Source of the DNA: Clostridia bacterium
Lineage (GTDB): Bacteria > Bacillota_A > Clostridia > Monoglobales > Monoglobaceae
Direction of reading: 5' to 3'
Assembly (NCBI GenBank): GCA_017436135.1
Contig: JAFSDQ010000013.1
Coordinates: 1 to 42,178, forward strand
DNA length: 42,178 nucleotides
Shown here: one piece after another, positions 1 to 42,178 of the stretch
Position numbering within the stretch: the stretch's first letter is position 1
How the letters are laid out: each line of letters begins with the position of its first letter
Notes under the pieces: generated by a model
What the model was told of the DNA's origin: nothing
Database searches by the model: none
The model's input: the letters and a program-made list of their open reading frames with translations, nothing else
Made by a program: the position numbers and the translations under genes

Positions 1-81
1 TATATTATATAAACTGAAATATAATATATACATTTATTTTATTATCTATACTATGTTTTGTCAATGATTTCATTAAAACCC

Positions 82-110
82 TTGAGATTTTTTTTATGAT
101 ATGATAAAAT
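82..110 (+). promoter_or_regulatory. candidate sigma-A promoter for the YigZ-family gene
   Basis: A TTGAGA box at 82-87 and a TAAAAT box at 105-110 are separated by 17 bases, about 20 bases before the first gene. Both boxes are close to consensus, but the surrounding DNA is very AT-rich, so chance matches are easy here. Confidence 0.4.
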
Positions 111-131
111 ATTTAAAAAGCAGAAAAGGGA

Positions 132-767
132 ATGATTAAAATTACTACTGAATATATAACTGTCAAGGACGAAGGTCGGGCGGAGATTGTGGAAAAACGC
201 TCTCGCTTTATTGCAAACGTATTGCCTGTTTCCTCTGAAGAGGAAGCCCTTGAATATCTGAATAAGCTAAAGCAAAAGTATTGGGACGCCCGTCACAATG
301 TATATGCTTATATTATAAGAGAGAATAATATTATGCGTTACAGCGATGACGGAGAACCAAGCGGAACTGCAGGCGTGCCCGTTCTGGAAATTCTTAAAAA
401 GGAAGAGCTTACAGATGTTATTGTAGTAGTCACAAGATATTTTGGGGGAATTCTTCTTGGGACAGGGGGTCTTGTCCACGCATATTCAAAGGCTGCAAAG
501 GAAGGAATAGAGGCAGCGCAGATTCAAAAAATGGTGCTTTGCAGACAAATTATTTTAAAATGTGATTACAATATGCTTGGCAAGCTTCAGTACGAGGTAA
601 ATGAATTTTCAGAGGCATTTTGCGGAAATATAAGCTATGAAGACTCTGTTAGTTTTGAAGTTTTCGTAGCAGAGGATAAAGAAGAGGCTTTTATAAATAA
701 AATAACAGATAAAACCAACGCAACTGTAGAAATAGAAATCGGAAGAGTGGAATTTTTCGAGGTTTAA
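132..767 (+). CDS. yigZ: YigZ/IMPACT family protein (UPF0029)
   Basis: This 211-residue protein matches the IMPACT/YigZ family in length and motifs. The N-terminal UPF0029 domain has the signature RYSDDGEPSGTAG near residues 69-81 and a conserved VVTRYFGGILLGTGGL stretch just after it. The last ~70 residues form the smaller DUF1949 ferredoxin-like domain. Eukaryotic IMPACT regulates translation through Gcn1, but the bacterial role is not settled and I do not assign one. The start follows AAAAGGG closely. The next gene begins 17 bases downstream, so the two may be co-transcribed. Confidence 0.9.
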   Translation: MIKITTEYITVKDEGRAEIVEKRSRFIANVLPVSSEEEALEYLNKLKQKYWDARHNVYAYIIRENNIMRYSDDGEPSGTAGVPVLEILKKEELTDVIVVVTRYFGGILLGTGGLVHAYSKAAKEGIEAAQIQKMVLCRQIILKCDYNMLGKLQYEVNEFSEAFCGNISYEDSVSFEVFVAEDKEEAFINKITDKTNATVEIEIGRVEFFEV

Positions 768-784
768 ATGGGAGGCTTAAGTAT

Positions 785-2197
785 ATGAGAAAATTAAAAG
801 ACTTATATTTTCAAAGTTATTTTTCATATCTTGTCAGCCTTTTTGTTTTAGATTTTATTCCAAGATTTTGGGAAACCTTTAAAAACAGTATAATTATGAA
901 GCTTTGGCTTTGGATAGACTCTAAAATTATCAAATCAAAGCCTGTCAGACTTTTTTTCGATACGGAGTTTTTTGCCAACACCTTTTATAAAAGTTATTTT
1001 TATCGCTCCTCTACCCTTTATATAAGAAAAGCCTCCTACAACCTTCCAAAGGCAAGTATTTCCTTTAATTGTGCATATTTAGGGGCTTTTATTGCTGTAA
1101 TTTTACTGATTCCTCATTTTTTGTGGGCAGATTCTTTTTGGATGCCTGTTTTTGCCGCACTTACAATATTTTATATTTCCAGAAATATCAGAGAAAGAAC
1201 GGGAACTGTTTTTGTTCTTATAAACACTCTTCTTGTATTGTTTGCCCTGCTTTTAGAGCTGGCTATTCCCCACAAAACTCTGGGGCCTGTTTTTGATATG
1301 CTTCTTGGTATAGATTTATTCTTTTTAATTTCATTTTCCGTAAAAAACAGAGAAGATTTAAAAATTCTTCTCCTTTCTCTTTTTGTGTCTGCACTTATTT
1401 TGTGTTCAATAGGAATTTTTCAAAATACTGCTTTCAGAAATGATGCAACTGCAGTTTTTGGAAACGGAGAAACCTTTGGAGAAATAATCATTCTTATATT
1501 TCCCTTTGCTTTTCTTTATGCAACCGAATTTGAAATTGGCAAAAGACGTTGGATTTATATGGCTGTTTTGTTTATACTCTCCTTTAATGTTGTTGCGGCA
1601 ACCCATTCAAAATCTGCTCTTATCGGCTTTTTGATTGAGGTTTTTATATTTATACTTGCAGATATAAAGTTTTTCCCATTTTTAATTTTTCTTATGCCTC
1701 TGGGACTTGGTACAATTATAAAAAACATACAATATACCTGGCATACAGCAACAACCCAAGGGGACCCTTTAAACAATATTATAACTCTTTTCAGGCAGAT
1801 ATGGAAATCAGGCTTCGGGGTGGACAGTCAGCTTTTTATTGACCTTTATACCTCTTCCCGCTACCGCACCCCGGGGGAAAATACCCTTATCAGCATACCT
1901 TTTATAGAAACAAATCCCGTCTATCTTAATTTTATAATAGATATGGGTGCAGTTTTGTTGTTTTTCTTTATGTTTTATATTCTGCGTCTTGCACATTCTT
2001 CTTTTACATCTCTGTTTATTGCAGACAAAAAATACAGACGATATTTCACAGCCGGACTTGCAACGCTGGTTGGAATATCTGTATCTTCTTTCTTCGAAAT
2101 CAACTTTTTCTACTCAAGAATATTGCTTATTTATTGGGCAATGCTTGGGGTTCTGCGCTCCATTAGAATAATCAGCCTTGGGGTTTACGAGTCTTGA
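785..2197 (+). CDS. O-antigen-ligase-like polytopic membrane protein
   Basis: This 470-residue protein is almost entirely hydrophobic from about residue 95 on, with roughly ten or more predicted membrane segments and a longer polar stretch near residues 320-370, as in O-antigen ligase/polymerase (Wzy_C) proteins. The polar N-terminal ~90 residues look cytoplasmic. Proteins of this group join or polymerise lipid-linked glycans at the outer face of the membrane. In a Gram-positive the substrate would be a cell-surface polysaccharide, which is inference. The start is preceded by GGGAGG. The stop overlaps the -35 box of the tRNA promoter. Confidence 0.65.
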   Translation: MRKLKDLYFQSYFSYLVSLFVLDFIPRFWETFKNSIIMKLWLWIDSKIIKSKPVRLFFDTEFFANTFYKSYFYRSSTLYIRKASYNLPKASISFNCAYLGAFIAVILLIPHFLWADSFWMPVFAALTIFYISRNIRERTGTVFVLINTLLVLFALLLELAIPHKTLGPVFDMLLGIDLFFLISFSVKNREDLKILLLSLFVSALILCSIGIFQNTAFRNDATAVFGNGETFGEIIILIFPFAFLYATEFEIGKRRWIYMAVLFILSFNVVAATHSKSALIGFLIEVFIFILADIKFFPFLIFLMPLGLGTIIKNIQYTWHTATTQGDPLNNIITLFRQIWKSGFGVDSQLFIDLYTSSRYRTPGENTLISIPFIETNPVYLNFIIDMGAVLLFFFMFYILRLAHSSFTSLFIADKKYRRYFTAGLATLVGISVSSFFEINFFYSRILLIYWAMLGVLRSIRIISLGVYES

Positions 2198-2222
2198 CAA
2201 AAAAGTTATTTTATGATATATT
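2194..2222 (+). promoter_or_regulatory. tRNA-Thr promoter overlapping the upstream stop codon
   Basis: A perfect TTGACA at 2194-2199 and TATATT at 2217-2222 are 17 bases apart, with the tRNA beginning 12 bases further on. The -35 box includes the TGA stop (2195-2197) of the preceding gene. Confidence 0.85.
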
Positions 2223-2233
2223 AACAAATGCTT

Positions 2234-2309
2234 GCCGGTGTAGCTCAGTTGGTAGAGCATTTCACTCGTAATGAAAAGGTCACGTGTTCAAGTCACGCCA
2301 CCGGCTCCA
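2234..2309 (+). tRNA. tRNA-Thr (anticodon CGT)
   Basis: A 76-base cloverleaf can be drawn. The 7-bp acceptor GCCGGTG pairs with CACCGGC, the D arm is GCTC/GAGC with an AGTTGGTA loop, the anticodon stem is TTTCA/TGAAA with loop CTCGTAA, and the T arm has loop TTCAAGT. The anticodon CGT reads ACG (threonine). CCA is encoded. The outermost T-stem pair appears to be an A-C mismatch, so the arm is slightly imperfect. Confidence 0.95.
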
Positions 2310-2310
2310 G

Positions 2311-2340
2311 AAAAAAGACATCCGATGGGATGTCTTTTTT
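2311..2340 (+). terminator. intrinsic terminator after tRNA-Thr
   Basis: Two 13-base arms, AAAAAAGACATCC and GGATGTCTTTTTT, flank a 4-base loop, and the hairpin ends in a run of T directly after the tRNA. Confidence 0.9.
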
Positions 2341-2470
2341 CAGTTATATTTGCCTTCGTCAAGTTATATTGCTACGCAGTTTTATTTGGCTTACGCCGAG
2401 TGATATTGTGTTTTGCACATTTTAAAAGCAAATATAATATCACTGAAAACGGTAGTTTTCAATATCACTT
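2341..2470. repeat. array of GTTATATT-type boxes alternating with mini-hairpins
   Basis: The octamer GTTATATT or a close variant occurs at 2343-2350, 2363-2370, 2379-2386 (GTTTTATT) and 2400-2407 (GTGATATT). Each is followed by a tiny stem: TGCcttcGtcA, GCtacGC, GGCttacGCC and GTGttttgCAC. After a short A/T spacer the same pattern appears inverted (AATATAATATCACTG at 2431-2445, GAAAACggtaGTTTTC at 2445-2460, AATATCACTT at 2461-2470). The stems differ in sequence but stay self-complementary. No protein is encoded. This fills most of the gap between the tRNA and the next gene. Confidence 0.65.
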
Positions 2471-2593
2471 AAATTTTAAATTCCTCCCAAAATTTATTAC
2501 ATAAAATTAAAATCATTTTAACAGTAATTTCATATATAAATGTTAGAATATAATTATAGAGTAAAGTGATATTTTATAAGGAGGTTCTCTTTT

Positions 2594-2881
2594 ATGCCTG
2601 CTAAATTAAATCTCACACAAGAAATTGAAAGCGGAAATGTTGCAGCACTTCTTTCTGCTCTGTCTGATGTAGATATTTCCATAATTCAAAAACAGTTAAA
2701 TTATGGAATTTTACCTAAAACAGTTGCGGCTTCTTTAGGAGTAGAAAAGGAGTTTTGCGAGATAGTAAAAAACCGTGTATCTTCACAGCTGGGCTTTGCT
2801 ATCAAAAAAAATCTTATTTCAAAGGAAAACGCTAAAAAAATTTCCGATGCCTTTGAGGAGGGCTTTTCTGCTAATGTCTGA
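2594..2881 (+). CDS. small hypothetical protein upstream of queH
   Basis: A 95-residue protein follows an excellent AAGGAGG site 6-7 bases before the ATG. I do not recognise its family. The sequence is helix-rich, has no membrane segment, and contains a single Cys. A segment around residues 33-55 (NYGILPKTVAASLGVEKEF) resembles a short helix-turn-helix-like stretch, but this is weak. Its last eight bases overlap the start of queH, which implies translational coupling. Confidence 0.75.
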   Translation: MPAKLNLTQEIESGNVAALLSALSDVDISIIQKQLNYGILPKTVAASLGVEKEFCEIVKNRVSSQLGFAIKKNLISKENAKKISDAFEEGFSANV

Positions 2882-3494
2882 TAAAATTAACTACCAGCTT
2901 CTTTTAGATAAAATTACAGAAAATATAAAAGAAGACAATATTACACCAAAACTTTTAGTACATAGCTGTTGCGCCCCCTGCAGCAGTTATGTTCTTGAAT
3001 ATTTAAGCGAATTTTTTGAAATAACCGTTCTTTATTATAATCCCAATATTTCTCCCATTGAGGAATATGAATACCGAAAAGCTGAACAGCTTCGTCTTAT
3101 AAAGGAAAAGGAATGGAAAAATCCAATTCATTTTTTAGATTGTGACTATGAAAACGAAAAATTTGAAGAAGTAATAAAAGGTCTGGAAAAAGAAAAAGAG
3201 GGAGGGGCAAGATGCGAAAAATGTTTTTCTCTTCGCCTTGAAAAAACCGCATCTCTTGCAAAGGAAAATAACTTTGATTATTTTGTTACCACCCTTTCTG
3301 TAAGTCCTCTTAAAAATGCAGCTCTTTTAAATAATATTGGTGAGTCTTTATCTAAAAAATATAACATTAAATATTTGCCCTCCGACTTTAAAAAAAGAGA
3401 GGGCTATAAGCGTTCTATAGAGCTGTCTAAAGAATATAACCTCTACAGACAAAATTACTGCGGATGTATTTATTCAAAAAATAATGAATTATAA
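2874..3494 (+). CDS. queH: epoxyqueuosine reductase QueH
   Basis: The 206-residue product carries the QueH (DUF208) signature. There is an N-terminal vicinal Cys pair in HSCCAPCSS (residues 29-37), a central CEKC motif and a C-terminal YCGC motif, together expected to bind a [4Fe-4S] cluster and a second metal. QueH reduces epoxyqueuosine to queuosine in the wobble position of Asn, Asp, His and Tyr tRNAs and replaces the cobalamin-dependent QueG. The ATG at 2874 gives the normal family N-terminus. Longer in-frame readings from 2775 lie inside the preceding gene and add nothing QueH-like. Confidence 0.92.
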   Translation: MSDKINYQLLLDKITENIKEDNITPKLLVHSCCAPCSSYVLEYLSEFFEITVLYYNPNISPIEEYEYRKAEQLRLIKEKEWKNPIHFLDCDYENEKFEEVIKGLEKEKEGGARCEKCFSLRLEKTASLAKENNFDYFVTTLSVSPLKNAALLNNIGESLSKKYNIKYLPSDFKKREGYKRSIELSKEYNLYRQNYCGCIYSKNNEL

Positions 3495-3522
3495 AATTTT
3501 CATTACAAATACTGTCTTTTTA

Positions 3523-3551
3523 TTGTATTTGCCACTGAATTTTGATATACT
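3523..3551 (+). promoter_or_regulatory. candidate promoter for the sodium-pump genes
   Basis: TTGTAT at 3523-3528 and TATACT at 3546-3551 are separated by 17 bases, about 33 bases before the GTG start of the beta-subunit gene. Confidence 0.45.
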
Positions 3552-3583
3552 ATTGTGTAAATATTTATAATGAAGGTGATTTT

Positions 3584-4678
3584 GTGGAAACATTATATCA
3601 AAACTTATTAAATCTCCAATGGCAACAGGTTGTTATGTGGTTGATTGGTGGAATTTTAATTTATCTGGCAATAAAAAAGGATATGGAACCAACTCTTCTT
3701 CTCCCTATGGGTTTTGGGGCAATTTTGGTAAATCTTCCTTTTTCAGGGGCTGTTCACACACTGGAAACCTTGTTTAATGCAGGTATTTCAAACGAACTTT
3801 TCCCCCTTATTTTATTTATAGGAATAGGAGCAATGATTGACTTTGGTCCTCTTCTTTCTAATCCAAAGCTTATGATTTTCGGTGCGGCGGCACAGTTTGG
3901 AATATTCTTTACCCTTTGCCTTGCATCAATTTTCTTTGATATAAAAGATGCGGCATCAATCGGCATTATTGGTGCGGCAGACGGTCCCACATCTATTGTT
4001 GTGGCACAGGCTCTTAATTCAAAATATTTAGGTGCAATTATGGTTGCGGCTTATTCATATATGGCTCTTGTTCCAATTATTCAGCCCCCTGTAATAAAGC
4101 TCCTTACTACTAAAAAAGAGCGTATGATAAGAATGGAATATACTCAAAAAACTGTTTCAAAAACAACAAGAATTCTGTTTCCTATCATAATAACAGTTAT
4201 TGCAGGGTTAGTTGCCCCTGATTCTGTTGCCCTTGTTGGATTTTTAATGTTTGGTAACTTAATTCGTGAATGCGGAGTTTTAAATTCTCTTTCGGAAACT
4301 GCACAGAAGGTTCTTGCAAACCTTATTACCATATTCCTTGGAATTACAATCTCTCTCCGTATGCAGGCAAGTGAGTTTTTACAGCCCGACACACTTTTAA
4401 TTTTAGCACTTGGTTTGGTTGCCTTTATTTTTGACACAGCAGGCGGTGTTCTTTTTGCAAAGTTTTTAAATCTTTTTACAAAGAAAAAAATAAATCCTAT
4501 GATTGGTGCAGCAGGAATATCTGCTTTCCCAATGTCCGGCCGTGTTGTTCATAAGATGGGACTTGCAGAGGACCCTCAAAACTTCCTTCTTATGCATTCT
4601 ATGGGAGTAAACGTTTCAGGTCAGATTGCTTCTGTTATTGCCGGCGGTTTGATACTCAACTTCTTTATAAATATGTAG
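3584..4678 (+). CDS. sodium-translocating decarboxylase beta subunit (OadB/GcdB/MmdB family)
   Basis: This 364-residue, highly hydrophobic protein has the family's key stretches: GAADGPTSI with the conserved Asp (about residue 133), AYSYMALVPIIQPP, and MGVNVSGQIASVIAGG near the C-terminus. In oxaloacetate, methylmalonyl-CoA and glutaconyl-CoA decarboxylases this subunit moves Na+ out of the cell as the carboxybiotin is decarboxylated. The GTG at 3584 with AAGGTGAT eight bases upstream is preferred over an earlier in-frame ATG at 3542 that lies within the promoter. A carboxyltransferase alpha subunit and biotin carrier are absent nearby, so the partner enzyme must be elsewhere. Confidence 0.9.
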   Translation: METLYQNLLNLQWQQVVMWLIGGILIYLAIKKDMEPTLLLPMGFGAILVNLPFSGAVHTLETLFNAGISNELFPLILFIGIGAMIDFGPLLSNPKLMIFGAAAQFGIFFTLCLASIFFDIKDAASIGIIGAADGPTSIVVAQALNSKYLGAIMVAAYSYMALVPIIQPPVIKLLTTKKERMIRMEYTQKTVSKTTRILFPIIITVIAGLVAPDSVALVGFLMFGNLIRECGVLNSLSETAQKVLANLITIFLGITISLRMQASEFLQPDTLLILALGLVAFIFDTAGGVLFAKFLNLFTKKKINPMIGAAGISAFPMSGRVVHKMGLAEDPQNFLLMHSMGVNVSGQIASVIAGGLILNFFINM

Positions 4679-4690
4679 GAGGATAAAAAA

Positions 4691-4825
4691 ATGAATATAA
4701 ATCCAATGAATTTTGTTTATAATCTTAAATATATGGGTATTGGAATGCTTGGAATTATTATTGTTATTGGTATAATAATTATAGTTACAACAATCTTAAA
4801 TAAGGTTACAAAGGATAAACAATAA
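4691..4825 (+). CDS. 44-residue single-span protein, probable decarboxylase gamma (OadG-like) subunit
   Basis: A short reading frame starts at ATG 4691, 12 bases after the beta-subunit stop, with TAGGAGGAT as ribosome binding site. Its product has one membrane helix of Gly/Ile/Val residues (about residues 17-35) and a short lysine-rich tail ending KVTKDKQ. This is the layout of OadG-type gamma subunits, which anchor the soluble alpha subunit to the beta pump, although it is shorter than most and lacks the usual C-terminal metal-binding tail. The next gene starts 15 bases later, so all three genes form an operon. Confidence 0.7.
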   Translation: MNINPMNFVYNLKYMGIGMLGIIIVIGIIIIVTTILNKVTKDKQ

Positions 4826-4840
4826 AAGGAGCTGTTCCTT

Positions 4841-5647
4841 TTGGAAAAAAATTTAACTTTTATTAAACTTATAATTTACGGCCTGCTTTTGGGAATAGCC
4901 TCAATTATGCCCGGAATGAGCGGCGGCATACTCGCTATTGCTTTCGGTCTTTACGAGCCTGCTCTTGATGCAATTGTAAATATTAAAGCGCATTTTAAAA
5001 AAAGCATCTTATTTTTACTTCCTATTTTTATAGGTGCGGTAACCGGAATTTTTGTCTTCAGCGTTATAATGAAGCCTCTTATTCAGAACTATGAAATAAG
5101 TATAATTTATTTCTTTATAGGTTTAGTCCTTGGAAGTCTGCCGTCTTTTTTAAAAACTGCAAACACAGGAGGATTCAGATTACTTTATATTCTTCCTCTT
5201 CTTTTATTCTTTGCTTTGGGAATGATATTTGCAGGAGCTGTGGATTCAAATATTAAAAATGCAGAAATTACTCCTCTTATACTCCTTTTAAGCGGAGGAG
5301 TTCTGGCTCTGGGGATGGTTGTTCCGGGGGTAAGCTCTTCTTTTGTACTGATTCAAATGGGAGTTTATGAAAAAATATTAAGTGCTCTTTTAGCCTTTGA
5401 TTTTTATTATATTTTATGGATAGGTTTAGGCTTTTTAATTATTGCTGTTTTACTTGTAAAGCTTTTAAATATAGCTTTTAAAAAATATCATGGCTTTGCA
5501 TCCTATGGGGCACTGGGATTTTTAATATCATCAATTATTGCAGTTTACCCGGGAACAAGACAGGGAATCGGTCTTGTTATTGATATTTTTCTTTTGATAA
5601 TCGGAAGCTTGTTTGTTTATATTTTTATGAAGAAAACAAAAAAATAA
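4841..5647 (+). CDS. DUF368 family membrane protein (PopT-type undecaprenyl-phosphate translocase)
   Basis: The 268-residue protein has about eight membrane helices and the two inverted-repeat motifs of DUF368: GIASIMPGMSGGILA near residue 19 and GMVVPGVSSSFVLI near residue 156. Members of this family (PopT) have been shown to recycle undecaprenyl phosphate across the membrane for cell-wall synthesis. The start is TTG at 4841, with AAAGGAG nine bases upstream and no better ATG nearby. Being the third gene after a sodium pump beta/gamma pair is suggestive but proves no functional link. A strong terminator follows. Confidence 0.85.
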   Translation: MEKNLTFIKLIIYGLLLGIASIMPGMSGGILAIAFGLYEPALDAIVNIKAHFKKSILFLLPIFIGAVTGIFVFSVIMKPLIQNYEISIIYFFIGLVLGSLPSFLKTANTGGFRLLYILPLLLFFALGMIFAGAVDSNIKNAEITPLILLLSGGVLALGMVVPGVSSSFVLIQMGVYEKILSALLAFDFYYILWIGLGFLIIAVLLVKLLNIAFKKYHGFASYGALGFLISSIIAVYPGTRQGIGLVIDIFLLIIGSLFVYIFMKKTKK

Positions 5648-5655
5648 AAAAGAGA

Positions 5656-5688
5656 GGCAGAAACGATTTATTTCGTTTCTGCCTTTTT
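5656..5688. terminator. intrinsic terminator between convergent DUF368 and histidine kinase genes
   Basis: GGCAGAAACGA (5656-5666) pairs with TCGTTTCTGCC (5673-5683), followed by TTTTT. A-rich sequence precedes the left arm, so it could act in both directions, serving both converging genes. Confidence 0.88.
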
Positions 5689-5728
5689 GTAGAATTTGCG
5701 CGGGGAATTCAAACCGCCGAACTTAATT

Positions 5729-7153
5729 TTATTTCTTTCTGGGTATCGGAAGAGTAATGGTTACCCTTGTATATTTTGTATATTCACTCTCTATTTTTAT
5801 TTTTCCTTTATAACTTTCTATAATTTCCTTTGCAATAGAAAGTCCAAGACCTGTTCCTCCTCTGTCTCGGCTTCTTGCTTCATCCTCAACTCTGTAAAAT
5901 CTTTCAAATATATGTCCAAGCTTGTTTTCAGGAATTCCCCATCCTGTATCTTCCACCTTTATATATATTTCATTATGGAGCTTACCTGAAAAAATTCTTA
6001 TTTTATCTCCCTTTGATGTGTATTTGATTGAGTTTGATATAATATTTTTTACAGCTCTTTCAATATCTGCTCTGTTTCCTCTGAACATAGGTATCTCATT
6101 CATTCTGTTATAAGTTAAATCAAGCTCTTTTTTCTCTGCCTCAAGCTTAAATGTTTCCGCAAGAGAGGACAAAACATCATCAATTGAAAATTCTTCTGTA
6201 CTTTTTGGAATGGCTTTCATTTCAAATTTACTTATATCTAAAAGATTATTTATAAGCTCTGTCATTTTTCCTGATTCCTGATAAACAATGTTTAAAAGAT
6301 TAGCAGTCATTGCCTTATCATCAATATAGCTGTTTAAAACTGTTTCTGTATAAGAACTGATAACAGTAATCGGTGTTTTAAGCTCATGAGAAACATCTGC
6401 AACAAACTTTCTCATTGCGTTCATTACATTAAACTGCTCTGTTACATCCTCAAACATACAAACAACACCAAGGCTTCTTTCGCTTTCAATCTTGAAAGGG
6501 ATAAACCATACCTTTATATGTTTATCACCGCTTTTAATTTCTTCTTCTCTTATTTTTCCTTTATTTATATAAACGAATTCTCCAAATTTTACATCGATAT
6601 TTAAGCTTTTAAAAAATTCATCAAATAAAATATTTTCCTGATTTTCTTCTAAATTCAAAATCTTTTTTGCAGAAGAATTTATTTGTACAAGGCTTTGATT
6701 GTTATTAAAGGTCATGATACCGTTATTTATATTTTCAAGAATAACCTCTACAAGATGTTTTTCGGAGTTCATTTTTTGTATGCTTCCTGCCATAACAAAG
6801 CCCATATGATTTATGGCACGGATCAGGTCTTTAAATTCTTCACATTTTATATCGTCAATATTTGAATAAAGCTCACCTTTTTCAAGTCCCTCTGCTCTTT
6901 TTGTAATTTTTTTTACCGGAACAGTAACGCTTCTTGATAATAAAAGAGCAGTAAGTAAAGAAAAAACAACTGTTGGTATTAAACAAAAAGATAAAATAAT
7001 CAAGCTGTTTAAAATATCTTTTCTTATCATATATGGAGAATATTCATAAAAGTTTATTTTTCCAAAGGTTACAAGGGCAAAAATAACAAATAGCAAAACA
7101 ATCCCATATAATAAACATTTTATAAAAAAATTAAAAAAGATTTTATTTTTCAT
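5729..7153 (-). CDS. orphan PhoR/WalK-like sensor histidine kinase
   Basis: The 474-residue protein has two membrane helices (about 12-33 and 48-72) around a very short outside loop, then a HAMP linker (about 73-125), a PAS domain (about 130-240), and a HisKA domain with the phospho-acceptor His256 in FVADVSHELKTP. The HATPase domain has N box NIISNSIKYT, G1 box VEDTGWGIP and G2 box GGTGLGLSIAKEI. The short loop suggests it senses the membrane or an intracellular PAS ligand. No response regulator gene lies on either side, whereas kinases of this type usually follow one. The gene has its own promoter and CGGAG ribosome site. Confidence 0.92.
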   Translation of the reverse strand: MKNKIFFNFFIKCLLYGIVLLFVIFALVTFGKINFYEYSPYMIRKDILNSLIILSFCLIPTVVFSLLTALLLSRSVTVPVKKITKRAEGLEKGELYSNIDDIKCEEFKDLIRAINHMGFVMAGSIQKMNSEKHLVEVILENINNGIMTFNNNQSLVQINSSAKKILNLEENQENILFDEFFKSLNIDVKFGEFVYINKGKIREEEIKSGDKHIKVWFIPFKIESERSLGVVCMFEDVTEQFNVMNAMRKFVADVSHELKTPITVISSYTETVLNSYIDDKAMTANLLNIVYQESGKMTELINNLLDISKFEMKAIPKSTEEFSIDDVLSSLAETFKLEAEKKELDLTYNRMNEIPMFRGNRADIERAVKNIISNSIKYTSKGDKIRIFSGKLHNEIYIKVEDTGWGIPENKLGHIFERFYRVEDEARSRDRGGTGLGLSIAKEIIESYKGKIKIESEYTKYTRVTITLPIPRKK

Positions 7154-7185
7154 AAAAAGACTCCGTTCAAAAAATAGTTACATTT

Positions 7186-7214
7186 AGTATATCATAAGTC
7201 TTTTTTTAAGTAAA
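7186..7214 (-). promoter_or_regulatory. histidine kinase promoter
   Basis: Read on the minus strand, TTTACT (7209-7214) and TATACT (7186-7191) are 17 bases apart, about 33 bases before the kinase ATG. Confidence 0.7.
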
Positions 7215-7490
7215 GAAAAAATTTATATATATAATATATATATTATTTGTTGCTGCGGTTGCTGTTGGGGGTGTGGAAAGTGTTAATTTTTAATTAAACC
7301 CTTATTACTAAAAGCTTTGTTATTTTGTAAACCTATAGAAAAGCTGTGGGTATAATAAACAGTATCAACAAACAAAAAAAGACAAAATATTTATTAACAA
7401 AGGAGTCACAATTTATAAACAGGAATAATGTGCATAAGTTGGTATAAATTTTTATTTTTCTTTTTTTTCTTTTATTTTTCTGTGAATATC
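7215..7490. other. AT-rich divergent intergenic region, no gene seen
   Basis: This stretch between the kinase and the microcompartment promoter holds a (TA)n run near 7224-7243, a G-rich patch TGTTGGGGGTGTGG near 7262-7275, and long A/T tracts. I see no open frame with a ribosome site, no riboswitch motif I can name and no clear operator palindrome for the DeoR regulator at the end of the downstream locus. Confidence 0.5.
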
Positions 7491-7519
7491 TTGACATATT
7501 AAAATTTTTGTAGTATATT
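7491..7519 (+). promoter_or_regulatory. promoter of the microcompartment locus
   Basis: TTGACA at 7491-7496 and TATATT at 7514-7519 are separated by exactly 17 bases. Transcription would begin near 7526, giving a short leader before the HAD gene. No other promoter of similar quality lies before the diol dehydratase gene, so the HAD gene and the dehydratase should share this one. Confidence 0.82.
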
Positions 7520-7544
7520 AAAAAAGAAGGTGGAGAAGAAGGCG

Positions 7545-8273
7545 ATGATTAAACTTATAATATCAGATTTGGACGGCACCTTATTGAAAAGCGGTGAGTC
7601 TGAAGTAAATGAAAATTTAATAAGTATAATAAAAAACCTTAAAAAGAAAAACATAGAATTTGCCGTTGCAAGCGGCAGAACCTATGGAGAATTAAGGAAA
7701 ATTCTCGGAAATTTAGAGGATATATATTATGTGTGCTGTGATGGCGGTGCAGTAATATATAATGAAGAGGTTTTATATAAAAGAGAAATTGATGCTTTTG
7801 CAGTCAGACGCCTTTATAATGTAAAAAATATCGTTTATCATTCTCCTGAAATGTCTTATTTTGTTTGTGCAGATGAAGACTTGAAAAAGAAATTATTTGA
7901 TAATTACGGAAATAAAGTTAAAAAAACGGAAATTTTCGAAGATTTAAAAGAAATTATAAAGATTTCAAAATACGGTGCAGCTTTTGCAGAGCTTCCTCCT
8001 TTTTGCTGCGAGGTATATAAGGATAAGGAATGGTGTGACTGGATAAGTAATAATTCAGGAAAAGGAAAAGCAACAGAATTTTTACAAAGGCATTTAGATA
8101 TAGAAATGAAAGAAACAGCTGCCTTTGGGGATAATTTTAATGATATGGGGATGCTGGCTCGGGCTTCATATAAATATGTAATGAAAAATGCCCCTGAAAA
8201 AGTGAAAATGATTACCTGTAAAAGGGTAGAAAACATAGAAACAGAAATTCTAAAACTTTCAGATATGAAATAA
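7545..8273 (+). CDS. Cof-type HAD-superfamily phosphatase, first gene of the microcompartment operon
   Basis: The 242-residue protein begins MIKLIISDLDGTL, with the catalytic Asp pair of HAD phosphatases, has the second motif in VASGRT, and ends with the GDNFNDMGML motif IV. The cap domain is shorter than in typical Cof proteins. The ATG at 7545 is preferred because a GTG at 7530 would sit only about four bases from the predicted transcription start. Only 15 bases separate it from the dehydratase gene. A sugar-phosphate substrate from the fucose/rhamnose pathway is possible but is inference. Confidence 0.87.
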   Translation: MIKLIISDLDGTLLKSGESEVNENLISIIKNLKKKNIEFAVASGRTYGELRKILGNLEDIYYVCCDGGAVIYNEEVLYKREIDAFAVRRLYNVKNIVYHSPEMSYFVCADEDLKKKLFDNYGNKVKKTEIFEDLKEIIKISKYGAAFAELPPFCCEVYKDKEWCDWISNNSGKGKATEFLQRHLDIEMKETAAFGDNFNDMGMLARASYKYVMKNAPEKVKMITCKRVENIETEILKLSDMK

Positions 8274-8288
8274 AAGACGGAGGTTATT

Positions 8289-10817
8289 ATGAAAAATTAC
8301 TACAGCGGAAGCATAAAAAAGAGTGACAGAATAACACGGCTTGTTGATAATTTGTTTAAAACAAAGCCTGAAATTGAAGCAAGCCGTGCAGTATTACTTA
8401 CAGAGAGCTATAAGAAAACAGAGGGAGAGCCTGTTATTTTAAGAAGAGCAAAGGCTTTTAAAAATATAACAGAAAATATTCCCATTGTAATCAGAGATGA
8501 GGAATTGATTGTTGGAAGTCAGTGTATTGCACCCAGAAGCTGTCAAACCTTCCCTGAATATTCTTATACCTGGCTTGAGGAAGAGTTTGAAACTATCGAA
8601 ACAAGGTCAGCAGACCCCTTTGTAATTACAGAGGATACAAAGAAAAAGCTCAAGGAGGCAAACAGCTATTGGGCTGGAAAGACAACAAGCGAGCTTGCTA
8701 CCTCTTATATGGACGAGAGGGCAAGAGCTGCAATTGAACATAACATATTTACCCCAGGAAACTATTTTTATAACGGAGTAGGACATGTTACTGTAAATTA
8801 TGGTGAGGTTTTAAAAATCGGCTATAAGGGAATAAAGGAAAAAGCAAAGGCTGCTCTTGGAAAGTTAAAGGTTACAGACCCTGATTGCTCTGTAAGACGT
8901 GCATTTTTAGAGGCAGTAATCATAAGCTGCGATTCTGCAATAAATTATGCAAAGAGATATTCTGCTCTTGCAAAGCAGCTTGCAGATAAAGAGAGCAACC
9001 CTGTAAGAAAAGCAGAGCTTATTGCTATATCAGAAAACTGTAATAAAGTACCTGAAAACGGTGCAGAAAGCTTTTGGGAGGCATGTCAGTCTTTCTGGTT
9101 TATACAGATGCTTATTCAGCTTGAAGCCAGCGGACACTCAATTTCTCCCGGACGCTTTGACCAGTATATGTATCCTTATTATAAGGCGGATATGGACAGC
9201 GGAAAAATTACGAGAGAATATGCACAGGAGCTTATAGACTGTGTATGGATAAAGCTCAATGATATGACAAAGGTTCGCGACCTTGCCTCTGCAGAGGGCT
9301 TTGCAGGCTACAGTATGTTCCAGAACCTCATTGCGGGTGGACAGACTCCTGACGGCAGAGATGCCACCAATGACTTGTCCTTTATGTGTATAGAGGCATG
9401 TATGCATGTTATGCTTCCGCAGCCATCTTTCTCCGTAAGAGTATGGAACGGCACACCTCACGAATTTATGCTCAAAGCGGCAGAGCTTACAAGAACAGGT
9501 ATTGGTCTTCCTGCTTATTACAATGATGAGGTAATTATTCCTGCCCTTATAAACCGCGGACTTACCATGGAGGACGCAAGGGACTACAACATTATCGGTT
9601 GTGTAGAACCTCAAAAGTCGGGTAAAACTGACGGCTGGCATGATGCGGCATTCTTTAATATGTGCCGTCCTTTGGAGCTTGTATTCTCAAATGGTATGGA
9701 CGAGGGCTGTCAGGTAGGTATAAAGACAGGAGAGCTTCCTGAATTTAAGACCTTTGATGATTTTTATGATGCTTACAAGGCACAGACCTCTGATATGATA
9801 GAGCTTATGGTAAATGCGGACAATGCAATCGACCTTGCCCATGCAGAGAGATGTCCTCTCCCATTCTTGTCTTCAATGGTTGAGGATTGTATCGGCAGAG
9901 GAAAGAGTGTACAAAACGGTGGTGCTGTTTATAACTTCACAGGTCCCCAGGGCTTTGGTGTTGCAAATATGGCAGACTCCATGTATACCATAAAGAAGCT
10001 TGTTTACGAGGATAAAAAGTTTACTTTATGTGAGCTTAAAGAGGCGCTTCAAAACAACTACGGCAAGGCAAACTCTGATAAGTATACAGAAATGGCGGCA
10101 GTTGAGGTTTTGAAGAGAATGACAGATGCAGGCATTGAAATAAATGACCAGGTTGTGGCAGAGGTTATAAGCCAGGTTAAAAATTCCGATATTCCTGCAG
10201 ATAAAAAGACAAAATACCAGAACATTTTAAGTATGATAGATGCTCTTCCCAAGTTTGGTAACGATAACGAGGAGATAGACGCTCTTGCAAGAGATGTGGC
10301 TTATACATATACAAAGCCCGTTGAAAAGTACAAGAACCCAAGAGGCGGAAGATATCAGGCTGGACTTTATCCTGTTTCTGCAAATGTTCCCCTTGGAGCA
10401 CAGACAGGGGCAACACCTGACGGCAGACTTGCACACACACCTGTTGCAGACGGTGTTTCTCCCTCTGCAGGTAAGGATATAAACGGACCTACTGCATCTG
10501 CAAACTCTGTTTCCCGTCTTGACCACTTTATTGCATCAAACGGAACATTGTTTAATATGAAGTTCCACCCATCTGCTCTTGCAGGCAAGTCGGGGCTTGA
10601 AGGCTTTGTTTCTCTGGTTAGAGGCTACTTTGACCAAAAGGGAAGCCACATGCAGTTTAATGTAGTAAGCCGTGAAACCTTGCGTGACGCACAGAAAAAT
10701 CCTGATAAGTACAGAAGCCTTGTTGTAAGAGTTGCAGGCTACAGCGCTCTCTTTACAACACTTTCAAAATCACTTCAGGATGATATTATTAACAGAACAG
10801 AACAATCAAATTTGTAA
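8289..10817 (+). CDS. glycyl radical 1,2-propanediol (diol) dehydratase, B12-independent
   Basis: The 842-residue enzyme has the glycyl radical loop RVAGYSA (Gly817) and the thiyl-radical site GCVEP (Cys438, Glu440). Residues lining the active site of B12-independent glycerol/diol dehydratases are kept in order: His166 (GVGHVTVNYG), His283-Ser284 (SGHSISPGRFDQY) and Asp452 (GWHDAAFFN). This separates it from choline lyase and pyruvate formate-lyase. It removes water from 1,2-propanediol to give propionaldehyde. It is about 55 residues longer than the 787-residue Clostridium butyricum glycerol dehydratase. Most of the excess seems to be a charged helical insert near residues 595-643. No encapsulation peptide is evident. 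The ribosome site is GGAGG. Confidence 0.95.
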   Translation: MKNYYSGSIKKSDRITRLVDNLFKTKPEIEASRAVLLTESYKKTEGEPVILRRAKAFKNITENIPIVIRDEELIVGSQCIAPRSCQTFPEYSYTWLEEEFETIETRSADPFVITEDTKKKLKEANSYWAGKTTSELATSYMDERARAAIEHNIFTPGNYFYNGVGHVTVNYGEVLKIGYKGIKEKAKAALGKLKVTDPDCSVRRAFLEAVIISCDSAINYAKRYSALAKQLADKESNPVRKAELIAISENCNKVPENGAESFWEACQSFWFIQMLIQLEASGHSISPGRFDQYMYPYYKADMDSGKITREYAQELIDCVWIKLNDMTKVRDLASAEGFAGYSMFQNLIAGGQTPDGRDATNDLSFMCIEACMHVMLPQPSFSVRVWNGTPHEFMLKAAELTRTGIGLPAYYNDEVIIPALINRGLTMEDARDYNIIGCVEPQKSGKTDGWHDAAFFNMCRPLELVFSNGMDEGCQVGIKTGELPEFKTFDDFYDAYKAQTSDMIELMVNADNAIDLAHAERCPLPFLSSMVEDCIGRGKSVQNGGAVYNFTGPQGFGVANMADSMYTIKKLVYEDKKFTLCELKEALQNNYGKANSDKYTEMAAVEVLKRMTDAGIEINDQVVAEVISQVKNSDIPADKKTKYQNILSMIDALPKFGNDNEEIDALARDVAYTYTKPVEKYKNPRGGRYQAGLYPVSANVPLGAQTGATPDGRLAHTPVADGVSPSAGKDINGPTASANSVSRLDHFIASNGTLFNMKFHPSALAGKSGLEGFVSLVRGYFDQKGSHMQFNVVSRETLRDAQKNPDKYRSLVVRVAGYSALFTTLSKSLQDDIINRTEQSNL

Positions 10818-10834
10818 AATCGTAGGAGAGGAAA

Positions 10835-10895
10835 GCCTCCCTTGCCTAAAGGGAGGGGGACCACCGAAGGTGGTGGAGGGATTCATCCACCTCCT
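10835..10895. repeat. palindromic intergenic repeat inside the microcompartment locus
   Basis: Two stem-loops follow each other: CCTCCCTTgcctAAAGGGAGG and CCACCgaaGGTGG, then a trailing CCACCTCC. The style matches the composite repeats elsewhere in the window. It lies between the dehydratase and activase genes and encodes nothing. Confidence 0.6.
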
Positions 10896-10924
10896 TTCGT
10901 AAATAAAAAATATTGGAGAACATT

Positions 10925-11713
10925 ATGGACAACAAAGATATAAAAGGCAGAATTTTTAATATACAAAAATTTTCTGTTCATGACGGACCGGGAATCAGAA
11001 CAATTGTATTTTTAAAAGGCTGCCCTTTGAGATGCAGATGGTGTTGCAACCCTGAATCTCAAAGCTATGAAATCCAAAAAATGAATATTGCAGGCAAAGA
11101 AAAAATCGTAGGCAAAGACGTGACTGTAGGAGAGGTTATGGAGGATGTGCTTAAAGATATGCCCTATTTCCGCAGAAGCGGAGGCGGAATTACTCTGTCA
11201 GGGGGCGAGGCTCTTTTTCAGCCTGACTTTGCAGAGGGACTTCTGCGTGAGGCAAAGGAGTACGGAATCAGCACAGCCATAGAATCTACTGCAAACGCAC
11301 CCTTTGAAATAATCGAAAGGCTGCTTCCTTTCCTTGATATATACCTTATGGATATAAAACATATGAACAGCGAAAAGCATAAGGAATATACCACCAAGCC
11401 AAATGAGCTTATACTTTCAAATGCCAAAAGGATTGCGGCATATCAGGGAACAAAGCTTATTATAAGAGTTCCCGTTATACCCACCTTTAACGATACCGAG
11501 GAAGAGATTTCCGAAATTGCAAGATTTGCAGCATCCCTTGAGGGGGTAGAGGAAATGCATCTTCTTCCTTATCATCGGATGGGAGAGGATAAGTACAAAG
11601 GTCTTGGAAGAGAGTATTTAATGAGTGGAATTTACCCGCCCCCCGATGAAAAAATGCAGGCACTTAAAAGAGCGGCATCACGAGAGGGAATAAAAGTTCA
11701 AATCGGCGGATAA
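10925..11713 (+). CDS. glycyl radical enzyme activase (radical SAM), short form
   Basis: The 262-residue protein carries the radical SAM cluster motif CX3CX2C at Cys33, Cys37 and Cys40, the GRE-activase signature VHDGPGIRT just before it, and the SAM-binding SGGEALFQ motif. It generates the glycyl radical on the diol dehydratase next door. The ferredoxin-like insert with two extra [4Fe-4S] clusters found after the first motif in many activases is missing: only about 20 residues without Cys separate CNPES from the VGEVMEDV helix, as in pyruvate formate-lyase activase. The ATG at 10925 has GGAG seven bases before it. A TTG at 10913 is less likely. Confidence 0.93.
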   Translation: MDNKDIKGRIFNIQKFSVHDGPGIRTIVFLKGCPLRCRWCCNPESQSYEIQKMNIAGKEKIVGKDVTVGEVMEDVLKDMPYFRRSGGGITLSGGEALFQPDFAEGLLREAKEYGISTAIESTANAPFEIIERLLPFLDIYLMDIKHMNSEKHKEYTTKPNELILSNAKRIAAYQGTKLIIRVPVIPTFNDTEEEISEIARFAASLEGVEEMHLLPYHRMGEDKYKGLGREYLMSGIYPPPDEKMQALKRAASREGIKVQIGG

Positions 11714-11721
11714 GGAAAAAC

Positions 11722-11857
11722 CAACGGAACGGATGAATCCGTTCCCTACGATGTAATCTGTGGGATTACAAAATTTGTAGGGAATGCATTTATGCATTCC
11801 GCAACAGAAAAAACACCCCACAATGTAGGGGAGAGGTTCCACCCCATCCCGCGACAG
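11722..11857. repeat. composite palindromic repeat between activase and shell gene
   Basis: It contains CGGAACGGATGAATCCGTTC (a near-perfect palindrome), GGAATGCATTTATGCATTCC, and a GTAGGGGAGAGGTTCCACCCC segment, each with relatives at 12776-12992, 36868-37075 and 41960-42178. No coding frame uses it. Confidence 0.7.
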
Positions 11858-11871
11858 AAAGGAAGAATGGT

Positions 11872-12240
11872 ATGACAGAACGTGAATTTCAAGATAAAAT
11901 GAGAATTATACAAGAGCTTGTACCGGGTAAGCAGATTACCCTTGCTCATATAATTGCAAATCCTGATAAAATTCTCTATCAAAAGCTGGGACTTGACCCT
12001 GCTGTAGATTACGCAAAATCCGCAATAGGAGTTGTTACTATCTCCCCTGCGGAAACCGCCATTATAATTGCAGATATTGCAATTAAGTCATCAGGGGCAG
12101 AGCTTGGCTTTGTTGACAGATTCAGCGGTACACTTATAGTAACAGGTACTGTATCAGAGGTAGAGGCGGCACTTCGGGCTCTTTGCGAATATGTAAAGGA
12201 AAAGCTTGGCTTTACTGTTTGCGATATAACAAAGACTTAA
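11872..12240 (+). CDS. EutS/PduU-type circularly permuted BMC shell protein
   Basis: The 122-residue protein starts with the family's characteristic N-terminal strand region, ELVPGKQITLAHIIANP, followed by the permuted BMC core (AIGVVTISPAETAIIIADIAIKSSG and DRFSGTLIVTGTVSEVEAAL). EutS and PduU hexamers have a beta-barrel capping the pore, so this tile may be closed or serve as a docking point. EutP-type GTPases usually neighbour EutS/PduU, as here. The start has AAAGGAAG about nine bases upstream. Confidence 0.92.
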   Translation: MTEREFQDKMRIIQELVPGKQITLAHIIANPDKILYQKLGLDPAVDYAKSAIGVVTISPAETAIIIADIAIKSSGAELGFVDRFSGTLIVTGTVSEVEAALRALCEYVKEKLGFTVCDITKT

Positions 12241-12256
12241 TCGGGAATCAATAATT

Positions 12257-12682
12257 ATGAAGAAAATAATATTTATGGGCAGAACAGGATGCGGAAAAAC
12301 ATCTCTTACCCAGGCTATCAGAGGACAGAAAATACATTATCATAAAACACAATATATTAACTACCATGACATTATTATAGATACCCCCGGGGAATATGCA
12401 GAAAATCATCATCTTGGCAGAGCCCTTGCCCTTTATTCCTACGAGGCGGATTTAGTGGGCTTGCTCCTGTCCTCAACAGAGGTTTACTCCCTTTATCCTC
12501 CAAATGTAACCTGTGCGGCAAACCGTGAGGTTATAGGAATTGTAACCAAAATCGACAAAGAGGGCGCAAACCCCGACAGAGCAGAGCGATGGCTCCGCCT
12601 GGCAGGCTGTAAAAAGGTTTTCCGCTTAAGCTCAAAGACAGGACAAGGGATAGAAGAGCTTCTTGATTACCTGAAAACATAA
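12257..12682 (+). CDS. eutP: EutP/PduV-type small GTPase
   Basis: The 141-residue protein has a P-loop GRTGCGKTS (residues 8-16), a DTPGEY G3 motif near residue 44 and TKID as G4 near residue 103. EutP/PduV proteins are tied to microcompartments. PduV has been reported at the shell surface and linked to compartment movement, but a molecular role is not established. The ribosome site is weak (CGGGAA), so expression may be low or coupled to the shell gene that ends 16 bases earlier. Confidence 0.9.
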   Translation: MKKIIFMGRTGCGKTSLTQAIRGQKIHYHKTQYINYHDIIIDTPGEYAENHHLGRALALYSYEADLVGLLLSSTEVYSLYPPNVTCAANREVIGIVTKIDKEGANPDRAERWLRLAGCKKVFRLSSKTGQGIEELLDYLKT

Positions 12683-12730
12683 AAACAAAGAAAAAACCAA
12701 GAAAAAACCACAAAAACAAAGAAAAAACTA

Positions 12731-12759
12731 TTGACATAAACAAAATAAGGTGATAAAAT
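12731..12759 (+). promoter_or_regulatory. internal promoter ahead of the aldolase gene
   Basis: A perfect TTGACA at 12731-12736 and TAAAAT at 12754-12759 are separated by 17 bases. It lies after the GTPase gene and before the repeat at 12776, about 280 bases upstream of the aldolase start. It could split the locus into two transcription units. Confidence 0.65.
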
Positions 12760-12775
12760 AATAATGCAGAAAATT

Positions 12776-12992
12776 CGCGGTTTGTCGGATTGAATCCGCC
12801 TGTGCAAATGAGTCCTCCTCATTGAGGAGGGTGGCACGCAAAGCGTGACGGGAGGAGGTTGCAAATTATTTTACACACTCCCACCGACAAACCTATCGGT
12901 TTGCCACCTCCCTCACAGAGGGAGGCAAAGTAAGGGGGGCTATGCCGAACCCTGCAATGTAGGGGAGGGGTTCCACCCCCTCCCGCATCAAA
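12776..12992. repeat. composite palindromic repeat, inverted copy
   Basis: This 217-base block is the reverse-oriented counterpart of the repeats at 36930-37075 and 42070-42178. It holds GGCACGCAAAGCGTGACGGG, CCGACAAACCTATCGG, CCTCCCTCACAGAGGGAGG and CCCCTCCC-type palindromes in the same order on the other strand. It fills most of the 355-base gap between the GTPase and aldolase genes and encodes no protein. Confidence 0.8.
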
Positions 12993-13037
12993 GATGAAGA
13001 ATAATTAACTTTAAATAAAGAAAAGGAGATTTTGAAA

Positions 13038-13844
13038 ATGGTATCAGAATTTGAAATCAAAAAACAAATTTGTGACATTGGAAAGCGTATCTACAACCGT
13101 AACATGGTTGCAGCAAATGACGGAAACATTTCCGTTAAACTCAATGACAACGAATTCCTTTGCACACCCACAGGCGTAAGTAAGGGCTTTATGACTCCTG
13201 AATACATCTGTAAGGTAGACGCAGAGGGTAATGTTATTCAGGCAAACGGGAACTTCAAGCCTTCGTCAGAGATTAAGATGCACATGAGAGTTTATAAGCA
13301 TCGTCCTGATGTAAACGCAGTTGTTCACGCTCACCCGATTTATGCAACAAGCTTTGCAATTGCAGGAATTCCCCTTACACAGCCCATTATGCCCGAGGCT
13401 GTAATCGCACTTGGTTGTGTTCCCATTGCAGAATACGGAACACCTTCAACAGACGAAATCCCCGATGCAGTAGAGAAGTATTTGCAGTACTATGATGCAG
13501 TTTTGCTTGAGAGCCACGGTGCGCTCACATATTCTGATTCTCTTCTTGCAGCATATCACAAGATGGAATCTGTTGAATTCTATGCAGAGCTTCTCTTTAA
13601 GTCAAGACAGCTTGGCGGACCTAAAGAATTCTCTGAAGAGAGAGTACAGCAGCTTTACGAAATTCGTCGTAAGTTTGGTATGTCAGGTAAGCACCCTGCT
13701 GACCTTTGCCCCAACGCAAAGAACGGTAAGGCAAGCTGCCACAACTGCGGCGGCAACTGCGGCGGCAAGGGTAAGGGCAAGTCTGAAAATGATGCACTTA
13801 TCTCTGCAATTACCCAAAAGGTTATGGAACAGCTTTCCAAATAA
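13038..13844 (+). CDS. class II (fuculose/rhamnulose-1-phosphate) aldolase with C-terminal encapsulation helix
   Basis: The 268-residue protein has the class II aldolase/adducin fold with zinc ligands His97, His99 (VVHAHP) and His160 (LLESHGAL) and catalytic Glu78 (KPSSEIK), as in fuculose-1-phosphate aldolase. It should cleave L-fuculose-1-P or L-rhamnulose-1-P to DHAP and lactaldehyde, and is the marker of fucose/rhamnose microcompartments. After the catalytic domain (about 1-215) comes a Cys/Gly/Lys-rich linker with Cys224, 234, 237 and 241, then a final amphipathic helix (DALISAITQKVMEQLSK) typical of encapsulation peptides. The ATG at 13038 is eight bases after AGGAGA and is preferred to a TTG at 13032. 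Confidence 0.93.
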   Translation: MVSEFEIKKQICDIGKRIYNRNMVAANDGNISVKLNDNEFLCTPTGVSKGFMTPEYICKVDAEGNVIQANGNFKPSSEIKMHMRVYKHRPDVNAVVHAHPIYATSFAIAGIPLTQPIMPEAVIALGCVPIAEYGTPSTDEIPDAVEKYLQYYDAVLLESHGALTYSDSLLAAYHKMESVEFYAELLFKSRQLGGPKEFSEERVQQLYEIRRKFGMSGKHPADLCPNAKNGKASCHNCGGNCGGKGKGKSENDALISAITQKVMEQLSK

Positions 13845-13862
13845 CAAAAGGGCGGTGCAGAA

Positions 13863-14393
13863 ATGGACAGACAACAGCTTTCGGAAATTGTCAGACGCGT
13901 TATGAGCGAAAGCCAACAGAGCGCCGTAGCTGAAGTCGGCACAGGAAGTCCTGTGCAAAGCTTTTCATCCGAAACTTCGGAAATGACCCTTTCGATTGCA
14001 AAGGCGTTGATAGAAAAGGTTTTGCAAAGGGCGGCTGAAATTGGTGTAAACGGAGTAGCGGCTGTTTCAAACAGCGGGGCTCGGCCTGTTGCTGTAGAGT
14101 GTATGGATAATTCCTATATTGCAAGCTATGACATTGCGGTAAACAAGGCATATACCTCTGCGGCACTTAAGATGAAAACCTCTGCTTTGAAGACCCTTGC
14201 GGCACCCGGAGGTTCTCTCTATGGAATACAGCACACCAATCAGGGACAAATTGTTATTTTCGGCGGAGGAGTTCCTCTGATGGTAAACGGAAAAGTTATA
14301 GGCGGCTTTGGCGTAAGCGGTGGCACAGAAGAGCAGGACACCTACCTTGGTGACTATGCAGAAAGTGTTTTCGCAGAGATGATGTCAGTCTGA
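13863..14393 (+). CDS. HbpS/GlcG-like (PduO C-terminal, DUF336) protein
   Basis: The 176-residue protein has an N-terminal amphipathic helix (QQLSEIVRRVMSES, an encapsulation-type signal), a linker, and from about residue 40 a DUF336/GlcG domain with GARPVAVECMDNS, the GGVPL segment and the closing GGFGVSGGTEEQD. In PduO this domain is fused to the adenosyltransferase and can bind heme. In HbpS it is a stand-alone redox-linked sensor. Here it stands alone in a B12-free pathway, so corrinoid handling is unlikely and its role is unknown. The ribosome site is GGGCGG. Confidence 0.85.
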   Translation: MDRQQLSEIVRRVMSESQQSAVAEVGTGSPVQSFSSETSEMTLSIAKALIEKVLQRAAEIGVNGVAAVSNSGARPVAVECMDNSYIASYDIAVNKAYTSAALKMKTSALKTLAAPGGSLYGIQHTNQGQIVIFGGGVPLMVNGKVIGGFGVSGGTEEQDTYLGDYAESVFAEMMSV

Positions 14394-14420
14394 TTTATAG
14401 AAATTTTTTAGAAAGGATAG

Positions 14421-15632
14421 ATGGCGATGGAAATGAATGAAAAAAACATCGAGCAAATCGTACAGCAGGTATTGTCACAGATGAGCGGTATGTCAGCTCC
14501 CAAGGCTGCAGCAGCTGCTGGGGATATCCCCAAAACATCTAAAGTGGCTATGCTTACTGCCCTTGAGAACTACGAAATAAAAGAATTCCCCATCCCCGAG
14601 CTTGGCGATGACGACATTCTTGTAAAGGTAGAGGGCTGCGGTGTTTGCGGTACGGATGCACATGAGTTTAAGCGTGACCCCTTTGGTCTTATTCCTGTTG
14701 TTCTCGGACACGAGGGTACAGGCGAGATTGTTAAGATGGGTAAAAATGTAAAAAAAGACAGTGCAGGCAAGCCCCTCAATATTGGTGACAAGGTTGTTAC
14801 CTGTATGATATTTAAGGATTGCCCCGATATCACAATGTTTGATTTAAACAAGCAGAATGTTGGTGACGGTGCAGAGGTTTACGGACTTATCCCTGATGAT
14901 GACATTCATCTTAACGGATGGTTTGCAGACTATATAGTAATCAGAGGCGGTTCTACTATATTTAATGTAAGTGACCTTGACCTTGATTCAAGAATTTTGA
15001 TAGAACCCTGTGCGGTTCTTATTCACGCAGTAGAGAGAGCAAAGACAACAGGAATCCTCCGCTTTAACAGCAGAGTTGTTGTTCAGGGCTGCGGACCTAT
15101 CGGTCTTATCTGTATTGCGATTCTCCGCACAATGGGTATTGAAAACATTGTTGCAGTAGACGGCGAGCAGAAGCGTCTTGACTTTGCAAAGGAGATGGGT
15201 GCAGACAAGTCTGTAAACTTCAAGGACCACAAGGGAATTGAGGCTCTCTCCGGTGCAGTAAAGGATGCTTTCGGCGGATATTTGGCAGATTTTGCGTTCC
15301 AGTGTACAGGTTCTCCTGTTGCCCACGCAAATATCTATAAGTTTATAAGAAACGGCGGCGGCCTTTGCGAGCTTGGTTTCTTCATAAACGGCGGAGACGC
15401 AACAATCAATCCCCACTTTGACATATGCTCAAAGGAAATAACAACAGTTGGCTCATGGGTATATACTCTTCGTGATTATGCTACAACATTTGACTTCTTA
15501 AAGAGGGCAAACGCAATAGGACTTCCTATGAAGAAGCTTATCACACACAGATATCCCCTTGAACAAATAAATGAGGCACATAAAACAAACCTTGCAATGG
15601 AAGGCTTGAAGATTGCCGTAATCAATGAATAA
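14421..15632 (+). CDS. zinc-dependent MDR alcohol dehydrogenase targeted to the microcompartment
   Basis: The 403-residue protein has an N-terminal amphipathic helix (MNEKNIEQIVQQVLSQM) and Ala-rich linker, then a medium-chain dehydrogenase with catalytic zinc ligands in GCGVCGTDAHE and GHEGTGE and a Rossmann fold at QGCGPIGLICIA. The four-Cys structural zinc loop is not present. It probably reduces propionaldehyde to propanol, or lactaldehyde to 1,2-propanediol, recycling NADH inside the shell, where many Pdu systems use the iron-dependent PduQ. ATG 14421 lies close to AAAGGA. A second in-frame ATG at 14427 has better spacing and could be the true start. Confidence 0.88.
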   Translation: MAMEMNEKNIEQIVQQVLSQMSGMSAPKAAAAAGDIPKTSKVAMLTALENYEIKEFPIPELGDDDILVKVEGCGVCGTDAHEFKRDPFGLIPVVLGHEGTGEIVKMGKNVKKDSAGKPLNIGDKVVTCMIFKDCPDITMFDLNKQNVGDGAEVYGLIPDDDIHLNGWFADYIVIRGGSTIFNVSDLDLDSRILIEPCAVLIHAVERAKTTGILRFNSRVVVQGCGPIGLICIAILRTMGIENIVAVDGEQKRLDFAKEMGADKSVNFKDHKGIEALSGAVKDAFGGYLADFAFQCTGSPVAHANIYKFIRNGGGLCELGFFINGGDATINPHFDICSKEITTVGSWVYTLRDYATTFDFLKRANAIGLPMKKLITHRYPLEQINEAHKTNLAMEGLKIAVINE

Positions 15633-15669
15633 TAATTAAAACTATATTATAAATAGGAGGAAATTTAAA

Positions 15670-15945
15670 ATGGCACAAGAAGCATTAGGAATGGTAGAAA
15701 CAAGAGGCTTGGTTGCAGCAATTGAGGCAGCCGATGCAATGGTAAAGGCAGCAGAGGTTACTCTTATCGGTACCGAGAAAATCGGTTCAGGTTTGGTAAG
15801 TGTTATGGTTCGCGGTGATGTTGGCGCAGTTAAGGCAGCTGTAGAAGTTGGCAGCGCAAACGCATCAAGACTTGGTGAGTTGGTTGCAACACATGTAATC
15901 CCCAGACCTCACAACGATGTTGAGAAGATTTTGCCGACACTTTAA
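15670..15945 (+). CDS. BMC-H shell protein (PduA/EutM type), copy 1
   Basis: The 91-residue hexameric shell protein begins [20 protein letters not shown] and covers a complete single BMC (PF00936) domain, ending [13 protein letters not shown]. Hexamers of this type tile the facets and their central pore passes small substrates. The pore loop reads [10 protein letters not shown]. It is nearly identical to the core of the next gene, differing mainly at residues 25, 29 and 33 and near 56, which points to recent duplication. AGGAGG sits eight bases before the ATG. Confidence 0.97.
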
Positions 15946-15956
15946 TTTTTGTAAGT

Positions 15957-16234
15957 TAGGGTGACAGAAGATATCCGAACCGCGCCTTAAACAGCGTAAT
16001 TTCGGTATATTTTAGCTCGTCATCTTTGCAAGGCGTCAGCCTTGCTTCATCTTCCGCACTAAAATCCCCTCAAAATTTCATCCGTTTAAGGTCGAAGAAT
16101 TTTCAAAGAGGGAATTTTATGCTTATGCAAGGCAAAAACACAGGTAATCCTTGACGGATTACCGAGTATTTTAACGTGGCAGAAGCGAAAATTAACCATT
16201 GAAAATCGTGGTTCAGATAACTTCTGTCACCCTA
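15957..16234. mobile_element. MITE-like element with terminal inverted repeats and TA flanks
   Basis: The left end TAGGGTGACAGAAG (15957-15970) is the exact reverse complement of the right end CTTCTGTCACCCTA (16221-16234), and the match continues as TATC with one mismatch. If the repeats start at GGGTGAC, each end is flanked by TA, the target duplicated by Tc1/mariner-IS630 transposases. The 270-odd bases between hold no long frame but several small palindromes, such as GCAAGGCgtcaGCCTTGC near 16037 and TAATCCttgacGGATTA near 16146. It separates the two BMC-H genes. Confidence 0.72.
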
Positions 16235-16251
16235 GGTTAGGTGACTGTATA

Positions 16252-16701
16252 ATGGCAGTGAAAAAGACTAATGGTGCAGCGGCAAAGCCTGCAGCAGCAA
16301 AGCCTGCAGCAAAAGCAGCGCCTGCAGCAAAGCCTGCGGCACCTTCAAAAAAAGTTGCTCCAAAAGCAACAGTAAAACCTGCGGAGGAAACCGCAAAGGT
16401 AATTGTAAAGGAGGAAAAAATTATGGCACAGGAAGCATTGGGAATGGTTGAAACAAGAGGTTTGGTTGCAGCTATCGAAGCTGCTGATGCAATGCTCAAA
16501 GCAGCAAACGTTACTTTGGTTGGAACCGAAAAGATTGGTTCAGGTCTTGTAAGTGTTATGGTTCGCGGTGATGTTGGTGCAGTTAAGTCAGCTGTAGAAG
16601 TTGGCAGCGCAAACGCATCAAGACTCGGCGAATTAGTTGCTACACACGTAATTCCGAGACCTCACAACGATGTCGAGAAGATTTTACCGACACTCAAATA
16701 A
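16252..16701 (+). CDS. BMC-H shell protein, copy 2, with optional Ala/Lys/Pro-rich N-terminal extension
   Basis: Two starts are credible. ATG 16252 has AGGTGA seven bases before it and gives a 149-residue protein whose first 57 residues are almost only Ala, Lys, Pro, Val and Thr (repeats of AAKPA). ATG 16423, in the same frame, has AAAGGAGGAAAAAATT before it and gives a 92-residue standard BMC-H nearly identical to copy 1. Both forms may be made, much as PduB and PduB' come from one gene. The extension should be disordered and basic. It could project from the facet, bind nucleic acid or tether cargo, none of which the sequence proves. Confidence 0.93.
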
Positions 16702-16716
16702 GATTTTGGTTTTTAT

Positions 16717-16745
16717 TCTCTGCGGTGCGATAAGCACCGCAGAGA
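16717..16745. other. strong intercistronic hairpin before the vertex-protein gene
   Basis: TCTCTGCGGTGC (16717-16728) pairs perfectly with GCACCGCAGAGA (16734-16745) around a GATAA loop. The bases after it are GAAAGCC rather than a T run, so it is not a clear terminator. An mRNA-stabilising or processing element that sets shell-protein ratios is plausible. Confidence 0.55.
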
Positions 16746-16770
16746 GAAAGCCTGAAATGAGGTAAATGAT

Positions 16771-17031
16771 ATGATTATTGGTAAGGTTACGGGGAGCGTA
16801 GTTTCTACCCGAAAAAATGAGAACTTAATTGGAAATAAGTTCATGATAGTAGAGCCGATAGATTGCGACAAGAAGGTTGTTGCCATTGACAATATCGGCG
16901 CAGGTATAGGCGAATATGTGCTTGTTGCCACAGGAAGTGCGGCAAGAGTCGGATGCGGACAAGGAAGCTCGCCCATTGATGCGGCTATTGTCGGTATTAT
17001 TGACGACGGAAAAGATATATTTGAAAAATAA
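16771..17031 (+). CDS. EutN/CcmL-type BMC vertex protein (BMC-P)
   Basis: The 86-residue protein fits the EutN/CcmL family: start MIIGKVTGSVVSTRKNENLIG, a central VAIDNIGAGIGEYVLVATGSAAR stretch and closing DAAIVGIIDD. Pentamers of this protein cap the twelve corners of the icosahedral shell. Few copies are needed, in keeping with its position after the intercistronic hairpin. It is the only vertex gene seen. The ribosome site is a modest GAGGTAA. Confidence 0.94.
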   Translation: MIIGKVTGSVVSTRKNENLIGNKFMIVEPIDCDKKVVAIDNIGAGIGEYVLVATGSAARVGCGQGSSPIDAAIVGIIDDGKDIFEK

Positions 17032-17055
17032 TTTTGAAGAGGGGATGCAGACAGT

Positions 17056-18396
17056 ATGACTATAAACGAGCTGGCAAACCTTTTGAGAAAAAACGGAATT
17101 ACAGGTGCAGGGGGAGCAGGGTTTCCGTCATACGCGAAGCTTAATGAAAAGGCGGATACAATCATCCTTAACTGTGCTGAATGTGAGCCTATTCTCAAAC
17201 TGCATCGTCAAGTTCTCGAAAAGTATGCCTTTGAAATAATAAGCACACTCAATACAATTGCAGAAGCTGTTGGTGCAACCTCGGTTATAATTGCCCTGAA
17301 AAAGTCTTACGAAGGCGCAACAGCAGCCGCAACGGCAGTTGTTCAGGATTTTAAAAACACAGAAATAAAATTTTTGCCCGAACAATATCCCTCGGGCGAC
17401 GAAGTGGTTACTATATACGAAACCACAGGCAGAGTAGTCCCTCCGGGGAGTATTCCCATTTCGGTTGGGGTAATAGTATTTAACCCCGAAACAATACTTA
17501 ATGTTTACTATGCAATTGAAGAAGACCGACCTGTAACACATAAGTTTGTAACTGTTGCAGGAGAGGTAAAAAACCCTAAAACAGTATATGTGCCCATTGG
17601 AATAAGCAATAAGGACCTTATTTCTTTAGCAGGTGGGACCACCGCAAAGGATGTTGCTCTTATCAGCGGCGGACCTATGATGGGAAAAGAGGTTGGCATA
17701 TACGATACAGTGACAAAGACAACAAATGCGATTTTGGTTTTACCCAATGACCATTATATTATACAAAGAAAACGAGGAAGCGTGCAGATTGACACAAAAA
17801 GAGCCATGAGCTCTTGCTGCCAGTGCAGAATGTGTACGGATTTGTGTCCCAGAAATCTTCTTGGCCATCCAATAGAGCCAAGCGAGTTTATGCACGCCGC
17901 AAGCAGCGGAACAATCAGAGATGTGAAGCCTATGATTAACACTATGTTCTGCTCGGGCTGCGGAGTATGCGAAATGTATGCCTGTACCCAGGGGCTGTCA
18001 CCCCGAAAAATGATACTTGAATATAAAGACGGACTTCGCAAAAACGGAATTACACCTCCAAAAGATGTAAAACCGGGGGCTGTTTCTCCCAAGAGAAAAT
18101 ACCGCGGAGTGTCAAAAGAGAGGCTGACCTCAAGGATAGGGCTTACCAAATATGAAGTAGATGCCCCTCTTGAGGAAACAGAAATAAAGATAAAGGAATA
18201 TAAAATTTCCCTTACACAGCATATTGGGGCACCTGCCGTTCCTTGCGTAAAGGCAAAGGATAAGGTTGTGGCAGGCCAGGTAATAGGCGAGGCAAAGCCA
18301 AATGCCCTTTCTGCTAATATTCATACACCGGTAAGCGGCAGTGTAGTAAGGGTAAGCGACAAATATATTGTTATTAAACAGGAGGGTGAAAAATGA
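17056..18396 (+). CDS. pduS: PduS-like (RnfC-related) electron-transfer protein
   Basis: The 446-residue protein has the RnfC-like N-terminal GITGAGGAGFPSYAKL motif for flavin/NADH binding, a SLBB-like segment, then two ferredoxin motifs: CCQCRMCTDLCP near residues 255-265 and CSGCGVCEMYAC near 299-310. A lipoyl-like C-terminal segment ends in HTPVSGSVVRV. In B12-dependent Pdu organelles PduS reduces cobalamin. Here no cobalamin enzyme exists, so a role in passing electrons through the shell, perhaps regenerating NAD+ or feeding the activase, is more likely (inference). Its stop overlaps the next start as ATGA, implying tight coupling with the PduT-like protein. Confidence 0.92.
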   Translation: MTINELANLLRKNGITGAGGAGFPSYAKLNEKADTIILNCAECEPILKLHRQVLEKYAFEIISTLNTIAEAVGATSVIIALKKSYEGATAAATAVVQDFKNTEIKFLPEQYPSGDEVVTIYETTGRVVPPGSIPISVGVIVFNPETILNVYYAIEEDRPVTHKFVTVAGEVKNPKTVYVPIGISNKDLISLAGGTTAKDVALISGGPMMGKEVGIYDTVTKTTNAILVLPNDHYIIQRKRGSVQIDTKRAMSSCCQCRMCTDLCPRNLLGHPIEPSEFMHAASSGTIRDVKPMINTMFCSGCGVCEMYACTQGLSPRKMILEYKDGLRKNGITPPKDVKPGAVSPKRKYRGVSKERLTSRIGLTKYEVDAPLEETEIKIKEYKISLTQHIGAPAVPCVKAKDKVVAGQVIGEAKPNALSANIHTPVSGSVVRVSDKYIVIKQEGEK

Positions 18397-18941
18397 GTAA
18401 GGCAATAGGAATGGCAGAATACCAGACCGTGTCTACAGGTATTGAGGCGGCAGATTTAATGATAAAGACCGCAGATGTAGATGTTATTGAAGCCCAAACT
18501 GTTTGTCCGGGTAAATATATAATCATCATTACAGGTGAATTAAGTGCGGTAAAGGCATCGGTAGATGCAACCCGTGCAAGGTTCGGAGAAAAGCTTATAG
18601 ACAGCTTTGTTCTGGGAAACCCTGATGAATCTATTTTCCCGGCTATATATGCCACAAACGAGATAAAAAATAAGAGTGCCCTTGGTGTTCTTGAAACATT
18701 TTCGGCAGCAACAATGATTGTGGCAGGAGATGTGGCGGCAAAAACCGCAGAGGTAGAGCTTATAGAGATGCGTCTTGCAAGAGGTATGTGCGGAAAATCC
18801 TACATGCTGATTACAGGAGAGGTTGCGGCGGTTGCGGCGGCAATCGAAAAGGCAAAGGTAGCGGCAGGGGACAAGGGAATGTTCCTTGACAGCTCTATTA
18901 TCGCAAATCCCGACGATAAGCTCTGGGAAACAATATTATAG
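18393..18941 (+). CDS. pduT: PduT-like tandem-domain shell protein with Fe-S ligand Cys38
   Basis: The 182-residue protein holds two BMC domains (about 4-88 and 95-180), forming a trimeric pseudo-hexamer (BMC-T). In the first domain the pore loop reads AQTVCPGK, placing Cys at position 38, the residue that binds a [4Fe-4S] cluster in the pore of PduT. The second domain has MCGKSYM at the matching loop. Overlap by four bases with the PduS-like gene supports a PduS-PduT electron path across the shell. Confidence 0.92.
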   Translation: MSKAIGMAEYQTVSTGIEAADLMIKTADVDVIEAQTVCPGKYIIIITGELSAVKASVDATRARFGEKLIDSFVLGNPDESIFPAIYATNEIKNKSALGVLETFSAATMIVAGDVAAKTAEVELIEMRLARGMCGKSYMLITGEVAAVAAAIEKAKVAAGDKGMFLDSSIIANPDDKLWETIL

Positions 18942-18983
18942 TAAATTACACAAACTATTTAGCTATGTCAGGAGGAAAAGCAA

Positions 18984-20384
18984 ATGGTAGTTGATGAAAA
19001 GTATATAAGTGAGATAGTTGCAAATGTTGTAAACAGCATTGCAGACAAAGCAAGTGAGGAGAAACAGCCAAAGCAAAAGGGTGTTTTTGATACCATGAGT
19101 GAGGCTCTCGCAGCAGTTGAGGTTGCATACAAGCAGTTCCGCAGCTACAGCGTAGAACAGAGAGAGAAGATGATTTCTGTAATCAGACGCCTTACCCTTG
19201 AAGAAGCGGCAAAGATGGCAATTCTCGGTGTAGAGGAAACAGGAATGGGAAGAGTTTCCGATAAAATCATCAAGCATCAGCTTGTTGCCAACAAGACCCC
19301 GGGAACAGAGGATTTAAGTCCCTCTGTTATGACAGGTGACCAGGGTCTTACCCTTATCGAAATGGCTCCCTTTGGTGTTATAGGAAGTATCACTCCCTCC
19401 ACCAACCCCAGCGAAACTGTTATTTGTAACTCTATGGGTATGATTGCAGGGGGTAATGCAGTTGTTTTCAATCCTCACCCCAACGCAAAGAAAACTGCCA
19501 ACTATGCAGTTGACCTTGTAAACAGAGCTATTCTTGAAGCAGGCGGACCTGAAAACCTTGTTGTTTCAGTAAAGAACCCCACTCACGACAGCTCCAACGA
19601 GATGATGAAGTCACCTATTGTCAGAATGCTTGTTGCAACAGGTGGCCCCGGAGTTGTTAAGGCGCTTTTGTCATCAGGCAAAAAGGCAATCGGTGCAGGT
19701 GCAGGTAACCCCCCTGTTATCGTTGATGATACAGCAGATGTTAAAAAGGCAGGTGCAGATATTGTTGCAGGTGCAAGCTTTGACAACAATCTTCCCTGTA
19801 TCGCAGAGAAAGAATGTTTTGCTTTCCGTAACATAGCAGACGAATTGATAGAGAGTATGACCAAAAACGGTGCATACCTTGTAAAAGGTGCAGATATTGA
19901 TAAGCTGGTTAAGCTCTGCCTTGTTGAAAAAGACGGCAAGTACTCAATCAACAAGGATTGGGTAGGTAAGGACGCAGGCAAGTTCTTAAAGGCAATCGGT
20001 ATTGATGCAGACCCAAGACTTATTATATGTGAAGTTCCCAACGAGCATCCCTTTGTTCAGGTAGAAATGATGATGCCGATTCTGGGTATTGTTCGTGTTG
20101 ACAATATAGAAGAGGCAATAAAATATGCGGTTGCAGCCGAGCATGGCAACAGACACTCTGCACACATTCACTCAAAGAATGTTGACAACCTTACAAACTT
20201 TGCACGTGCGGTTGAAACTACTATTTTTGTAAAGAACGCACCGTCTTATGCAGGTATAGGCGCAGGGGGCGAGGGTTATACAACCTTTACAATCGCAGGT
20301 CCTACAGGAGAGGGTCTTACTGCGGCTCATTCCTTTACCAGACAGAGAAGATGTGTAATGGTGGATAATTTCCATATAGTATAA
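18984..20384 (+). CDS. pduP: CoA-acylating propionaldehyde dehydrogenase (PduP/EutE family)
   Basis: The 466-residue enzyme starts with an amphipathic encapsulation helix (YISEIVANVVNSIADKA) and a short Lys/Gln linker to about residue 33, then the aldehyde dehydrogenase fold with catalytic Cys272 in FDNNLPCIAEKE and nucleotide-binding ITPSTNPSET. It oxidises propionaldehyde to propionyl-CoA with NAD+ and CoA inside the compartment. PduL downstream regenerates CoA and the alcohol dehydrogenase regenerates NAD+. AGGAGG precedes the ATG by eight bases. Confidence 0.95.
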   Translation: MVVDEKYISEIVANVVNSIADKASEEKQPKQKGVFDTMSEALAAVEVAYKQFRSYSVEQREKMISVIRRLTLEEAAKMAILGVEETGMGRVSDKIIKHQLVANKTPGTEDLSPSVMTGDQGLTLIEMAPFGVIGSITPSTNPSETVICNSMGMIAGGNAVVFNPHPNAKKTANYAVDLVNRAILEAGGPENLVVSVKNPTHDSSNEMMKSPIVRMLVATGGPGVVKALLSSGKKAIGAGAGNPPVIVDDTADVKKAGADIVAGASFDNNLPCIAEKECFAFRNIADELIESMTKNGAYLVKGADIDKLVKLCLVEKDGKYSINKDWVGKDAGKFLKAIGIDADPRLIICEVPNEHPFVQVEMMMPILGIVRVDNIEEAIKYAVAAEHGNRHSAHIHSKNVDNLTNFARAVETTIFVKNAPSYAGIGAGGEGYTTFTIAGPTGEGLTAAHSFTRQRRCVMVDNFHIV

Positions 20385-20440
20385 AAGATTGCAAAAACAC
20401 CAGAGAGCGACAGGATTGTCGCTTCGCAAGGAGATAGATT

Positions 20441-21088
20441 ATGAAAGCACTTGGAATGATAGAGGTTTACAGCTTTACAATGGCTCTTGTTGTTGCAGAT
20501 ACTGCAGCAAAGGCGGCAGATGTAAAGATAATAGCCTTTGACAGAAACAGACCTATAAGTCCTGATGTTCCTGCCCCTCTTGTTATGGTAGTAAAGATAG
20601 AGGGCGAGGTTGCGGCTGTAGAAGCGGCAGTTGCGGCAGGGGTTGCCAGAGCAAAAAGCGAGAACAAGTACATTGTCTCCCACATAATACCACGGCCTGA
20701 TGACCAGACAGAGGCGATGGGATACCTTCTTGATATCAACAGAGATAAATATAACAAAAAGCTGCCAAAGAACTTCAGAGGTATGGATATAGATATAACT
20801 TCCCCCAAAATGGCTTTCGGCATTATAGAAATAGAGGGTCTTGTTGCGGCGATAGAGGGTCTTGATGCAATGGTTAAAGCGGCAGATGTCCGTATTTTAC
20901 ATACAGAGAAAAGACTTGGCGGCAGACTTGTTACCCTTATTGTAGGGGGAGAGGTTTCTGCGGCAAAGGCTGCTGTTGATGCAGGGGAAAAGGCGGCATC
21001 AAAGATTGGTAAAATTTTTGGCAAAGAGGTTATACCAAGCCCCCATGGCGAGCTTGCCAAGTTTATTGATTTGGAAATAAAGGATTAA
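20441..21088 (+). CDS. tandem-domain BMC shell protein (BMC-T)
   Basis: The 215-residue protein contains two BMC domains: residues 1-90 (MKALGMIEVYSFTMALVVADT) and 125-210 (MAFGIIEIEGLVAAIEGLDAMVKAADV), joined by a linker of about 35 residues rich in Lys/Asp. The second domain closely resembles the BMC-H copies in this locus, while the first is more divergent. It has no cysteine, so it is not a PduT-type cluster carrier and may be a gated or structural tile. A small hairpin GCGACAggatTGTCGC and a good AAGGAG site lie just upstream. Confidence 0.92.
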   Translation: MKALGMIEVYSFTMALVVADTAAKAADVKIIAFDRNRPISPDVPAPLVMVVKIEGEVAAVEAAVAAGVARAKSENKYIVSHIIPRPDDQTEAMGYLLDINRDKYNKKLPKNFRGMDIDITSPKMAFGIIEIEGLVAAIEGLDAMVKAADVRILHTEKRLGGRLVTLIVGGEVSAAKAAVDAGEKAASKIGKIFGKEVIPSPHGELAKFIDLEIKD

Positions 21089-21127
21089 CTTCGTATTTCA
21101 CAGAAAATGGTGAAAGGATGATTATAT

Positions 21128-21766
21128 ATGATAGACAAGAGTATAGTAGAGCAAGCCGTAAAAGCTGCTGTTGCTCAGGTGCGCAGTGACCACGGTCAGA
21201 TAAAAATAGGCGTGTCCCAAAGACACATACATCTTTCCAGAGCAGATTTGGATGTTCTCTTCGGCAAAGGATACGAGCTGACAAAGAAAAAGACTCTTAT
21301 GGGCAGAGAATATGCTGCAGAAGAGGTTGTTACCCTTGTTGGCCCCTCCTTAAAGGCTATTGAAAAGGTAAGAGTTCTGGGCCCTGTACGAGAGAAGACA
21401 CAGGTGGAGATTTCAAGAACGGATACCTTTATACTTAAGGTAAGCCCCCCTGTTCGTCCCTCGGGTAAGGTTGAGGGCTCTGAAAGAATGGTAATCGTAG
21501 GCCCCAAGGGCAGCGTATATCTTAAAGAGGGTGTTATAATTGCCAACCGTCACATTCATCTGACTCCCGAATATGCGGAGAACAAAGGTATAAAGGACGG
21601 AGATTTGGTTGATGTTCTGGTAGAGGGTGTAAAGCCTACCAAGTTCTTTGACGTTCAGGTAAGAGTAAGAGATGATTTTAATGTAGAGATGCACATTGAT
21701 ACAGACGATGCAAATTCTGCAGGACTTAAGAATGGTGACCTTGTACAGATTATAAACAAGAAATAG
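21128..21766 (+). CDS. pduL: phosphate propanoyltransferase PduL
   Basis: The 212-residue protein has the PduL signature: two zinc-binding His motifs, QRHIHLS near residue 35 and NRHIHLT near 140, in a duplicated barrel. It converts propionyl-CoA and phosphate to propionyl-phosphate, freeing CoA for the aldehyde dehydrogenase. The first ~20 residues (KSIVEQAVKAAVAQVRS) form an amphipathic encapsulation helix. No propionate/acetate kinase follows, so the final ATP-yielding step must be encoded elsewhere. Confidence 0.95.
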   Translation: MIDKSIVEQAVKAAVAQVRSDHGQIKIGVSQRHIHLSRADLDVLFGKGYELTKKKTLMGREYAAEEVVTLVGPSLKAIEKVRVLGPVREKTQVEISRTDTFILKVSPPVRPSGKVEGSERMVIVGPKGSVYLKEGVIIANRHIHLTPEYAENKGIKDGDLVDVLVEGVKPTKFFDVQVRVRDDFNVEMHIDTDDANSAGLKNGDLVQIINKK

Positions 21767-21783
21767 GAAGGAGCTGCAGAGCA

Positions 21784-22551
21784 ATGTTTGCATTGGAGCG
21801 CCAACAAAAGATAGTTGAAATTTTAAATGATTTAGGTGCCGTTTCGGTGAGTAAGCTCAGCGAGGATTTGGGGGTAACAGAGGAAACTGTCAGACGTGAC
21901 CTTGAAAAGTTAGAGGGGCAAGAGCTTCTTCGCAGAACCCATGGCGGCGCACTTCCCATGGACGAGGGAAGTAATGAGCTTTCTCTGAAAAAGAGAAGAG
22001 AAACCAATGTCGAGGCAAAGAAACAGATTGCCATGGCGGCGGTAAATATGATTGCCTCGGGAGATACAATTTTTCTTGATGCCTCCACAACAACATATTA
22101 TATGGCAAAGGAAATAAAGAGAATGAAGCTGAATATTACGGTTATCAGCAACTCTCTTTTTGTTATAAACGAGCTCTCTGATGTGGAGCATGTTAAAATG
22201 ATTGCAGTGGGCGGTCTTGTTGGACAAAACCAGTCCTTTGTGGGCAGATTTGCAGAAAATTGTATTGAAGAAAATTATTTTGCCAATAAAATGTTTTTCA
22301 GCAGCAAAGGAATTGTGCAAGGCAATGGAATTCTGGAAAGCAACGAGCAGGAATGTGCAATAAAGCAACAGATGCTAAAAAATTCCACCAAGCATTATTA
22401 TATCTGTGATAAATCAAAAATAGGCAGAATTGGTTTTATAAAGCTGGCAGGCTATGACGAGATTGACTGTGTTATTACAGAGGCAGACATAGCTGAAGAG
22501 TGGAAGAGCGAGCTCGGGGAGCTTGGAGTAGATATAATAAAGAGCAAATAA
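21784..22551 (+). CDS. DeoR-family transcriptional regulator
   Basis: The 255-residue protein has the DeoR N-terminal helix-turn-helix (RQQKIVEILNDLGAVSVSKL, then GVTEETVRRDLEKLE and RTHGGA) and the C-terminal sugar-phosphate-sensing DeoRC domain with FLDASTTTYYMA and ISNSLFVINEL. Family members respond to phosphorylated sugar intermediates, fitting control of fucose/rhamnose use by a pathway intermediate. It is the last gene of the locus, 17 bases after PduL, and a strong terminator follows. I could not see its operator near the 7491 promoter. Confidence 0.93.
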   Translation: MFALERQQKIVEILNDLGAVSVSKLSEDLGVTEETVRRDLEKLEGQELLRRTHGGALPMDEGSNELSLKKRRETNVEAKKQIAMAAVNMIASGDTIFLDASTTTYYMAKEIKRMKLNITVISNSLFVINELSDVEHVKMIAVGGLVGQNQSFVGRFAENCIEENYFANKMFFSSKGIVQGNGILESNEQECAIKQQMLKNSTKHYYICDKSKIGRIGFIKLAGYDEIDCVITEADIAEEWKSELGELGVDIIKSK

Positions 22552-22554
22552 TAT

Positions 22555-22586
22555 AAGGCAGAAGCTTCTCATAAGCTTCTGCCTTT
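22555..22586 (+). terminator. terminator at the end of the microcompartment locus
   Basis: AAGGCAGAAGCTT pairs with AAGCTTCTGCCTT around a CTCAT loop, ending in a short T run, directly after the DeoR gene. Confidence 0.82.
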
Positions 22587-22589
22587 GTT

Positions 22590-22715
22590 GTGTAAATTAT
22601 TTTGCAATCTCCTCCCGTCACGCTTTGCGTGCCACCCTCCTCAATGAGGAGGGCTCATTTGCGCCGTAGGGGAGGGGCTTGCGTGGCGTTCCGCGGAATG
22701 ACACATAGGTCGTTC
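22590..22715. repeat. composite palindromic repeat, partial copy
   Basis: It begins GTGTAAATTATTTTGCAA, shares CGTCACGCTTTGCGTGCC and CCTCCTCAATGAGGAGG with the copies at 36970-37075 and 42124-42178, and ends with TTCCGCGGAATGACACATAG, which recurs in reverse at 26586-26620. It lies between the terminator and the rdgB stop. Confidence 0.75.
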
Positions 22716-22716
22716 C

Positions 22717-23301
22717 CTATAATCCCTGCTCAACAAATTTTTTAAGGGCACAGCTTCGGTGGCTGATGGAATTTTTTATGTCTCCGTCAAGCTCTCCGAG
22801 GGTCTTTTTATATTCATCCACATAAAATACAGGGTCGTATCCAAAACCTCCGTTTCCGCAAGCCTTGTGACTTATTCTGCCTGCACACTCACCGTAAAAG
22901 GTTCTTGTTTTTTCTCCCGGCTCCGCCAGAGCAATAACGCAAACAAAACGAGCCGTTCTTTCTTCGGACGGAACACCGTCCAGTGCACCCAGAAGTTTTG
23001 TGATATTTTCTTCGTCCGTAGCATTTTCCCCTGCATAGCGTGCAGTATATACCCCCGGGGCGCCCTTTAAATAATCCACACAAAGTCCGCTGTCATCTGC
23101 AATGGTGGGTTTTCCTGTTGCAGCCATTATTTCTTCTGCCTTTTTTATGGCGTTTGCCTCAAAGGTGTCCCCGTCCTCTATAACATCTATACTCCCTGAT
23201 CCTGCCTCTGTCTGGGTTATTACATCAAAATCAGGGCCTAAAATCTTCTTGATTTCCTCTGCCTTATGGATATTTTTACTTGCCAATACAAAAGTTTTCA
23301 T
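22717..23301 (-). CDS. rdgB: RdgB/HAM1 non-canonical purine NTP pyrophosphatase
   Basis: The 194-residue enzyme starts MKTFVLASKNIHKAEEIKKI with the family's S/T-x-N-x-x-K motif, followed by IADDSGLCVDYL and the late FGYDPVFYV and SHRSCAL motifs. It hydrolyses ITP, dITP and XTP to monophosphates to keep them out of DNA and RNA. The ATG at 23301 is one base past the addB stop and nine bases after GAAAGG. Longer readings into addB lack family residues. Confidence 0.94.
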   Translation of the reverse strand: MKTFVLASKNIHKAEEIKKILGPDFDVITQTEAGSGSIDVIEDGDTFEANAIKKAEEIMAATGKPTIADDSGLCVDYLKGAPGVYTARYAGENATDEENITKLLGALDGVPSEERTARFVCVIALAEPGEKTRTFYGECAGRISHKACGNGGFGYDPVFYVDEYKKTLGELDGDIKNSISHRSCALKKFVEQGL

Positions 23302-23302
23302 T

Positions 23303-26300
23303 TTATTCATCCTTTCGGTTGCCGCATATACCGCCGAAGATACAGTATCTGCAGGCATCATAATTCTTGTCAATATATGGCTCTGCCGCTACATTTCCAT
23401 TGTAAATTCCCATGGCAGCCTCTCTGATTTTATTGTTTGCAAGGTTGATACGGCGGTTCAGCTCTGACTCTCCTATAAGAGCGGCTCTGCCGCTGGGGGT
23501 AAATACCTCTCCGTTCTCTCCCCCCCGGCTGTACCCCGAAACAACTTCTGCATCATCATTGAGCCAGCCTCCAAGAAGAATTCCCTTGTTTGACGCTTTT
23601 TCTATCTCCGCATCAGTTACTCCCTTGAGCTTGGACTCCTCCACAATGGGGTCAGTCATCTGCATATACAGCATAGCCGCAGGACTTGCATTCATTCTTC
23701 TGCAAATAATATCAGAGTAAAGCAGGGGCTGAATATTCACACCTGCCTCCGCAAGCCTTTCGTCAAGGGTTTTTTCAGAGGATTTATAGTCTATTACACT
23801 GATATAGGTTTTACCGTTAATTTGTGCAACATCCGCCCTGTCAATAATTCCTCTCAAGGAGGCAATGGTGTTATCCTGATTATCCTTTATGGCAAGGGCG
23901 GGGATTTCCCCCTGATTTTTTATCTCTATCTCAAAGCCCATGGGTCTGAAAAGGCTTGAGCGATAAAACTTTACAACCTCCCATGCTGTGCGGGCGGCAA
24001 TTCCTTGCATGCGGGTAACAACATATTTGTAGTAAGAGGAGCTTTCATAAAGGAGCTCTGTGCTGCCTGTTGCCTCTGCCTTGACTATGTCATAAACATC
24101 CCTGTAGCAGCTCTCCTTTGTTATTTCTGTGTAGTCACAATTACTGTCTTTTAGCCTTGTAAAATACTTACAAAGGGCTTCATGCTGAATGCTTCCTGTG
24201 CTTCGCGGCTCTATTCCCGCCTTTTCTCTCTCCTCTGCAAGCAAGCCGTAGCTCATAAAGTAAGAGAAAGCACAGGCATTATATTTTTCAAGCTTTGATG
24301 CACTAATCATAATGGTTTTTCCGTAGATTGCCTCTACCGCCCCCTTGGATATTTTCGTGGGCTCTTTTGAGGTCATGGTTTCTGTTATATACTCAAGGCG
24401 TTTTTTGTAGTCAGGATGGTTAATAAAATAGTTATAAAGCTCCATAGTGCCCGAAGTTAATCGGTCAATGCTTCCATCTGCCTTTGCAAGATATGTGCAA
24501 AGGACCTCAAAGGCAGCAGCTCTTCCCTCTCCTCCCTTTAGTATATCTCCGTCGGTGTCGGGGTTTTGTACAGTTATCTTTGGAAAAATTCTTGAGGTAA
24601 TGGTTTTTATTACAGGTGATGGCTCAAGAGGCTTTCCGCTGTTGCTGCTTTGAGGATAAAAGAGATAAAGCTTCTCTCTTGCCGCTGTGAGCACAGAATA
24701 AATAAGCAGCTGTTCTTCTTTTTGTTTTGTTTCTGCCCCGGGGGCAAGCTGTATTCCCATTTTAAGCAATTCCTGACGCTCTGCATCAGAGAGTATTCCC
24801 TCTGTTGTGTGGCTTAAGGGGAAAACCCCCTCGGTCATACCAAGAACAATAACTACAGGGGTGTTACTGCTCCTGAACTTATCTATCTGGCTGAATATAA
24901 CACTTCCCTGATTTTGTGGGGTCATACCAATAGTTATGCCCGAGCAAGAGCTTCTGAAAAGCTCTGCAAAGTCTTTCCAGGTTATGTTTTCTTCATCCAT
25001 AAGGGTCATAATCTGGGATAAAACCGAAACAATACTATTCCACACCTGTCTGTATTCCTCGGCAAGATATTTGTTGCCCGCCTCTTCAAAGCTATCGCGA
25101 AGACTTTTTATTTCCTCCAACAGTTGAAGCTCTTCAAAGGTCTTAAGAATTGCACGGCAAATATCTCCTGCGGTTTTGCGGCCCTCTATACGGCGGCTCA
25201 AGCTCTCTGTAAAGCGTGTTATCTTTCCTTTGGCGGAATTTATAACCTCCATATCATAGCCCAAGGGACAATAGCTCCATTCCTCCTCTGCCCACATAGC
25301 GTGGGAGGGATTAACTGCAAGAAGATAGTTCTCAAACATATCAGTTTCAAGGTCCGACAGGTTGCACAGGCCTGTTTTTGCAATGCTCATAACTCTCTCA
25401 TAGGAATATCCAAAGGACAAAATATCAAGAGCAGAGCTTATATAAATTGTCAGAGCCTTTGTCAGGATGCTTCGTCTTGTGTCAAGAAAAACATCAATGC
25501 CTCTGCTTTCAAAAATTCCGGGCATAATACGGTTATAATCAGCGGTATTTCGTGCAAGAACAAGAAAATCCGAAAACCGTCTGTTTTCTGTACGGCAAAG
25601 TTTAAGTATCAGGTCTGCCGCAGCCTCTACCTCCCGATATTGGTTAAGGGTCTCCACAATATGAACACTTTCAGGGGGCATACTTTGAGGCTTGGGACGG
25701 GAAGCAAAATAATTTTCAGCTAAATAATTTATTTCAGGATTGCCCGCAGAGCCTGTGGCTTTTATAGGGTCATTGGAAAAAGCACCGCTATTTTCGGCGG
25801 TTTCAAAAAGCTTTCTGCAGGTTGCCCCAATAGGTGAAAACAGGGGCGAGGGCTTATCGGTGCTGTCACAACACATAACGGCACAAACATCGGCTATTTT
25901 CATAATCTCCCCAAGTGCCCTGTATTCCACAGGGGTAAAGGAGCGGAAATGCATTATAAAAAGCTCGCCTCTTAAAAAGTCACATTCCGAAAGCTTTGGA
26001 ATAATAAGGGATAAGTTGTCCTCTGCATCGGCTAAATGGGCTTCTAAAAAATCCTCAAAGGTTTTATATATAACCGAAATGTCCCGAAGCTTTTCCGCCA
26101 AATCGGGATTTTGGGAGTTCTCCGCCACAGAAGACAGCATATCTCCTGAAATCCCATAGCGCTTAAACTCCGACACCAAATCAACAATTGTTGCAGAAAA
26201 TCCCTTTCTTTTAAAGTTTGACCCAAGGGAGCCAAGCTTGCCCCGAAGAACACGGATAGTTCTTGCCGCAATTATTTCCTTGCCTGCCCCGTCAATATAT

Positions 26301-26542
26301 TTCATTCTCAAAGGACCGCAATAACCAAGTACAAGATTGCACAGCCTTGAAAAGGTGATGACTTTTATGTGTGCCTGTGCAGAGATGCCAAAACGCTTAA
26401 GTATATCCTTTTCGGTGGACATAGAAAATTGTTCGGGCACTAAAATCCAGGTGGTGGCATTTGCCTCCGCCCTCTGTTTTATTCTGTTATACGCCAGCTC
26501 ATCTCTGTTTGAGCTGTCTTGCCCGTATATAATGTTCAGCAT
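23303..26542 (-). CDS. addB: ATP-dependent nuclease subunit B (AddB/RexB)
   Basis: The 1079-residue protein has the AddB layout. It has an N-terminal helicase-like region (VPEQFSM and ITFSRL), a middle with IVLGMTEGVFPL, and a C-terminal nuclease with VIDYKS and the iron-sulfur Cys ligands, one at EKYNACAFSYFMSYGL and three in CRYCIFGGIC at the end. It partners AddA for double-strand break repair. The usual N-terminal Walker A (GxxGSGKT) is replaced by GQDSSNRDE, so ATP binding there is unlikely, as in streptococcal RexB. The ATG at 26542 follows GGCGGTGA. No addA lies next to it; rdgB follows instead. Confidence 0.9.
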   Translation of the reverse strand: MLNIIYGQDSSNRDELAYNRIKQRAEANATTWILVPEQFSMSTEKDILKRFGISAQAHIKVITFSRLCNLVLGYCGPLRMKYIDGAGKEIIAARTIRVLRGKLGSLGSNFKRKGFSATIVDLVSEFKRYGISGDMLSSVAENSQNPDLAEKLRDISVIYKTFEDFLEAHLADAEDNLSLIIPKLSECDFLRGELFIMHFRSFTPVEYRALGEIMKIADVCAVMCCDSTDKPSPLFSPIGATCRKLFETAENSGAFSNDPIKATGSAGNPEINYLAENYFASRPKPQSMPPESVHIVETLNQYREVEAAADLILKLCRTENRRFSDFLVLARNTADYNRIMPGIFESRGIDVFLDTRRSILTKALTIYISSALDILSFGYSYERVMSIAKTGLCNLSDLETDMFENYLLAVNPSHAMWAEEEWSYCPLGYDMEVINSAKGKITRFTESLSRRIEGRKTAGDICRAILKTFEELQLLEEIKSLRDSFEEAGNKYLAEEYRQVWNSIVSVLSQIMTLMDEENITWKDFAELFRSSCSGITIGMTPQNQGSVIFSQIDKFRSSNTPVVIVLGMTEGVFPLSHTTEGILSDAERQELLKMGIQLAPGAETKQKEEQLLIYSVLTAAREKLYLFYPQSSNSGKPLEPSPVIKTITSRIFPKITVQNPDTDGDILKGGEGRAAAFEVLCTYLAKADGSIDRLTSGTMELYNYFINHPDYKKRLEYITETMTSKEPTKISKGAVEAIYGKTIMISASKLEKYNACAFSYFMSYGLLAEEREKAGIEPRSTGSIQHEALCKYFTRLKDSNCDYTEITKESCYRDVYDIVKAEATGSTELLYESSSYYKYVVTRMQGIAARTAWEVVKFYRSSLFRPMGFEIEIKNQGEIPALAIKDNQDNTIASLRGIIDRADVAQINGKTYISVIDYKSSEKTLDERLAEAGVNIQPLLYSDIICRRMNASPAAMLYMQMTDPIVEESKLKGVTDAEIEKASNKGILLGGWLNDDAEVVSGYSRGGENGEVFTPSGRAALIGESELNRRINLANNKIREAAMGIYNGNVAAEPYIDKNYDACRYCIFGGICGNRKDE

Positions 26543-26585
26543 TTTGTCACCGCCTTTTTTATATCTCAATGTTTATCTCTTTCAT

Positions 26586-26645
26586 CTGTAGGGAATGACC
26601 TATGTGTCATTCCGCGGAACGCCTCATCCGTCACCTTCCCCTTGA
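26586..26645. repeat. short palindromic repeat between phd-doc and addB
   Basis: The segment GGAATGACCTATGTGTCATT followed by CCGCGGAACG is the reverse complement of 22688-22713 with one or two changes. It occupies the addB leader. Confidence 0.65.
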
Positions 26646-26670
26646 GAGGAGGCTTTTTGTCCCTTGTATA

Positions 26671-27054
26671 TCAAAACTTACTTTTGAATTTTTTTATCCA
26701 ATTTAAAATATCATCATATTTCATATCCCCCGATGCAACAGACAAACCAACATTTACAACATCTGCGTTGGTGCAATTCATTTTTATACCCTCTGCTTCC
26801 AAAAATGTCAGCATAACATACACGCCTATTCTCTTGTTGCCATCCACAAAAGCATGATTGGATATTAAAGAAAAGCCAAGACTTGCTGCTTTTTCTTCTT
26901 TTGTTTTATAAAGCTCTTCGCCGCCAAATGTAGCATACGCATTATTAAGAGCACTTTCTAAAAGTCCAACATCTCTGATGCCGATACCCCCGCCCGTTTC
27001 TTCTGCTATTAACTGATGTAAAAGTAAAACCTTTTCTTTACTTAACTTAATCAT
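26671..27054 (-). CDS. doc: Doc-type Fic-family toxin
   Basis: The 127-residue protein has the Doc/Fic active-site motif HAFVDGNKRIG (about residues 66-76), an early GGIGIRDVGLLESAL region and total length like phage P1 Doc. Doc inactivates elongation factor Tu by phosphorylation, and the Asn-Lys-Arg version of the motif is the kinase-type rather than AMP-transferase form. Its start overlaps the antitoxin stop as ATGA, a standard toxin-antitoxin arrangement. Confidence 0.92.
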   Translation of the reverse strand: MIKLSKEKVLLLHQLIAEETGGGIGIRDVGLLESALNNAYATFGGEELYKTKEEKAASLGFSLISNHAFVDGNKRIGVYVMLTFLEAEGIKMNCTNADVVNVGLSVASGDMKYDDILNWIKKFKSKF

Positions 27055-27293
27055 TTGGCCAACTCCTCAAACGCAGGTTTAAATCTTTGCATAATTCTTT
27101 TTGCTGCAACGTCAATCTTTTCATCGTCCGTAATATCAAAATAAAAGCCTGAATCAATATCTATCAGCAAAAATTTTGGCTTGTTATTTTTGAATATAAC
27201 TGCCTGACCATTGTTTTCCGCCACTTTTGCTACCTTTGAAAAATTCTGATTTGCTTCTGTCATAGTTGTAATTGTGTCGGTATTTATATTCAT
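27051..27293 (-). CDS. phd: Phd/YefM-type antitoxin
   Basis: The 80-residue protein begins MNINTDTITTMTEANQNFSKVAKVAENNGQ, the DNA-binding half of Phd/YefM antitoxins, continues with KNNKPKFLLIDID, and ends in an acidic/basic helix expected to wrap the toxin. It should neutralise Doc and repress the operon through the palindrome just upstream. GGAGGAAG precedes the ATG. Confidence 0.92.
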   Translation of the reverse strand: MNINTDTITTMTEANQNFSKVAKVAENNGQAVIFKNNKPKFLLIDIDSGFYFDITDDEKIDVAAKRIMQRFKPAFEELAK

Positions 27294-27323
27294 AGCTTCC
27301 TCCTATTATTTATACAATAAATA

Positions 27324-27367
27324 TATCCTACAATTTATATTATATACAAATTGCAGGATATTGTCAA
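27324..27367 (-). promoter_or_regulatory. phd-doc promoter and operator palindrome
   Basis: On the minus strand a perfect TTGACA (27362-27367) and TATAAT (27339-27344) are 17 bases apart. Across them lies an inverted repeat, TATCCTACAATTT (27324-27336) and AAATTGCAGGATA (27348-27360), matching in 12 of 13 positions with an 11-base spacer. This is the expected autoregulatory site for the antitoxin-toxin complex. Confidence 0.78.
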
Positions 27368-27372
27368 CTTAT

Positions 27373-28293
27373 TTATTTCAAACCAACAATGCTTCTTGCG
27401 GTATACTCGTCGGTAATCAATGTGTCAATCATTTGTGTACGCAGAGCGCCAATGATTGCCTCCGTCTTGTCTTTTCCGCTTGCAACAGCAATGGTTTGCT
27501 TGGCATTTTTTAAGTTATCCCGTTCTGCACACAAAGTATTCTCATACAATTCTACAATATTTCCGTTTTCATCAAAAAAATGTGTAGAAATGTCCCCGAT
27601 TGCAGATGCACATTTCTTGTTATATCCAAAGACCCTGCCAAAGGTTTGAATGATTTCTCTGCTTCCTATTCCCACAATTGCAACATCAATATCATTCCAT
27701 AAATCACGGAGACTTTTATAGTAAGAGGTTTTTTTAAAAAGCTCACAATCGCCGATACTGTCCGGGCGATAAGGAAACCATGCATATTTTACTCTTGCGC
27801 CAATTTTATCCGCAAAACTCCTTGCCAGTTCATTTGACAAAAAATAGGACTGTTCCTGGTCTGTTGCGCCAAAAAGAGGAAAAACAATATTGTTTGCAGT
27901 GTTGATATCACTAAATTCGTAAATTAGTTTCTGAATAGTTCTCCCCCAAGAAATCGCAATTTTCTGATTGCCTTTTTCTATAATAGATTGGATGTAGCTT
28001 GCAGCTTTTTTTACAGTCATTATCCGGCAAAGTTCTTCATCGGCACTGCTCGCCCCGCATATAACCGCATTACTAATGTTAAACTTGTCACAAATTTTTT
28101 GTTCCAGTTCTTTGCAATCAATTTCAGGATTGTGGATTTTGATTTCCACTATTTTTTCTTTTACTGCATCATTTAGTAATTTAGAAACAGTTTGACGAGA
28201 TAAATTCATCATTTTTGCAATTTCGCTCTGGGTGTGTTTTTTTTCGTAATATAATATTGCTGCTTCCTGCATCTGCTTTTTCTGATACTCCAT
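27373..28293 (-). CDS. SorC-family sugar-phosphate-responsive regulator
   Basis: The 306-residue protein has an N-terminal helix-turn-helix (HTQSEIAKMMNLSRQTVSKLLNDAVKE, given here only as family evidence at about residues 19-45) and the SorC sugar-binding domain with ISWGRTIQKLI, VFPLFGA and DVAIVGIGS. The domain senses phosphorylated sugars and modulates tetramer binding to DNA. ATG 28293 with AAAGGTG six bases before it is preferred to a GTG nine bases earlier. It is divergent from the aldolase gene and shares an operator region with it. Confidence 0.92.
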   Translation of the reverse strand: MEYQKKQMQEAAILYYEKKHTQSEIAKMMNLSRQTVSKLLNDAVKEKIVEIKIHNPEIDCKELEQKICDKFNISNAVICGASSADEELCRIMTVKKAASYIQSIIEKGNQKIAISWGRTIQKLIYEFSDINTANNIVFPLFGATDQEQSYFLSNELARSFADKIGARVKYAWFPYRPDSIGDCELFKKTSYYKSLRDLWNDIDVAIVGIGSREIIQTFGRVFGYNKKCASAIGDISTHFFDENGNIVELYENTLCAERDNLKNAKQTIAVASGKDKTEAIIGALRTQMIDTLITDEYTARSIVGLK

Positions 28294-28325
28294 AATAATC
28301 ACCTTTGCACGAGTTTCGTGAGGTT

Positions 28326-28355
28326 ATTATACCATATAAACAGCTTTCATGTCAA
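28326..28355 (-). promoter_or_regulatory. sorC-family regulator promoter
   Basis: On the minus strand TTGACA (28350-28355) and TATAAT (28326-28331) are 18 bases apart. The -35 box touches the end of the palindromic operator. Confidence 0.75.
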
Positions 28356-28388
28356 TTTTTAACATTTGTATTTGACAAATGTTAAAAA
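28356..28388. promoter_or_regulatory. perfect palindromic operator for the SorC-type regulator
   Basis: TTTTTAACATTTG (28356-28368) and CAAATGTTAAAAA (28376-28388) are exact reverse complements with a seven-base spacer. The right half overlaps the -35 box of the aldolase promoter and the left half abuts the regulator's own -35 box. Confidence 0.85.
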
Positions 28389-28400
28389 TGGTGATATAAT
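28372..28400 (+). promoter_or_regulatory. aldolase/dehydrogenase operon promoter
   Basis: A perfect consensus: TTGACA at 28372-28377, 17 bases, TATAAT at 28395-28400. Its -35 is embedded in the operator, so strong repression in the absence of inducer is expected. Confidence 0.85.
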
Positions 28401-28431
28401 TTATACCAATCTAAACAAAGGAGCAATAGAT

Positions 28432-29301
28432 ATGTTAGTTACAATGAAAGAAATGCTTGCAGATGCAAAGAAAAATCATTATGCAATTCCTGCATTTGAT
28501 GTAAGCAACTACGAAATGATGAAAGCTATTTTAGAGACCTGTGAAGAGGAAAAATCCCCTGCTCTTCTTATGACTCTCGGAGTAGACACCCAGGGAAGAA
28601 ACCTTCAGCTTCTTTCCTCTATGGTAAGAGGAGCTGCAAAATACTTTAAAATTCCCATATGTCTTCACATGGACCATGCTACCGATATCGACTTTATAAA
28701 GTATGGTTGCGACAACGGCTACAGTTCTGTTATGTACGACGGGTCGGTACTTCCCTTTGACGAAAACGCAAAGAATACCGCTATAGTTACTGAATATGCT
28801 CACAAAAAAGGTATTACCGTTGAAGCAGAACTTGGTCATGTAGGCAACGCAAGCGTCGGAAGTATAAGCGAAACAGGAACAGACACCGATCCGGGCGAGA
28901 GTCTTACCGTTCCTGATGAAGTTACAAAGTTTGTGGAAATTACAGATGTTGATGCCCTTGCAGTAGCCATTGGTACTTCTCATGGTGTATATCAGAAAAC
29001 CCCTGAATTAAGAATTGACAGACTTGATGATATAACCGCTGTGTGTGACAGACCTCTTGTGCTTCACGGCGGAAGCGGAACCCCCGATAATCAGATGCAA
29101 AACGCAATTCACCACGGAATTACAAAAATAAATATTTATTCTGATGTGCTTTTTGCTCTTAATCAGGGGCTTAAAAACTATTTAAACACCATGACAAATC
29201 CCTCAACATGGCCTTTCCTGGTATATGAAGATGCTATGAAGATGATGAAGGAAGTTGTGAGGGAAAAAATCAGAACATTTGGCAGCGCAGGAAGGATATA
29301 A
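28432..29301 (+). CDS. class II ketose-bisphosphate aldolase (fructose/tagatose-bisphosphate type)
   Basis: The 289-residue protein has class II FBP-aldolase motifs: LHMDHATD with zinc and catalytic residues (about 81-88), VEAELGHVGN, and the LHGGSGTPD and ITKINIYSD phosphate-binding loops. It splits a ketose-1,6-bisphosphate into DHAP and an aldehyde 3-phosphate. Control by a SorC regulator and pairing with a sorbose-1-phosphate-reductase-like enzyme argue for a peripheral sugar route rather than glycolysis. The ATG at 28432 has AAAGGAG nine bases before it and lies 32 bases from the -10 box. An in-frame upstream start would precede transcription. Confidence 0.92.
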   Translation: MLVTMKEMLADAKKNHYAIPAFDVSNYEMMKAILETCEEEKSPALLMTLGVDTQGRNLQLLSSMVRGAAKYFKIPICLHMDHATDIDFIKYGCDNGYSSVMYDGSVLPFDENAKNTAIVTEYAHKKGITVEAELGHVGNASVGSISETGTDTDPGESLTVPDEVTKFVEITDVDALAVAIGTSHGVYQKTPELRIDRLDDITAVCDRPLVLHGGSGTPDNQMQNAIHHGITKINIYSDVLFALNQGLKNYLNTMTNPSTWPFLVYEDAMKMMKEVVREKIRTFGSAGRI

Positions 29302-29319
29302 GGTGACAGAAGTCACCCT
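29302..29319. other. small hairpin resembling MITE ends
   Basis: Right at the aldolase stop, GGTGACagaaGTCACCcTA reads like the left terminal repeat of the element at 15957 (GGTGACAGAAG) fused to its right end (TCACCCTA). It is too short to decide between an internally deleted copy and a coincidental stem-loop. Confidence 0.35.
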
Positions 29320-29432
29320 AAATGCTCGGAAATGCACATGAACGAAATAATCTCTTATCATTCCTTACTCTGCGGATAAGAGAAAATTCATTACTATTTA
29401 TGCCGACGCAGAGCGGCGGAATGGAGATTATT

Positions 29433-30671
29433 ATGAAAACAAGAGCAGCACGTCTTTATGGAGCAAAGGATGTAAGACTTGAGGAATTTGAGCTTCGTCC
29501 TATAACATCAGGAGAAATTCTCATTAAGATTATTTCTGACAGTGTATGTATGTCAACGCATAAAACCATTCTTCAGGGAGAAAATCACTTAAGAGTTCCT
29601 GAAAATATAACAGAACATCCGATTATTCTTGGTCACGAATTTTGTGCAGAAGTAATTGAAGTTGGGGATAAATGGAAAGATAAATTCTCAATTGGAGACA
29701 AGGTTGCAATGCCTCCGGTGCTTTCGTATCTTGGGGGATATGAAACGGTAGGATATAGTTTTGAGGATATTGGCGGTGTTTCTACATACTCTATTGTTTA
29801 TGAGCATATCCTGGATAACAATTTCTTAATAAAATTAAACAGCGATTCATATTTTAACGGTTCTCTTATTGAACCTGCATCTTGCGTTATAAGAGGATAC
29901 AAAGCAAGCTTGCATCTTGACGAAAACTACAATCCTGTTTCCGGCATAAAGCCGGGGGGAAAGGTTGCCATTCTTGCCGGATGCGGTCCCATGGGACTCG
30001 TTGCCATTGATATTGCACTTCATGGGAACGTCAAACCGTCTGTGGTAGTGGTAACAGACATTGACAAGAACAAGCTGGAGCGAGCAGCATCTATCTTTAA
30101 CCCCGAAAAAGCCGCTGAAGACGGAATTAAGCTTGTATTTACCAATACCTCTGACAAAGAGGAGCTAATGGCTCTTTCCGGCGGAACAGGTTTTGATGAT
30201 GTCTTTGTATATGCGCCTGTTCCTGCAGTTGTTGAACTTGGTGACGCTGTTTTAGGCTTTGATGGTTCTCTTAACTTCTTTGCGGGACCCCTTGATAAGA
30301 ATTTCAGTGCAAACTTTAATTTCTACAATGTTCACTATGCTCAACATCATGTAAGCGGAACAAGCGGAAGCACTCCGGAGGATATGAGAGATATCGTAAA
30401 GCTTATCGGCGAAAGCCGTCTTGACCCATCTGTTATGATAACTCATATCGGCGGCATTGATGCCGCAATTGACACAACAGTAAATCTTCCAAACATTCCC
30501 GGAGGGAAAAAACTGATTTATACACATATTGAGCTTCCTCTTACCGCAATTTCTGACTTTGAAAAGCTTGGCGAAACAGACGAAAGATTTAAAGCTCTTG
30601 ATAAAATTGTAAAAACAAATAACGGACTGTGGTGTACAGAAGCAGAGAAATATTTATTGCAAAATTTCTAA
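29433..30671 (+). CDS. zinc-binding dehydrogenase resembling L-sorbose-1-phosphate reductase
   Basis: The 412-residue medium-chain dehydrogenase has GHEF (catalytic zinc region), IEPASCVIRGYKA, and a Rossmann motif AGCGPMGLVAIDIA with a following Asp pair VVTDID suggesting NAD preference. Its length and the unusual SVCMSTHK region in place of the standard Cys-Gly-Thr-Asp zinc loop recall SorE, L-sorbose-1-phosphate reductase, which yields glucitol-6-phosphate. Start ATG 29433 follows GGAGATTATT. The longer reading to 29322 covers non-conserved sequence. With the aldolase and SorC regulator it forms a sugar-phosphate module lacking its transporter here. Confidence 0.8.
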   Translation: MKTRAARLYGAKDVRLEEFELRPITSGEILIKIISDSVCMSTHKTILQGENHLRVPENITEHPIILGHEFCAEVIEVGDKWKDKFSIGDKVAMPPVLSYLGGYETVGYSFEDIGGVSTYSIVYEHILDNNFLIKLNSDSYFNGSLIEPASCVIRGYKASLHLDENYNPVSGIKPGGKVAILAGCGPMGLVAIDIALHGNVKPSVVVVTDIDKNKLERAASIFNPEKAAEDGIKLVFTNTSDKEELMALSGGTGFDDVFVYAPVPAVVELGDAVLGFDGSLNFFAGPLDKNFSANFNFYNVHYAQHHVSGTSGSTPEDMRDIVKLIGESRLDPSVMITHIGGIDAAIDTTVNLPNIPGGKKLIYTHIELPLTAISDFEKLGETDERFKALDKIVKTNNGLWCTEAEKYLLQNF

Positions 30672-30679
30672 ATACTACA

Positions 30680-30708
30680 AAAAAACCTCGGAAAACCCGA
30701 GGTTTTTT
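30680..30708. terminator. bidirectional terminator
   Basis: AAAAAACCTCGG pairs with CCGAGGTTTTTT around an AAAAC-type loop. A on one side and T on the other allow it to end transcription from both strands. Confidence 0.88.
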
Positions 30709-30783
30709 TAAATTTCTGCATTTTTAATTATCGTTTTCATTGAGGTTCGTCGGAAACCGCTGTTCCCTGCAATTTCCGCTTTT

Positions 30784-31623
30784 TTATTTCAGACCCTCCA
30801 GCAATATTCCCTCTGCTTCTTTATAAATCTCCTCTGCCATGGAAAGGGGCAGGGGGTTTTCGCCCTTGCCTATTTCCACGGTAAAGCCGGGCTTTTTGAA
30901 CTTCTTTATAAACCAATCCTTATATCCTCCATAGGAAGATATTCCCGATGCCTGTTCCCGACGGTAAACACTCACCTTTTCGAATCTGCTCAAGTATTCC
31001 TCTGTACCCTTTGGAACAACTCCGCAAAAGTCATAGTATATAACCTGACCCTGGCTGTGAAGAGCCATTACCATATCAAACTTATTCTGCCTTGTAAAGT
31101 TTGCCACCGCCTTTGCTTCAGGCTCTGATTCGGGGAACTCGCCCCCATACCTTGTAGGTCCCGGCTCTGTTATTCCATAGCTCTCTTCAAGTGCCTTTGA
31201 AAGATGCCACATGGCATCAAAGTTATGGTTTATATCAACCCCTCTTGCATTTGCCTGCCAGGACTTCCCTGTTGCAGCAATTTCTATTCCGTCGGGATTT
31301 ACCATAGGCACAATATAAAGGGTAACTCCTTTTAATATGTCCCCGTACCTTTCTTCCACAAGCCCTGACACAAACTCAAAAAGCACCTTTGCTGTCAGGT
31401 GCTCCATTCCGTGATATGCTCCGCTGTAAAATATCCGTCTTGTGCCGTTTCCCAGCTTGATTGCAAAAATCGGTTTTCCCTGTACGCTTCTGCCTATGGA
31501 AAATATGGGAATATCTTTGTTTTTTTCCTTTAATGCTTTTATATCTGCCGTAAAATCCTCATAAGTATACATACTTTCGTTTTGCAAAAGAAAAACCTTC
31601 CCTTCGTGGATAAAAATCTTCAT
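30784..31623 (-). CDS. M14-family zinc carboxypeptidase
   Basis: The 279-residue protein carries the M14 zinc motif HGMEH (His and Glu, about residues 70-73), the third ligand His in ALHSQGQ and the catalytic Glu in FTVEIGKGENPLPL near 254. An N-terminal stretch without signal peptide precedes the domain, so the enzyme looks cytoplasmic. Relatives cleave gamma-D-glutamyl-diaminopimelate bonds of peptidoglycan peptides, so a role in muropeptide recycling is plausible but unproven. There is no clear ribosome site before ATG 31623. Confidence 0.85.
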   Translation of the reverse strand: MKIFIHEGKVFLLQNESMYTYEDFTADIKALKEKNKDIPIFSIGRSVQGKPIFAIKLGNGTRRIFYSGAYHGMEHLTAKVLFEFVSGLVEERYGDILKGVTLYIVPMVNPDGIEIAATGKSWQANARGVDINHNFDAMWHLSKALEESYGITEPGPTRYGGEFPESEPEAKAVANFTRQNKFDMVMALHSQGQVIYYDFCGVVPKGTEEYLSRFEKVSVYRREQASGISSYGGYKDWFIKKFKKPGFTVEIGKGENPLPLSMAEEIYKEAEGILLEGLK

Positions 31624-32050
31624 TATTTATATATATACAAAAATTTTATAAATATGTAAAAAGTCCGTCTTGCAGAGGCAATTGTTTGCCCACGGAAAAT
31701 ATGAATTTAGTTTTTGGGCAAAAAATTTTTTAAAAAAATTTTTTTGGTGAAAAACCAAAGATATTGCGAATGGAAAAATTTTCTCTCACAACATTTTGTG
31801 GATTGCGTTTTTTTGCCGGTTTTTTGGAGAAATTTTTGCAAATTTAGGTGTTGAATTCTTTAAAGTTTTCTGTTATTATAATTGTTACAGGAATATTACA
31901 CTTGATTTTTTTCAAGTGTTTTTTGTCGAATATATGCAAAAAGTTATTGTTTTTTGGCGATTGAACATCGTTTTTGCAAAGCCTGTTTTGATGTATCAAA
32001 ACACAGGCTTTTTTATGCGATACAGGAAGTTTTGTAGGAGGAAAAAAGAA
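31624..32050 (+). promoter_or_regulatory. dnaA leader: promoter and two terminator-like hairpins
   Basis: This 427-base AT-rich gap has a promoter-like pair TTGAAT (31851-31856) and TATTAT (31874-31879) 17 bases apart. Downstream are two hairpins with T tails: ACACTTGA/TCAAGTGT (31898-31919) and AAAGCCTG/CAGGCTTT with inner ATCAAAAC pairing (31978-32014). Then comes TAGGAGGAAAAAAGAA, the dnaA ribosome site. Only one degenerate DnaA-box-like site (TGTGGATTG, 31796-31804) is visible. Confidence 0.55.
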
Positions 32051-33373
32051 GTGAACGATTTAAAAGAAATATGGAACAGCGTTCTTGCCCAGATGGCAGA
32101 AGAGGTTTCTGCTGTTTCATTTGATACGTGGATAAAACCCATTAAGCCTGTTGCTCTTAACGGAAACGTAATTACCCTTTCTGTTGGAACCAGTCCCAAC
32201 AAAAATATGGTTCTTACCAAGTTTCGCTCTATGATTGAGAGCTGTCTGGAGCTTGCGGCTGACCGCTCCTTTGAGCTTGACGTTATTGTTGAAAACGACA
32301 CCCCAAAGGAAAAGGCTGCACCCTCTGCTGATGACCCAATTAACCACCAGAGCTCTCTTAATCCAAGGTATTCATTTGAAAACTTTGTAGTTGGCGGAAA
32401 CAACAACCTTGCCCATGGTGCTGCTATGGCTGTTGCAGAAACCCCCGGGGTGAAGTATAATCCCTTGTTTCTCTACGGGGGAAGCGGTCTTGGCAAAACC
32501 CATCTTTTGCAGGCAATCGGTAATCGCTTTTCAGAAATTTATCCTGAAAAGAAGGTTCTTTATACCACAAGTGAAAAATTTACATACGAGCTTGTTACTG
32601 CAATTAGAGAAAAGACAAACCAGGATTTTCGTAATAAATATCGCACGGTTGACCTTTTGCTGGTTGACGATATTCAGTTTCTGGCGACTAAAGAGCTGGC
32701 TCAAGACGAGTTTTTCCATACCTTTAACACTTTATACGAAGCCGGAAATCAGATAGTGCTGACCTCCGACCGACTCCCCTCCGAAACTCCTCACCTGACA
32801 GACAGACTGAAGGGCAGATTTCAGATGGGCTTGCTTGCAGATGTTCAGCCTCCCGATTACGAAACCCGTCTTGCTATTCTTCGGGCAAAAATCGAGGACG
32901 AGTATTTTACCTTTGACGAGGAAATTATAGAATATGTTGCAAACAATATCCGCTCCAATGTCCGTGACCTTGAGGGGGCTGTAAAGCGTATTCTTGCCTA
33001 TGCGGGAATTGAGAGGACAAACACAATTTCTATTGAGCTTGCCCAAAAGGCTCTGGCACAGATAATTCAGGATCTTCCAAACAGAAATGTCACAATTTCA
33101 GTTATCATAGACGAGGTGGAAAAATATTATCATCTGCCAAAGGGTTCTCTTGTGGCAAAGAAGCGCTCTAACGACATTGCTTATCCAAGACATATTGCTA
33201 TGTTCCTTTCAAGAGAAATTCTTGACGCTTCCTATCCCCAGATAGGGGACGAATTCAATCGGGACCATTCTACTGTTATGAACGCTGTGAGAAAAATCAG
33301 AGAAAACCTCAGCGGAAATACGGAGCTTGCGGAAAAGCTTAACGAATTAAAGGCAAATATCGAGAAAAACTAA
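32051..33373 (+). CDS. dnaA: chromosomal replication initiator DnaA
   Basis: The 440-residue protein has domain I (residues 1-85, VSFDTWIKPI), a short linker, the AAA+ domain with Walker A GGSGLGKTHLL and Walker B LLLVDDIQFL, and the C-terminal DNA-binding domain with the signature EFNRDHSTVMNAVRKI. It opens the replication origin by binding DnaA boxes. GTG 32051 follows AGGAGG by ten bases and gives the normal N-terminus. The upstream in-frame extension to 31796 is leader. It is followed by mnmE, not dnaN. Confidence 0.97.
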   Translation: MNDLKEIWNSVLAQMAEEVSAVSFDTWIKPIKPVALNGNVITLSVGTSPNKNMVLTKFRSMIESCLELAADRSFELDVIVENDTPKEKAAPSADDPINHQSSLNPRYSFENFVVGGNNNLAHGAAMAVAETPGVKYNPLFLYGGSGLGKTHLLQAIGNRFSEIYPEKKVLYTTSEKFTYELVTAIREKTNQDFRNKYRTVDLLLVDDIQFLATKELAQDEFFHTFNTLYEAGNQIVLTSDRLPSETPHLTDRLKGRFQMGLLADVQPPDYETRLAILRAKIEDEYFTFDEEIIEYVANNIRSNVRDLEGAVKRILAYAGIERTNTISIELAQKALAQIIQDLPNRNVTISVIIDEVEKYYHLPKGSLVAKKRSNDIAYPRHIAMFLSREILDASYPQIGDEFNRDHSTVMNAVRKIRENLSGNTELAEKLNELKANIEKN

Positions 33374-33387
33374 TATGCGGTGATTAT

Positions 33388-34785
33388 ATGAAACTACACG
33401 ATACGATTGCGGCAATTGCCACCCCTAAAGGCTCGGGTGGAATTGCCATTATCCGTTTAAGCGGTAATGATGCGGTAGCCATTGCCTCTAAAATGGTATA
33501 TCCCTACGGCAACAAGGAGCTGTCTTCTCTTGAGAGCCACAAGCTGACTCTGTGTCGCATTTCCTCTCCCGAGAGCCCCTCGGCAATTCTTGACGAGGCT
33601 TTAGTTGCTGTTATGTATGCCCCAAAATCTTATACCGGCGAAACCGTAGTGGAGATTAACTGCCATGGCGGTTTTTTGGTAGCAGACAAAATTCTTACAA
33701 AGCTCCTCTCTTGCGGTGCAAGGCTTGCAGAGGCAGGAGAATTTACAAGGCGGGCTTTTATAAACGGTAAAACCGACTTGAGCGGTGCAGAGGCTGTTAT
33801 GGATTTGATGAATTCCGGCTCGGAGGCGGGGCTTAACAATGCGGCAAAAATTCTAACCGGGGGTCTGGCAAAAAAGATTGCTGATTTTCGTTCCTCTGTT
33901 ATGGAGCTTGCCTCCCATGTTTCGGCAGCGGCGGACTTTCCCGATGAGGTTGACCCTATGGAAAGCCATCTGTTGATACAGCGCTTTGACCATTTACAAG
34001 GGGAGCTTACGGCACTTCTTGGCACCTTTGATACAGGTAGAATTATTCGTGACGGTGTCCGCACCGCCATTGTAGGCAAACCAAACGTAGGTAAATCCTC
34101 GGTTTTAAACGCCTTGCTTCGCTGGGACAGAGCCATTGTAACCGATGTCCCCGGCACCACCCGTGACACTATTGAGGAGCTTGCAACGGTAGGAGGCATT
34201 ACTCTTCGGCTTATTGATACGGCAGGTATACGCTCTGCCGCAGACGAGGTGGAAAAAATCGGAATTCAACGGTCTATGGAAAATATCGACCTGGCTGACC
34301 TTTGCTTGTTTGTTATTGATTCCTCTCAAGAGATAAGCCGGGAGGACTGTGAGATTGGAAAGGCTCTCCAAAACAAAAAGGTTATTCTTATTATAAATAA
34401 AACCGATAAGGCTTCAGCTCTGGGAGAAGCTTCTCCTGAAGCGACACTTGGGCTTTGCCCCGCTGCAACGATTTATACGGCTACCCCAAAGGGTTCTGCA
34501 CCAATTGGCATTGACGATTTGGAGGCTGTTATCTCCCGAATGTTTCAGGTGGGGGATATTAAAGAGGACCAGGTTTATCTTGCAAACGAAAGACAGCGGG
34601 ATTCTCTCCTCCGTGCAACCTCTGCCCTTGAAAACGCAAAGCAGGCTTTGGTTTCGGGTATGCCCTTTGACCTTTTGTTTATAGATTTAGAGGACACCCT
34701 CTCGGCTTTGGGCGAGGTTACAGGGGAAACTGTTCAGGAAGAAATCGTAGACAAGGTGTTTGAAAATTTTTGTGTAGGTAAGTAA
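33388..34785 (+). CDS. mnmE: tRNA modification GTPase MnmE
   Basis: The 465-residue protein has the N-terminal folate-binding domain (DTIAAIATPKGSGGIAIIRL), the G domain with P-loop GKPNVGKSS, DTAG and NKTD, and the invariant C-terminal CVGK. With MnmG it installs 5-carboxymethylaminomethyl groups on wobble uridines. It starts 15 bases after dnaA. In most Firmicutes mnmE lies on the far side of the origin with rnpA/yidC/jag, so this order is unusual. Confidence 0.96.
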   Translation: MKLHDTIAAIATPKGSGGIAIIRLSGNDAVAIASKMVYPYGNKELSSLESHKLTLCRISSPESPSAILDEALVAVMYAPKSYTGETVVEINCHGGFLVADKILTKLLSCGARLAEAGEFTRRAFINGKTDLSGAEAVMDLMNSGSEAGLNNAAKILTGGLAKKIADFRSSVMELASHVSAAADFPDEVDPMESHLLIQRFDHLQGELTALLGTFDTGRIIRDGVRTAIVGKPNVGKSSVLNALLRWDRAIVTDVPGTTRDTIEELATVGGITLRLIDTAGIRSAADEVEKIGIQRSMENIDLADLCLFVIDSSQEISREDCEIGKALQNKKVILIINKTDKASALGEASPEATLGLCPAATIYTATPKGSAPIGIDDLEAVISRMFQVGDIKEDQVYLANERQRDSLLRATSALENAKQALVSGMPFDLLFIDLEDTLSALGEVTGETVQEEIVDKVFENFCVGK

Positions 34786-34796
34786 TGGAGATTATT

Positions 34797-35795
34797 ATGT
34801 CAAGATTTGTTTCTGTTTCCTATGATTTTATTGATAAATATGTGAGATTTACCAAGCCTGAATACATTCAGGTTTATTTGTATGCCCGCTACTGCACAGA
34901 AAAAGATGGCGTGTTTCCCTCTGCAAAGCAGGTGGCAGACGCTCTTGACATCTCTGATGCAAAGGCGGAGTTTATATTCGAATTCTGGGCAACCCAAAAC
35001 CAGTTTGTTGCCACAAAAAACGGATACCAAATCAATGACACAAAAGCCGCACCTCTTAAACAGGAGGCAATATCTGACAGAAAGAGAATTCAATCTGCCA
35101 AGCCCTCTTATTCTCAAGAGGAAATCAACACAGTTGCGGCACAAAACAAACAAATATCGGGACTTTTCTATCAGTCCGAAACCATTTTAAACAAGGTCCT
35201 TACCGCCTCGGAAATGGAAATGCTGTTTTCCTTTAATGATTGGCTGGGGCTGCCTGTTGAGGTAATTATGATGCTTCTTTCTTATGCAGCGAAAAAAGGC
35301 AAAACCACCAAAAGATATCTGGAAACAGTTGCCATTGATTGGGCAGACAAGGGAATAGACACCTTTGAGGCGGCAGAGGCGTACATATCCGAGCTTGAAG
35401 CTATTGACAGTGCAGAGCATACTGTTCGTTCTGTTCTTGGCATATACGACAGGGGTCTTACCACTACAGAGAAAAAGTATATCCGTCTGTGGACAAGGGA
35501 TTTAAAAATTCCTACAGACCTTATTTCTCTTGCCTATGACAAAACGGTGGCTTATACAGGGAAGCTCAGCTGGAGCTATATGGATAAGCTTCTGCAAAGC
35601 TGGCTCGCCAGAGGCTTTACCACAATTTCTGATGTAAACGCCGCCGATGAAGAATTTTATCGTGCAAAAGGCGAAAATCAGGAAAAACAGAAAAAAGGCA
35701 AGAGTAAGTTTAACAATTACGAAGAAACTGCCACGGATTATAAGGCATTGGAAGAAGAAATTCTTGAAATGATGCTGGATGATTCGGAAATATAA
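34797..35795 (+). CDS. DnaD-domain primosome protein
   Basis: The 332-residue protein starts with a winged-helix-like region (YIQVYLYARYCTEKDGVFPSAKQVADAL) and has two DnaD/DnaB_2 domains, about residues 120-200 and 210-285, the second ending in the SWSYMDKLLQSWLARGFTT motif. A charged tail resembles those that contact the helicase loader. DnaD helps DnaA and DnaI load the replicative helicase. ATG 34797 with GGAG is preferred to ATG 34785, which overlaps the mnmE stop. Confidence 0.9.
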   Translation: MSRFVSVSYDFIDKYVRFTKPEYIQVYLYARYCTEKDGVFPSAKQVADALDISDAKAEFIFEFWATQNQFVATKNGYQINDTKAAPLKQEAISDRKRIQSAKPSYSQEEINTVAAQNKQISGLFYQSETILNKVLTASEMEMLFSFNDWLGLPVEVIMMLLSYAAKKGKTTKRYLETVAIDWADKGIDTFEAAEAYISELEAIDSAEHTVRSVLGIYDRGLTTTEKKYIRLWTRDLKIPTDLISLAYDKTVAYTGKLSWSYMDKLLQSWLARGFTTISDVNAADEEFYRAKGENQEKQKKGKSKFNNYEETATDYKALEEEILEMMLDDSEI

Positions 35796-35816
35796 CAGAG
35801 AAAGGAGGGGTTACAG

Positions 35817-36794
35817 ATGATATCTGCACATACCCTCGCCCATGATGAATTAGAGGAAATTCGCAAAAAAAATCAAGAGGAGCTTGAACGCCGCAAGGAC
35901 CTTGTGCGCTCTTCTGCCCCTGACTTTGCAGAGGCAGAGGCTGTTCTTTCTCAATGCGGTATTGCCCTTTCCAGATGTATCTTAAGCGGAACAAGGGACA
36001 TTTCTGCCATACGGGCACAAATTGAATCGGCACAAAAGAAAAAGGCAGAAATCCTGAAAAGATTATCTTTGCCCTCTGATTATTTAAACGATATATACAG
36101 CTGTGAAAAATGCCGTGATACAGGCTTTGACGAAAAGGGTCATCGTTGCCGGTGTCTTAAGCAGATGATTTCAAAATATGTAGGGGTCAACTCTAACCTG
36201 ACAGCAGCCATGCGTGACCAGACCTTTGACAATTTTGACTTTTCACTTTTTGAAAACTGTCCCGACATTAAGGGCTGTTCTGCACAGGCCCTTGCAAAAA
36301 AGATATTTAACAAATGTCTTGATTTTGCCAATACCTTTGAAGAGAAAGGCTCCAATCTCTATTTGTACGGCGGAGCGGGAACAGGTAAAACATACCTTTC
36401 CTCCTGTATCGCAAACAAAGCCTTGGAGAGAGGCTTTTCCGTATACTATCAGTCGGCTTTTCAGCTTCTTGATACCTTTGAAAAACTAAAGTTTGGCCGC
36501 TTCGACCAGGAGGAGCTTCCCTCTGCAGAGTATGCGGTAAAATATGCCTACACTGCAGACCTGCTTATAATTGATGATGTGGGAACAGAGTTTGTAAGCG
36601 GTTATTCCTCTGCTGCACTCTTTGATATAATCAACTCCAGATTGGTAGCAGGAAAGAGTACCATTATTTCATCTAACCTGACTCCCTCAAAAATCGAGGA
36701 AATCTACGGAGGACGTATTGCCTCAAGAATTACAGGCTCATTTGATGTTCTTGCCTTTCTTGGCGCAGACCTGCGAAGAATAGCAAGAGGGTAA
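35817..36794 (+). CDS. DnaI/DnaC-type helicase loader ATPase
   Basis: The 325-residue protein has an N-terminal helical part and a zinc-type cluster CEKCRDTGFDEKGHRCRC (about residues 98-115), as in DnaI, then an AAA+ domain with Walker A GGAGTGKTYL, Walker B LLIIDDVGTEF and a C-terminal Arg finger region GRIASRITG. It loads the replicative helicase onto DNA. AAAGGAGG lies nine bases before the ATG. DnaA, DnaD-like and DnaI-like genes in one row make a compact initiation operon. Confidence 0.92.
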   Translation: MISAHTLAHDELEEIRKKNQEELERRKDLVRSSAPDFAEAEAVLSQCGIALSRCILSGTRDISAIRAQIESAQKKKAEILKRLSLPSDYLNDIYSCEKCRDTGFDEKGHRCRCLKQMISKYVGVNSNLTAAMRDQTFDNFDFSLFENCPDIKGCSAQALAKKIFNKCLDFANTFEEKGSNLYLYGGAGTGKTYLSSCIANKALERGFSVYYQSAFQLLDTFEKLKFGRFDQEELPSAEYAVKYAYTADLLIIDDVGTEFVSGYSSAALFDIINSRLVAGKSTIISSNLTPSKIEEIYGGRIASRITGSFDVLAFLGADLRRIARG

Positions 36795-36867
36795 TAATTT
36801 AAAAGGCAGAAACGGAAATACAAAAAATCAATTTGTTTTACAGTATACCCATTATATACATCAATTT

Positions 36868-37075
36868 CGTAGGGAACGGATTTATCCGTTCCCTACAATA
36901 TCTATGGAATTACATAACATTGCAGGGTTCGGCATAGCCTCCCTCTGTGAGGGAGGTGGCAAACCGATAGGTTTGTCGGTGGGAGCGTGTAAATTATTTT
37001 GCAAACTCCTCCCGTCACGCTTTGCGTGCCACCCTCCTCAAAGAGGAGGGCTCATTTACGCCGTAGGGTAGGGGC
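36868..37075. repeat. composite palindromic repeat, full copy
   Basis: The order is GTAGGGAACGGA/TCCGTTCCCTAC (36869-36896), GCCTCCCTCtgtGAGGGAGG, CCGATAGGTTTGTCGG, GTGTAAATTATTTTGCAAA, CCCGTCACGCTTTGCGTGCC, CCCTCCTCaaaGAGGAGGG and GCCGTAGGG. The same order is found at 41961-42178 and inverted at 12776-12992. It fills the gap between dnaI and the veg terminator. Confidence 0.82.
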
Positions 37076-37100
37076 AAGATCCCCCGATTAAAACAACAAA

Positions 37101-37130
37101 AACCCCCTTGTTTCACAACAAGGGGGTTTT
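37101..37130. terminator. bidirectional terminator between dnaI and veg
   Basis: AACCCCCTTGTT pairs perfectly with AACAAGGGGGTT around TCAC, flanked by A and T runs on the two sides. The neighbouring genes converge on it. Confidence 0.9.
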
Positions 37131-37177
37131 ATTGTCCTCATCTTCAGTAAAAAATAAATCTAAAATACTGTTCGGAA

Positions 37178-37444
37178 TTATTCTTCGGTGTCAGGCTCGC
37201 AAATATAAAGCTCTACTGTTTTTGTCAATACATCTGCATAGCTGTAAGAAACTCTTCTCTCTGATGTAACAACATCATCTTCTGCATCAAGCATTACTGT
37301 AAAAATGCTGGGATAGGTGTTTTCAATCACGCCTTCTCTGACTACGACTTTCTTTCTCCCATACTTGGATTTAAGCTTTACCTTGCTTCCAACATTTTCT
37401 GCAAGATTTTCTTTAATCCCAATCAATTCCTTCTGTATGTACAA
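37178..37444 (-). CDS. veg: Veg family protein
   Basis: The 88-residue protein matches Veg (DUF1021): an N-terminal helix IKENLAENVGSKVKLKSKYGRKK, the core ENTYPSIFTVML, and the C-terminal RRVSYSYADVLTKTVEL. Veg affects biofilm matrix gene expression and spore outgrowth in Bacillus subtilis, with an incompletely known mechanism. The start codon is TTG, with AAGGAG ten bases upstream. No ATG exists near the family N-terminus. Confidence 0.92.
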   Translation of the reverse strand: MYIQKELIGIKENLAENVGSKVKLKSKYGRKKVVVREGVIENTYPSIFTVMLDAEDDVVTSERRVSYSYADVLTKTVELYICEPDTEE

Positions 37445-37473
37445 AATAACAACACTCCTTACTATATAGAGTT

Positions 37474-37502
37474 ATTATACCATATTATTTCATTTTTGTA
37501 AA
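37474..37502 (-). promoter_or_regulatory. veg promoter
   Basis: On the minus strand TTTACA (37497-37502) and a perfect TATAAT (37474-37479) are 17 bases apart. Confidence 0.78.
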
Positions 37503-37559
37503 GAGAAAAAAACAAATATTATTCAAAGTTTTTACAAAATTATTACATTTCTGACTTCC

Positions 37560-37588
37560 TTGACTTTTTTCCTTTTTTAGGATATACT
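37560..37588 (+). promoter_or_regulatory. acyltransferase gene promoter
   Basis: TTGACT (37560-37565) and TATACT (37583-37588) are separated by 17 bases, 57 bases before the gene. Confidence 0.65.
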
Positions 37589-37645
37589 TTTTGTATTATT
37601 ATGGGGTAAAATCAGCTTATTTTTTGATAGAGAGGTGAAGAGTTT

Positions 37646-38704
37646 ATGGGTAATTCAACACACAAACGAAAAGGGGATCTTGTCTTTTTAAATATCCTTT
37701 TTTGTATGCTGGTAATCTTTATTCACGTAGCATCAGAGGTTGTTTCTCAAGCTCCGCGGGATTCGGCTTTTTTCAAGGTGGTATTCTCTGCCCACAGGCT
37801 CTCTTCCTTTGTTGTTCAGGGCTTTATTCTCATTAGCGGAGTCAAGCTCTTTCTCCATAAAGGAGAGAATATAAACTATCTTAAATACTATACAACCCGC
37901 CTAACCCGAGTTGTGCTCCCCTATATATTTTGGGTTATTGTTTATTACATCTATTTTTGTTCACAGAACTACTTTTCCTTTGACCTATCCAAGCTGATTT
38001 ATCACATTTTGTACGGAGATTTATCGGCTCACTTTTATTTTGTTATAATACTTGTTCAATTTGACCTTTTAGCCCCTTTGTGGATGTATTTGTTTAAAAG
38101 GGGAAATCCATGTGTGCATATAGCATTTTCTCTTATTATTACAGTAATATCAGGGCAGTTTCTTATGCCTGTGCTCACAACTCTTTTTCCCTCGATACCA
38201 AACTTTAACCTGGACAACTGTTTTCTCCGATATCTGATTTACTGGACGGGTGGGTGCATGATAGGCAAGCACTATAACGAATTTCAGGGGTATCTTAAGG
38301 GCAATATTGTTTCCGTTAGTTTAACCTTTATTTTTTGTGCCGCTTTGAATGTTGCTGTTGTGTTGTCCACGGTCGGGCATTTTCCTGTATGGCTTGATTT
38401 TATACATATTATGTATTGTATGAGTGCAATCCTGTTCTTCTATATGCTGTCACAGCTTTTTGCAGGGGGCGGAGGATTTATACTGAAGCCTTTCTCTGCC
38501 ATTGACAAATCAAGCTACACCATATATTTGATACATTGCCTTGTTCTTGTAATGGTAAACGATTATATGACTAAAATCGGCATTACATCTCTTGGACAGC
38601 GTTTTGGCTTGCGGGCGGCTGTGGTTTACGGAGGAAGCATTGCCATTGCCCTTTTGTGGCAGCTGTGTAAATTCATTGTATCAAAGGGCTTTAAAAAAGC
38701 ATAA
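37646..38704 (+). CDS. acyltransferase-3 family membrane protein
   Basis: The 352-residue protein has about ten membrane helices and the early LVIFIHVASE motif with the conserved His of acyltransferase 3 (PF01757) enzymes, plus a later Arg-rich loop after TTRLTRVVLPYIFW. Such proteins O-acetylate or otherwise acylate surface sugars and peptidoglycan. The substrate cannot be told from sequence. The start has AGAGAGGTGA upstream. Confidence 0.87.
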   Translation: MGNSTHKRKGDLVFLNILFCMLVIFIHVASEVVSQAPRDSAFFKVVFSAHRLSSFVVQGFILISGVKLFLHKGENINYLKYYTTRLTRVVLPYIFWVIVYYIYFCSQNYFSFDLSKLIYHILYGDLSAHFYFVIILVQFDLLAPLWMYLFKRGNPCVHIAFSLIITVISGQFLMPVLTTLFPSIPNFNLDNCFLRYLIYWTGGCMIGKHYNEFQGYLKGNIVSVSLTFIFCAALNVAVVLSTVGHFPVWLDFIHIMYCMSAILFFYMLSQLFAGGGGFILKPFSAIDKSSYTIYLIHCLVLVMVNDYMTKIGITSLGQRFGLRAAVVYGGSIAIALLWQLCKFIVSKGFKKA

Positions 38705-38730
38705 ATTTCTATAAGAAAGGCAGAATATAT

Positions 38731-39597
38731 ATGAATCTTTGTCACCCCTCTGTATTGAAAGAAATTCTGAACAGACACGGGTTTTCCTTTTCAAAATCCC
38801 TGGGTCAGAATTTCCTGATTGACGAAAATGTTTTAAACAAAATCCTTTCCGCCTCTGATATAGGGGAGGACTCTTGTGTTCTTGAAATCGGCCCGGGGGC
38901 GGGCACTCTTACAAGGTGTCTTGCGGGGACAGGGGCAACCTGTGTAGCGGTGGAGATTGACAAGGCTCTTTTGCCCATTCTTGAGGAAACAACAGGGGAG
39001 TTTGAAAACTTTACCCTGATTAACAACGATATTTTAAAGGTGGACCTTTCAGAGCTTGCAGAGAAATATTTTAGGGGCAAACCCTTTCACGTTATTGCAA
39101 ATCTGCCATATTATATTACAACCCCTATTGTTATGAAGCTCTTTGAGGAGAGACTTCCTGTTTCTTCCATGACCCTTATGGTGCAAAAAGAGGTTGCTGA
39201 CAGAATGTGTGCAGCCTGCGGAGGTAAAGACTACGGTGCGCTTTCGGTGGCGGTACAATATTATTCAACCCCGTCGGTTATCTGCAAGGCAGAGCCTCAT
39301 TGCTTTATGCCCCAGCCAAAGGTGGCATCAAGTGTGGTTCATCTGGCAGTAGGTTCAACCCCTTCCGTGTCTGTAACAGACGAGAAGAGCTTCTTCGCTA
39401 TTGTTAAATCTGCCTTTGGACAAAGACGGAAAACCTTGCTCAATGCCCTTTCCAAAAGTCCTTATATATCAACGGAAAAGGAAGCGGTTTTGTCCGCTCT
39501 TGACAAAATGGGCTTGTCTGCCGACATACGGGGAGAGAGGTTGAGCATAGAACAGTTTGCGGAATTGTCCAACATTTTGTGTGGTAAATTGGCTTAA
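38731..39597 (+). CDS. rsmA: 16S rRNA dimethyladenosine transferase RsmA (KsgA)
   Basis: The 288-residue protein has the SAM-binding motif I LEIGPGAGTLTRCL, an acidic VAVEIDKAL motif II, and catalytic motif IV NLPYYITTP. It dimethylates A1518 and A1519 in helix 45 of 16S rRNA late in small-subunit assembly. A modest GAAAGGC site precedes the ATG. The gene follows the acyltransferase by 26 bases and may share its transcript. Confidence 0.96.
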   Translation: MNLCHPSVLKEILNRHGFSFSKSLGQNFLIDENVLNKILSASDIGEDSCVLEIGPGAGTLTRCLAGTGATCVAVEIDKALLPILEETTGEFENFTLINNDILKVDLSELAEKYFRGKPFHVIANLPYYITTPIVMKLFEERLPVSSMTLMVQKEVADRMCAACGGKDYGALSVAVQYYSTPSVICKAEPHCFMPQPKVASSVVHLAVGSTPSVSVTDEKSFFAIVKSAFGQRRKTLLNALSKSPYISTEKEAVLSALDKMGLSADIRGERLSIEQFAELSNILCGKLA

Positions 39598-39649
39598 TTA
39601 CACCATACGGAATTCCGATGCCAAAAAATTTCAGGAGGGGAGGCTGACT

Positions 39650-39973
39650 ATGTTTTGTCCCAAATGCAAAGCTGAATATCGGGAGGGGATAACTAAATGT
39701 ATTGAGTGCGGATGCTCCCTCTGTGATACTCTGCCTCAAGAAAATTCAGCATTTGACCCTGATGATAACGGAACCTGTGTATATACCGCCTCTGATGAAT
39801 TTGAAGCAGAAGTTATTATTGCAAAGCTTCGGGCAGAGGGGGTTTATGCCTTTAAGCGCTTTCGGGGCACCGACGGCTATGGGCGTATTATCCTTGGCAG
39901 AACCGTTTTGGGGGTTGAGGTTATTGTGTCCGGTTCAGATGCAATTACAGCTGTAGAGATTATCAACAGCTGA
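39650..39973 (+). CDS. zinc-ribbon plus DUF2007-like small protein
   Basis: The 107-residue protein starts with a zinc ribbon (MFCPKCKAEYREGITKCIECGCSL: CX2C and CX2CX1C) and ends in a domain resembling DUF2007 (EFEAEVIIAKLRAEGVYAF, then LGVEVIVSGSDAITAVEII), which is related to signal-transducing PII-like folds. Function is unknown. ATG 39650 has GGAGGGGAGG upstream, and the earlier in-frame starts overlap rsmA. Confidence 0.82.
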   Translation: MFCPKCKAEYREGITKCIECGCSLCDTLPQENSAFDPDDNGTCVYTASDEFEAEVIIAKLRAEGVYAFKRFRGTDGYGRIILGRTVLGVEVIVSGSDAITAVEIINS

Positions 39974-40135
39974 CGGAAAATTTCTACAAATACATATAAA
40001 GGATTGTTAAAAAATTGTCTATTTTATATATTGCAATTTTTTTACTTTTGGTGTATAGTATAATTGGAGTAATTTTGATATACTTTTATTTATGGAAGAT
40101 TATTAAATTATATATAAAATTAGGAGGACAAAAAA

Positions 40136-41899
40136 ATGACAAACAACAAATTTGTTTTGGATTGGCTTGAAGAAATGAAAGCCCTTTGCAAGCCTGACAA
40201 TGTAGTATGGATTGATGGCAGCGAAGAGCAGCTTGAAGAGCTCCGTGCAGAGAGTGTTTCTACAGGAGAAATGATTAAGCTCAATCAGGAAAAACTCCCC
40301 GGATGTTATTATCACAGAACAGCAGTAAACGATGTTGCAAGAGTTGAGGACAGAACCTTTATCTGTACTCCCACAAAGGAAGAAGCAGGTCCTATCAACA
40401 ACTGGATGGCACCTGAAGAAATGTACGCAAAGCTCAATGCTCTTTATGACGGTGCTATGAAGGGCAGAACAATGTATGTTATTCCCTATTCAATGGGTCC
40501 TGTAGGCTCACCTTTCTCAAAAATCGGTATTGAGGTTACAGACAGCATCTATGTTGTTCTCAACATGGACATTATGACAAGAGTTGGCAAGGATGTTCTT
40601 GACAAGATTGAGGGAGATGACTTTACAAAGTGTCTTCACGCAAAGAAGGATGTAAATCCTGACGAAAGATATATTGTTCACTTCCCCCAGGATAATACAA
40701 TTATGTCCATAAACTCTGCTTACGGCGGCAACGTTCTTTTGGGTAAGAAGTGTTTTGCTCTTCGTATTGCTTCCTATCTTGGAAAGCAAGAGGGCTGGAT
40801 GGCAGAGCATATGCTCATTTTGGGTCTTGAAAATCCCAAGGGCGAAGTTAAATATATTGCGGCTGCATTCCCCAGTGCTTGCGGTAAGACAAACCTGGCT
40901 ATGCTTATTCCTCCCAAGTATCTTAAGGAAAAAGGCTATAAGGTTTGGACTGTTGGTGACGATATTGCTTGGCTCCGCATAGGCGAGGACGGCAGACTTT
41001 ATGCTATCAACCCCGAGGCAGGTTTCTTTGGCGTTGCTCCCGGAACAAGCGAAAAGACAAACTTTAACGCTCTTGAGTCCACAAAGAAAGGCACAATCTT
41101 CACAAACGTTGCTATAAATAAAGAGGATATGACAGTTTGGTGGGAAGGTCTTGACAAGAATCCTCCTGAAAACTGTATTGAATGGACAGGTAAGGAAGTA
41201 AACGGTAAAACCTATGAGGGTAACCTTGCAAACCCCAACTCCAGATTTACTGCACCTGCTATCAACTGCCCCTGTATTTCTCCTGAATTTGAGAATCCCC
41301 AGGGTGTTCCCATTTCTGCAATCGTATTCGGCGGCAGACGTGCAAAGACTGCTCCTTTGGTATACCAGGCAAGAGATTGGGAGCATGGTGTATTTGTTGG
41401 TGCTACAATGGCATCAGAAACAACAGCAGCAGCTGCCGGCGCAGTTGGTGTAGTAAGACGTGACCCTATGGCTATGAAGCCTTTCGTTGGCTACAATATG
41501 GCAGATTACTTTGGACACTGGCTTGATATGGGTAAGAAGATGGATCCTGAAAAGGCTCCTAAAATCTTCCATGTTAACTGGTTTAAGAAGGATGACGAGG
41601 GTAACTTCCTCTGGCCCGGATTTGGCGACAACATGAGAGTTCTTCTTTGGATTCTTGACCGTTGTGCAGGCAAGGCAGAGGCAACAGACAGTGCTATCGG
41701 TCTTCTTCCTACAGCTGATGATATTGATACAACAGACCTTGAAATTTCCAAGGAACAGCTTGCAGAGCTTTTGTCTGTAGATGTTGATGCTTGGCTTGAG
41801 GATGTTGCAAACCAGGAAGAATATTTCGCACAGTTTGGCGACAGACTTCCTGCTGAAATCAAAAAGCAGCTTGAAATTTTAAAGAACAATCTTAAATAA
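40136..41899 (+). CDS. pckG: phosphoenolpyruvate carboxykinase, GTP type
   Basis: The 587-residue enzyme is of GTP-PEPCK length and has the PEPCK P-loop FPSACGKTNLAM with the hyper-reactive Cys, the DDIAWLRIGEDGRLYAINPE metal-binding region, and the R-rich FGGRRAKTAPLV loop. It interconverts oxaloacetate and PEP. In fermenting anaerobes it often runs in the carboxylating direction toward succinate or propionate. AGGAGG precedes the ATG by nine bases, and a TATAAT box at 40060-40065 sits upstream without a clear -35. Confidence 0.96.
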   Translation: MTNNKFVLDWLEEMKALCKPDNVVWIDGSEEQLEELRAESVSTGEMIKLNQEKLPGCYYHRTAVNDVARVEDRTFICTPTKEEAGPINNWMAPEEMYAKLNALYDGAMKGRTMYVIPYSMGPVGSPFSKIGIEVTDSIYVVLNMDIMTRVGKDVLDKIEGDDFTKCLHAKKDVNPDERYIVHFPQDNTIMSINSAYGGNVLLGKKCFALRIASYLGKQEGWMAEHMLILGLENPKGEVKYIAAAFPSACGKTNLAMLIPPKYLKEKGYKVWTVGDDIAWLRIGEDGRLYAINPEAGFFGVAPGTSEKTNFNALESTKKGTIFTNVAINKEDMTVWWEGLDKNPPENCIEWTGKEVNGKTYEGNLANPNSRFTAPAINCPCISPEFENPQGVPISAIVFGGRRAKTAPLVYQARDWEHGVFVGATMASETTAAAAGAVGVVRRDPMAMKPFVGYNMADYFGHWLDMGKKMDPEKAPKIFHVNWFKKDDEGNFLWPGFGDNMRVLLWILDRCAGKAEATDSAIGLLPTADDIDTTDLEISKEQLAELLSVDVDAWLEDVANQEEYFAQFGDRLPAEIKKQLEILKNNLK

Positions 41900-41912
41900 G
41901 ATGTTATAATTA

Positions 41913-41945
41913 AAGGCTCAATCCGATCAGGATTGAGCCTTTTTT
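41913..41945 (+). terminator. intrinsic terminator after pckG
   Basis: AAGGCTCAATCC pairs with GGATTGAGCCTT around GATCA, followed by TTTTT. Confidence 0.92.
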
Positions 41946-41960
41946 GTGCGTAAAACCATC

Positions 41961-42178
41961 GTAGGGAATGCATTTATGCATTCCGCCTCGGAACGGATAA
42001 ATCATTGCGGAACGGATAAATCCGTTCCCTACAAAATTTTATGGAATTACATAACATTGTAGGGACCGGCATAGCCTCCCTCTGTGAGGGAGGTGGCAAA
42101 CCGATAGGTTTGTCGGTGGGAGTGTGTAAATTATTTTGCAAACTCCTCCCGTCACGCTTTGCGTGCCACCCTCCTCAA
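41961..42178. repeat. composite palindromic repeat running off the window end
   Basis: It opens with GTAGGGAATGCATTTATGCA, a partly repeated CGGAACGGATAAAT unit (41989-42002 and 42008-42021), then the same CCTCCCTCtgtGAGGGAGG ... CGTCACGCTTTGCGTGCC order as 36930-37050, nearly base for base. The copy is cut by the window edge. Confidence 0.82.

Follow-up and report, generated by a model that had tools for sequence, protein, structure and literature searches.

A conserved dual-start BMC-H shell gene in GRM5-type microcompartment loci of Clostridia

A BMC-H shell gene with two starts in one reading frame lies in the window, the whole 42,178-nucleotide stretch of Clostridia bacterium DNA analysed here. 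Comparison with related loci identifies it as a dual-start BMC-H gene, conserved in compartments of the GRM5 type; this reading is well supported as sequence biology, and a conditional proposal on function is added to it. The gene probably makes two shell tiles from starts that have both been kept in evolution, one bare and one carrying an N-terminal arm. On these sequence grounds, the manufacture of two products from one gene is considered very probable. To the whole explanation, in which two products are made, the arm lies on the outer face of the shell and it disperses or positions the compartments, a probability of about 0.5 is assigned.

Compartment spacing, inheritance and the tuning of shell composition are poorly known outside Pdu, Eut and carboxysomes, and a dual-start major shell gene found across many Clostridia GRM5-type loci would provide a direct handle on compartment number, place and size. 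The armed tile would also be a natural route to peptide display on shell exteriors.

Two in-frame starts in one shell gene

The gene and its immediate surroundings comprise the following features.

15670..15945, + strand: plain BMC-H paralogue (PF00936; 87/91 identity)
15952..16239, + strand: MITE-like element (tentative name); its 51-nt terminal inverted repeats are imperfect (from sequence)
16239..16244, + strand: AGGTGA, Shine-Dalgarno-like, for the long (armed) form (sequence, duplex energy)
16252..16422, + strand: arm of 57 codons, Ala/Lys/Pro-rich, predicted disordered (sequence, pLDDT)
16407..16414, + strand: internal Shine-Dalgarno (SD) AAAGGAGG in the arm codons K-E-E (sequence, energy, codon bias)
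16423..16701, + strand: BMC-H domain, PduA/EutM-like, independently startable at ATG 16423 (PF00936, PDB matches)

The upstream start, ATG 16252, follows AGGTGA at a spacer of 7 nt and opens a frame of 150 codons including the stop, translated as 149 aa. Residues 1-57 include 19 Ala, 13 Lys and 7 Pro and carry a net charge of +9. The in-frame ATG 16423 follows AAAGGAGG at a spacer of 8 nt and opens a 92-residue BMC-H, which shares 87 of 91 residues with the product of the gene before it. Calculated duplex energies are -8.4 kcal/mol for AGGTGA and -11.7 kcal/mol for the internal site. A sequence-only reading of this DNA had described the first start, with AGGTGA seven bases upstream and a 57-residue Ala/Lys/Pro beginning, and had seen in the second a plain BMC-H nearly identical to its neighbour; both descriptions were recovered on re-reading the window.

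The armed protein has one PF00936 domain above the curated cut-off, matched in a single stretch (residues 62-137, 7.8e-30, 103.1 bits against a cut-off of 24.5), and is classed as a BMC-H accordingly. In a PDB sequence search, its PduA matches start from residue 58-59 on, and the arm is not covered by any of the 48 PDB matches listed, which begin at residue 54 or later.

The MITE-like element fills the gap between the two BMC-H genes. RNA folding of 15940-16260, which spans it, gives a z of -8.9; a search with Rfam at gathering thresholds found nothing within 11700-17100. Partial matches to the element occur elsewhere in two of six related genomes. In the window lineage it could have shifted the balance between plain and armed transcripts. 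The idea that the arm is peculiar to the window contig and arose through this element was rejected, since in related loci such as L198-L202 there is no such gap and the armed gene lies close behind the plain one.

A GRM5-type locus

The surrounding genes form a GRM5-type (fucose/rhamnose, glycyl-radical) microcompartment locus on the + strand.

8289..10817, + strand: glycyl radical enzyme, PFL-like (profile matches)
10913..11713, + strand: glycyl radical enzyme activating enzyme, radical SAM (Pfam)
11872..12240, + strand: BMC shell protein, PduU/EutS-like, named from position and length (PF00936)
12257..12682, + strand: PduV/EutP GTPase (PF10662)
13032..13844, + strand: class II aldolase, fuculose/rhamnulose-phosphate type (profile matches)
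13863..14393, + strand: HbpS-like protein (PF03928)
14421..15632, + strand: zinc alcohol dehydrogenase / lactaldehyde reductase (Pfam), used as the GRM5 sampling marker
16771..17031, + strand: BMC-P, EutN/CcmL (PF03319)
17056..18396, + strand: PduS/RnfC-like oxidoreductase (profile match)
18393..18941, + strand: BMC-T, PduT-like (TIGR02526, 5.2e-34, 117.5 bits against a cut-off of 250.3)
18984..20384, + strand: CoA-acylating aldehyde dehydrogenase, PduP/EutE-like (profile match)
20441..21088, + strand: second tandem-BMC-domain shell protein, BMC-T (profile match)
21128..21766, + strand: PduL phosphotransacylase (profile match)
also in the locus, + strand: DeoR regulator (profile match)

As defined in the available text of PMC6325248, GRM5 comprises a glycyl radical enzyme, its activating enzyme, a class II aldolase, lactaldehyde reductase, PduS and PduT. 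This gene set is present in full in the window, with the matches to RnfC-type PduS and to PduT falling below the NCBIfam cut-offs. The activating enzyme (266 aa) shows PF04055 and PF13353 only, without the ferredoxin-like pfam00037 insertion, which fits GRM5; the glycyl radical enzyme, expected in GRM5 to be a 1,2-propanediol dehydratase, passes only the broad PFL2-3 subfamily model.

The tandem shell protein at 20441-21088 is distinct from PduT and sits after the aldehyde dehydrogenase; close matches occupy the same place in three other loci (L019, L025 and L038). The aldehyde dehydrogenase and PduL are located elsewhere in many other GRM5 loci. Neither tandem-domain shell protein of the window attains the cut-offs of the PduB models.

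Distribution of the arm

The sequence-only reading had suggested searching other GRM loci for armed BMC-H genes with an internal site, and two sets of loci were used for this. In the first, species genomes were scanned with the armed protein and the loci of the best 80 of 583 confirmed stretches were retained, a choice biased to arms. An arm was called where its start had an SD energy of at most -6.5 (including a bonus of 1.5 for ATG), its length was at least 25 aa and its KAPTE value exceeded 0.4. This rule finds an arm in 35 of the best 80 loci and in the window, giving 36 arms whose SD strength is partly selected by the rule itself. Two arms missed by it (L033 and L056) were spotted by eye and added by hand to the SD-energy count.

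Since the first scan favours arms, a second sampling was made with the neighbouring lactaldehyde reductase as marker. Among 392, 394 and 6 genomes, 50, 20 and 4 were positive; 40/50, 20/20 and 4/4 of these were taken, plus G003, G005 and G006, the ten omitted having 56-58% marker identity. In the 67 marker regions, BMC-H genes between lactaldehyde reductase and BMC-P were classified with thresholds of -6.0, 22 aa and 0.4, under which arms with weak starts would score as absent. Four incomplete regions of the 67 (L152, L163, L190 and L196, the last of them armed) were dropped from the tallies.

An N-terminal arm is present in 39 of 57 complete loci sampled independently of the arm, and the internal start is kept in 38 of those 39. 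These counts omit seven rows from the biased set (L147, L179, L201-L204 and the window); including them, 46 of 64 are armed. The suggested search thus returned many further examples. The armed gene comes second in a pair of PduA-type genes in 39 of 47 cases. Inspection of the upstream frames in 14 of the 18 armless complete loci revealed no arm in frame with the last BMC-H, the exception among armless loci being those with a C-terminal tail, where the tail of the neighbouring gene lies upstream of the last BMC-H, behind a stop.

A quick tree built from the marker enzyme shows the arm to be clustered, at 8 changes where shuffles need 15.7 (starred branches require at least 3). It occurs on either side of the midpoint root, and in 12 of 12 rows, the window included, of the smallest starred set that holds the window. 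This pattern fits an old arm with several losses, within the limit that change counts cannot separate gain from loss. The arm is not universal, being absent from more distant loci, and, with 18 of 57 complete loci lacking it, it is dispensable in some GRM5-like loci.

Database proteins show the same feature. Among the best 120 of 7947 matches listed, 12 near ones were examined and all are of the long form; such single gene models may conceal a second likely product. One of them, of 149 aa, differs from the window protein by a single substitution, within the arm, and the other 11 have arms shorter by 1-9 residues. In all 12 the arm starts with MAV[K/R]KTNG and ends with K-[E/D]-E-K, with varying Ala/Lys/Pro repeats between.

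Conservation of the internal ribosome site

The internal start, taken as the start codon with the best SD no more than a few codons from where the domain begins, was compared in 64 non-redundant arms, drawn from 81 arms of both sets as one per cluster at 0.7 similarity; one arm without an internal start codon (L197) was left out beforehand. This start is ATG in all 64. AGGAG or GGAGG occurs within the last 20 nt of the arm in 63, the remaining one having GGGGG, and in 49 of the 64 GGAGG stands exactly 13 nt before the internal ATG. The internal SD has a median energy of -11.2 kcal/mol, and 0.8% of 2242 other in-phase arm positions reach -8.5. It exceeds the arm SD in strength in 56/64.

Codon usage at the junction is strongly biased. 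Codon -4 is Glu in 61 of the 64 arms and is written GAG in 61/61, as against 59/269 elsewhere in arms (p 4e-33); Lys at codon -5 is AAG in 48/49, as against 156/482 elsewhere (p 8e-21). The K-E-E junction of the window reads AAG GAG GAA. When 36 arms are recoded synonymously, the internal SD energy averages -5.8, compared with -11.2 observed, and 11 of the 36 reach p <0.05 individually. Two in-frame starts, each with a ribosome site, are thus conserved in relatives, and the comparisons indicate that the internal start is under selection.

Individual loci illustrate both states. The L. phytofermentans assembly (L027/L203) has, in the locus DNA examined, no PduA-type BMC-H other than the armed gene, so that the internal start would have to supply the bare tiles of this locus, barring a gene elsewhere. 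In L197 (3957-4325, - strand) the armed BMC-H lacks both the internal ATG and its SD, and two plain copies follow. L056 (about 5919-6200) likewise has an armed BMC-H without the internal Met and two plain copies. In these two loci the roles have apparently been split into separate genes. In L187 the plain BMC-H upstream of the armed gene (about 3690-4080 in reading orientation) is frameshifted, whether really or by assembly error, and this gene was excluded from the evidence.

The arm as a fast-evolving coding sequence

A chance open frame upstream of the domain was considered and rejected on the contrast in frame length, the in-frame indels and the synonymous evidence. The stop-free frame upstream of BMC-H is shorter than 20 codons in 112 of 123 unarmed genes (80 loci and the window), against 29-117 codons in 36 armed genes, a group defined in part by an arm length of at least 25. 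Each arm also has an SD of its own, itself a criterion of selection. In 21 nucleotide-aligned pairs, chosen by BMC-domain DNA alone and with one genome pair entering twice (L001/L004 = L204/L138), arm indels are multiples of three in 31 of 31 cases; pairs with a single gap are forced to threes as both arms are in frame, and the multi-gap pairs alone are informative. Frame-breaking changes in close relatives, named beforehand in the sequence-only reading as contrary evidence, were looked for and none was seen.

Over the 21 pairs the pooled pS is 0.43 and the pooled pN 0.27. In the close pair L012/L155, 42 codons hold 9 synonymous differences and 1 nonsynonymous one, and in L013/L147 there are 2 of each in 40 codons. 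In several wider pairs (for example L019/L200, L161/L162 and L165/L166) pN is about equal to pS, so that the exact sequence of the arm appears weakly constrained. As judged from these comparisons, the arm is coding and fast-evolving: its frame and broad composition are kept and its exact sequence is not.

The 36 arms of the first set are 26-114 aa long (median 45) and consist of Lys (20%), Ala (17%), Thr (12%), Glu (12%) and Pro (6%) among others. Net charge is positive in 34 of the 36, with a median of +4.5; two are net negative and several near neutral, which weakens the case for a purely electrostatic role. A start motif, MA-[E/T/D]-x-K, recurs. A motif like KAP[A/G/S]KT[V/I/A]xR occurs in the drifting arms of L012, L014, L015, L016, L075, L146 and L149 and is a candidate binding motif.

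The claim of the sequence-only reading that one gene yields a bare and an armed tile is supported by these comparative tests. Conservation of the internal SD and ATG, synonymous bias confined to the junction, indels that keep the frame and the presence of the arm throughout the window clade all argue for it.

Predicted structure and side of the shell

In two AlphaFold runs, arm residues 1-42 have pLDDT <50. The first run was poor (mean pLDDT 59.9), and the second, of the monomer, reached about 82-92 over most of the BMC domain. The first element of the known BMC-H fold is expected to be a strand. Both runs built it as a helix, apparently a mis-modelling, so that only the low confidence of residues 1-42 was used.

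BMC-H termini are reported to lie on the concave side of the tile (PMC5534457). In a solved GRM2-derived shell, as in shells solved earlier, it is the convex side that is turned to the lumen (PMC6971018). With the termini concave and the concave face outward in known shells, the arm should lie outside; by this analogy its placement on the outer face is likely.

Possible roles of the arm

Initiation at 16252 would produce a BMC-H bearing a 57-residue disordered, basic Ala/Lys/Pro arm, and initiation at 16423, from the strong SD in the last arm codons, would produce a bare BMC-H. As the internal site is the stronger, bare subunits would be expected to outnumber armed ones, giving mixed hexamers with few arms. 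The arms would protrude from the concave face into the cytosol as sparse, mostly positive bristles that may disperse the compartments or help to position them. Positioning could involve weak contact with the nucleoid, a proposal already made for the PduK and EutK tails. Such a role in dispersal or positioning, which is drawn by analogy, is put forward tentatively, at slightly less than even odds.

When PduK or EutK is missing, BMCs are found mostly at the cell poles (PMC9132943, PMC12487888), and the authors of the PduK study suggested that the PduK tail works from the outward-facing concave side (PMC9132943). The present protein resembles both in combining a single BMC domain with a tail, which is assigned to the outer face in the proposal for PduK and is positive in EutK (PMC9132943, PMC12487888). 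The PduK and EutK tails differ in being C-terminal and of other sequence, and no dual start is mentioned for them in the available text of these papers (PMC9132943, PMC12487888). The window protein does not fit the EutK/PduK pattern of a BMC domain followed by a C-terminal tail: its BMC domain stops about 12 residues before the C-terminus, and it scores 72.2 with the EutK model against a cut-off of 218. A role in dispersal or positioning is preferred over a tether to the core since the chemistry of the arm and its predicted topology are closer to PduK and EutK.

A bolder version, doubtful as a whole, is that an N-terminal, translation-tuned equivalent of the PduK/EutK outer tail arose independently in GRM5-type loci. 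The hidden start would set the number of arms per shell, the resulting sparse charged surface brush would space the compartments and let them ride the nucleoid, and in a few loci the tail would have relocated to the neighbouring BMC-H, at its C-terminus.

PduB, which is a BMC-T, offers a different model, in which the gene is the GRM5 counterpart of PduB/PduB' and its arm, placed in the lumen, holds cargo as a tether between shell and core. Salmonella Pdu sets the precedent of one shell gene with two products, forms with and without an N-terminal extension, of 37 aa in that case (PMC9132943), and PduB(1-37) is required for the linkage of shell and core (PMC9132943, PMC12108088). Both tandem shell proteins of the window fall below the PduB cut-offs, and the C. 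phytofermentans gene table, as available, assigns no gene to PduB (PMC3557285), which speaks for this model. A lumenal tether nevertheless appears unlikely, because the termini of BMC-H proteins are on the concave, outward face (PMC5534457, PMC6971018). Moreover, the PduB extension is signal-sequence-like, with PduB1-22 a predicted amphipathic helix that binds the core (PMC12108088), whereas arm residues 1-42 are modelled as structureless and the present gene encodes a single-domain BMC-H with an Ala/Lys/Thr/Glu/Pro arm of low hydrophobicity. Large hydrophobic residues (L/I/M/F/W/Y) make up a median of 5% of the arms, as against 13-30% of five termini from the same locus judged to be encapsulation-peptide-like, though hydrophobic moments overlap (0.15-0.68 for arms, 0.49 for the window arm and 0.44-0.60 for those termini). 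The protein lies outside the PduB family, having a single BMC domain and neither TIGR04501 nor NF011944 among its matches at E 0.001.

HU/H1-like proteins carry basic Ala/Lys/Pro tails and suggest that the arm might instead bind nucleic acid, tying the compartment to DNA or RNA for nucleoid partitioning or local translation. The predominance of net positive arms agrees with this, as does the positive tail of EutK, which according to its authors could bind nucleotides and be ParB-like (PMC12487888). The charge density is modest, at +0.16 per residue in the window arm, Glu accounts for 12% of all arm residues and some arms are neutral or acidic, all of which speak against such binding and make it of low probability.

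It is improbable that the arm is a leader only, a drifting, weakly translated stretch that couples ribosomes to the internal site and leaves the armed protein functionless. The greater strength of the internal SD in 56/64, the rapid drift of the arm (with pN equal to pS in some pairs) and its absence from some loci would be expected of such a leader. Against it, plain BMC-H genes mostly do without one, the Lys/Ala/Thr/Glu/Pro-rich composition and the MA-[E/T/D]-x-K start are kept, and in L197 the arm has outlasted the loss of the internal start. Finally, it is very improbable that translation yields the long form alone, with the internal site a mere relic and the junction retained for the peptide K-E-E-K-M: the junction peptide is indeed conserved as well (Lys -5 in 34/44 and Glu -4 in 42/44 distinct arms), but the AAG/GAG bias in synonymous choices marks the junction and is absent elsewhere in the arm, and L197 lost its SD along with the Met.

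Relation to earlier descriptions

CcmM (M58/M35) and CsoS2 (CsoS2A/B) are carboxysome scaffold proteins that each occur in two forms from one gene, by frameshifting in the case of CsoS2. The likeness to the present gene lies in the production of two forms of a microcompartment protein from a single gene; CcmM and CsoS2 differ in being lumenal scaffolds, not hexamer tiles.

The statement in the earlier reading that no characterised BMC-H is known with this kind of arm needs qualification, in that PduK and EutK are BMC-H proteins with flexible, disordered or positive C-terminal tails. In addition, the extended gene model is already visible as Cphy_1182 in the GRM5 locus of Clostridium phytofermentans, where a footnote records similarity to PduA at residues 73-161 only (Petit et al. 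2013, PMC3557285). Beyond this footnote, no discussion of an arm or an internal start was found in the available text of that paper, and a C. beijerinckii paper, in its available text, names Cphy_1182 merely as a best match (PMC6384099). The L. phytofermentans assembly has the same type of gene at the place matching Cphy_1182. A BMC catalogue mentions BMC-H extensions of up to 200 residues, most commonly C-terminal (PMC8217296), and one N-terminally extended BMC-H, from another BMC type, is mentioned in a paper on a web tool (PMC9052549). Among the literature matches listed, none deals in its title or abstract opening with a dual-start BMC-H or an arm of the present kind; most subscription literature lay outside this search.

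C-terminal tails in armless loci

In five loci (L024, L028, L031, L157 and L183) the last BMC-H has no N-terminal arm and a neighbouring PduK-like BMC protein has a C-terminal tail rich in Lys/Ala/Pro or Lys/Thr. With thresholds of 35 aa and a KAPTE of 0.55, set after the list had been inspected, such tails occur, among the 65 first-set loci flanked by both markers, in 3 of 28 without an arm and 0 of 37 with one (Fisher p 0.075); the second set gives 2 of 18 armless and 0 of 46 armed loci. L028, on a contig without the marker gene, is outside this count, and L071, which is counted, is a more distant type of locus. The two features were not found together in the loci counted, a pattern no more than suggestive of relocation of the tail between genes. 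In L157 and L028 the C-terminal tail is in frame with the next gene, with one stop between them.
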